Positions 1 through 37,248 of a stretch of 37,248 nucleotides of DNA are shown here, one piece after another (within the stretch, counting starts at the first letter, position 1; each line of letters starts with the position of its first letter). The translations under genes and the position numbers were made by a program. Source of the DNA: a virus; the IMG/VR virus record IMGVR_UViG_3300022821_000061, positions 1-37,248 of that record; one strand, written 5' to 3'. Below the pieces are notes generated by a model. That model did no database searches. It saw only the letters and a list, made by a program, of their open reading frames with translations, and was not told where the DNA came from.

Positions 1-123
1 GACCTTGGCGTTATGGAAATCATCACAGACCTCCCACAAGAGGCTGTGGTCTACATCAAAGAGAACACTGACGATGATACTCGCAAGTTCATACAAGCCT
101 GCACAGAGGCTCAGGCGGCGTGA
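1..123 (+). CDS. 3' end of an unidentified early gene (partial)
   Basis: The frame is open from the first base of the window and ends at TGA 121-123, giving the last 40 residues of a protein that begins outside the window. The visible tail is acidic and probably helical (TDLPQEAVVYIKENTDDD, ending TEAQAA). No family is recognisable from so short a piece. Its stop overlaps the GTG start of the next small gene, which suggests translational coupling in an early or replication-type operon ahead of the resolvase gene. It is real coding sequence judging by the overlap pattern, but its function is unknown. Confidence 0.55.
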   Translation, partial: DLGVMEIITDLPQEAVVYIKENTDDDTRKFIQACTEAQAA

Positions 124-272
124 GAGGGGCGTCTATCAATTTGCCGCCGTACCTTTGTGAGATATGCGGCAAGCCTAGAAGGTCGCGACAAGGATCAAAA
201 CACGAAAGGTGTTCACAGATTTTGCAACAGATAAGGAGGCGAAATGAGAGTAAGCGCAATGGTAGACGGTGA
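120..272 (+). CDS. small zinc-finger-like phage protein
   Basis: A 50-residue protein with a GTG start that overlaps the upstream stop codon. It contains C13-x2-C16 (CEICGKP) and H28-x2-C31 (HERC), a CxxC...HxxC spacing expected of a small zinc-binding treble-clef-like knuckle. The tail is very basic (QQIRRR, then KRNGRR), which suits nucleic-acid binding. Small proteins of this type are common in the early or recombination regions of tailed phages next to NinG- or RusA-like genes. The C-terminus overlaps the start of the next gene in another frame. The zinc site is inferred from residue spacing only. The GTG start is the weakest part of the call. Confidence 0.55.
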   Translation: MRGASINLPPYLCEICGKPRRSRQGSKHERCSQILQQIRRRNESKRNGRR

Positions 273-426
273 GCTAATGGGCTTCGAGGGTGATGCGGCG
301 AAGGTGATTAAAGCCAGAGACGATGAAATAGGCGTACTGAGGCATGTTATTGAGGCTCTTGAGGTTGACGGCCCCCTACCCTTTGATGCCGATGTGATGG
401 CCGCGATTATGGAGACTGGTGTATGA
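244..426 (+). CDS. hypothetical 60-aa protein
   Basis: A 60-residue acidic protein with an ATG preceded by a strong Shine-Dalgarno (AAGGAGG, 5 nt upstream). It shows a helical middle (AAKVIKARDDEIGVLRHVIE) and a short acidic C-terminal part. No domain is recognised. It overlaps the end of the zinc-finger gene by 29 nt in a different frame, and its TGA overlaps the ATG of the resolvase gene (ATGA), so it sits in a compact operon and its translation is probably coupled to RusA. Function unknown. Confidence 0.6.
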   Translation: MRVSAMVDGELMGFEGDAAKVIKARDDEIGVLRHVIEALEVDGPLPFDADVMAAIMETGV

Positions 427-779
427 ATATTGTACTTCCCTACCCACCAAAAGAGCTTAATCCTAATTTTAAAATTCACAGAGCAAGGAAGGCCAAGTTT
501 GTTAAAAGCTATCGAAATGACTGCTTTTACATTACTAAACTGGCCATGGCATGTAAGCCCAACCCTTTCATGGGAAACATTACTTTAAAGCTCGTATTTC
601 ACCCCGCCGATCACAGAAAAAGGGACGACGACAACATGATAAGCGCATTCAAAGCGGGTAGGGATGGCATAGCCTTGGCGCTGAAAATTGACGACAACAT
701 TTTCAAGGTTGAGCCTAGTGTTGGGGCTCCAATAAAAGGCGGCAAAGTGTTGGTCACATTGTCGTCAAGAGAGCAGTAG
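423..779 (+). CDS. rusA: RusA-family Holliday junction resolvase
   Basis: A 118-residue protein, the usual length of RusA-family endodeoxyribonucleases, which cut four-way DNA junctions as dimers. The N-terminal signature PPKELNPN (residues 8-15) matches the family's P-P-x-x-x-x-N pattern. The catalytic acidic cluster R-D-x-D-N lies at residues 67-71 (D68, D70), followed by a third acidic site at D90/D91 in KIDDNIF, so all expected carboxylates are present. In phages this enzyme resolves recombination or replication branches before packaging, which fits its position upstream of the terminase genes. The start is an ATGA overlap with the previous gene and needs no separate ribosome site. Confidence 0.88.
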   Translation: MNIVLPYPPKELNPNFKIHRARKAKFVKSYRNDCFYITKLAMACKPNPFMGNITLKLVFHPADHRKRDDDNMISAFKAGRDGIALALKIDDNIFKVEPSVGAPIKGGKVLVTLSSREQ

Positions 780-856
780 ATTCCCTTACATAACAAGAGC
801 ATAATAGATTTTTAATAATTGTTTAATTTCTTGAAAAACATATACCGAGAACAGTA

Positions 857-1372
857 ATGACGCCAAATACTTTACACAGTTTTCTGCTTCCTGCTTGCAA
901 GCCATTGTTCCCAGAACACCTGATGGACTCTAATGCCCAGGCCATGATTTTGGCTATCGGTCTACAGGAGTCAGACTTAAAGCATAGACAGCAGCTGATT
1001 GGCCGCAATAGAAACTGGTGGCAGTCTATTAATGGGCCGGCAACTAGCTTTTGGCAGTTTGAAAAAATAGGCATAAAGGGAGTTATTGAGCATCGCACAG
1101 CGGGACCAATGTTTAAGACAGTTTGCGACCTTCTTGGCTACCCTACTGACGTTGATGTAATCCACAAGGCTATTATCAATAACGATATATTGGCTGTTGC
1201 CCTGGCCCGCTGTCTTTTGTGGACGGTTCCAGAAAAATTGCCCGGCGTTGGTGAGGCAGCAAAAGCCTGGGATCAATATTTGTCAGCGTGGCGTCCGGGA
1301 AAGCCTAGCCCAGTTCGATGGGAAGAGCGCTACATAAAGGCTTGGGATATTGTTAATAGGGTTAAGGGGTAA
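857..1372 (+). CDS. putative lytic transglycosylase-like endolysin
   Basis: A 171-residue soluble protein. The segment AIGLQESDL (residues 33-41), then a long GPATSFWQFE stretch and a run of hydrophobic helices, looks like the lysozyme or soluble lytic transglycosylase fold, in which a glutamate in an E-S motif is catalytic (here E39, S40). Phages often carry proteins with this GLQES...GPA.sFWQFE pattern in lysis cassettes. No signal peptide is seen, so export would need a holin. The gene follows a 77-nt AT-rich gap and is followed at once by a DUF1353-like gene and a tiny lipoprotein, which supports a lysis role. Enzyme activity is inferred from a weak motif match; an internal virion muralytic protein is an alternative. 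Confidence 0.55.
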   Translation: MTPNTLHSFLLPACKPLFPEHLMDSNAQAMILAIGLQESDLKHRQQLIGRNRNWWQSINGPATSFWQFEKIGIKGVIEHRTAGPMFKTVCDLLGYPTDVDVIHKAIINNDILAVALARCLLWTVPEKLPGVGEAAKAWDQYLSAWRPGKPSPVRWEERYIKAWDIVNRVKG

Positions 1373-1373
1373 C

Positions 1374-1856
1374 ATGATACCTACTACAAGACTTCATTCT
1401 AGGCGCGTAAAACACCAAGTAACAGTAGAGTTCGTCTATAAACTTGAGTACGAGTATGGCCTTGTAGAAGATTTCCACCATCCGTTGGGATATTACTCAG
1501 TTGTTTGGTGGAAGGGCTCTTGGTATGTGATCGCCCATATTGGCTGCGCTTGGGATGGCGCCACCTTGTATCCTGATTATGCTTGGATGATGGTCCCTAG
1601 CCTTGTCCACGATATTCTTTTGTGGCTTACGGGAAGAGGCATTATTCGAGAAATATACAATGATGTTATTGATCTCGAGTTGTACCTAGCAATCATCAAC
1701 GGCAAGGAGCCTATACCCTGGAGGCAGGGCGGTAACAGCAAGATTGTCAGAAAAATAAGGGCGAGCATTGTTCTTAGAGGTGTCAATACTGCAGATACTA
1801 AGGCTATGACCGGCAAAGACATTGTTGATATTGAGGTTGGGAGCTATTTAGCATGA
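1374..1856 (+). CDS. DUF1353-like protein
   Basis: A 160-residue protein. I chose ATG 1374 because it has AAGGGG just upstream; a longer reading from TTG 1350 lacks a ribosome site and runs deeper into the previous gene. The core GCAWDGATLYPDYAW and then PSLVHDILLWL corresponds to the WDGAS.P...W and HD.LY signatures of DUF1353-type phage proteins, which often sit in lysis or tail regions and may bind metal or peptidoglycan. The middle is rich in Trp and Tyr. The stop overlaps the start of the lipoprotein gene (ATGA). Biochemical function is unknown for the family. Confidence 0.65.
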   Translation: MIPTTRLHSRRVKHQVTVEFVYKLEYEYGLVEDFHHPLGYYSVVWWKGSWYVIAHIGCAWDGATLYPDYAWMMVPSLVHDILLWLTGRGIIREIYNDVIDLELYLAIINGKEPIPWRQGGNSKIVRKIRASIVLRGVNTADTKAMTGKDIVDIEVGSYLA

Positions 1857-1951
1857 AGATAATAATTCTAATTTTAGCTGCCCTATACTTGTTTGGCTGC
1901 ACTACGGTATCGGTTAGCCGTGGTGCCCTCTTAAATGGGAGCGTCAAGTAA
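1853..1951 (+). CDS. tiny lipoprotein (possible outer-membrane spanin)
   Basis: A 32-residue peptide: a charged start (MK), a hydrophobic stretch IIILILAALYLF and then the lipobox L-F-G-C with the lipidation cysteine at position 16. Only 16 residues would remain after processing (CTTVSV through GSVK). It overlaps the DUF1353-like gene by ATGA and the next gene by 17 nt. A short lipoprotein next to a putative endolysin suggests an Rz1-like outer-membrane spanin subunit, but no inner-membrane Rz partner is adjacent; the TM and coiled-coil protein at 20042 is the only candidate in the window. The lipobox is clear; the role is inferred. Confidence 0.55.
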   Translation: MKIIILILAALYLFGCTTVSVSRGALLNGSVK

Positions 1952-2567
1952 CAACATTACCGGTGATCGCCTTGTGTCGCGCGCTCCCAACAAGGCATAC
2001 CGGGATAACTTTGATAAAATATTCAGGAGAATAGATATGTCAGCAGAAACAGGAAGGTCATTACCGCGATACCAATCCCACAAGAAAGTCTGGGCGCTGA
2101 AGATTAAGGAAATAATCCCGCCTCAAATCGGAGATCCCAAAACCAAAATTGTTCCTGTGGATAGCTCTTATGCGTTAATAGGAGTAGATGCCGAGTATAT
2201 GGCTAAGCACAAACCTCAGCCCGGCGGCTACTATGTTGTTTATGAAGGCGGGTATAAGTCTTACTCCCCGGCAGATGCTTTCGAGGCCGGCAACACCCTG
2301 ATTCATGAGCTTGGCGCCAATAAATCTTTACTGCCTGAAATAGGCTCGGTCGGGTTTTTAAGATTGCCTGAAGTTTTGAAAATAATCCCCGTATCTAAAA
2401 GCAGCTGGTGGGCGGGCGTACAATCAGGTCAATACCCTAAATCTTATAAAATCGGGCCGCGCACAACCGGATGGCTCCGCTCCGAAATATTTTATCTAGT
2501 TAAAACGCTTTCTACTTCTGAAACCTATTTTAACGGTACTGATACCCAGACTGAAGTTGGCGGCTAA
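1935..2567 (+). CDS. AlpA-type DNA-binding domain fused to phage small-protein modules
   Basis: A 210-residue protein with three recognisable pieces. Residues about 1-33 (SRAPNKAYRDNFDKIFRR) look like a tiny phage protein usually encoded alone. Residues about 43-130 (PRYQSHKKVWALKIKEI, then a GGYYVVYEGGYKSYSPADAFEAG stretch) match a common phage protein of unknown function. Residues about 138-197 (FLRLPEVLKIIPVSKSSWW, then KIGPRTTGW) form an AlpA/MerR-like winged helix found in phage regulators. ATG 1935 has no clear Shine-Dalgarno and depends on overlap coupling. ATG 2037 has AGGAGA 6-8 nt upstream and would give a 176-aa protein lacking the first module. The AlpA part implies a transcriptional role, possibly on the packaging promoter downstream. 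Confidence 0.68.
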   Translation: MGASSNNITGDRLVSRAPNKAYRDNFDKIFRRIDMSAETGRSLPRYQSHKKVWALKIKEIIPPQIGDPKTKIVPVDSSYALIGVDAEYMAKHKPQPGGYYVVYEGGYKSYSPADAFEAGNTLIHELGANKSLLPEIGSVGFLRLPEVLKIIPVSKSSWWAGVQSGQYPKSYKIGPRTTGWLRSEIFYLVKTLSTSETYFNGTDTQTEVGG

Positions 2568-2623
2568 AGATCAACAAAGTTACGGCGATCCTTTAATTCG
2601 CTCTCACTGTAGGAGTTAAGACC

Positions 2624-2674
2624 ATGCCAGGAAAGGGCGGAAAGAAGAAAGTTAAAAAGCCATACGGCAAGTAA
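2624..2674 (+). CDS. 16-aa lysine/glycine-rich phage micropeptide
   Basis: ATG preceded by AGGAG at 2611-2615, encoding MPGKGGKKKVKKPYGK and a TAA. Nearly half of the residues are lysine and there is no acidic residue. Very short basic peptides of this MPGKG/KKK style recur just upstream of structural genes in phages, where they may be nucleic-acid-bound virion or regulatory peptides. The good ribosome site and composition argue for real translation, while the tiny size argues for caution. No function can be assigned. Confidence 0.45.
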   Translation: MPGKGGKKKVKKPYGK

Positions 2675-2713
2675 TCATGTTAGTTAATTTAATCGACTAG
2701 GAGCTAGAACCCT

Positions 2714-2998
2714 ATGAGTATTCAAAATGCAGACAAAGAAGCAGCATTGATCCCAGAGATCCCAGAGGTCCCAGAGGTCACAGAGGCCAGCGTTAAGAAG
2801 GAAGTGCTGGAAAACATTAATAAATTGACAAAAAGGGCTGGTCAGCAACGTACAAACTCTATTTCAGCACAGCAGCTTGGGCAAGCGGCATCAAATCTAG
2901 CCCAGGTGTATTGTATGCTGGATAGCTGTGGCGATGGAGGGAACGGTGAGCTTGGCTATGCTGAAGATGTGGTTTTTCCTCAGGTATACGCATCATAA
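2714..2998 (+). CDS. hypothetical 94-aa protein
   Basis: A 94-residue acidic protein with ATG after TAGGAGC. The N-terminus has a short PE/PV repeat (IPEIPEVPEVTEA), then a basic helical stretch (KKEVLENINKLTKRA) and a possible helix ISAQQLGQAASNLAQVY. It is the last rightward gene before the promoter repeat and the leftward insert. No family recognised. The proline-glutamate linker followed by helices would suit an adaptor or a small virion protein, but that is only a guess. Confidence 0.6.
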   Translation: MSIQNADKEAALIPEIPEVPEVTEASVKKEVLENINKLTKRAGQQRTNSISAQQLGQAASNLAQVYCMLDSCGDGGNGELGYAEDVVFPQVYAS

Positions 2999-3046
2999 GC
3001 GGTAGTCTCGCCGTGGCGAAAAGAGACACATAGCGCCAAGGTTTCT

Positions 3047-3095
3047 GATAGTAGTGATTACTGGCAGTTTCCTTGGTGTTATTATTTATGAGCGT
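3047..3095 (+). repeat. 49-bp promoter-like repeat, copy A
   Basis: This copy matches 3719-3767 at 41 of 49 positions (counted by eye). Both contain the exact core AGTGATTACTGGCAG and an extended -10 element: TG at 3077-3078, one base, then TATTAT at 3080-3085. Copy A points right but has no rightward gene after it. It faces the 3' end of the leftward gene at 3137-3325, so if active it would make antisense RNA across that insert or be a relic of the original terS promoter. Confidence 0.7.
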
Positions 3096-3105
3096 CAATG
3101 CTGGC

Positions 3106-3124
3106 GGGCCATTGTTAAAGGCCC
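3106..3124. terminator. hairpin between convergent transcripts
   Basis: A perfect 5-bp GC stem (GGGCC / GGCCC) with a 9-nt AT-rich loop lies 12 nt past the stop of the leftward gene and just after promoter copy A. Neither side has a real T tract, so it is at best a weak bidirectional terminator. Confidence 0.28.
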
Positions 3125-3136
3125 ATTAAGTGCCCT

Positions 3137-3325
3137 TTAAATACCCATTAAAGCCTTTTCGACGGCCTTTAAATGCCACTGCGAGGCAGACACCCCCAAC
3201 TTGTCAGCTTCTTTATCAGCGGCATCCTTTATAGATTGAGGCGCTCTAAACGCAATCCGCGCACGTAAAGCCTCGTCGCCCTTGAGTGCGTTCTTTTTGC
3301 CTGTGTTGCCGTGGGGTTTGTTCAT
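3137..3325 (-). CDS. ribbon-helix-helix DNA-binding protein
   Basis: A 62-residue protein on the minus strand with AAAGGA upstream of its ATG. A basic N-terminal arm (NKPHGNTGKKNALKG) precedes a strand RARIAFRAP (residues about 22-30), helix A (SIKDAADKEADKLGV) and, after a short turn, helix B (SASQWHLKAVEKAL). This is the MetJ/Arc ribbon-helix-helix pattern used by phage repressors and antitoxins. It is the second gene of a two-gene leftward unit set among rightward late genes. Nearby inverted repeats at 3374-3397 and 3672-3684 are possible operators. It may autoregulate the insert or repress the adjacent late promoter. The target is inferred. Confidence 0.72.
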   Translation of the reverse strand: MNKPHGNTGKKNALKGDEALRARIAFRAPQSIKDAADKEADKLGVSASQWHLKAVEKALMGI

Positions 3326-3373
3326 GCTGCGTCCTTTGCCCCTTTCGGGGCTGGTTGTTTAAGTTTTACCATT

Positions 3374-3397
3374 GATTGCACTCAGGGGAATGCAATC
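3374..3397. promoter_or_regulatory. inverted repeat upstream of the RHH gene
   Basis: GATTGCA (3374-3380) and TGCAATC (3391-3397) form a perfect 7-bp inverted repeat around a 10-nt centre, placed between the two leftward genes. There is no T tract on either strand, so an operator for the ribbon-helix-helix protein, or an mRNA hairpin between the genes, is more likely than a terminator. Its half-site (TTGCA) also occurs in the palindrome at 3672-3684. Confidence 0.4.
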
Positions 3398-3407
3398 TAG
3401 TTAAAAC

Positions 3408-3605
3408 CTATAGCGGATATTCTGGGTTCAGTTTTGCGGCCAGCGCCAAGTTTATCTCGTTGCGCCACTGTGTTGGAGTGATTCCCCATGTTTTGCAGTC
3501 TGTTTTATCAGCAGACCGTGAAGCAAGTGCCTCCTGCAATTCGGTAACCGAATTATCGTTGTAACATGCCTCGGAAAATGTGCCAGATTCGATATATGTT
3601 TTCAT
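3408..3605 (-). CDS. hypothetical 65-aa protein, first gene of the leftward insert
   Basis: A 65-residue protein whose ATG is preceded by AAAAAGGA. It has a polar N-terminus with two cysteines in the protein (C14 and C37), a central helix TELQEALASRSADKTD, then GITPTQWRNEINLALAAKL, a Trp-containing helix. No enzyme motif or signal peptide is visible. It is transcribed leftward with the ribbon-helix-helix gene 82 nt downstream, and a promoter-like pair lies about 50 nt upstream. The pairing could be toxin-antitoxin, a superinfection-exclusion moron or a lysogeny regulator, and the sequence does not decide between them. Confidence 0.6.
   Translation of the reverse strand: MKTYIESGTFSEACYNDNSVTELQEALASRSADKTDCKTWGITPTQWRNEINLALAAKLNPEYPL
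3504..3524 (-). repeat. repeated hairpin motif, copy inside the 65-aa gene
   Basis: The plus-strand block ending GACCGTGAAGC is nearly the same as 3632-3651 (18 of 21 columns with a one-base gap). It overlaps the inverted repeat GTCTG (3498-3502) / CAGAC (3512-3516). A second copy in the 5' leader of the same mRNA suggests a duplicated protein-binding hairpin or operator. Confidence 0.35.
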
Positions 3606-3631
3606 GGTCTTGTTCCTTTTTGGCGGTCCGC

Positions 3632-3651
3632 TTTATTGCTGACCGTGAAGC
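3632..3651 (-). repeat. repeated hairpin motif, copy in the 5' leader
   Basis: This is the second copy of the GACCGTGAAGC block. Together with GGTC (3625-3628) and GACC (3641-3644) it can form a hairpin in the leader of the leftward mRNA, just before the ribosome site of the 65-aa gene. That is a position suited to translational control. Confidence 0.35.
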
Positions 3652-3652
3652 T

Positions 3653-3680
3653 ATATTACGCCCTTATTTGTATTGTGCAA
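3653..3680 (-). promoter_or_regulatory. candidate leftward promoter of the two-gene insert
   Basis: Read on the minus strand, TTGCAC (3675-3680) and TAATAT (3653-3658) are separated by 16 nt, a plausible sigma-70 pair. It would start transcription about 40 nt before the 65-aa gene. The -35 box lies inside the palindrome at 3672-3684, so a repressor bound there would block it. Neither hexamer is perfect. Confidence 0.42.
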
Positions 3681-3684
3681 CAAT
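3672..3684. promoter_or_regulatory. palindromic operator candidate
   Basis: ATTGT-GCA-ACAAT is a perfect 5-bp inverted repeat around three bases. It overlaps the -35 region of the leftward promoter and lies 35 nt before the rightward promoter repeat. This fits autorepression by the ribbon-helix-helix protein, with a possible effect on the rightward late promoter. Confidence 0.42.
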
Positions 3685-3718
3685 TAATTTCAGATAATAG
3701 AGAAATAAATGAAACTAA

Positions 3719-3767
3719 GACAGCAGTGATTACTGGCAGCTGCTTTGGTGCTATTATTTATTAGTGT
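3719..3767 (+). promoter_or_regulatory. probable late promoter before terS (repeat copy B)
   Basis: An extended -10 element (TG 3749-3750, one base, TATTAT 3752-3757) lies 30 nt upstream of the terS ATG, with a poor -35 (TTACTG, 3730-3735) 16 nt upstream of TATTAT. The 49-bp block is repeated at 3047-3095. Conservation of the core AGTGATTACTGGCAG upstream of the -10 suggests binding of an activator in place of a -35, as in phage late promoters. The next gene in the rightward direction is terS, so this is the best candidate start for the packaging and head operon. Confidence 0.55.
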
Positions 3768-3787
3768 TTAAATAAATTGGTGAAATA

Positions 3788-4504
3788 ATGTCAATTATGG
3801 ATGAGTTAGACAGGCTTAAGGGTAAGGCTCCCGCCAAGAAGAAAACAGCTAAGCCTAAAATTACAGTGAAGAGAGTTATAGTTAAGGCCAAAAAGCAACC
3901 GGTGGGGGAGAAGACCCCAGTAAAGCCAGGGCCTAGTACGCCCAAAAAAACCGTTGTTGTGCCTGTTCCCGCAAAAAACAAAGCTCAGACTAAGAAAAAA
4001 CAGCCAGTCAAAGAAGAAGAGCCCAATGTTGGGTTTAGATTCCCTAAAGGGAACAAATACTGGCTATCTCGCAGCAAACACGGCGTGGATGGGAAGTGGA
4101 CCGATCCCAATAAGTTTCTCACTGACTGTGTATCCTATTTTGAGTGGCTGGAAGAGAACCCACTACAAGAGGCAAAAGCCTTTGCATATCAAGGGACCGT
4201 GGCTAAGACTGACCTGCCTAAACTACAGGCTCCAACTATTGAAAACCTGTGTACTCATCTAGGTATTACCTATCAAACATGGCTTAATTACAAGATACGA
4301 GGCCCAGATTTCCTTGAGGTCATTACGTATGTTGAACAAGTAATTAGAGGTAGAAAGTTTGTCGGTGCGGCTGCTGACCTATTTAATGCCACTATTATCT
4401 CTAGGGATCTAGGCTTAGCCGATAAGACTGAGCACACAGGGGCTGGGGGCGGTCCCATTCAAACCATTACGAGAACAATAGTGAGGCCGGGCGATGATAT
4501 TTGA
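3788..4504 (+). CDS. terS: terminase small subunit
   Basis: A 238-residue protein. The first 80 residues are low-complexity and rich in Lys/Pro/Ala (KAPAKKKTAKPK and similar), a flexible basic DNA-binding tail. The folded part contains a helix-turn-helix (ENLCTHLGITYQTWLNY, about residues 154-170) and a C-terminal motif LFNATIISRDLGLADK, which closely resembles the NA.IIARDLGLAD motif of P22 gp3-type small terminases that recognise the packaging site and regulate TerL. It lies 18 nt before terL, the normal arrangement. The ribosome site is weak (GGTGA). The long basic N-terminal extension is unusual and may strengthen DNA binding. Confidence 0.82.
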   Translation: MSIMDELDRLKGKAPAKKKTAKPKITVKRVIVKAKKQPVGEKTPVKPGPSTPKKTVVVPVPAKNKAQTKKKQPVKEEEPNVGFRFPKGNKYWLSRSKHGVDGKWTDPNKFLTDCVSYFEWLEENPLQEAKAFAYQGTVAKTDLPKLQAPTIENLCTHLGITYQTWLNYKIRGPDFLEVITYVEQVIRGRKFVGAAADLFNATIISRDLGLADKTEHTGAGGGPIQTITRTIVRPGDDI

Positions 4505-4522
4505 TGCCGGAGAGCAGTACAC

Positions 4523-5848
4523 ATGAGCTCACTTGTCATACCTACTGCTGAAGTGTTTACGCCGTTACTGGATCCGGCAAGATATAAAGGGGCCTATGGC
4601 GGTCGTGGATCGGCAAAATCACACTTCTTTGCAGGGCTTGGTGTTGAGGATGCGCTTAGGTTCCCGGGTGATGCAGGAGAAGGTCTAAGATTACTTTGTG
4701 TGCGCGAGATACAGAAAAGCCTACAACAATCAGCAAAAAAGCTATTAGAGACAAAAATTGCATCTTTTGGGCTGGGTGAGAAAGACGGTTTCAAGATATT
4801 CAAAGATGTTATTCAACTGCCTGGTGATGGCGTTGCTATATTTCAGGGAATGCAGGATCACACTGCTGAATCGGTCAAGTCGCTCGAGGGCTTTCATAGA
4901 GCTTGGGGGGAAGAATCTCAGACAATGACACAGCACTCACTTAATCTACTTCGACCAACAATACGCTGGGAAAACATAGACAAAGCCATGGCGTCGGAAC
5001 TGTGGTTTTCTTGGAACCCAAGAAGAAAAATGGATGCAGTAGATAAAATGCTTAGGCAGGGCAGTCCGACTAACACAGTCTGTGTGCGCTCCAACTGGTC
5101 CGACAATCCATGGTTTCCGGGAGTTTTGGAGCAGGAGCGGCTAGATTGCCTGCGTGACGACCCTGATCAGTATGACAATATCTGGGATGGTGGCTACGTT
5201 AGCATCATGGTAGGCGCCTACTTTGCCAAGCATATTAAAGCTGCCACTGAAAGTGGTCGCATTGGTCGCGTTGGTGAAGATCCGCTAATGGATCACAAGA
5301 TATTTTGTGACCTCGGCGGCACTGGCGCTAAGTCGGACGCCTTTGCTATGTGGGCCGCACAATTCATCAATCGAGAGATTAGGGTGACAAATTACTACGA
5401 GGCTCAAGGACAAGACCTTGCTACCCATATCAATTGGCTTAAGGCTGAGGGCTATATGCCCCACAACACTACCATTTACTTGCCCCATGATGGTGAAACT
5501 AATGACAGGGTTTTTGATGTATCGTTTGAATCTGCCTTTATTTCTGCTGGATACAGTGTCATTGTCATACCAAATCAGGGCAAAGGCGCTGCTTCAGCAC
5601 GTATTGAGGCGGGTCGACGCTTATTTCCTATTATCTGGTTTGATAAAGCTAAGTGCCAGGGCGGGCTAGATGCGCTGGGCTGGTATCACGAAAAGAAGGA
5701 TGAGAAGCGAGATATTGGTCTGGGACCGGATCACGACTGGTCAAGTCACGGCGCGGATGCTTTTGGTCTAATGTGCGTTGCTTATGAGGAACCACGACAA
5801 AACAAAAAAAGAAAGGTAGAATCTGCGATAAATCACATGGGCTCGTAA
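4523..5848 (+). CDS. terL: terminase large subunit (packaging ATPase and nuclease)
   Basis: A 441-residue packaging motor. Walker A is GGRGSAKS (residues 26-33), typical of Terminase_3/PBSX-type TerL. The Walker B and catalytic-carboxylate region is FHRAWGEES (about 124-132, E130/E131). The C-terminal RNase-H-like nuclease is shown by CDLGGTGAKSDAF (about 259-271, first metal-binding Asp), PHDGE (about 320-324) and the final GADAFGLM (about 411-418). It hydrolyses ATP to pump DNA through the portal and cuts concatemers. It follows terS directly and precedes the head genes. No key residue appears to be missing. Confidence 0.93.
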   Translation: MSSLVIPTAEVFTPLLDPARYKGAYGGRGSAKSHFFAGLGVEDALRFPGDAGEGLRLLCVREIQKSLQQSAKKLLETKIASFGLGEKDGFKIFKDVIQLPGDGVAIFQGMQDHTAESVKSLEGFHRAWGEESQTMTQHSLNLLRPTIRWENIDKAMASELWFSWNPRRKMDAVDKMLRQGSPTNTVCVRSNWSDNPWFPGVLEQERLDCLRDDPDQYDNIWDGGYVSIMVGAYFAKHIKAATESGRIGRVGEDPLMDHKIFCDLGGTGAKSDAFAMWAAQFINREIRVTNYYEAQGQDLATHINWLKAEGYMPHNTTIYLPHDGETNDRVFDVSFESAFISAGYSVIVIPNQGKGAASARIEAGRRLFPIIWFDKAKCQGGLDALGWYHEKKDEKRDIGLGPDHDWSSHGADAFGLMCVAYEEPRQNKKRKVESAINHMGS

Positions 5849-5875
5849 TGCCCGAATTCCTAACGGAGCTGTACT

Positions 5876-6226
5876 ATGCCTAGTTTTACGTTACCACCGC
5901 TGCAAAAGAAAGATGAAGAGGAAATGTCTAAAGCTGTCGAGCCTGAATCTACTGATACTCAGGAAGGCCCGAATCGATGGGAGAGAATTGTTAGTATTCC
6001 TGTCAATGACTCCATACTAGACACCATAAAAGCAGGCGATGCGGTTACTGTTACCCTGATGGGCAAGATTACTGGTACTCGGAAAACTGATTCGAGTGAT
6101 GAGGAAGACTACGAAAGTTCTGAAAAATCAATACGCTTTATGATATCCGGTGTTGAAGTTTACCCTGAAGACGGTGAATTTGAGGATGAAGAAGGCGCTA
6201 TGAATGCTGGATATGACGAGGGTTAA
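5876..6226 (+). CDS. hypothetical acidic protein, head-module accessory
   Basis: A 116-residue strongly acidic protein with a GGAG ribosome site. A polar N-terminal tail leads to a beta-type core (RIVSIPVNDSILDTIKAGDA, then VTVTLMGKITGTRKT and IRFMISGVEVY) and an acidic C-terminus (EDGEFEDEEG). Similar small proteins with an IPVND.IL...GD.V.V.L.G motif occur between terL and the portal in short-tailed phages. A head-completion or capsid-stabilising role is possible but unproven. Confidence 0.62.
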   Translation: MPSFTLPPLQKKDEEEMSKAVEPESTDTQEGPNRWERIVSIPVNDSILDTIKAGDAVTVTLMGKITGTRKTDSSDEEDYESSEKSIRFMISGVEVYPEDGEFEDEEGAMNAGYDEG

Positions 6227-6231
6227 GGTAT

Positions 6232-6828
6232 ATGAAGCAATTTAGATTTAATGCGGTTTCTGTGGCCATTGATGTTGATGGCTTGGCTGATGGCGTAACT
6301 GCTGCAACATCGATGGTGCTGGCTGCCAATAATTCTGGCGATAACCTGGCTCACGAAATTACAGTGAAAGGTGTTGGCAGCACTGATCATTCTGGCAAAA
6401 CGATTACTGTTACTGGTACTAATGCCAATGGTGGTGCGCTTGTTCACACAATGGCCGGTCCTAATGGCACGGCTACTGTTACCACTACCGGTGTTTTCTT
6501 TCTAACTGTGACGAGCATTGATTTTGATGCAACCGCCGGGGCGTCTACGTTTGATGCTGGCTGGAATGCTAATTCAGTGACGGGATACGAATTCTTTTCG
6601 AATAATGCTGAGGCTGGGTTTTCTATTGGTTTCGGTGTTGATGTGGTTGCGGGATCCCCTAACTACACTGTGCAGCATACCTATGGTGGAACCTGGTTTG
6701 ATCATTCCTCCGTTACTGGCGAGACTACTACCCAGCAAGGCGGCTATACCCAACCTATATTGGCTATGCGTCTTAAATTCAGTGCAGCAGGTAGCGCACT
6801 ACTAAGCGGCGTAACTAATCCGAGCTAA
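6232..6828 (+). CDS. putative virion structural protein, beta-rich
   Basis: A 198-residue protein rich in Gly, Ala and Thr and nearly free of lysine, so probably all beta. It contains the phage structural pattern ITVTGTNANGGALVHTM...TVTTTGVFFLTVTSI (about residues 62-100), seen in decoration or tail-associated proteins that carry a VTGTDA.G repeat. Its C-terminal half has Tyr/Phe-rich strands (NYTVQHTYGGTWFDH). It sits between an accessory gene and the portal, with AAGG as ribosome site. Candidate roles are head decoration or a neck protein. It could also be a receptor-facing protein, so only 'structural' is safe. Confidence 0.6.
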   Translation: MKQFRFNAVSVAIDVDGLADGVTAATSMVLAANNSGDNLAHEITVKGVGSTDHSGKTITVTGTNANGGALVHTMAGPNGTATVTTTGVFFLTVTSIDFDATAGASTFDAGWNANSVTGYEFFSNNAEAGFSIGFGVDVVAGSPNYTVQHTYGGTWFDHSSVTGETTTQQGGYTQPILAMRLKFSAAGSALLSGVTNPS

Positions 6829-6833
6829 TTAAT

Positions 6834-9161
6834 ATGCAGACTGAAATGGTAGAAGAAGAGATTTTTGGGGCCGAAGCTGATGATTACCTTAACGGCGGCC
6901 AAGACCCTGAAGAAGAGGCCAAAGAGCAGGAAGAGCGGCTTAAGGCGGGATTGCATGACCTTAGCCAGCTGATCACTGAGGATAGGTCTGACGCTATCAA
7001 GGCCCGCCAAGCGTGCGGCATTGAAACAGTCTGGGCCGAAGACGAAGAGTATTACGAAGGCATTGACGATCTTAACCGAACCTCTCAAAGCATACTTAAT
7101 AGTGAGAAACCTTCCGCTCCGGGGGGATTCTCTGATACCAGCAGTGGAAATGCTAAAAACACTGGATCTACTGTCTTTCCCAATATTACCCGGCCCTTCG
7201 TAGACGCCAGTTCAGCGCGTTGCGGCGATATGTTATTACCTGTCGATGATGTGTCTTGGACGCTCGATGGTACTCCTATCCCTCAGATGGGGGATATAGC
7301 AGATGATGTGATAGGTCCCGAGATTGATGCGCAGATACGCGCCGAATCAGCTAACGACGAAGACTACAACTTAAAGCGCAAAGCACTGGTAGAAGAGGTT
7401 TCTGCTGTAGTAGCTAGATCAAGGGCAGCAGCTGAAAAAGCATCTATGCGTATTCAGGATTGGCATATCGAGTGCCAGTTTCATGCTGAAGTCCGGGTTA
7501 TGTTGCACGATTGCGCCGAGGTGGGAACCGGTATACTGAAGGGGCCAATCGTAACCAAGAAGCGCACGGTAGCCTATAAGAATGGTCAGCTCGAGGTAAT
7601 CGACGAGCTTGTTCCGGTTACCAGAAGAATTGATTACAGAAATTTTTATCCTCATGGATCGTGCGGGCAAAGCCCGGATAATGGCTCTTACGTCATGGAT
7701 CGCGATGACATTACACGAAAAGAGCTCGAGAAACTCAAGGGCACGCCAGGCTATTTCGACTTTCAGATAGACGACTGCTTAGAGGAAGGGCCTTACGACA
7801 CCACTGAACTGGCAACAAACAAAGACGATGATCCTAGAGTAAAGGACAACAAAGACCTCTATGATATTTGGTACTACTACGGGACCATGAAGTCAGAGGA
7901 CTACGTTAAGGCGCTGAACCTTCGTGACGATCTTGATGATGAAGATCTTGCTTATGAAATGGATAAGGTTGAGAACAACAAAACTCTTTATATCGAAGCG
8001 ACCGTAGTTAATAACCGAATTATTAAGCTCATCCAGAACACCCTAGATACAGGTGAATACCCCTATGACGTAATGGTATGGCAGGCTCGCCGTAACTCTC
8101 CGTATGGTATTGGTGTTGCCCGCCAAATTAGAACAGCACAAGAAATATTTAAGAATGCTTGGCGCAACATGATGGACAATGCGGGCCGAGCGTCCGGTCC
8201 TCAGATAATATGGGATCCTGAGTTTATTGAGCCGGCAGTAGGTGATACCTATAAGATAGGGCCATGGGGAATGTGGCAGCTTAAGAAGTCATTAACTGCT
8301 AACAACATGAGGATGGACCAAGTTTTTGCTATTATTGCGATGCCAATGTTCCAGGCTGAAATGGCCGCAATTATTGAAATGGCTCTTGGATTGGCTCAAG
8401 AGGCTACCGGACTGCCGTTTATCTTGCAGGGGCAAACTGATGCTAGTACACCAGATACGTTCGGTGCTACCCAGCTACAGAACAATAATGCGTCTACTGT
8501 TATGCGTGGAATAGCTCGCACATTCGACGACAAGGTGATTGAGCGCAATGTTCGCAGACACTATACCTACCTGCTTATTTACGGTGAAGACGATGAGAAG
8601 GGTGATTTCAAGATAAATGCCAAGGGATCTGCCGGTTTGATTGAGCGCGAAATGCAGGCCCCTATATTGCTGCAGCTGATGCAATTGTTTCAGGATCCTA
8701 CTTTCGAGAAGAATCCTAAGCTGGCCAGTGATGAATTTCTTAAGGCAATGAAGTTCAATTCAAGCTCATTTGACTACACAGCTGAAGAGCTCAAGAACAT
8801 AGAAGAGCAGATGGCTAACCAACCAACTGATACAGCTATTGATGTGGCTATGATCAAGAAGGAGCAGAATGCCGAAACTCTTGCTAGTCGTGAGAATGTT
8901 GAGGCATTTAAGAGTCAGGCTAGCGCAGCTATACTGGCTGCCGAGCAGGAATTTGCTCAGCTTATGGCAAGCATTGGTCAAGATGAATTGGCATTTAAAG
9001 AGGGATCGGAAGATGCTCGGGTTATGCAAAAGATTAAAGCTGACCTGGCTAAGACTATGGCCGGCATTCGCGCCCAGCTAAGTCTGGGTGATACTCAGAT
9101 AGCGACACCGGTAGCCGAGCCAGCAGGTAGGGCGGAGCCTGATCAGGCTTTTACTCAATAA
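6834..9161 (+). CDS. portal protein
   Basis: A 775-residue protein, the size of podovirus portals of the P22/N4 kind. An acidic N-terminus (EEEIFGAEADDYLNGG) precedes a stretch beginning IETVWAEDEEYYEGIDDLNR. The central portal signature is SPYGIGVARQIRTAQEIFKN followed by AWRNMMDNAGRASGPQIIWD (about residues 422-462). The C-terminal quarter is a long amphipathic helix (ESLASRENVEAFKSQASAAI-like), probably the barrel or crown. It forms the dodecameric ring at one vertex through which TerL pumps DNA and to which adaptor proteins attach. The ribosome site is weak and the gene starts 5 nt after the previous stop. Confidence 0.88.
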   Translation: MQTEMVEEEIFGAEADDYLNGGQDPEEEAKEQEERLKAGLHDLSQLITEDRSDAIKARQACGIETVWAEDEEYYEGIDDLNRTSQSILNSEKPSAPGGFSDTSSGNAKNTGSTVFPNITRPFVDASSARCGDMLLPVDDVSWTLDGTPIPQMGDIADDVIGPEIDAQIRAESANDEDYNLKRKALVEEVSAVVARSRAAAEKASMRIQDWHIECQFHAEVRVMLHDCAEVGTGILKGPIVTKKRTVAYKNGQLEVIDELVPVTRRIDYRNFYPHGSCGQSPDNGSYVMDRDDITRKELEKLKGTPGYFDFQIDDCLEEGPYDTTELATNKDDDPRVKDNKDLYDIWYYYGTMKSEDYVKALNLRDDLDDEDLAYEMDKVENNKTLYIEATVVNNRIIKLIQNTLDTGEYPYDVMVWQARRNSPYGIGVARQIRTAQEIFKNAWRNMMDNAGRASGPQIIWDPEFIEPAVGDTYKIGPWGMWQLKKSLTANNMRMDQVFAIIAMPMFQAEMAAIIEMALGLAQEATGLPFILQGQTDASTPDTFGATQLQNNNASTVMRGIARTFDDKVIERNVRRHYTYLLIYGEDDEKGDFKINAKGSAGLIEREMQAPILLQLMQLFQDPTFEKNPKLASDEFLKAMKFNSSSFDYTAEELKNIEEQMANQPTDTAIDVAMIKKEQNAETLASRENVEAFKSQASAAILAAEQEFAQLMASIGQDELAFKEGSEDARVMQKIKADLAKTMAGIRAQLSLGDTQIATPVAEPAGRAEPDQAFTQ

Positions 9162-9181
9162 CTATTTTCAGGAGAAATGGT

Positions 9182-9490
9182 ATGGAAAAGAAGATATTTA
9201 CTAATGCGGCGGGGATTATCGTACCTCCCCATTTAAAGGAAGTACCTAAGACAGCACCGGTAATAATGGCGTTCTTCAGGGCATTAGATGCCGATTTACC
9301 TGCTGATCAATGGGAACCGGTAAAAACTGTTGATGTGCCTGATTTCGTCAAGGCAGAAAAAAACGTCAAATACATGAATGTTGGTCACTGTATTCAGGAT
9401 GTTACGCTGGATCCTCACTGGTGGGGCGCCAAAAGAATGGAAGAAGGGCTTAATATGCCCCCTTCTGGTAGCCCGGTACTAGTAAACTAA
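9182..9490 (+). CDS. hypothetical 102-aa protein
   Basis: A 102-residue protein with a strong ribosome site (AGGAGA). It is compact and mixed alpha/beta, with a Trp-containing block QDVTLDPHWWGAKRMEEGLN and a proline-rich end (NMPPSGSPVLVN). It lies between the portal and a small helical gene, with its stop overlapping the next ATG (TAATG). No family recognised. By position it may be a head-assembly factor. Confidence 0.6.
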   Translation: MEKKIFTNAAGIIVPPHLKEVPKTAPVIMAFFRALDADLPADQWEPVKTVDVPDFVKAEKNVKYMNVGHCIQDVTLDPHWWGAKRMEEGLNMPPSGSPVLVN

Positions 9491-9708
9491 TGGCTACTTT
9501 GACGCTAGATCAGGCCGATCTTGATAGCGAGTGCTGGAAAAAGGTATCAATCTACCTGCAATCTGCACTTGCAGAGACACGCGAAGCGAATGATAATGTC
9601 TTAACAGAGCAAGAAACAGCAGTGAACAGAGGTAAGATTGCTCACTGCAAGGATATGCTTAGGGTTGGAAAAGTTAGCACACCCGAAATTTTGCCGGCAT
9701 CTGTCTAA
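9490..9708 (+). CDS. small helical protein before the scaffold
   Basis: A 72-residue helical protein whose ATG overlaps the preceding stop. Its key helix, NVLTEQETAVNRGKIAHCKDML, resembles a pattern (LTxEETA.lRGkIa..k.lL) seen in small phage proteins encoded near the portal and scaffold. Function unknown; coexpression with the portal and scaffold suggests a role in head assembly. Confidence 0.58.
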   Translation: MATLTLDQADLDSECWKKVSIYLQSALAETREANDNVLTEQETAVNRGKIAHCKDMLRVGKVSTPEILPASV

Positions 9709-9775
9709 TACTTGATACTGCCCGCTTTTTGCAATAGTCGCGCAAGCCGCTAAAGCAGACCACCAGGAGAGAACA

Positions 9776-10699
9776 TTGAATACTTCAGAAAGTGAAGGTG
9801 TAGAACAAGAGCAGCTAGATGCGGGCGAGCCCGCGACCGAGGAAGATGAAGACGCAGGAATGGAAGAAGGTTATGCCGATGGTGACGATATTGACACCTC
9901 CGCTAAACCTAATCTAGAGCCTGAGCCAGAACCTTCCCCGGAAGAAGAAGAGAACGAACCTGAGCCGGAGCCAGTTCCCGCTAAACTAACAGGTGACGAT
10001 GCTCTTCTTAAAAGGATTGAAAATCTACTTGAAGGCCGGTTAAGAAATCATACCGGTGACGTTAAGAAGATAGTTAGCGATCAGCTAAAGGTATCCCAGG
10101 ATGCTGCTACCGAGGCCGCGAAAGCCGCCACAAAGGAAGCAGGAGCCGATTTACCTACTGATAAGCTAGTTCAAGCTGCTTTGAAAGATTCAGGTGCGTT
10201 GCAAAAGTTAGAAGATGATTTTCCAGAGTACGCGCAAGCATTGAAGGAGTCGCAGGGTATCGCGGCAGCGACAATGAAAGCCGATATAATGGATAGCATC
10301 AAAAAATCTGGCGCAAATAGCATTGATACTTCCAAGTTTGTCGCTGTAAGTGAAGTGACAGATCTTAAACACACCATCATTGGCATGAAGCATTCTACAT
10401 GGGATGTTGACGTTGGCACCCCTGAGTTCTCCGCGTGGATAGAAGCGCAAGCGGCTGAAGTTCAGCAACTTGCATCAAGTGATCGACCAGCGGATGCAAT
10501 TAAGATGATGGACCAGTATTACGCGGCGAAAGCTGAAGAACCTGGTGACACGACTAGTAAGCCCGCAGGTAGGTCTGATCCTAAAAAACGACTAGCAGCT
10601 GCGACCGCTGCCACTACTGGTAACAATAGTAGTCAACGGTCAACAGCCAAAGTCCTGGATGAAGACGACGCAATGGAGCACGGCTACAACAACGGTTGA
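9776..10699 (+). CDS. probable capsid scaffolding protein
   Basis: A 307-residue protein starting at TTG 9776, chosen because AGGAGAG lies 5 nt upstream. The first 80 residues are highly acidic (many EPEPEP and EEEE runs). The middle is Ala-rich helix and coiled coil (DAATEAAKAATKEAGA and similar). The C-terminal part is polar and ends basic before DEDDAMEHGYNNG. Size, charge pattern and position immediately before the major capsid gene are those of a scaffolding protein that nucleates procapsid assembly and then leaves or is degraded. No protease domain is seen here. The 67-nt upstream gap holds only weak promoter-like hexamers. Confidence 0.72.
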   Translation: MNTSESEGVEQEQLDAGEPATEEDEDAGMEEGYADGDDIDTSAKPNLEPEPEPSPEEEENEPEPEPVPAKLTGDDALLKRIENLLEGRLRNHTGDVKKIVSDQLKVSQDAATEAAKAATKEAGADLPTDKLVQAALKDSGALQKLEDDFPEYAQALKESQGIAAATMKADIMDSIKKSGANSIDTSKFVAVSEVTDLKHTIIGMKHSTWDVDVGTPEFSAWIEAQAAEVQQLASSDRPADAIKMMDQYYAAKAEEPGDTTSKPAGRSDPKKRLAAATAATTGNNSSQRSTAKVLDEDDAMEHGYNNG

Positions 10700-10740
10700 T
10701 AGCCCCTCAGTAATTGTTTCGTCTTCTCGGAGACGAATGT

Positions 10741-11787
10741 ATGGCGGGCAATACTTTAAGCACACCAGCTCAGCGAATTGGTGCATCAAAAGGCGCAATC
10801 CTTAAACATGCCGAGCCGAAGGAAGCTCTTGGCATAACTGGCGAACAGCACAACATGGCGAAAAACACTGGTGATACAGTGAAGTTTCGTCGATGGTTGC
10901 CGTATGGTGGTTCTACTACCAACGCGAATACCATTAACCGCTGGAACGTAACAGCCAGTGCCCATCAATTGCAGGAAGGCCAGAACCCTGAGCCAGATCG
11001 CCTTGATGCAGAAGATCGTACTGTCACCATGCGTGACTATGGCGCGATCTACTACTACACAAACTTTGTTGAAGATCTTTACGAAGATGATATTCCACGC
11101 GCCCAAAAGATTGTTCTTGGCCAGCGCATGGGTCTTGTTCGTGAAATGATCCGATACGGCACATTGCAGGGCTGTACTAATAAGTTCTACGCAAGCGGTG
11201 TAAATCGCGGCACAGTGTCGGGCAAGATCACTCTCAACGCGCTACGTGTAATCTCTAAATCCCTCAAGGGTAATCACTGCGAGTTCATTACAGAAGTATT
11301 GTCTGCCGGTCCTAAGTACGGCACTACTTCTGTTGAGCAATCGTTTCTGGTATTTGTTCACACAGATGCTGAAAACGATATTCGTAATCTCCCAGGCTTT
11401 ACCAAAACTGCGCTTTATGCCAGTGGCCAGCCTATACACAAGATGGAAATCGGTGCGGTTGATAACTATCGATTCATCATAAGCCCTGAATTGACCAGCA
11501 TTGCTAACTCTGGCGCCGCTGTTGGCTCTACCGGCTTGTATAGCACTGGCGGCACTAACCTCGATGTATACCCATATATCGTTGTTGGCGCTAATGCGTG
11601 GGGTGATGTTGCCCTTAAAGGTTCGCGTAGTTTCGACTACTCTCATTTACCTCCTGGCCAGAAAGATAAGTCAGACGTATTGGGTAAGCGCGGTTACTGT
11701 GGTGCGAGCTTCTATAGCGCGATGTTCATCCAGAATGATGGGTGGATGGCTGTGTTAGAGGCCGGCATTACTTCACTTTCTGCGTAA
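10741..11787 (+). CDS. major capsid protein, N4-gp56 family
   Basis: A 348-residue capsid protein. ATG 10741 is preferred because CGGAGA lies 8 nt upstream; a 9-residue longer reading from TTG 10714 has no ribosome site. The sequence fits the N4-gp56 capsid family: TVKFRRWLPYGGS (N-terminal arm), VTASAHQLQEG, DRTVTMRDYGAIYYYTNF (E-loop/P-domain strands), HTDAENDIRNLPGF, and the conserved DVYPYIVVGANAWGDVALKG. It forms the icosahedral shell around the scaffold. A 10-bp hairpin follows 18 nt after the stop, which may stabilise or separate this highly expressed message. Confidence 0.9.
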   Translation: MAGNTLSTPAQRIGASKGAILKHAEPKEALGITGEQHNMAKNTGDTVKFRRWLPYGGSTTNANTINRWNVTASAHQLQEGQNPEPDRLDAEDRTVTMRDYGAIYYYTNFVEDLYEDDIPRAQKIVLGQRMGLVREMIRYGTLQGCTNKFYASGVNRGTVSGKITLNALRVISKSLKGNHCEFITEVLSAGPKYGTTSVEQSFLVFVHTDAENDIRNLPGFTKTALYASGQPIHKMEIGAVDNYRFIISPELTSIANSGAAVGSTGLYSTGGTNLDVYPYIVVGANAWGDVALKGSRSFDYSHLPPGQKDKSDVLGKRGYCGASFYSAMFIQNDGWMAVLEAGITSLSA

Positions 11788-11805
11788 GCGGATCACTTTA
11801 GCTGA

Positions 11806-11832
11806 GGGTCTGGTGAACTAAACACCAGGCCC
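11806..11832 (+). other. stable hairpin after the capsid gene
   Basis: GGGTCTGGTG (11806-11815) pairs with CACCAGGCCC (11823-11832) over 10 bp with one G-T wobble and a 7-nt AACTAAA loop. No T tract follows, so it is not a standard terminator. It could protect the 3' end of the capsid mRNA or partly attenuate downstream expression. It ends three nt before the ribosome site of the next gene (AGAGG) and could also affect its translation. Confidence 0.6.
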
Positions 11833-11849
11833 ATAAGAGGAATTTGAGT

Positions 11850-12338
11850 ATGAAACTACCATTAGAGGGCCTAACAATGGCCTTAAACTCGGGTGCTATG
11901 GTCGTCGATGACGGCGCTACCACCTTTGACATTGCTACTGCGGTCAACTTTGCGCTAGATGGTGCGGCGTATTTGAAGGCAACAGTATCCAATGGCGCTA
12001 CGCCTACCTCAGACGGGACTACTGGCGCTGCCTTTGTTCCTGTCTTACCAGATCAGGCATGTGTTTTTGTCTTTGCTTTGAATGCTACCGGTACTGTGTC
12101 TTTGCACCAAGCAGATAGTGTTACGGTCGATGCTGACTCAGATGTGCTTGACGTTGCTGCACAGCTGCCATTGATTGACCTTAACACCTACTGTCCTATT
12201 GCCTATGTCTTGTATCAGACTGCCGGTACTAGTGCTGCTGTCGGTTTAAAGCCTGGTACTGACAACTGGAATGCCACTGGCCTTACCAGTACGGTTGTAG
12301 ATTTAATCGTCTACCCTTCGCGCCCTGTTGCTGCTTAA
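11850..12338 (+). CDS. putative virion protein (head-associated)
   Basis: A 162-residue beta-rich protein. ATG 11850 follows AGAGGA; TTG 11844 would sit too close to it. It is Ala/Thr/Val/Asp-rich with almost no Lys or Arg (FVPVLPDQACVFVFALNATG, LDVAAQLPLIDL). It lies between two hairpins, just after the capsid gene. A decoration or cement protein is the usual gene at this place, but no family signature is visible. Confidence 0.58.
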   Translation: MKLPLEGLTMALNSGAMVVDDGATTFDIATAVNFALDGAAYLKATVSNGATPTSDGTTGAAFVPVLPDQACVFVFALNATGTVSLHQADSVTVDADSDVLDVAAQLPLIDLNTYCPIAYVLYQTAGTSAAVGLKPGTDNWNATGLTSTVVDLIVYPSRPVAA

Positions 12339-12354
12339 CAGGCAATAACTGATT

Positions 12355-12385
12355 GGCCCCGGTTCGCTGGGGCTGATTACTTTTT
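12355..12385 (+). terminator. TTCG-loop hairpin, terminator-like
   Basis: GGCCCCGG (12355-12362) pairs with CTGGGGCT (12367-12374) around a TTCG loop; two of the eight pairs are G-T wobbles. A T5 run follows after six nt (12381-12385). It resembles the better terminator at 13057 and shares its CGGTTCGC core. It is probably a leaky terminator or an mRNA processing and stability element. Confidence 0.55.
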
Positions 12386-12422
12386 CTAACGAGGACAAAA
12401 ACACAAACAAGGAACTTAGAAT

Positions 12423-13025
12423 ATGAAGAATTTTGATAAAATTGATAGGCTTGAAATCTCGACTCACGCGACAATAGGCGAGAGTGCAAAACTTCGAAAA
12501 ACTAACCGTGATGGTACTACGACTGATATCCGGCTTGAGAAGCAGGACGCTTCTGCTGGTGTTGGTATTACTGGCGGTACAGGCACAATAATTAAATCTA
12601 GTGTCGCTGCCGTAGGTCAGATCACAACAACCTCAATAATCATAGACCTTACTGGTCTAGCGTCTTCAACTACTGCGCTAGATATCATAGGTGTTGCTGG
12701 AGGTCCTGCTATTTTGGCGCAAATTAATGACGCTCAAAACGCTGCAATACTTGGTGGCAGAATGACTTGCCTCGAGGTTCCTGCGGGCGGTGTTGATGAT
12801 ATTGATTTGTATGCTGCGACAGAAGGCACTGGTGTATTTGATTCAGCTGTTACCACATTAACACAAACGGCATTGATCAGTGCTGGTGGTGCGTGGACTA
12901 TCGGTGAAAGCATTGGATTCGGTGCTACGCCGGCTGACGGTGAATTCCTTTACTTGGCATGTGGTGCTGCTGGCACTGCTGCGACCTATACAGCTGGACG
13001 GTTCTTGATTGAATTGTACGGTTAA
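12423..13025 (+). CDS. putative virion structural protein (head or neck)
   Basis: A 200-residue protein with AAGGAAC as ribosome site. The N-terminus (FDKIDRLEISTHATIG) leads into a Gly/Ala/Thr-rich beta domain with the phage pattern TTTSIIIDLTGLASSTTALD, followed by IIGVAGGPA, MTCLEVPAGGVDDIDLYAA and an aromatic C-terminus (AGRFLIELYG). Proteins with IDLTGL..S...DIIG and GG..DIDLY occur just downstream of N4-gp56-like capsid genes in other phages. A structural role is likely. The exact position in the virion is unknown. Confidence 0.62.
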   Translation: MKNFDKIDRLEISTHATIGESAKLRKTNRDGTTTDIRLEKQDASAGVGITGGTGTIIKSSVAAVGQITTTSIIIDLTGLASSTTALDIIGVAGGPAILAQINDAQNAAILGGRMTCLEVPAGGVDDIDLYAATEGTGVFDSAVTTLTQTALISAGGAWTIGESIGFGATPADGEFLYLACGAAGTAATYTAGRFLIELYG

Positions 13026-13056
13026 GATTATTCCCCATTAGGGGTTTATATCCATT

Positions 13057-13082
13057 GCCTCGGTTCGCCGGGGCCTTTTTTT
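13057..13082 (+). terminator. rho-independent terminator
   Basis: GCCTCGG (13057-13063) pairs with CCGGGGC (13068-13074) around a TTCG loop and is followed by C and seven T. This is the strongest intrinsic terminator in the window. It closes the capsid-decoration block. The next gene has its own AGGAGA ribosome site, so downstream expression may depend on read-through. Confidence 0.82.
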
Positions 13083-13100
13083 ACTTTCAGGAGAAACAAT

Positions 13101-13835
13101 ATGGCTAACGCCGAAGATCAAGGTAAAACAGAATCAAATCCCGTCAAGAAGGGCCCAGCTAAAGGCGGGCTCAGCATGAAGCAGCTTGCGGAGCGACAGG
13201 ATGGCACTGACGCAAAGATAGATAAAATGCTGGATCTAATGACCGGCATTGTGTCTCAGCAGGAAGCGACGGCTGCAGATAATAAAATTCAGTATGAAAT
13301 GACGGATGAAGATACCCTTGCTGAAGAGTCTGCGCACGCTAGCGATGCCAAAAACAATCCTGCCGTTATTAAAAAGTATGCGGAAAGTGAGGAACAGGAA
13401 ACTGGCGGGGCCGGCGATGCAGAATTAGCTGAAGACAAAGATGGCGAGCAGTTTATGAGCCAGTCTCAATATGGTGATACTACTAGCCCTGAGTTTAAAG
13501 ACTGGTTTGCAAGTATGTCTCATGCTCACGAAAAGGTTTCTATTCATGTCCAGGCAACGAATGAAAAAGATGCTGATAGGATTATTGAAATACAGGTTAA
13601 TGGCCGATCTTTCTTGTTTGAAAGGGGCAAGCAGTATGATGGTGTTCCCCGTTATATCGTCGAAGGCTTTTTAAGAGCTAAGCCAATTCAGTACGACAAC
13701 AAGGAATACAAAGACGCTCATGGCTTGCAGCAGTACAAGTATGATGCAAATCGTGGCCTACGCTATGCGGTAGCTATGGTAAGCCCCACTGCCCGCGATA
13801 CTGCGTGGTTCCAGCATATACAGGCTCAGGTATAA
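13101..13835 (+). CDS. hypothetical 244-aa virion-region protein
   Basis: A 244-residue protein with ribosome site AGGAGA. The first half is polar and acidic with a predicted helix (KQLAERQDGTDAKIDKMLDL). The second half is folded (KVSIHVQATNEKDADRIIEI, then GRSFLFERGKQYDGVPRYIV). It contains many Asp, Glu and Lys residues and no membrane segment. It lies between the terminator and the head-tail adaptor. Related proteins with a GR.FLFERGK..DGVPRYIVE motif occur in podophages, but their role is not known to me. Confidence 0.6.
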   Translation: MANAEDQGKTESNPVKKGPAKGGLSMKQLAERQDGTDAKIDKMLDLMTGIVSQQEATAADNKIQYEMTDEDTLAEESAHASDAKNNPAVIKKYAESEEQETGGAGDAELAEDKDGEQFMSQSQYGDTTSPEFKDWFASMSHAHEKVSIHVQATNEKDADRIIEIQVNGRSFLFERGKQYDGVPRYIVEGFLRAKPIQYDNKEYKDAHGLQQYKYDANRGLRYAVAMVSPTARDTAWFQHIQAQV

Positions 13836-13836
13836 A

Positions 13837-14559
13837 ATGAACCTACTACAAGCGGTACAAAAGACAGCTGTTAACTGTGATGTTGTTGACAAGCCTTCTG
13901 AGATCATCAGTACTGCCGATCAGCAGGGTGATCTGTATCGCATTGTAGACTGGTGCATTGATGCTTGGACAGAACTGCAGTCGAGCAAAAGAACTTGGCG
14001 CTTCATGCGCTCTCGTTTCACGATAAATACCGTGGCCGATACCAGCGAATATGCTTACGGCGCCTTTACTGACGTTTTAGCCGGCGCTCTTATAAGCAGG
14101 TTTAGAAACTGGTTTGTCGATAACCCTCAGAATCCTCCCAAGGCATACCGCACTTCTAGCGGTATAGGGACTCAATATTACATGAGGTTTCAGGCCTGGA
14201 ATGATTTTCAGGCTTTGTATCAGATGGGCAATCAAAACCCTGGTCAACCTCAAATAATTACAGTTGATCCACAAAATAATATAGTTGTGTGGCCTACGCC
14301 TAACGACGACTACACCATTACCGGTGACTATCATAAATCGCCTCAACTATTATCAGCAGATGATGATGGAGATACCGAATTTGCTGATATGCCAGCTATG
14401 TTCCATACCGTTGTAATGTATGACGCTATGAGGAAATACGGTACTACCGAAGGTGCTGAAGAAGTAATATTACGCGCTAATACAGAAGGAGCCGCACTTA
14501 AAAGGGATTTAGATCGTGACCAGCTGCCCAGATTTGAAGAAGGCTCGCCATTAGCATGA
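13837..14559 (+). CDS. head-tail adaptor protein
   Basis: A 240-residue protein starting one nt after the previous stop. It is helix-rich: an N-terminal module (MNLLQAVQKTAVNCDVVDKP), YRIVDWCIDAWTELQSSKRT and WRFMRSRFTI, then a beta segment IITVDPQNNIVVWPTPNDDY. It follows the pattern of phage adaptor proteins (P22 gp4/T7 gp11-like role) that bind the portal and dock the tail. The next gene is the large nozzle-like protein with an ATGA overlap, as expected for an adaptor-nozzle pair. Confidence 0.66.
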   Translation: MNLLQAVQKTAVNCDVVDKPSEIISTADQQGDLYRIVDWCIDAWTELQSSKRTWRFMRSRFTINTVADTSEYAYGAFTDVLAGALISRFRNWFVDNPQNPPKAYRTSSGIGTQYYMRFQAWNDFQALYQMGNQNPGQPQIITVDPQNNIVVWPTPNDDYTITGDYHKSPQLLSADDDGDTEFADMPAMFHTVVMYDAMRKYGTTEGAEEVILRANTEGAALKRDLDRDQLPRFEEGSPLA

Positions 14560-16916
14560 ATGCTCGTTTTAAGCCCAACAAGCTAGAATTTCTGCCAGCT
14601 ATCGGCGGGTGTGACTTTGTTACCCCTGTTCTTGATCAGCCCCCTGGCCGGCTTCGCCTAGCTAAAAACATGGAAATTGATGTTAATGGGGGCTACCAAA
14701 GTGCGCGGGGGTATGAGGTTTATGATGGTCGACCATCGCCATCCGCTGCTACTTACGTTTATATTGAGTGTACTTTTAGTGGCGCTGTTGCTATAGCCGA
14801 CACTGTTACCGGCAGTGTCTCTGGCGCTACCGGTTATGTAATAGGTGTTGAGTCTGGTGCGGTTGCCGTTACAAGCGTAACAGGTACGTTTCAAGACGCT
14901 GAAAGCCTGATTGTTTCTGCCACTGTCAGGGCGGCAATTGTTGACGATCCTTATGTTAATGCTGCGTCTACGCCTAAGCTAGACCGCAAATATTTAAACT
15001 TATCTGCTGACCAACACCGGGGTGACATTGCTGCGGTCCCTGGGTCTGGCCGAGTCTTTGGTGTGGTTCGCTATAATGGCGTGCTCTATGCTTGGCGCAA
15101 CAACGACGATGCCAGTGCCGCGAGAATCTACAAATCATCTGCTGCTGGCTGGGTTTTGGTGGCTTTAGGTCGTGAGCTCTCTTTTACAGGTGCTAGCAAG
15201 GTTGCTGCTACCGGTACGGTCACATTGACCGGTGGTGGCTCTGGTAGTGTCGACGGAATTACGGTTAATAGCATTGAGGTAATGTCTGGTGCAGAATCCT
15301 TTGATACAAATCTTAATACCACTGCGACCGCTGTAGCCGCCAATATAACTGCGAATACTTCCAACCCTAATTACACTGCTGCGGCGGTCGGTGCGGTCAT
15401 AACCATAACTGCAGCAATTCCCGGCGCAGTATCTAACGCCCTTGCTGTTGCGAGCACGACTACCACTATTACCACTACCGATGTAAACATGGCCAATGGC
15501 TATGATGGATTTGCTGAGGGAGATACCATTACCGGTTCTACGTCTTCAGCAACTGCCGTTATTACCAGGGTCGTTACTGAGGCTGGCACTGTTGAAGGCG
15601 GGGATGCTTCAGGTAGGTTGATCTTTGCTACCCAGACAGGAACATTTCAGGCTGAAAACCTAGATATTGGTGACTCAGTAGATGCCGGCACAATAGCTGA
15701 TAACAGTTCTGCCATTGTACTGCTGCCTTCTGGACGAGTTAAGAGCATACAAAGCAATCTTGGTGGGGCCATTGGTACAAGGCGCGTCTATGGCTGTGAT
15801 GGTGTGAACAGGGGCTTTGAGTTCGATGGCACTGTGTATGTTCCTATAAGCACAGGAATGGCTACTGATGCACCTGAGAACATTGTGGTGTTCAAGTTTC
15901 ATCTGTTTTTTAGCTTTGGGGCATCGGTTCAGTTTTCTAGCCCTGGCGATCCTTTTGTGTGGCTGCCGGTGCTTGGCGCAAGCGAGATAGCCTTGGGTGA
16001 CAATGTTACCGGATTTAGTGTTCAGCGAGGTTCAGCTACTGGTGGAGCGCTGGCGATATTCAGCAGAAATAGCACCAACATGCTTTATGGCAACGTAAAG
16101 GCAGACTTTAACCTAGTGCCACAAAAGCTGGAAGTCGGTGGTTTTGCTAATAGCGTGCAGAACATAGGCTTTACCATAATCTATGACGATAACGGGATAA
16201 TCGATTTAAGAGCTGCCCAGGAGTTTGGTAACTTTCAGTCCTCAATACTCTCTAAGCTGGTCAATACCTTTGTCCAGGAAAGGAAGTTAGAAATTACTGA
16301 CTCTTGCGTGGTTCGGAAGAAAAACCAATATCGCGTCTTCTTCAGCGACAATACCGCACTATACGTAACTGTTGAGGGCGGTGATGTGCTTGGCATGATC
16401 CCACAGCTGCTCGAGGATAAGGTTGAATGCATTACCTCTATTGAGGGCGATGCGAATGATGAGGTTTTCTTTGGGTCCGATGATGGATTCTGTTACCAGA
16501 TGGAAAAAGGCACTAGTTTTAATGGTGAGCCAATTGAATATTTTGGGTTCTTTGAATACTGGCACTGCAAATCGCCTGGCATTAATAAACGATTTAAATC
16601 AGCTGTAGCCGAAATATCAGGCGAAAGCTACGCTGAGTACGGAATAGGATTTGAGCTAGGCTACGGCGCCAAGAAGCACGCTCAGCCCGATTACACTACC
16701 GACGCACTACAGAACAATTTTGGCAATTCTCGATGGGACTCTTTCACTTGGGACGATTTTTGGTGGGATGCTGACTCAGTTGTGCCCAAAAGAGTGAAAC
16801 TGCACGGCAATGCGGAGAACATAGGATTTGTTATTGCCGGATCTAGTGAAGAGTACGACCCCATAAGAATTAGCGGGATAAGAATTCGATTTAAATTTGC
16901 GAGGATTGTACGGTGA
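14556..16916 (+). CDS. tail nozzle/tubular protein B-like
   Basis: A 786-residue, mainly beta protein that overlaps the adaptor gene by ATGA. The N-terminus (FLPAIGGCDFVTPVLDQPPG, then RLRLAKNMEIDVNGGYQSARG) has the G-x-R-x-A-x-N-x-E pattern of tail nozzle proteins (T7 gp12-type and other podophage tail tubes). The middle holds inserted Ala/Thr/Val repeats (VTGSVSGATGYVIGVESGAV; TITAAIPGAVSNALAVASTT), probably Ig-like or propeller strands. The C-terminal part includes FQSSILSKLVNTFVQERKLE and an aromatic stretch WDSFTWDDFWWD (about residues 729-740). It probably forms the six-fold tail end below the adaptor. Confidence 0.72.
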   Translation: MNARFKPNKLEFLPAIGGCDFVTPVLDQPPGRLRLAKNMEIDVNGGYQSARGYEVYDGRPSPSAATYVYIECTFSGAVAIADTVTGSVSGATGYVIGVESGAVAVTSVTGTFQDAESLIVSATVRAAIVDDPYVNAASTPKLDRKYLNLSADQHRGDIAAVPGSGRVFGVVRYNGVLYAWRNNDDASAARIYKSSAAGWVLVALGRELSFTGASKVAATGTVTLTGGGSGSVDGITVNSIEVMSGAESFDTNLNTTATAVAANITANTSNPNYTAAAVGAVITITAAIPGAVSNALAVASTTTTITTTDVNMANGYDGFAEGDTITGSTSSATAVITRVVTEAGTVEGGDASGRLIFATQTGTFQAENLDIGDSVDAGTIADNSSAIVLLPSGRVKSIQSNLGGAIGTRRVYGCDGVNRGFEFDGTVYVPISTGMATDAPENIVVFKFHLFFSFGASVQFSSPGDPFVWLPVLGASEIALGDNVTGFSVQRGSATGGALAIFSRNSTNMLYGNVKADFNLVPQKLEVGGFANSVQNIGFTIIYDDNGIIDLRAAQEFGNFQSSILSKLVNTFVQERKLEITDSCVVRKKNQYRVFFSDNTALYVTVEGGDVLGMIPQLLEDKVECITSIEGDANDEVFFGSDDGFCYQMEKGTSFNGEPIEYFGFFEYWHCKSPGINKRFKSAVAEISGESYAEYGIGFELGYGAKKHAQPDYTTDALQNNFGNSRWDSFTWDDFWWDADSVVPKRVKLHGNAENIGFVIAGSSEEYDPIRISGIRIRFKFARIVR

Positions 16917-19000
16917 CGAATCCATATTATAACAATGGCGGCCAACCGGCTGACGCAAGCAAGGGCATTGCGGCTAGGACTCGAAAAGAGCTTGTAAATG
17001 TTGCTGCGGGATTTGATAAATTTCCTGTCGTAAATTCAATGCTTGCTGGATTTACCTATTCCGCTACAACAGCTGGAATTGCCAACACCTATACAGCGGT
17101 TATAAGCGATAAGATCACCTCTTACCTGACCGGGCTTAGATTGTCGGTGGTGGTGAATATCTCAAATACTGGCGCCTCTACAATTAATGTGAATAGTCTT
17201 GGAGCTAAAGACATTAGAGATTTTAGTGGCGCGGCCATTGGTAGCGGCGATCTTCTTGAGGATCAATTATCAGAAATAGTCTATAACGGTACTGGTGGCT
17301 TTTTTGTGCTCACTAGCTCTCTTGCATCTATTGCTGACGCTGCTGCGGCCAGTGCTCTTGCGGCAAGCAATTCTGCCACTTCTGCATCCGGCTCAGTTAC
17401 GACCGCAAGCGGTTTTGCTGACGATGCTGAGGCGTCGGTTGCTACGGCAACATCAGAGGCTGACGATGCTGCGGCTAGTGCAATTCTTGCTGCTTCTTAT
17501 GCCATTTTTAACAAATACGACGCTACAGGCGCACCAACAGCTAACGACGATGGTGCAAACACTTCGGGTAACGGAACATTCGTTGTCGGCTCTGAATGGG
17601 TTAACGTAAGCACCGATCTTTCTTACAAGTGTATGGATATCTCTACCGGCGCGGCTGTCTGGACTGGGACTAACGAGGCATCGGAAGTAATATATCCGCA
17701 AAACTCTAAATCAGCCGACTACACCTTGGTTATTGGTGATGCAGGTAAGCAGATATTTCACCCTGCTACTGACACTGCGGCAAGAAACTTTACTATCCCC
17801 GCAAATGCCAGTGTAGCGTTTGAAATAGGAGCCGTTGTTTTAATTGTGAATGAGCCTGCAGCGGGCAGTATCACAATTACAATTAACTCAGATACTTTGT
17901 CCGATTTAAACGGCAACACAGGAAAAGTGGTTATTCCGGGCGGAAATTTATTGACGCTTTTAAAAGTTACTGCAACAAAGTGGATTGTTTCGTTTGATAA
18001 CAAAAAACTTCCTGATTATTTTATTGCTGTAGCACACACCTCATCCCCGTATGTAACAGCGTATCCGTGGAGTGCTTCTGGATTTGGCACCAAGTTTACT
18101 AACCCCGGGACACTGCCCGTAGGTGGTGGACTTGGTGTAGCTTTTAGCCCGCTCGGAACTGAGATTGCTGTAGCACACGACACATCCCCGTATGTAACAG
18201 CGTATCCGTGGAGTGCTTCTGGATTTGACACCAAGTTTACTAACCCCGGGACACTGCCCGCAGCCATCGGTCGCAGTGTAGCTTTTAGCCCGTCCGGAAC
18301 TGAGATTGCTGTAGCACACGACACATCCCCGTATGTAACAGCGTATCCGTGGAGTGCTTCTGGATTTGGCACCAAGTTTACTAACCCCGGAACACTGCCC
18401 GCAGGCATCGGTCGCAGTGTAGCTTTTAGCCCGTCCGGAACTGAGATTGCTGTAGCACACGACACATCCCCGTATGTAACAGCGTATCCGTGGAGTGCGG
18501 CTGGATTTGGCACCAAGTTTACTAACCCCGGGACACTGCCCGTAGGTGGTGGACTTGGTGTAGCTTTTAGCCCGTCCGGAACTGAGATTGCTGTAGCACA
18601 CGTCACATCCCCGTTTGTAACAGCGTATCCGTGGAGTGCTTCTGGATTTGGCACCAAGTTTACTAACCCAGGAACACTGCCCGTAGGCATCGGTCGCAGT
18701 GTAGCTTTTGGCCCGTCCGGAACTGAGATTGCTGTAGCACACACCTCATCCCCGTATGTAACAGCGTATCCGTGGAGTGCTTCTGGATTTGGCACCAAGT
18801 TTACTAACCCCGGAACACTGCCCGCAGGCATCGGTCGCAGTGTAGCTTTTAGCCCGTCCGGAACTGAGATTGCTGTAGCACACGACACATCCCCGTATGT
18901 AACAGCGTATCCGTGGAGTGCGGCTGGATTTGGCACCAAGTTTACTAACCCAGGAACACTGCCCGCAGGCATCGGTCGCAGTGTAGCTTTTGGCTTTTAA
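16913..19000 (+). CDS. tail fibre with C-terminal seven-repeat propeller
   Basis: A 695-residue protein with a GTG start after GAGGA, overlapping the previous stop. Residues 1-130 (DASKGIAARTRKELVNVAAG, then NISNTGASTINVNSLGAKDI) are a typical phage-fibre anchor and shaft. Residues about 136-197 are an Ala-rich trimeric-coil-like segment. Residues about 260-360 are a common fibre domain (PQNSKSADYTLVIGDAGKQI and TIPANASVAFEIGAVVLIVN). From residue 371 to the end there are seven copies of a 47-aa unit (see the repeat entry), predicted to close into a seven-bladed beta-propeller, probably the receptor-binding tip. No chaperone domain or collagen repeats are present. Two small downstream genes may help assembly. 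Confidence 0.78.
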   Translation: MTNPYYNNGGQPADASKGIAARTRKELVNVAAGFDKFPVVNSMLAGFTYSATTAGIANTYTAVISDKITSYLTGLRLSVVVNISNTGASTINVNSLGAKDIRDFSGAAIGSGDLLEDQLSEIVYNGTGGFFVLTSSLASIADAAAASALAASNSATSASGSVTTASGFADDAEASVATATSEADDAAASAILAASYAIFNKYDATGAPTANDDGANTSGNGTFVVGSEWVNVSTDLSYKCMDISTGAAVWTGTNEASEVIYPQNSKSADYTLVIGDAGKQIFHPATDTAARNFTIPANASVAFEIGAVVLIVNEPAAGSITITINSDTLSDLNGNTGKVVIPGGNLLTLLKVTATKWIVSFDNKKLPDYFIAVAHTSSPYVTAYPWSASGFGTKFTNPGTLPVGGGLGVAFSPLGTEIAVAHDTSPYVTAYPWSASGFDTKFTNPGTLPAAIGRSVAFSPSGTEIAVAHDTSPYVTAYPWSASGFGTKFTNPGTLPAGIGRSVAFSPSGTEIAVAHDTSPYVTAYPWSAAGFGTKFTNPGTLPVGGGLGVAFSPSGTEIAVAHVTSPFVTAYPWSASGFGTKFTNPGTLPVGIGRSVAFGPSGTEIAVAHTSSPYVTAYPWSASGFGTKFTNPGTLPAGIGRSVAFSPSGTEIAVAHDTSPYVTAYPWSAAGFGTKFTNPGTLPAGIGRSVAFGF
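18023..18997 (+). repeat. seven 141-bp in-frame tandem repeats
   Basis: Units begin at 18023, 18164, 18305, 18446, 18587, 18728 and 18869; the last is 129 bp and stops inside the unit. Each encodes 47 aa running from IAVAH..SP through TAYPWSA.GF.TKFTNPGTL to VAF.P.GTE. Differences cluster at a few sites: TSS/DTS/VTS, SAS/SAA, and VGGGLG versus AGIGRS/AAIGRS/VGIGRS. The VAFSPSGTEIAVAH strand pair resembles WD40 or YVTN propeller blades. Near-identity at DNA level indicates recent expansion or gene conversion. The period is a multiple of three, so the antisense strand also stays open; that is not evidence for antisense genes. Confidence 0.93.
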
Positions 19001-19010
19001 GGAGAAAAAA

Positions 19011-19322
19011 ATGATATATAAACAACTACCAAGTACGTACAAAGCTGACACGATTGCAATAGCCATGTACGCAAGAGAAATTGAGTATTTCCACTATGAG
19101 TTTGACGCCATCAACTTTGAGTTTCTGATTGCCAACGCGCCTGAAGGTGCTGACCTGATAGATTTAAAGCAGCGGCTGCACGACACGCGCACTCAGATGG
19201 AAGCAGTTGAGAACACGCAAGCTGCGCTTGCGGCGCAAATAACCGATCAAGGCGAACACGAAGCAGCGGTAATACGAACGGCTACAGCGAGGGCTGATGA
19301 TGCGTTACGCACAGGTAAATAA
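19011..19322 (+). CDS. small fibre-associated helical protein
   Basis: A 103-residue protein. ATG 19011 follows AAGGAG that begins at the fibre stop codon; a longer TTG reading from 18990 overlaps the fibre gene and is rejected. The N-terminus is aromatic and mixed (IAIAMYAREIEYFHYEFDAI), the rest a coiled-coil-like helix (LKQRLHDTRTQMEAVENTQ). Position after the fibre suggests a fibre chaperone or a capping subunit. Unrecognised family. Confidence 0.58.
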   Translation: MIYKQLPSTYKADTIAIAMYAREIEYFHYEFDAINFEFLIANAPEGADLIDLKQRLHDTRTQMEAVENTQAALAAQITDQGEHEAAVIRTATARADDALRTGK

Positions 19323-19938
19323 TGGAACCTTTGTTCGTCACATTTTTAACGAAATTGAAAACATCGAATGGGATGCTGATAACAAATGTTCCGTTAGAAA
19401 ACTAACCGATTCTCAGAAAACGGCTTTTGGTGTTTTCAAATTAAAATTAGTCACTCCACCCGAGTTCAGTCCTTTGTCTCAAGTTAGAGAAGAAGGCGAT
19501 GCCGTCTTAATAGGTGGTGTGTGGACTCAGAATTGGACAGTTACATCGCTGAGCATCGATGCCCGCCAAACCTTATTACTTGAAAAAGCTAAAAAACAGA
19601 AAAACGCAGCGTTTTATTCAAACGTGACAATCCCATTCCCGAGCGATGATAAAGAGATTCACTTTCGCAATGAGCTAGACAGAACCAATATTAAAGATAA
19701 ATGGTCTATGGCTAAGTCTTTGATGGATTCTGGGGCGCCAGAAACCCAAATAAGTTTTAGGCCGAAAGATGGTGGTAAAGTTTTTATGAGAGCCGACCAG
19801 CTTTTTTCTATATTCACGACAATTGCGATAGAAAAAGACTTTCTTTTTAATGCCTACGCAGATGTGATTTTCGACATCAGGGCGGCCAGTGATACTGACG
19901 AGCTAGACGCGGCAGAGACGGCGCTCAACGCATTGTAA
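19297..19938 (+). CDS. DUF4376-like fibre-region protein
   Basis: A 213-residue protein starting at ATG 19297 or 19300, overlapping the previous gene by 26 nt. The N-terminus (MRYAQVNNGTFVRHIFN) has the Y-x-V-x-N-G-x-V style of tail-fibre assembly proteins. The C-terminal half (DKEIHFRNELDRTNIKDKWS, then PKDGGKVFMRADQLFSIFTT) matches the DUF4376 layout (dGk.f..d..s......a......W...d......ta.ql). Such proteins are encoded next to tail-fibre genes and are thought to act in fibre assembly or as small spike parts. No enzymatic motif. Confidence 0.62.
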   Translation: MMRYAQVNNGTFVRHIFNEIENIEWDADNKCSVRKLTDSQKTAFGVFKLKLVTPPEFSPLSQVREEGDAVLIGGVWTQNWTVTSLSIDARQTLLLEKAKKQKNAAFYSNVTIPFPSDDKEIHFRNELDRTNIKDKWSMAKSLMDSGAPETQISFRPKDGGKVFMRADQLFSIFTTIAIEKDFLFNAYADVIFDIRAASDTDELDAAETALNAL

Positions 19939-19963
19939 TTAAAGCTAACTGGCCAGCTTAATT
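19937..19963 (+). other. AT-rich hairpin after the fibre cluster
   Basis: AATTAAAGCT and AGCTTAATT flank an 8-nt centre, with one unpaired A. This gives a moderate hairpin starting at the stop codon of the DUF4376-like gene (19936-19938). The sequence after it has no T run, so it is probably an mRNA end or processing structure and not a strong terminator. Confidence 0.32.
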
Positions 19964-20041
19964 CGCCTATGCGGTTCTGGTTAAAAAGATTTTAGCTAAA
20001 TGTAATCGAATCCAATTGGCCGACATAAGGAATATTTTAAG

Positions 20042-20362
20042 ATGGAACTTACAACTGAGTATGTAATAGGCGCGTTTACCTTCCTGGTATCTGGGTTGAT
20101 AATAATGTTTAAGCGGTCTGATAAAATTATTGGGCACCAGTTTGAAAGCATGAAGCTAAGACAGGAGCATACGGAAGGGATGCTTGATAAGTGTGAGAAA
20201 AACCACGAAGCAACGCAAGCTAATGAAAAAATCACTAATGATAGGCTGTTTGAGCTAAGCGGCAAGTTAGAGCACGAGCTTGGCAAGCGTGCGGGAGCCG
20301 AGGAAATGGCTGATAAAATTATAGTCCATATTGACAAACAGATGGTGGTTCGGCAAAGGTAA
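20042..20362 (+). CDS. N-terminal membrane anchor and coiled-coil protein (holin/spanin-like)
   Basis: A 106-residue protein with AAGGA upstream. Residues about 6-23 (EYVIGAFTFLVSGLIIMF) form one membrane helix, followed by basic residues (KRSDK) and a long charged coiled coil (LRQEHTEGMLDKCEKNHEAT through LFELSGKLEHELGKRAG). One TM plus a coiled coil fits an inner-membrane spanin (Rz-like), a BhlA/UviB-type holin-like protein or an ejection accessory. It lies far from the endolysin-like and lipoprotein genes. It stands alone in its transcription block, with gaps on both sides. Confidence 0.6.
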   Translation: MELTTEYVIGAFTFLVSGLIIMFKRSDKIIGHQFESMKLRQEHTEGMLDKCEKNHEATQANEKITNDRLFELSGKLEHELGKRAGAEEMADKIIVHIDKQMVVRQR

Positions 20363-20427
20363 GCAAATAACGGCAATCTTTCGAAATAAGTTATACTAAG
20401 CACATGAATTTTAAAAGGTAACACCTT

Positions 20428-21411
20428 ATGTACATGGCAGAGAGAGACAAAAGTAAGGATCTAAAAGTCGATGATATTGGCTCTTATACTGCGACTAAGG
20501 CCGACATAGGAGAAGCTGATTTAGTTCAGTCCCGTATTGGCGGGGTGATGAACGATAGCAACTTGCGCAATCAAGCTATCGGAACAGCTAATAGCCAGGC
20601 AGGGTCAAGAGGGCTTATTAATAGCCAAATGAACACCCAGGGCGCTGTTGAGGAACTGTATAAGGCTGCTTTGCCTATTGCCTCTCAGGACTCAACTAGC
20701 CTAATTGAGGGCAAAAAGTTTAATGCCAGCACTATGAATGAGGCTGGCCGATTTAATACAGGGGAAAAAAACAAGGGCATTATAGAGAATATTCGTTCTC
20801 AGAACAACTTAGACTCTATTTATGAAAGAGGTAGATCTGATTATTCAATTCAAACACTTCGCGGGACTCAAGAGTTATCTCAAATTGGGGCGCGAGGTGC
20901 GATTGAAATGGGTCTACAGGACAGGGCAGATGCCGGCGCAATGAGTCGTCTTAATGTTTCTGGCGATCAAGCTCTTGCCCAGATAGTTGAGCGCGGTGAT
21001 ATTGATATTAATCTTGAGACTTTGCGAGCAACTAGCGATCAAACAATTGCTGACATTAAAGCCAAAAACGACAGGCTTATTAGTGCTAATCAGGCAGCTT
21101 CTCTTGTTTACTCAAATACTCAGGTTGCAATTGCCAATGTTTTGACTAGTGCTGCTGCTGGGGATATTCCAAAAGCTAACGTCCAGGGATATGTTGACAT
21201 TCTTAACGGAGAGCTAGAGAGGTCGTTACTGACTATTGGCACGTTTGCAGATGTTAATGTAAGCGGGCTATTGCCGGCAGTTGACCCGGAAGATGCAGGT
21301 ACAGGAGACTCGGGCAGCGCTGCCAGCAATGATCCTGCTAATTACGACCCTGGCGCCAATACAAATTATGGCGGCGACAATGACTACCGAACTAGCGAGA
21401 ACTTTGGGTAA
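20428..21411 (+). CDS. putative internal virion or ejection protein
   Basis: A 327-residue protein starting at ATG 20428, with ATG 20434 as alternative; AAAGGTAAC is the ribosome site. The 65-nt leader has a possible -10 (TATACT, 20392-20397) without a good -35. The protein is almost all helix with Gln/Asn/Ala/Asp-rich repeats (GTANSQAGSRGLINSQMNTQ; AIEMGLQDRADAGAMSRL) and ends in a low-complexity tail (ANYDPGANTNYGGDNDY). It opens a block of four helical, low-cysteine proteins preceding the giant virion protein. That is the usual place of podophage ejection proteins (roles like T7 gp14-16 or P22 gp7/16/20), which leave the head before the DNA. Confidence 0.6.
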   Translation: MYMAERDKSKDLKVDDIGSYTATKADIGEADLVQSRIGGVMNDSNLRNQAIGTANSQAGSRGLINSQMNTQGAVEELYKAALPIASQDSTSLIEGKKFNASTMNEAGRFNTGEKNKGIIENIRSQNNLDSIYERGRSDYSIQTLRGTQELSQIGARGAIEMGLQDRADAGAMSRLNVSGDQALAQIVERGDIDINLETLRATSDQTIADIKAKNDRLISANQAASLVYSNTQVAIANVLTSAAAGDIPKANVQGYVDILNGELERSLLTIGTFADVNVSGLLPAVDPEDAGTGDSGSAASNDPANYDPGANTNYGGDNDYRTSENFG

Positions 21412-21414
21412 CAG

Positions 21415-21849
21415 ATGATTCGGCCTGCTACACAGCAAGATATACCTGCCGTAATAGAGCTTTCACTTGAAGCCCTATCGATCGATGGCTATACAGGGCT
21501 TGTGCCCAGCAGGGAAAGAACAGCAATTACGGTACAGGAATGTATCTGCAGTGCTAAAAATTTTTCTTGGGTGTCAGAGGTCGACGGTGTTATTTGCGGC
21601 GGTCTGGGCGTGTTGGTAATGCCCTTTATGATGTATGAGCGGAATCAAGCGGTGATAGCTATGTGGTACTGCCCCAGATCATCTGATGGGTTAAAACTGC
21701 TTAGGGAGTTTAAGACCTGGATGGGCACCAAGCCAATGATAAGGCAGGTTGTTTACTCGGAAGAAAGAAAATCGGATTGTCGAATTTCTAAATATTTACA
21801 AAAAGTAGGTTTTCAAGATTGCCTACCTACTCACGTTCTAACAAGGTAA
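21415..21849 (+). CDS. GNAT-like N-acetyltransferase
   Basis: A 144-residue protein starting 3 nt after the previous stop. The N-terminus MIRPATQQDIPAVIELSLEA is the classic first strand and helix of GNAT acetyltransferases; a core (VDGVICGGLGVLVMPF) and a C-terminal YLQKVGFQDC (the K-x-G-F motif) follow. The acetyl-CoA pyrophosphate loop R/Q-x-x-G-x-G/A is not clear, so activity is uncertain. A GNAT gene at this exact place, amid ejection genes, recurs in P22-like and related podophages. The substrate may be a virion protein N-terminus or a host target. Confidence 0.65.
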   Translation: MIRPATQQDIPAVIELSLEALSIDGYTGLVPSRERTAITVQECICSAKNFSWVSEVDGVICGGLGVLVMPFMMYERNQAVIAMWYCPRSSDGLKLLREFKTWMGTKPMIRQVVYSEERKSDCRISKYLQKVGFQDCLPTHVLTR

Positions 21850-21858
21850 GGGTTCTCT

Positions 21859-22623
21859 ATGAGCAAAGTAATTAAGGGCGTCAAGAAAGTGGTGAAAAAA
21901 ATAACCTCTTCTAAGCTAGGCAAGGCTCTGCTTATTGCTGCGACTATTTACATTGGTGGCGCTGCGCTTGGTGCGTGGGGATCTCCTTTTACGTCAATCA
22001 ACGGGGCTCTTATTCCTGGTGGGGCAACTACTGGCGCGGGATCTGGGGTTGCTGCGAGCACTGCCGCAACAACGGCTACCGGAGTCAATACGGCTGCTTT
22101 AACGGGTACTGGTGGTGGGGCCGGGTTCTCTGTTGGCGGCACAGCGTCTACTGTTGCGGGTAATGCTTTGCCTGCTGCTGCCCCGGGCTTTACTGCTGGC
22201 GGTGTAACTAGCACTGTCGCAGGCACTGGATCTGCTGTAGCACCTGGGGTTGGCGCTGGGGTTGGCGCTGGTACGGGTGTTGCCTCTACGGTTACAGGAA
22301 CAGTGGCGGGAGAGACGGCAAAGACCGGCATTATTAGTAAAATGATGAGCGGGACCGGTAATTTTATAAGACAAAATCCATTAGTTTCTGCGATGGGAGT
22401 GAGTGGGCTTTCTTCAGCTTTGGCTGAGGGCGGGCCAAGTCAGATTGATATAATGCGCGAGCAGCAACTAATAGATGATGAGGATCGAGCTCGCCGCGAC
22501 GAAAATACAGACGTTAGCGGTATTACTCTTCCTAAATACAGACAAAACGACTTAACCTTTAAAAGCACTGGTGAAAAAGTTTTTACAGGTGGGTTAATTA
22601 ATGGCAGGAGGCTTTCAACATGA
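21859..22623 (+). CDS. membrane-active internal virion protein candidate
   Basis: A 254-residue protein. Residues 1-22 are strongly basic and amphipathic (SKVIKGVKKVVKKITSSKLG), followed by a hydrophobic helix (ALLIAATIYIGGAALGAWG). Then comes a long low-complexity Gly/Ala/Thr/Val region (about residues 50-155) and a polar helical C-terminus. The pattern suits a protein that enters the host envelope during ejection and forms a channel. Its 3' end overlaps the next gene by 4 nt (ATGA). Confidence 0.58.
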   Translation: MSKVIKGVKKVVKKITSSKLGKALLIAATIYIGGAALGAWGSPFTSINGALIPGGATTGAGSGVAASTAATTATGVNTAALTGTGGGAGFSVGGTASTVAGNALPAAAPGFTAGGVTSTVAGTGSAVAPGVGAGVGAGTGVASTVTGTVAGETAKTGIISKMMSGTGNFIRQNPLVSAMGVSGLSSALAEGGPSQIDIMREQQLIDDEDRARRDENTDVSGITLPKYRQNDLTFKSTGEKVFTGGLINGRRLST

Positions 22624-23315
22624 AACAGGGTTTAATTCAGGGCCAAATGCAACAAGAGCAAGTTCGGCCCGCTGGAAGTCAGGATTCTCCTGCTGGCCAA
22701 GGCGGTGCTGACCTTTCACAGCAAGGCGAGGGAATGCCCTCCGAACAGCAAATTTCGCTTGAAATGGCTGCCAAAAAGATCCTTTATGATGATAAGGCTA
22801 ACGCTCAGGTGCTTGAGTCTATACAGGCGGGAGCGCAGAACGATCCTTATAGGGCGGTAGCTCAATCTGCTTTTTTGCTTATGGCTGACCTAGATAGTCG
22901 CTCTGGTGGCAAGATACCTCCTGAAGATCTAATTCCTGCGGCAATAACGATTATGGAAGAGGTTGCTTTAATGGCTACCATGGCCGGCGCAGTAGAATTG
23001 CCTGGCGTAACCATGAGCGAAGCAAACGAGGCTACAGGGGAGGAAGGTGGCCTTCCTGTTATTGAAGAGCAGACATTGGGTAAGCTAACTCAGAACCTTG
23101 TTGCCATTGCTATTGAGAACGGAGTTATTGAGGCTGAAGATGTGCAAGATTTGTCTAGCGACTATTCAGACGACGAAATAATGAGCATGGTCGCCCAGCA
23201 AGAACAAATGTCTGGCGGTGCGCCTCCTAGCGCTGATCAGCAAGGTATGCCTCCTGCACAGCAAGGTATGCCACTAGGTCAACCAGCTGCCGGGGTTCCG
23301 GCTCAAGGAGTATAA
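22620..23315 (+). CDS. putative internal virion protein (Gln-rich)
   Basis: A 231-residue protein starting inside the end of the previous gene (ATGA overlap). The N-terminus is Gln/Gly-rich (MKQGLIQGQMQQEQVRPAG), the middle a well-folded helical domain (ISLEMAAKKILYDDKANAQV; AAITIMEEVALMATMAGAVE), and the end is a repeated QQGMPPAQQGMPLGQPAAG tail. No TM segment is clear. Its place between a membrane-active protein and a coiled-coil protein supports a virion core role. Unrecognised family. Confidence 0.56.
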   Translation: MKQGLIQGQMQQEQVRPAGSQDSPAGQGGADLSQQGEGMPSEQQISLEMAAKKILYDDKANAQVLESIQAGAQNDPYRAVAQSAFLLMADLDSRSGGKIPPEDLIPAAITIMEEVALMATMAGAVELPGVTMSEANEATGEEGGLPVIEEQTLGKLTQNLVAIAIENGVIEAEDVQDLSSDYSDDEIMSMVAQQEQMSGGAPPSADQQGMPPAQQGMPLGQPAAGVPAQGV

Positions 23316-23317
23316 GT

Positions 23318-24085
23318 ATGGCTGGAATTATAGGTAAGTTTCTTAAAGGCGTATCCGATGTTGCGGTTCCTGCGGCTATGGCTGACCAGGCTGCAAAAAT
23401 TGAGCTAAAGCGCATGGAAAAACTGCAAGGGTATAACCGGCAGAACATGCAAGTTCAGCAAGATTTTGCTACGCAGAACATTGATACAAGGCAGGGATAT
23501 GCTGTGGATAACCTCGAACAGCAGCAAGATTTTGCGGTCGAGAACAGGGAACAGCAGCAAAAAATGACGCTTGAGAACCAGGATCAGCAAAACATATTTA
23601 CCAGCGAAGAAAATCAAAAGATGAATGACCTTACGGCTCAAGGTCTTTCAATAGAGAGTGATCGCCTAGAAATTGCTAAGCAGCAAGCTGAAATTGTGCT
23701 TGAAACTGCCGAATTGGGATTGGTCGACCAAAGAAGATTGTCAGCTCTGTATGAGTCTGCGGTTGATCCTGATATAGATGAGGCTCAACGGAATTCAATT
23801 TCTGAGCAAATACTTGTGCTTACTGGGCAGGTTGGCGATAGATTTTCTGCATTGTATCGAGATAAGGTCGATGAAACTGGCTTCCCAACTGGCGGCAGGG
23901 ATACGTTTATTCTTAACAATATGACTAAAGAAGTATCAGGGATACCAGATCAGGCTAATAATTCTAGCAACCCTGCGGCCTCTGCCGATCAAGAAGAGCA
24001 AGAATACAGGGATGGTGATATTATAAATAACCCCAGCACTGGCGAGAGAATGGTGCTTAGGAATGGAAACTGGACACCTTTGTAA
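23318..24085 (+). CDS. internal virion protein with hendecad repeats
   Basis: A 255-residue protein with strong ribosome site AAGGAG. A short amphipathic N-terminus (MAGIIGKFLKGVSDVAVPAA) is followed by at least five, perhaps six, tandem 11-residue units at residues 36-101, each with Q at position 2 and an aromatic or Met at position 4 (for example QQDFAVENREQ). This is a hendecad coiled coil. A second helical part follows. The C-terminus DGDIINNPSTGERMVLRNGN ends in a WTPL motif common at the ends of phage ejection proteins. Its stop overlaps the giant gene's start (TAATG), so the two are coupled. Confidence 0.62.
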   Translation: MAGIIGKFLKGVSDVAVPAAMADQAAKIELKRMEKLQGYNRQNMQVQQDFATQNIDTRQGYAVDNLEQQQDFAVENREQQQKMTLENQDQQNIFTSEENQKMNDLTAQGLSIESDRLEIAKQQAEIVLETAELGLVDQRRLSALYESAVDPDIDEAQRNSISEQILVLTGQVGDRFSALYRDKVDETGFPTGGRDTFILNNMTKEVSGIPDQANNSSNPAASADQEEQEYRDGDIINNPSTGERMVLRNGNWTPL

Positions 24086-27000
24086 TGCCTCAAAAACTAC
24101 CTTCCGGCTTTGTTCTCGAAAAACCATATTCCAGTTCATTGCCTGAAGGCTTTGTTCTTGAGGACCGCAAAGGGCGCGGCGCTTTAGGCTGGGGGCAAGA
24201 TATTGGCCTATCTCTCCTATCTGGCACTACTTGGGTTCCTCAAGCTATTGTCGGTATATCCGATATCGTTACAGCCCCAAACAGGTGGGCTCTTGAAAAG
24301 ATAACGGGCAAAGATCTTCCCACAAACACTAAGATGCTTCAGAACATTGGCTTAGATTTCACTAAGGCCCAAGAAGTAGCTAGTGGCTTAAAAACAGACC
24401 AATCCCAAGAAAGCCGAGAAAATGTCAATAGGGCGTTTGAAGAGGGCGGTATCTATGAAGGTATCGGGGGTATCTGGGACAACCCTTCTGTTGCGCTTGA
24501 ATCTATTGCCGAATCTATCCCTTCTATGGTCAGCATGGCCGCTACTACTAGCATGGTTGCGCTGCGCATATTCAGCACTGCCGCAAAGACTGTTCCTGCT
24601 GGCGGTGAAGCGGCCATATTGGCCGGAAAGAAAGCTGTCGAACTCGCTATGCCGAAACTTAGGGCGCTGTCTGTGGCTCTTGAAGGCGGCTTGGTGGGCG
24701 GTCAGTCTGCCTCTCAGTTTGCTGAAGATGGTGATCTTACCGGGCGCGAGATTGCTGCATCCGTTGGCACAGGTATTACTACTGCTGGCGTGGGTGTTCT
24801 ATCTAATAAGATAGGTGGGAAACTTGGGCTAGAAGACGTTGAAGCAGCTATCGGTACAAGAGGTTTGCGTAATTCTCCTAAATCCGGGCTGATTGGTAGC
24901 GCGATGCGCGGCGGCCTTAAAGAAGGATTGCTTGAAGAAGGCCCGCAGTCATCAACTGAGCAGATGTGGCAAAACTGGGCTAATCGAGAGAATATCACTG
25001 AAGGTGTTGGTCAGGCCGGAGCTGAAGGTCTTGTAGTTGGTACTTTAATGGGGTTTTTTGGGGGCGGGGCTAGTGGTTTTCGCACTAAGTCGCAAAAGTC
25101 TGAAGACGCAATTAATAGAATCACTGATCCAAATAAAAGCATTGATGATGCGCTCGCTGAGGCTAACGATATCCTTGATGAGTCTCTTGTTGAATTTACT
25201 ACCGGTAACGTCCCTTCAGCTCAGGATGCGGTGGATACAACTTATGATCCATCTGAAGAGATTTTCAACCTTGAAACCAATATTTCCAGTTATGAAGAAC
25301 AATTACAGGCCGGCTTAGATCAGGATAATCCACAGGTGCAGAATCAGGCGCAAGAAGCTCTTGATTCCGCTAGAAGGCAGCTTGCTGCCCTCAGTGGTGT
25401 AGATTTCGGCAATCAGAGCGAACTAACCACCTCTAGGCTGGGTGATCAGCCTGCGGCCTTAGTGCCTGGCGGCGAGATACCGGGCATTGATTTTGCTAAT
25501 GATGCGCTTGGTCTAACACTTGAAACAGCTGATCAGGTTGCAAATAGAACTTTAAATTATGATGGCGGTGTTGATTTCACTACCGGTAACTTGCCTGCGG
25601 ATGCGGGGCTATCTACTGAGCCTGTTTCGCGTCTTGGTGAGTTTACTGATAACGGCATTGATTTTGAGGATGGCACGGTAGATAGACTTGCTGCCGGCGT
25701 GGAGCGCGAAGTACAGACCTTTGAAAGCAAGTTTACCCCTGAAGAGCAGGAGCCTACGTTTGATGAAGAGGTTTCCAAAATCAAGGCTAGCGGTAACACT
25801 CTCGAACTAAAGGATGCTATTGCTGCTTTAGGTGGTATCAGCGTGGCAGATGCTAAGGCTGAAGGCGCTATGGACCTTAACCAAAAGCAGGGGTTTAAGT
25901 GGCTTGGCACTAAAAATGGCATGAGCTTTGATGCTATGCGCGAGGCACTTGCACAAGACGGATTTGATTTTGCTACCGCTAACGATCTTGTCGACGCTTT
26001 GACGGAATCGATTAATGATAGGCAGTCTTATTACGCGCCTGCCGGTTACGAGCTGCAAGACCTTTACGAATTTAAGCGCCAAGAAGAAGATCAAAAGCAA
26101 TTGTTTGATGATGGCGAGCTTGCTCTTGTGGAAATGGAAGACGTTTACGAGCCTGAGTCTACCCAGCAAGAAAGGGTTATGGCCGATAGGGTCGTTAAAG
26201 CCATTGAAAGCGGATCGTTTAGCGAGGATCCAAATGAACTTGAAGAATACCTAGCCACTACTGACAGTGATTGGGCTGCAACTTGGGGAGTTATAGAGTA
26301 TGAAACACAAAATGCACAAGGCAACTTTGAAGGGCAAGCCCTTCAATCGGGAAATGGTCAAGAAGAACGTGGCCCGAATACTGGCGAAGCACAAGGCGCA
26401 AGCCAAGAAGAAATAGACGCTTTTGAGAATGCTTTTGAGCTGGATCAACCTACTGAGCAGTCATTGCAAGACGATGCCGCTACCGTGGCCGCCACTCAAG
26501 CCGAGGCGCTTACCGCTGCGCAAAGGGCTGACGCTGACGCACAGGTAGATGATTTTGTGCTTGCTGGATCTGACAGCACTGTAGATCAGGCTGAGGCGCG
26601 TGGCCAGTCAAACATGTTTGATCAGGAGCCGGCCCTATCGGAGCGAGATAGAGCTCAAGCCAGAATTGAAGCAAGCAGGGCGGCTAGATTAAAGCCGGTT
26701 ATTGATGTTGCTACTGGCGAGCAAATTACGCCAACAGGAAATCGCTCTGGTGATACTGCTACCTATACATTCGCTGATGGGACAGTTCAAAGCAGGGCTA
26801 ATGACGAGGTATCTGCTATTGATGATGCCCAGCCAGTTGAGGGCATTGAGGGTCAAGAACTAAATACTGACTCAGTTATTGCGGTAGCTGACTACTACCA
26901 AACACCCGGCGCGAGAGATTTAGCTAAAAAAGTTAAGTCAGGCGATGCTGCCGCAATTACTCAGATGGCTACAGAAATGGCCGCAGAACTTGAGCTTTCC

Positions 27001-30000
27001 CCTGGATCTATATTTGTCCCTATCCCCTCTTCTGGCGGCGTTGCTACCTATACAAAGCAATTAGCCAATGAGATAGCGGCAATCAACGGGGGCACTGTAT
27101 CCGATATATTAAAAGGTTCGGAGCGAGAGTCTTTATACGACACTAAAAAATCTGGAGGAAATGCAGCCGAGGTAGATTTTGGGTTTAGGCTGGACGGTGA
27201 TGCCCCTCAAGGCAATATTGTTCTGGTGGATAACGTGATGGATACGGGAGAAACAGCTAGTGCGGCTTTTAGATTGTTGCCTGGTAGCTCTGTCCTAGTT
27301 CATTCCGCATCTAACGGACAGCCTTCGCCGGACGAAAGAACTCTTGAGCAGGTTAAGCAGGAAATGGCAGATAACGAAGCTGCTGAAGTTACTGTTGAAT
27401 CTATGGAAGCTGGATCGGTGCTTTCTGATGAAGCGGCAGCAATCCAGCTTGAAACGATACGGACTAAGCTGATCGCTGAAGAAATACCGGTCATACAGGA
27501 CGGTTCTCTGTATTACACAGTATCGCCCTCTACTCGCGTGGCTGGGTCTTACCAGATCACGACCTATAACGATTCAGGGGCTCTTGGTGATACTACTGTT
27601 GAGACTATTGATCAGATTGGCTCTTTAGCTAACGGAATTGACCTTGCTAGGGTAGACATTCTATCTGAGGCTGATGCTGAGCAGGTCATGGCGAGGGTAG
27701 TTTCTGGCGAGTCTGAGTTTCAAAGTAATAAATCTAATGAAGGCCAAGCGAAAACTGGCGGTGAATACGGTTTGAACGGCCAGTGGTACAAAGGCGGTCA
27801 ATTTATGCCTGCCAGCGCCAGAACAGTTAAAGGTGAATGGAAGTTTGAAGTAAGCAAGACTGGTGGCGCAGGGAAGTCACTTATAGCCCCTGGTGAGTTT
27901 GCTAGATCGCCTGAAGGTCATGGATCTCTTTATCAAGGTTGGCTGCAGGAGTTTACCCGACCGAATGAGAACGGCGATTTAGAGCGTTTTGAGGGTCATA
28001 GCGATGATACTTTGATGCGTAATTCTGGCTGGACTCCTGCACAACTCCAAGAGCGTATTGATCTTTTTAACAATGGTGTTCGATTCACCGCCATTGGTAG
28101 TGACTTAACTCCTTATTCTCCTGATGCTACAGCACCAGAATCACAGGGATCAACTGAGCCTAAATCAGAACTTGCCCAGGCCACCGAGGCAATGCAGCAG
28201 GTTGCTGCGGCATTAACCGCTCAGAACGAATCCCCGGCAGAAACCTCATTAATAGCTAGCATTGATGAAAATCTGGCCAAGATGCCTGAAGGCGAGCTAT
28301 CCATTGCAGAATTTAAGGCTGCGTTTGAATTCGTTGTTGAGAATGAAGAAGGTATTAAGGCCGAATTATCTAAATTAACTAAAGCCCAGCTGCTAGACCG
28401 TATGGATGGCTACAGCGCAGAACGGAATAAGAACGACAAGAAAGCCAGCGTAGTTCGATCTGCTTTTGACGATATGGTTAGTGATTTCATGGCACCTACT
28501 GCCGGCGAGTCTGGAATGATTAGCTTTACCATTGGAGTGGGCGGCGATGCAATGGCATCTAAAAAGGCCAAAATTGATCAAGTTACCCAAGAAGATCTTG
28601 ACGGTTACGCAAAAAAGGTTTCTACAGCGAGAGAAAATAGAGCTAGACAGCAGGTTGAAAGAGAAGAGGGTATAGAAAACCCTGAAACAATTGACGATTA
28701 CCGCAACATAATGAACGCACTGGCTAGGGATGCAGGTGTAAAGACATTTAAAGAAGCCAGGGCTTTAATGCCTTTTGATCAGCGCGTTGAATATGATCGA
28801 TTGCTTGCGTCTGAATCTCGTGAAAAACGTAACTTTGATATTAATGCTCAGAAAACTAGGCTTTTAACGTCTGGGCAGTTGGTTGAAGGCGAGATAATTG
28901 AAACTACTCATACTAAGAACGGCAATGATTTGTTTGTTGTTCAGCTCGCTGATCGTGTTCCACGTGAAGACTTCCTATCTTTAAACTCATCTGCTAAGAA
29001 GCTAGGAGGCAGATATTCTAGTTTTCGCGGTAACGGTGCAGTACCAGGCTTTACTTTTACCTCAAGAGAATCTGCCGAAGCATTTAAGAGTTTGGCTGGT
29101 GGTGACTCTCAGCAGGCCGAAGGAGTTGCCCAGGCTCGTCGTGATGCCTTTGTAGATGATAGGTCGCAATCTGCGGTAGAGCGTCTGCGTGATATGGCTG
29201 AGAAGCTAGATAGCCGTGGTAATGAGTCGTTAAGTCAGGATCGCAAAGAAAATACAGCTAGACGGGCAGGCATGGCGGCTAACGCTGAAGCTAAAGCACA
29301 ATCTAGTATTGCTCTGTCTAAAACAATGAGCCGTATTGCTGACGGTATTGAGGCGGGTGAAATTACCTTTCTTGACCAGGTTCGCGCAAAAACTCAAGTT
29401 GATATGCTTGAATCTTTTATTGGCGTGGCTAAAAGTGATCAGGCTTATTCTGACAAAGATCTTAGCTACTCTCAAAAAGAGGAAATTCGAAATGCTCCGG
29501 CCACTGCTGAGGCCGTGGAGTTTGCTACATTCCCAGAATACACAGCTTACCGCTCTGATTTGGCAAAGCTGGGAAGGCAGTTACAGGAGATAAGCGGCAC
29601 CAAGCGTCTTGGTGACAAGCTGATGAAGATATCAGACGATGTTACTACCCAGTACACTACGTTCGCTAAAAACAACTTAAGCGAGGTTTCTAACTTCGTT
29701 AAGAAGGATGGTAGCACTGCTAGTTTCTCGACTAAGAAAGCGGCTCAGGCTTCTATTTATAGCTCCGGTTTCGATGGAAAGGCTGTTGCTATTGAGATTA
29801 AGCGCGGTGAGCACGTTATTGTAATGAGCCCATCTGAGGCCCAAAAGTCTGGGGTATGGGATGGGCAGGAAGATACCAAGGTATCACTTTCTAAAGACTT
29901 TGCTACCGAATTAGTTGAAAAGGTTGGCAGAAAATCTGTTTCATTGCCGTGGCAGCTGGATAGCGCCCACGAGAAGCGGAAACGATTGTCTGCAATGAAT

Positions 30001-33000
30001 ATAGAAACTCCTGCTGAGTTTCGTTCAGCCCTTCAGGAATATGTTGGCTTGCAAGAAATTGCAACGGCGCCGGATAAGATTAAAGAGCTTGAGCGCAAAA
30101 TGGTTGGCCGTAGCAATGATGATCTTGATTTCTTTCCTACTCCTGCTGGCATAGCTGAAGAAATGATTGAAACTGCTGGAATTGAGGAAGGTATGACGGT
30201 GCTTGAACCTTCTGCCGGGATGGGTCATATAGCTGACCAGATGCGCCAATTCGATATCGAGCCCGATGTGATTGAAATGTCTGGTGCTCGCAGGGAACTT
30301 CTTGAAGCTAAAGGCTATAACCTGGTTGGCAATGACTTCTTAGAATCAACTGGCCAGTATGATCGAATTATTATGAATCCGCCTTTTTCTGATAGGCGCG
30401 ATTTTGAGCATGTAAAGCACGCCTATTCTCTTCTTAAGCCGGGCGGTCGATTAGTTGCCATTGTCGGCGAGGGAGTGTTTTTTGGGTCTGATAAGCGGGC
30501 CCAAGAATTTCGCACATGGTTTGAGTCTGTTGAAGGCACTGATGAAAAATTAGCTGAGGGTACTTTTCAGGATCCCAGCTTGCCGGTAACAACTGGCGCT
30601 AGTGCTAGGATGATAGTTGTTGAAAAAGATTCGGTGCAAAGTGCCCCGCTAGAATCTAGGCTTCAAGCAACCGGTAACGGCATGACTGCAGCGGCAGTAA
30701 GTGAGGCTATTGGGCCTATGCTAGAAACCTTTAGCGATGAAGTGGCTCAAGAGGCTATTGTTGTACAGTCATTTAGTGATCTTCCTGCAAGCATTACTGA
30801 CTACTATGATCTTGACAATCCTCCTACTAGCCGTGCGCTTTATTACGAAGGAACGGCATACTTTATTGCTGACGCAATTAGCACTGTTAGAGAGGCACGA
30901 ACCGCCGTTGCTCACGAGCTTATAGGGCATAAAGGCATATTAGAGTACGTGAACGAGCAGGAATGGTCTGATATAAAATCTACTATTGATCAGCAGCTTG
31001 GTAATAATGCTGAGCAAGCCACTAGCATAATGGCTGAGGTTGATAGGCGTTACCCTGGGGCATCTAAGGAAACTAAGTACAAAGAATTTTTAGCGGTAGC
31101 AGCCGAGAGGCGCAATCTTCGCGGCACGTTGAAAGATTTGATTGAGAAGGTCAAAGCTATGCTTCGTGGCTACCTGAAGTCTATGGGCCTTCGCGGTCCT
31201 TTCTCCGAATCTGACATTGAAATAATACTGCAGAACTCTGAAAAGAATTTACGTGGCTCTCAAGATTTGTCTGCGTCTGGATCCGATACGGCTAATTCTA
31301 TGGGTAATGATGCCGGCATGGTTCCTGCGGCATCTTCTGAAATCAGCTTTGACAAAATATCTCCTGAATTCTTTTCACAGCTCTATGAAAACGTATCCTC
31401 TATCACTCAGTCAAAAAGTTCTCCTGAGCAATTGCTTGCTGCTATTCGTAAAAAGGGTGGTGTTAAAGAAGAGGAAATTCAGTGGACCGGGATTGATAAG
31501 TTTCTGGCTGGCAAGAAATCTGTGACCAAACAAGAGGTATTGGACTACCTTGCTGACAACATGGTTCAGGTTGATATGGTCGAAATTGCTGATGATGAGA
31601 GTGATTATGCGTCGATCAAGGAACAGATCATAAGAGAATACGCTGAAGAAGAAGGGCTTTATTTTGATAACGGCGGTGAAGGCTATTCATATTTGCTTGA
31701 GCAAGATTCTGAAGGGAACCCGCTAGATGCTGATGAATCTACGGTTGATCCAATAGAGGGCAGCTATGACGATATTATTAGCGAAATAGGAACTCTTGAT
31801 TACGAGGAAAACCCTGATTCATTAACTGAATACAAGAAATACACATTGCCTGGTGGGGCTAACTACCGTGAAATATTATTTAAGTTGCCTGATGGTCCAG
31901 ATCAGGACGCCGACTATAAATCGCCGCATTACACTAGAGAAAGAGCCAGAAACCTATTGGCCAGTGTTCGCGCTAATGATCGTGTTGGCCCGAATGGTGA
32001 GAAGATTCTATTTATTGAAGAAATCCAATCTGACTGGCATCAATCTGGAAAAAAAGAAGGTTATGGCGAAAAAGCTACTTACGAAATTATTGAGCCAACA
32101 GAATCGCAAATGGAAAAAGGCGATTACAATTATAGTGCTTTAATAAGATCTCCTAACGGAAGTGTTGTTAATTCGAAGTTAGGCTTTAATCTCCCAGATC
32201 TTGAGTCTTGGGCAAGCAAGCAAGTCTCTAGCGGCGAGGGGGGGATACCTGACGCGCCGTTTAAAGGGAATGCTTGGGTAGAGCTATCTGTTAAGAAGAT
32301 ACTAAGGATTGCGTCTGAAGGCGGCTATGATCAGGTGGCTTGGACTAACGGCCAGCAGCAGGCAGATCGGTACAGCTTATCAAAGCAAGTTGAAGTAATT
32401 AGGTACAATGCCGAAAAGCAAAACTTGCAAGTTTGGAAAAAAGACCCTGATAGCACTGATCAATACATGGAAGCTGAAATTGATGAAAGTGTAACGCCTG
32501 AAGACATTGAAAAATATATAGGCAAAGAAGCGGCACAAAAGATACTGAGCGATGACAACCAGAAAGATAACGATGGCTATTCAGTGCTTAAAGGGGATTC
32601 GCTAAATATTGGCGGCGAAGGAATGAAGAGCTTTTACGACAAAACTGTTCCCAATATCTTCTCGAAGGTTGTTAAAAAGCTGGATAAGTCTGCAAAGATA
32701 GGTCAAACAACTGTTGTTGACGATCAGGCCCAGCAAGCACTAACAATTACGCCGGCTATGAAAGATGCCGTAATGCAAGGTATGCCGTTGTTTAGTGCCA
32801 AAAGCAGTGATGGTCAGGCGCCAATGCAGGCTAGCGCGTTTGGCTCTATCAAAGAGGGTGATAACTGGGTAGACGAATATGGTGATTCAGCTGATATAAA
32901 TAATATAGAAGACCAGGTAAATGAGCAGATAGACGCCGTAATTGGGATGATTGATAACGACAACCCTGCTGCGGCCAAGTTTGCTAGCGAAGCTCTTCCA

Positions 33001-36000
33001 AGCCTGATTTACGCAAAAGAAAACAATGTTCCTGTCAGCGACATAAGCATTAAGAAAATTCAAAATGCTGCGCTTAGGTATGAGGAAGGATCGACGCCCA
33101 TTGCCCAAGAGGAAAATCAAAACTCTACGCAAATTGCGTTTCTTGAATTAGAAACTGAGTTTTTGCAGTCATCAATTAATGAAATGGAGCAGCGGCCCAG
33201 CAAAAGCATTGAGGTTCGCCGGCTAATTAAAAAAGATCAAGCCTTGCTCGACAGCTATAGCAGCGAGCTATCTGTGCTTAAGTCTGGGGCAGGCCCCGAC
33301 ATACTTGCAAGCGATGGCACTCCTGATTCAGAATTTGCCGCAGAAAACAGAGCTATTCGGGAAGAAGATAAAACGGCGTGGAGTAAAGCCAAAACTGAAT
33401 TAAAGCGCCAGCTAACTGCCGGCGGGTTACTTCCTGACTCTGTATTTAATAGCAAGATAGCGCGTGACAATGAATTAGCTGTTGTGGAATTTGATGCAGC
33501 TCATTATATAGGCGAGCTCGAACGTGCCGTGCGCGATGAGTACGGAGTTAATGCAGGGGATCTTACAGAAACTGATCAATTTGCTTTATCTGAGGGCCTT
33601 AGCGGGAGCATGCCCAAATCGGTTAAACCTAAAACAAAAGAATCTCTTATTAAGATGCGCGTTCATATTGACAATATAAGCCAAGAATACATCGCTATTT
33701 TGCAGGAGCAGACACAGCAGTTATCCGCAAACTTAGATGAGGGCGAGCAAATATTGTTAAGCGGGTTTCTTGAAGCGGGTAATATTGAGGTTGTCGGCAC
33801 CACTCCTGCGGCTAAGGGACAGGCTACCAGACAGCGCAATGAAATAATGAGTGTTGCACGTGAAACAGCAAAAGAAACCTGGGGCAGTGGTAAGCAAATG
33901 CAGGCTTCTCTAGGAAAAGTTGCCACTATTGCCGAAAAGATTTCCTTAATGGGCACTATTATTGCCAATGACGGCAAGTATGTTCATCGATCTTACAAGG
34001 CGTTCGACGATCCTAAATGGGCTAAAAAGGTTCCTGACAAAGTTTTAAACAATGCTCGTGAATATCTAGTTGAGCAGATAATGACTTTTGATGATCTATC
34101 TCAGGCTGACGCGCAAACTAGGGCACGTGTAGTTATTGAGGATATCCTGAAGGAAGGCACTGCCTATGACAACATGGAATCTTTTATCAACGAATCTAAG
34201 CTGGGCGCCAAGGATTTGTCTGTGCTTAAGCGTAGGAAGCAAATTGCGCCAGAGATACGTGAACTGCTAGGGGAATATCGCGATCCTCGAGTTAATTACG
34301 CAAAAACTGTTACCAAAATGGGCAGGCTTGTTTTCAATCAGCGGTTCTTAGAGCAGGTTCGAGAGGCCGGAATGGGTGTGTTCTTGTTTAACGAGGACGA
34401 TAGGCCGCCAAACACCACTCAGATAGCTGCTGACGGCTCTGAATCATATTCCCCGCTAAATGGACTCTACACTACTAGGGAAACCAATCAGGCTTTTAAG
34501 GACGCTCTAGGCAAGGAACAGATGGCCGACTGGTATAGATATGTTATCCAGGTAAACGGCGCGGTTAAGTTTGGCAAGACCGTGCTTAGCCCGACTACTG
34601 CAGCAAGAAACTGGCAATCGGCTATGTTCTTTACCCTGGCTAACGGTCATTTTGATTTAACGCACATGTCTAAATCGGTGTCTGGATTTAAAGAATATTT
34701 TACTCAGGCTGGTGATAAGGAAAAATTAGACTATCTGCGCAAATTAAAACTGCTGGGCGTGGTGTATGACACGCCTTATGCCGGTGAAATGATGAGGCTT
34801 TTACAGGACTCCAATGTTGAGAACCTTATTGGCGGGACTCCTGCGGGCATGGGCGTAAAGAACGCTCTTGGCGTGGCTCAAAAATTCTATCAATACGGCG
34901 ATGATTTTTGGAAGATAATCGGCTTCGAGAATGAAAAGCAGCTGTTAATTGAAAGCGGTACATCCGAGGCTGATGCGGAAATAGAAGCAGCTGAGAGAAT
35001 TCGTAACACTTATCCCACCTATTCAATGACTGGCAGGGCCGTTAATTGGCTGCGTCGATTCCCGCTAGCCGGCACCTTTGTCTCGTTTCCGTCTGAAATA
35101 GTCAGGACCAGCTACCATATTATGAGATATGCCGCGACTGATATGGCGAATCCTGCTAGGCGGTCTATGGGTATTAGAAGGTTGTCGGGCATGGCGGTTG
35201 CTTCCGGCTTGGCGTATGCCGCTCAAGCTATATCCAAAAGTATGTTTGATATTGACGACGAGGAAGAGGAAGCGGTAAGGCTACAGGCCGCTCCATGGCA
35301 GAAAAACAGTAATCTGGTGTTCACTGGTCGTGATGAGAATCAAAATCTTCAATATTTTGATATTTCTTTTCTGGATCCTTATAACTATTTTAAGCGCCCT
35401 ATCAATGCGATTCTACGTGACCAGCCTTGGGAGAAAGAGTTTGCCAGTGCTGCCAGCGACATGGTTAGCCCTTTCTTTGGAACTGACATAATGGCCGGCG
35501 CGTTGTCTGAAGTTTGGATGAATAAGAAGAGCTCGGGTGGAAAAATCTATAATGAAAGCGATTCACCGGTTAATCAAACCAAAGCAATGATGAACCATAT
35601 AAGGAAGTCTGCCCAGCCTGGCATAGTGTCTAATCTCGAGCGCACGTACATGGCGCTCAATGGTGAGGTGTCTGCTTCCGGGAAGAAATATGACATAGGT
35701 GATGAGGCGTGGTCGTGGGTTGGGTGGCGTATGTCGACTCTTGATCCTAAAACGGCACTGCTTTATAGATCTTATGAATTCGGTGATGTTAAGCGTGACG
35801 CTACTCAGGTTCTTACTCGGGTGCTAAAGGATCGCAACGATATTGACGAAGGCGATGTTGAGGAAGCATACGAGCTATCCCTTAAGATTAGGAAGCAGGG
35901 CTATGACGATATGATTACCCTGGTTAAAGCGTCTATGAAAAGCGGTCTAACAGCTGGTGATGTTCGCGCAGTGCTGCGAAATAGCGGAGTTTCCTTGTCT

Positions 36001-36168
36001 GACGTTAATGCCTTGGTTACCGGTCGTGTACCTCCATGGGTTCCCTCTACTCAGCAGCAAACCTCAGCATACAGGAGTGCTCGCGCAGTATTGGGACCAG
36101 AAAAGGCGGCGGAGATTCGCCGTAGATACTCTCAGGCCAGAAAGTTGAGGCGCCCAATGGATGATTAA
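24085..36168 (+). CDS. giant 4027-aa phage polyvalent protein
   Basis: One uninterrupted frame. Residues 5-27 carry two LP.GFVLE motifs; about 33-340 hold Gly-rich hydrophobic segments, perhaps membrane-active. About 929-1075: phosphoribosyltransferase-like, with PRPP loop VLVDNVMDTGETASAA (about 1046-1060). About 1612-1672: a polyvalent accessory module (DLFVVQLADRVPREDF, KKLGGRYSSFRG). About 2013-2190: N6-adenine methyltransferase with SAM loop LEPSAGMGH (2040-2048) and catalytic NPPF (2098-2101). About 2273-2350: zincin-like AHELIGHKG (H2277, E2278, H2282) and later EFLAVAAERR. About 2440-2900: EIQSDWH (2646-2652) module ending in GMPLFS. About 3230-3600: module with YVHRSYKAFDDPKW. About 3660-4027: LPD38-like C-terminus. 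It is probably packed in the virion and ejected to protect phage DNA or counter host defence. Roles are inferred from motifs; no RNA polymerase motif is seen. Confidence 0.85.
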   Translation: MPQKLPSGFVLEKPYSSSLPEGFVLEDRKGRGALGWGQDIGLSLLSGTTWVPQAIVGISDIVTAPNRWALEKITGKDLPTNTKMLQNIGLDFTKAQEVASGLKTDQSQESRENVNRAFEEGGIYEGIGGIWDNPSVALESIAESIPSMVSMAATTSMVALRIFSTAAKTVPAGGEAAILAGKKAVELAMPKLRALSVALEGGLVGGQSASQFAEDGDLTGREIAASVGTGITTAGVGVLSNKIGGKLGLEDVEAAIGTRGLRNSPKSGLIGSAMRGGLKEGLLEEGPQSSTEQMWQNWANRENITEGVGQAGAEGLVVGTLMGFFGGGASGFRTKSQKSEDAINRITDPNKSIDDALAEANDILDESLVEFTTGNVPSAQDAVDTTYDPSEEIFNLETNISSYEEQLQAGLDQDNPQVQNQAQEALDSARRQLAALSGVDFGNQSELTTSRLGDQPAALVPGGEIPGIDFANDALGLTLETADQVANRTLNYDGGVDFTTGNLPADAGLSTEPVSRLGEFTDNGIDFEDGTVDRLAAGVEREVQTFESKFTPEEQEPTFDEEVSKIKASGNTLELKDAIAALGGISVADAKAEGAMDLNQKQGFKWLGTKNGMSFDAMREALAQDGFDFATANDLVDALTESINDRQSYYAPAGYELQDLYEFKRQEEDQKQLFDDGELALVEMEDVYEPESTQQERVMADRVVKAIESGSFSEDPNELEEYLATTDSDWAATWGVIEYETQNAQGNFEGQALQSGNGQEERGPNTGEAQGASQEEIDAFENAFELDQPTEQSLQDDAATVAATQAEALTAAQRADADAQVDDFVLAGSDSTVDQAEARGQSNMFDQEPALSERDRAQARIEASRAARLKPVIDVATGEQITPTGNRSGDTATYTFADGTVQSRANDEVSAIDDAQPVEGIEGQELNTDSVIAVADYYQTPGARDLAKKVKSGDAAAITQMATEMAAELELSPGSIFVPIPSSGGVATYTKQLANEIAAINGGTVSDILKGSERESLYDTKKSGGNAAEVDFGFRLDGDAPQGNIVLVDNVMDTGETASAAFRLLPGSSVLVHSASNGQPSPDERTLEQVKQEMADNEAAEVTVESMEAGSVLSDEAAAIQLETIRTKLIAEEIPVIQDGSLYYTVSPSTRVAGSYQITTYNDSGALGDTTVETIDQIGSLANGIDLARVDILSEADAEQVMARVVSGESEFQSNKSNEGQAKTGGEYGLNGQWYKGGQFMPASARTVKGEWKFEVSKTGGAGKSLIAPGEFARSPEGHGSLYQGWLQEFTRPNENGDLERFEGHSDDTLMRNSGWTPAQLQERIDLFNNGVRFTAIGSDLTPYSPDATAPESQGSTEPKSELAQATEAMQQVAAALTAQNESPAETSLIASIDENLAKMPEGELSIAEFKAAFEFVVENEEGIKAELSKLTKAQLLDRMDGYSAERNKNDKKASVVRSAFDDMVSDFMAPTAGESGMISFTIGVGGDAMASKKAKIDQVTQEDLDGYAKKVSTARENRARQQVEREEGIENPETIDDYRNIMNALARDAGVKTFKEARALMPFDQRVEYDRLLASESREKRNFDINAQKTRLLTSGQLVEGEIIETTHTKNGNDLFVVQLADRVPREDFLSLNSSAKKLGGRYSSFRGNGAVPGFTFTSRESAEAFKSLAGGDSQQAEGVAQARRDAFVDDRSQSAVERLRDMAEKLDSRGNESLSQDRKENTARRAGMAANAEAKAQSSIALSKTMSRIADGIEAGEITFLDQVRAKTQVDMLESFIGVAKSDQAYSDKDLSYSQKEEIRNAPATAEAVEFATFPEYTAYRSDLAKLGRQLQEISGTKRLGDKLMKISDDVTTQYTTFAKNNLSEVSNFVKKDGSTASFSTKKAAQASIYSSGFDGKAVAIEIKRGEHVIVMSPSEAQKSGVWDGQEDTKVSLSKDFATELVEKVGRKSVSLPWQLDSAHEKRKRLSAMNIETPAEFRSALQEYVGLQEIATAPDKIKELERKMVGRSNDDLDFFPTPAGIAEEMIETAGIEEGMTVLEPSAGMGHIADQMRQFDIEPDVIEMSGARRELLEAKGYNLVGNDFLESTGQYDRIIMNPPFSDRRDFEHVKHAYSLLKPGGRLVAIVGEGVFFGSDKRAQEFRTWFESVEGTDEKLAEGTFQDPSLPVTTGASARMIVVEKDSVQSAPLESRLQATGNGMTAAAVSEAIGPMLETFSDEVAQEAIVVQSFSDLPASITDYYDLDNPPTSRALYYEGTAYFIADAISTVREARTAVAHELIGHKGILEYVNEQEWSDIKSTIDQQLGNNAEQATSIMAEVDRRYPGASKETKYKEFLAVAAERRNLRGTLKDLIEKVKAMLRGYLKSMGLRGPFSESDIEIILQNSEKNLRGSQDLSASGSDTANSMGNDAGMVPAASSEISFDKISPEFFSQLYENVSSITQSKSSPEQLLAAIRKKGGVKEEEIQWTGIDKFLAGKKSVTKQEVLDYLADNMVQVDMVEIADDESDYASIKEQIIREYAEEEGLYFDNGGEGYSYLLEQDSEGNPLDADESTVDPIEGSYDDIISEIGTLDYEENPDSLTEYKKYTLPGGANYREILFKLPDGPDQDADYKSPHYTRERARNLLASVRANDRVGPNGEKILFIEEIQSDWHQSGKKEGYGEKATYEIIEPTESQMEKGDYNYSALIRSPNGSVVNSKLGFNLPDLESWASKQVSSGEGGIPDAPFKGNAWVELSVKKILRIASEGGYDQVAWTNGQQQADRYSLSKQVEVIRYNAEKQNLQVWKKDPDSTDQYMEAEIDESVTPEDIEKYIGKEAAQKILSDDNQKDNDGYSVLKGDSLNIGGEGMKSFYDKTVPNIFSKVVKKLDKSAKIGQTTVVDDQAQQALTITPAMKDAVMQGMPLFSAKSSDGQAPMQASAFGSIKEGDNWVDEYGDSADINNIEDQVNEQIDAVIGMIDNDNPAAAKFASEALPSLIYAKENNVPVSDISIKKIQNAALRYEEGSTPIAQEENQNSTQIAFLELETEFLQSSINEMEQRPSKSIEVRRLIKKDQALLDSYSSELSVLKSGAGPDILASDGTPDSEFAAENRAIREEDKTAWSKAKTELKRQLTAGGLLPDSVFNSKIARDNELAVVEFDAAHYIGELERAVRDEYGVNAGDLTETDQFALSEGLSGSMPKSVKPKTKESLIKMRVHIDNISQEYIAILQEQTQQLSANLDEGEQILLSGFLEAGNIEVVGTTPAAKGQATRQRNEIMSVARETAKETWGSGKQMQASLGKVATIAEKISLMGTIIANDGKYVHRSYKAFDDPKWAKKVPDKVLNNAREYLVEQIMTFDDLSQADAQTRARVVIEDILKEGTAYDNMESFINESKLGAKDLSVLKRRKQIAPEIRELLGEYRDPRVNYAKTVTKMGRLVFNQRFLEQVREAGMGVFLFNEDDRPPNTTQIAADGSESYSPLNGLYTTRETNQAFKDALGKEQMADWYRYVIQVNGAVKFGKTVLSPTTAARNWQSAMFFTLANGHFDLTHMSKSVSGFKEYFTQAGDKEKLDYLRKLKLLGVVYDTPYAGEMMRLLQDSNVENLIGGTPAGMGVKNALGVAQKFYQYGDDFWKIIGFENEKQLLIESGTSEADAEIEAAERIRNTYPTYSMTGRAVNWLRRFPLAGTFVSFPSEIVRTSYHIMRYAATDMANPARRSMGIRRLSGMAVASGLAYAAQAISKSMFDIDDEEEEAVRLQAAPWQKNSNLVFTGRDENQNLQYFDISFLDPYNYFKRPINAILRDQPWEKEFASAASDMVSPFFGTDIMAGALSEVWMNKKSSGGKIYNESDSPVNQTKAMMNHIRKSAQPGIVSNLERTYMALNGEVSASGKKYDIGDEAWSWVGWRMSTLDPKTALLYRSYEFGDVKRDATQVLTRVLKDRNDIDEGDVEEAYELSLKIRKQGYDDMITLVKASMKSGLTAGDVRAVLRNSGVSLSDVNALVTGRVPPWVPSTQQQTSAYRSARAVLGPEKAAEIRRRYSQARKLRRPMDD

Positions 36169-36226
36169 AACCGTAAAAAACAGGGTGGTTGAGCGGGGTA
36201 TTGTTGCGGTTAGGTGATAGGCGTCA

Positions 36227-36328
36227 ATGATACAGCCAGTACGTGTCTTGCCGCAGTTGTGGCTGCGATTAGCAGGCTTGCTAGGTTCCCTGATCTTCCT
36301 CCTATCAACAGACAGGACTAGCCTTTAA
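36227..36328 (+). CDS. possible 33-aa membrane peptide
   Basis: ATG with AGGTGA 9 nt upstream opens a 33-residue frame: MIQPVRVLPQLWLRLAG, then LLGSLIFLLSTDR and a short tail TSL. Residues about 11-26 are hydrophobic and long enough for a single membrane helix, flanked by Arg on both sides. A small membrane protein (holin helper or exclusion peptide) would be plausible after the late operon. The length is near the limit of chance open frames and an alternative frame is also open here, so confidence is low. Confidence 0.28.
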   Translation: MIQPVRVLPQLWLRLAGLLGSLIFLLSTDRTSL

Positions 36329-36335
36329 ATTACGA

Positions 36336-36375
36336 CTTAGCTCTCAATGACAGCGGTGGGTATCCTTGAGCTAAG
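36336..36375. other. 8-bp inverted repeat with a 24-nt centre
   Basis: CTTAGCTC (36336-36343) and GAGCTAAG (36368-36375) are perfectly complementary. No T tract follows on either strand. It may be a protein-binding site or a stem in RNA at the end of the late transcript. Confidence 0.4.
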
Positions 36376-36480
36376 AATTTGCATGGTTCCATTATTCTCT
36401 ATGCCTAGAGCCTTAAATGATCCTACTTCGATCAAACCTCGCACTTATGGCTGCCGCTTCTCTGCGTCACCGTAAATGCT

Positions 36481-36744
36481 TTAGTCCCAAGGCAGGATTA
36501 GAGGCTCATCATGCCATTCTATGACAGTCCCATACTCAGGGTGTCCATGTACGCCCATCGCCGTGTCTAGGTCGGGCCAAACGCTTGTAGACCTAAGCGG
36601 GGTAAGCCATCTCAACACGCAAGTTCCATCACTGAATACAACCCCTTCATACTGAGGCTCATCAGGCTCGTTCTTCTGGTTGGCGTTGTGTGTTGCGTCC
36701 GGCACGTTCTTCCGGTACGCCGTGAATCGTCTAATATCGCCCAC
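36481..36744 (-). CDS. hypothetical leftward protein, 87 aa
   Basis: Read leftward from GTG 36744, chosen because AGGAGAG lies 6 nt upstream; the longer frame from TTG 36777 starts before that ribosome site. The N-terminus is basic (MGDIRRFTAYRKN), then comes a polar linker (THNANQKNEPDEP). The core YEGVVFSDGTCVLRWLTP, with STSVWPDLDTAMGVHGHPE and VIEWHDEP, resembles a family of small proteins in phages and some bacteria that share a GV.FSDG..vlRW...TSvW...d....HGH pattern. No function is known. It is convergent with the giant gene and forms part of an oppositely transcribed right end. Confidence 0.62.
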   Translation of the reverse strand: MGDIRRFTAYRKNVPDATHNANQKNEPDEPQYEGVVFSDGTCVLRWLTPLRSTSVWPDLDTAMGVHGHPEYGTVIEWHDEPLILPWD

Positions 36745-36782
36745 AATAATCTCTCCTAAAGTTAATTCGGGAGCCAAGTGTA

Positions 36783-36827
36783 TTGCGAGTCTAGTAAGGT
36801 TTGATATAATGGTCGCGTCGATGACGC
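36783..36827 (+). promoter_or_regulatory. rightward sigma-70 promoter with palindrome at the start site
   Basis: TTGCGA (36783-36788), 16 nt, then a perfect TATAAT (36805-36810). A perfect inverted repeat GCGTC-GAT-GACGC (36815-36827) covers the expected start site, a typical operator position. Downstream there is no well-supported rightward gene; a 41-aa frame from ATG 36821 would be nearly leaderless and may be chance. The promoter may serve a small RNA or a gene beyond the window, or act against the leftward gene. Confidence 0.42.
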
Positions 36828-36974
36828 TGGATCGTAACTTTTCCTTACTGTCTGCGCGGAATGTACTTCTAATACACTCGACTATTTGTTTAAGAATCAG
36901 AGGGCCGAATCAACGACCCCCCAATAGACCTAAACACAAATACTAATTTACTCTCATTTCGTACTTACTGCAAT

Positions 36975-36997
36975 AAAAACCCCGCGCAAAATCGGGG
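36975..36997 (-). terminator. leftward rho-independent terminator
   Basis: On the minus strand CCCCG pairs with CGGGG around an 8-nt loop (plus-strand arms 36980-36984 and 36993-36997) and is followed by TTTTTATT. It ends a leftward transcript coming from the right edge, 27 nt after the stop of the frame at 37024-37245. This shows that the last 220 bp are transcribed leftward, as a gene or a structured RNA. Confidence 0.72.
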
Positions 36998-37023
36998 CTA
37001 GCGCAATCCTATCGGCTCCTATC

Positions 37024-37245
37024 TCAAGGGGGGGAACTGACAATCTTCCGCTTAAAGATACTTATCGGATGACAGGGCGTTACTCCTGCTAGATGTTTTG
37101 GTCTGGAGCCATTTCGGGCTGCGAAGGGTCTTACCCCTACGGACACGCTTTTTACTGCGGTGTGTGCCTTGAGTCGGCAGGGTGATTCACCCGTCCACCG
37201 AAATTCCTCCACCACATCCGATAAATACCCTCTTAAAGTGTGCAT
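37024..37245 (-). CDS. doubtful leftward 73-aa frame or structured RNA
   Basis: An open frame from ATG 37245 (which may extend past the window) to TGA 37026, ending just before a good leftward terminator. The protein begins MHTLRGYLSDVVEEFRWTGE and continues with a basic, low-acid part (KSVSVGVRPFAARNGSRPKH) that matches no family I know. The same DNA holds four small perfect hairpins (at 37043-37059, 37107-37120, 37126-37136 and 37180-37192), more than I expect in ordinary coding sequence here. A non-coding structured RNA ending at the terminator is therefore a real alternative. No Shine-Dalgarno is visible because the edge of the window cuts it off. Confidence 0.3.
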   Translation of the reverse strand: MHTLRGYLSDVVEEFRWTGESPCRLKAHTAVKSVSVGVRPFAARNGSRPKHLAGVTPCHPISIFKRKIVSSPP

Positions 37246-37248
37246 TTG

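Follow-up and report, generated by a model that had tools for sequence, protein, structure and literature searches.

Phage polyvalent proteins (Iyer et al. 2017, PMC5512222) combine unrelated enzyme domains in one polypeptide and are encoded near late virion genes. Methyltransferase (MTase), zincin metallopeptidase (MPTase), PRTase and GNAT domains are all among those listed for them, and cysteine is not discussed. Most of these proteins pair the MTase with a SWI2/SNF2 helicase; this dyad is present in DarB of the myovirus P1, a giant protein that is carried in the virion, has a gamma-class adenine MTase and acts in antirestriction (cited in PMC5512222). The virion RNA polymerase of coliphage N4 (gp50) is likewise a giant ejected multidomain protein, with an HExxH domain, a large helical C-terminal part and no cysteine in 3500 amino acids. 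The papers on N4 and crAss001 pose as an open question the passage of chains as long as 4,000 residues through a channel of 30–50 Å and across two membranes, and their enzymatic activity afterwards.

The window analysed here, a stretch of 37,248 nucleotides (IMG/VR virus record IMGVR_UViG_3300022821_000061), encodes a protein of 4027 amino acids. This is probably a polyvalent protein that a podovirus-type phage carries inside its virion and ejects, with its lack of cysteine probably selected by periplasmic passage. The proposal of the initial annotation, a multi-enzyme phage polyvalent protein ejected with the DNA, is well supported: homology, gene position and the cysteine signature all speak for it, and so do the mass spectrometry notes on homologues.

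Giant gene and virion operon

The gene runs from an ATG at 24085 to a TAA ending at 36168 as a single uninterrupted frame of 4027 codons (frame scan of the window), far longer than expected by chance, and the 12-kb single gene described initially was thus recovered without internal stops. The predicted mass of the product is 440 kDa; its zero cysteines had gone unmentioned in the initial annotation. The giant gene is the last of a podovirus-type portal, capsid and tail operon, and its ATG overlaps the stop codon of the preceding gene (TAATG, 24083–24087). Searches of the DNA found no Rfam elements or tRNAs. The end of the operon comprises:

20428..21411, + strand: candidate ejection protein, Cys-free ORF of 327 aa (Cys count)
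21415..21849, + strand: stand-alone acetyltransferase gene, 144 aa with 6 Cys, inside the Cys-free block (contrast gene)
21859..22623, + strand: candidate ejection protein, Cys-free ORF of 254 aa (Cys count)
22620..23315, + strand: candidate ejection protein, Cys-free ORF of 231 aa (Cys count)
23318..24085, + strand: candidate ejection protein, Cys-free ORF of 255 aa, overlapping the giant's start at TAATG (Cys count, overlap)
24085..36168, + strand: giant gene product, probable polyvalent protein inside the virion, 4027 aa without Cys (frame, composition)

The virion operon is syntenic with that of Pseudoalteromonas phage vB_Pun_Y3 (OR779980), which shares the MTase region and a C-terminal core at 42% identity. 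Y3 differs in that its giant has 3421 aa and the core is encoded by a separate gene of 1027 aa; both of its giant proteins are Cys-free.

Domains of the giant protein

Several unrelated activities are indicated in the one chain, which is encoded among late virion genes: MTase and zincin motifs, a GNAT-like EIQSDWH domain and a probable PRTase. The regions distinguished are:

24163..25221, + strand: N-terminal region, residues 27–379, Ala/Gly-rich and mildly hydrophobic (phrog_30335, E=5e-19)
25072..26784, + strand: acidic low-similarity region, probable linker, residues about 330–900, 21% D+E (composition)
26932..27354, + strand: probable PRTase domain, residues about 950–1090 (PRPP motif, sub-threshold PF00156, PyrR, one viral relative)
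28123..30054, + strand: conserved region, function unassigned, residues 1347–1990 (phrog_11358/15406)
30067..30654, + strand: predicted gamma-class N6-adenine DNA MTase, FFPTP...VLEPSAGMG...NPPF (conserved motifs)
30727..31284, + strand: zincin-like metallopeptidase domain, HELIGH and conserved downstream Glu (alignment with L004, L007, L021 and L112)
31402..32634, + strand: EIQSDWH domain, residues 2440–2850, predicted divergent GNAT fold (conservation, AF2, Foldseek, VIA)
33337..36147, + strand: C-terminal core, residues 3085–4021, all-helical, constant part of the family (homology)

The N-terminal region is common to Pseudomonas H66/F116-like giants and prophage giants, and is 28–29% identical to relatives L003, L111, L112 and L116. 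A "membrane-active" start had been suggested. The first 330 residues are indeed more hydrophobic than the remainder, but 19-residue hydropathy windows reveal no strong transmembrane helix, the best in the start region scoring 1.33 (residue 145) and 1.31 (residue 40). In the F116-like giants (H66 gp60 and phiC725A_54; PMC5217972), the N-terminal region (28%) and an 840-aa MTase-bearing region (46–47%) resemble those of the giant, whereas the C-terminal part has no detectable relation to it. These giants are virion proteins by annotation and contain 1 Cys in 3787 residues. In F116-like phages and in a prophage of Dechloromonas, the conserved region together with the MTase shows the same 46–47% identity.

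The PRTase assignment is probable. The motif VLVDNVMDTGET at residues 1046–1057 (27220–27255) is of the PRPP type, as claimed initially, with DN instead of DD; the support beyond it is weak, comprising a match to Pfam PF00156 under the cut-off (E=0.06), PyrR structures at E about 0.6 and one viral relative at E=5e-4. As single queries in the viral scan, neither the PRTase region nor the MTase region returned confirmed relatives.

Both the N6-adenine MTase and the zincin-like module of the initial annotation were borne out by signatures conserved across relatives. Alignment shows that FFPTP, EPSAGMG and NPPF (residue 2098, 30376–30387) are retained in divergent phages, as are the zincin HExxH (HELIGH at residue 2277, 30913–30930) and the downstream Glu. 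The gamma class of adenine MTases is defined by TP and NPP[FY] motifs (PMC5512222), and both are present in the giant. Unlike most polyvalent proteins, the giant has no SWI2/SNF2 helicase detectable by Pfam scans C-terminal to the MTase, where the zincin domain is found instead. An "anti-defence package", as initially proposed, is plausible by analogy only: the MTase would fit DNA protection as in P1 DarB, but the usual helicase partner was not found in those scans. The set and order of modules had also been suggested to be distinct; the exact combination is, but the MTase–zincin pair recurs in relatives L004, L007 and L112. We know of no defence phenotype for any member of the giant's family.

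The EIQSDWH domain, correctly recognised at the outset from its motif (EEIQSDWH at residue 2645, 32017–32040), belongs to no Pfam family and occurs in at least 46 viral loci. The EIQSDWH residues are nearly invariant across 31 sequences (the giant and 30 others). An AF2 model of the domain (pLDDT 80.6) matched SSAT best in Foldseek (probability 0.99 but E 5e-3), and acetyltransferases make up nearly all of the top 50 rows of the VIA list (Z up to 7.4). A divergent GNAT fold is predicted, in which no canonical pyrophosphate loop was recognised; a domain outside Pfam thereby gains a predicted fold. An NCBIfam scan of the giant gave a lone chance Rieske match (E 0.18). An N4-type virion RNA polymerase was rejected, as Pfam, PHROGs and NCBIfam gave no RNA polymerase match.

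C-terminal core and exchangeable cargo

The core, of about 940 residues with a PLAGTF motif at 35062–35079, is 42–58% identical in about 20 relatives and lies at the C-terminus in every relative whose end is covered. The cargo upstream of it differs between relatives (LPD1/3/5, ART, ddrB-ParB, RadC and MTase); modules are regularly exchanged in this family. LPD1, LPD3, LPD5, ART-PolyVal and ddrB-ParB are carried by relatives sharing the core, as in other polyvalent proteins, where such domains are frequent without being required; Pfam detected no catalogued LPD, ART or ddrB-ParB domain in the giant, and the LPD-type modules claimed for it were absent from scans of both the whole protein and its segments. 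The core appears to be the fixed part that serves delivery, and the domains upstream of it exchangeable cargo, which would make the family a natural delivery vehicle for enzymes. A search of five host genomes that have the core in a prophage, run without a positive control, did not detect the window's capsid protein.

Several annotations link parts of the giant to virions. The profile of the "virion structural protein" family phrog_22602 matches residues 3257–3985 (E=2e-90). A core homologue of 29% identity, Cellulophaga phage phi18:3 gp123, is a structural protein annotated "experimental MS/MS proteomics", with 0 Cys; it differs in length (1935 aa) and N-terminal content. H66 gp60, with the homologous N-terminal region and MTase, is a virion component annotated as "verified by mass spectrometry". 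The late operon position by itself would fit a protein that stays in the cytoplasm, as an assembly factor or polyprotein, and does not reach the next host, but this is very improbable, given that these two homologues, covering different parts of the giant, are annotated virion components, and that the cysteine exclusion matches known ejection proteins, unlike the Cys-rich acetyltransferase gene of the same block.

Among PDB structures, the core model best matches a chain of a cyanophage pre-ejectosome, and the match is weak (E 4e-3). Generic helical repeats fill most of the VIA-align list, in which T7 gp16 (Z 6.2) does not rise above background, and the core profile matched only short coiled or designed-repeat segments among PDB sequences. 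By hhalign, no significant relation was found to the C-termini of N4 gp50, H66 and Vibrio douglas or to T7 gp16; an alignment placing PLxGTF near "QFKSF" of T7 gp16 (P 0.5) was discarded. A mainly structural ejected protein, forming the inner-membrane part of an ejection channel like T7 gp16, with enzyme-like modules that are minor, decayed or used in assembly, would accord with the core being the most conserved part and weakly resembling ejectosome chains, with its separate gene in Y3 and with the DN of the PRTase motif. We consider it improbable: the preserved MTase and zincin motifs in divergent phages and the near-invariant EIQSDWH residues indicate that the enzymes appear to be under selection.

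Cysteine exclusion and probable ejection

None of the giant's 4027 residues is Cys (P about 1e-13, given the Cys rate of the upstream genes), and 27 relatives have 11 in 69,809. No other residue is depleted to such an extent (ratio 0.01 for cysteine, 0.67–1.30 for the others). This exclusion in the giant and its relatives is a new observation; no earlier statement of it for ejection proteins was found in the literature searched, mostly outside subscription journals. The acetyltransferase gene shows that the DNA of the Cys-free block is not itself Cys-averse. Ejection and cargo proteins of T7, N4, P22 and crAss001 contain 8 Cys in 15,342 residues versus 173 in 21,256 for other proteins, in a comparison of hand-picked proteins with gene labels from annotation and cited reviews and structures. 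In Pelagibacter phage HTVC028P, examined afterwards, gp33–36 have 0 Cys in 2660 residues and their neighbours are normal. Cys-poverty is not confined to ejected proteins: the T7 and P22 scaffolds, a Vibrio phage tail fibre of 1348 aa and the capsid protein of N4 also have no cysteine, and 3 of 23 non-ejected proteins of at least 400 aa have at most 0.25% Cys.

The course of infection that we infer, with its ejection, proteolysis, substrates and selective cause, would be as follows. By its constant core, the giant would be packed in the head near the portal; on infection it would leave through the narrow portal and tail as a mostly unfolded chain, accompanied by the small Cys-free products of the genes directly upstream. 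By analogy with T7, N4 and crAss001, it would cross the periplasm and refold inside the host cell, where its zincin domain may split it into functional pieces, as hypothesised by Iyer et al. Once free, the MTase could methylate the DNA entering the cell; the GNAT-like domain could have a host target that it acylates, and nucleotides could be the substrates of the PRTase.

Disulfides stop the periplasmic transit of autotransporter passengers, a block relieved in dsbA mutants (PMC1533851), and passenger domains are mostly cysteine-poor (PMC9769942). Unfolded passage across the oxidising periplasm would likewise select against cysteine, because cysteines of an unfolded chain could be disulfide-trapped there. 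Prolonged storage in virions outside the cell, under oxidising conditions, or crowding in the head is a possible but less probable cause. Capsid-internal scaffolds are also Cys-free, and the cargo of crAss001, whose host is anaerobic, shows strong though incomplete depletion; against this, among the few proteins compared, the head-borne injected myovirus enzymes P1 DarB (9 Cys in 2255 residues) and T4 Alt (3 in 682) keep cysteines, and T4 gp5, a tail lysozyme acting on the cell wall, has 0 in 575.

The balance tips towards Cys exclusion being a general, functionally imposed mark of short-tailed phage proteins that are ejected through the envelope of Gram-negative cells, with the ejected proteome largely readable from sequence. 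Injected phage proteins could then be recognised by a sequence test, giant cargo enzymes of no assigned function included, and so near-absolute an exclusion provides a simple genetic handle on transit (added cysteine, with dsbA varied). Among the relatives, L021 goes against the exclusion with 8 Cys in one domain, and the apparent Cys of L117 comes ahead of a start codon with better coupling. In L120, an intein-like insert holds most of the Cys, and inserts that leave the mature chain may be exempt from the exclusion.

Gene context and domains of the giant protein

The gene at 24085–36168 is a single uninterrupted open reading frame (ORF) of 4027 aa with an ATG start, as the initial annotation had proposed, and its start codon overlaps the stop of the preceding gene as TAATG. 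The 37,248-base window is the complete virus record. Its genes, read 5′ to 3′, specify a RusA-like resolvase, TerS, TerL, a portal, an N4-gp56-like capsid protein and tail proteins, then a fibre-like protein with repeats, an acetyltransferase standing alone, three more small ORF products and the giant protein. Pseudoalteromonas phage Y3 is the nearest cultured phage sharing this gene order, and the virus therefore looks, from gene content, like a podovirus. A 49-nt direct repeat (84%) lies at 3047–3095 and 3719–3767, immediately before the gene for the small terminase. The tail-fibre-like product of gene 16913–19000 carries approximately seven tandem 47-residue repeats (18023–19027; 141-nt period, 87–94% identical) of propeller-like appearance. 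The GNAT acetyltransferase gene (21415–21849) sits amid ejection-protein candidates and is similarly placed in Y3 (12499–12951) and Pelagibacter phage HTVC028P (gp37); all three acetyltransferases are cysteine-bearing.

Regions of the giant protein (gene on the + strand)
Residues 27–379: N-terminal region, 28–29% identity to that of H66/F116-like Pseudomonas giants and of several prophage giants
Residues ~330–900: acidic, weakly conserved stretch
Residues 950–1090: probable PRTase, PRPP motif with DN replacing DD
Residues 1347–2190, C-terminal end: adenine methyltransferase (MTase), motifs FFPTP, EPSAGMG and NPPF
Residues 2215–2400: zincin-like domain with HExxH and a Glu further on, around which four more phage giants can be aligned
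Residues 2440–2850: EIQSDWH domain
Residues 3085–4021: C-terminal core

The giant is a protein of an already known kind, and the N6-adenine MTase, zincin and EIQSDWH modules of the initial annotation were all recovered; for its PRTase-like module the PRPP motif is present, with Pfam and PDB matches below threshold. Residues 1347–2190 share 46–47% identity with F116-like phages and a Dechloromonas prophage. The MTase motifs follow the gamma-class arrangement known from polyvalent proteins (PMC5512222); a helicase was looked for beside the MTase and not found. The MTase–zincin order recurs in Vibrio phage douglas 12A4 and in two further compared sequences (L007 and L112).

The EIQSDWH domain, used as a query, recovered 46 viral loci, with nine residues invariant across 31 sequences (R2629, R2633, E2639, E2646, Q2648, D2650, P2725, D2749 and W2753). 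No Pfam family matched consistently, and no mention of the motif was found in the literature searched. With its AlphaFold2 model (pLDDT 80.6), the top solved structures in Foldseek were GNAT acetyltransferases (probability 0.99, E 5e-3), and acetyltransferases fill nearly all of the top 50 rows of the VIA structural list (Z up to 7.4); the predicted fold is thus probably a divergent GNAT. In HTVC028P the domain is a separate gene adjoining internal virion protein genes.

A constant core with exchangeable cargo

Relatives of the core at 42–58% identity occur in viral contigs, and prophages of Azoarcus, Dechloromonas, Zoogloea, Halopseudomonas, Pseudomonas, Azomonas and others carry them too. 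The core forms the C-terminal end of every relative whose end is covered. It is fused in the giant, whereas Y3 encodes it as a separate gene. The cargo upstream varies among relatives: LPD5+LPD1, ART-PolyVal, ddrB-ParB, LPD3, RadC or MTase. The core model is all-helical (pLDDT 70), with a cyanophage pre-ejectosome chain as top PDB match (E 4e-3) and 'large polyvalent' proteins as viral structural matches. The annotation of a core homologue in Cellulophaga phi18:3 is based on virion MS/MS, and that of H66 gp60, which has the N-terminal and MTase regions in common with the giant, records its verification in the virion by MS. Given its constancy and C-terminal position, the swapped cargo, the pre-ejectosome match and the MS-annotated homologues, the most fitting reading of the core is as a constant part serving packaging/delivery. 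The RadC/JAB domain (residues 775–828) occurs in a virus-contig giant having this core (L023, ORF 6545–12229); in the list of Iyer et al., RadC is confined to polyvalent proteins of conjugative elements (PMC5512222).

Cysteine exclusion in known and probable ejected proteins

The giant contains no cysteine, against 29.6 expected from the rate in the 23 genes upstream of 20428 (P ~1e-13). In its two alternative forward frames this DNA holds 93 and 230 cysteine codons, so the absence is a protein-level effect. Four neighbouring ORFs (1067 aa together) are also cysteine-free, and the acetyltransferase gene among them has 6 cysteines in 144 aa. Joined end to end, the gene products have a longest cysteine-free run of 4775 residues, compared with at most 2198 in 1000 shuffles.

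The 27 relatives examined total 69,809 residues with 11 cysteines, and 23 of them lack cysteine altogether. In ten giants compared with other ORFs the cysteine ratio is 0.01, that of every other residue 0.67–1.30. In L021 (ORF 896–11332) all eight cysteines fall in one domain (residues 1748–1956), which may be a metal- or Fe-S-binding cargo domain and a true exception; they form two clusters of four, one CxxxxxCxxxCxxC, in an otherwise cysteine-free giant. L120 (ORF 2–6379) carries four of its five cysteines in an insert of ~310 residues in the core (residues ~1255–1570, at the GK|T position) with an LLGDGS-type motif, which looks like an intein. The cysteine of L117 lies upstream of a better start codon.

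The same depletion is seen in phages whose ejection or cargo proteins are known from experiments: T7 gp14–16 (1 cysteine in 2261 residues), N4 gp50–52 (0 in 4294), P22 gp7/16/20 (0 in 1309) and crAss001 gp45–47/49/50 (7 in 7478). Pooled, these have 8 in 15,342, against 173 in 21,256 for hand-picked comparison proteins from those phages (Fisher P ~3e-31). Among proteins of at least 400 aa, cysteine density separates ejected from non-ejected with an AUC of 0.94, 3 of 23 non-ejected proteins being low-cysteine exceptions. The like blocks of Pelagibacter phages HTVC028P (gp33–36, 0 in 2660) and HTVC027P (gp82–85, 0 in 2246) are cysteine-free. This general rule is the part that a specialist would not foresee; no earlier statement of it was found in the literature searched, which does not prove it new. 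A 1348-aa protein of Vibrio phage douglas 12A4 (1708–5754), annotated as a tail fibre, also lacks cysteine, and either speaks against the mark being specific or is misannotated.

N4 and crAss001 cargo has to unfold, at least partly, for channels of 30–50 Å. Periplasmic disulfides stop translocation of autotransporter passengers, a block relieved by dsbA mutation (PMC1533851), and such passengers are mostly cysteine-poor (PMC9769942). By analogy, we infer that unfolded transit through the periplasm would select against cysteine in ejected proteins. The main rival holds that storage in the virion imposes the selection; against this, injected head proteins of myoviruses retain cysteine in the two proteins compared (P1 DarB, 9 in 2255; T4 Alt, 3 in 682). 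For the steps after entry, family knowledge suggests that the zincin domain may cleave the chain, as Iyer et al. hypothesized (PMC5512222), and that DNA methylation by the MTase, acylation and PRTase action could follow. An anti-restriction role, which the initial annotation had raised, is plausible by analogy to DarB.
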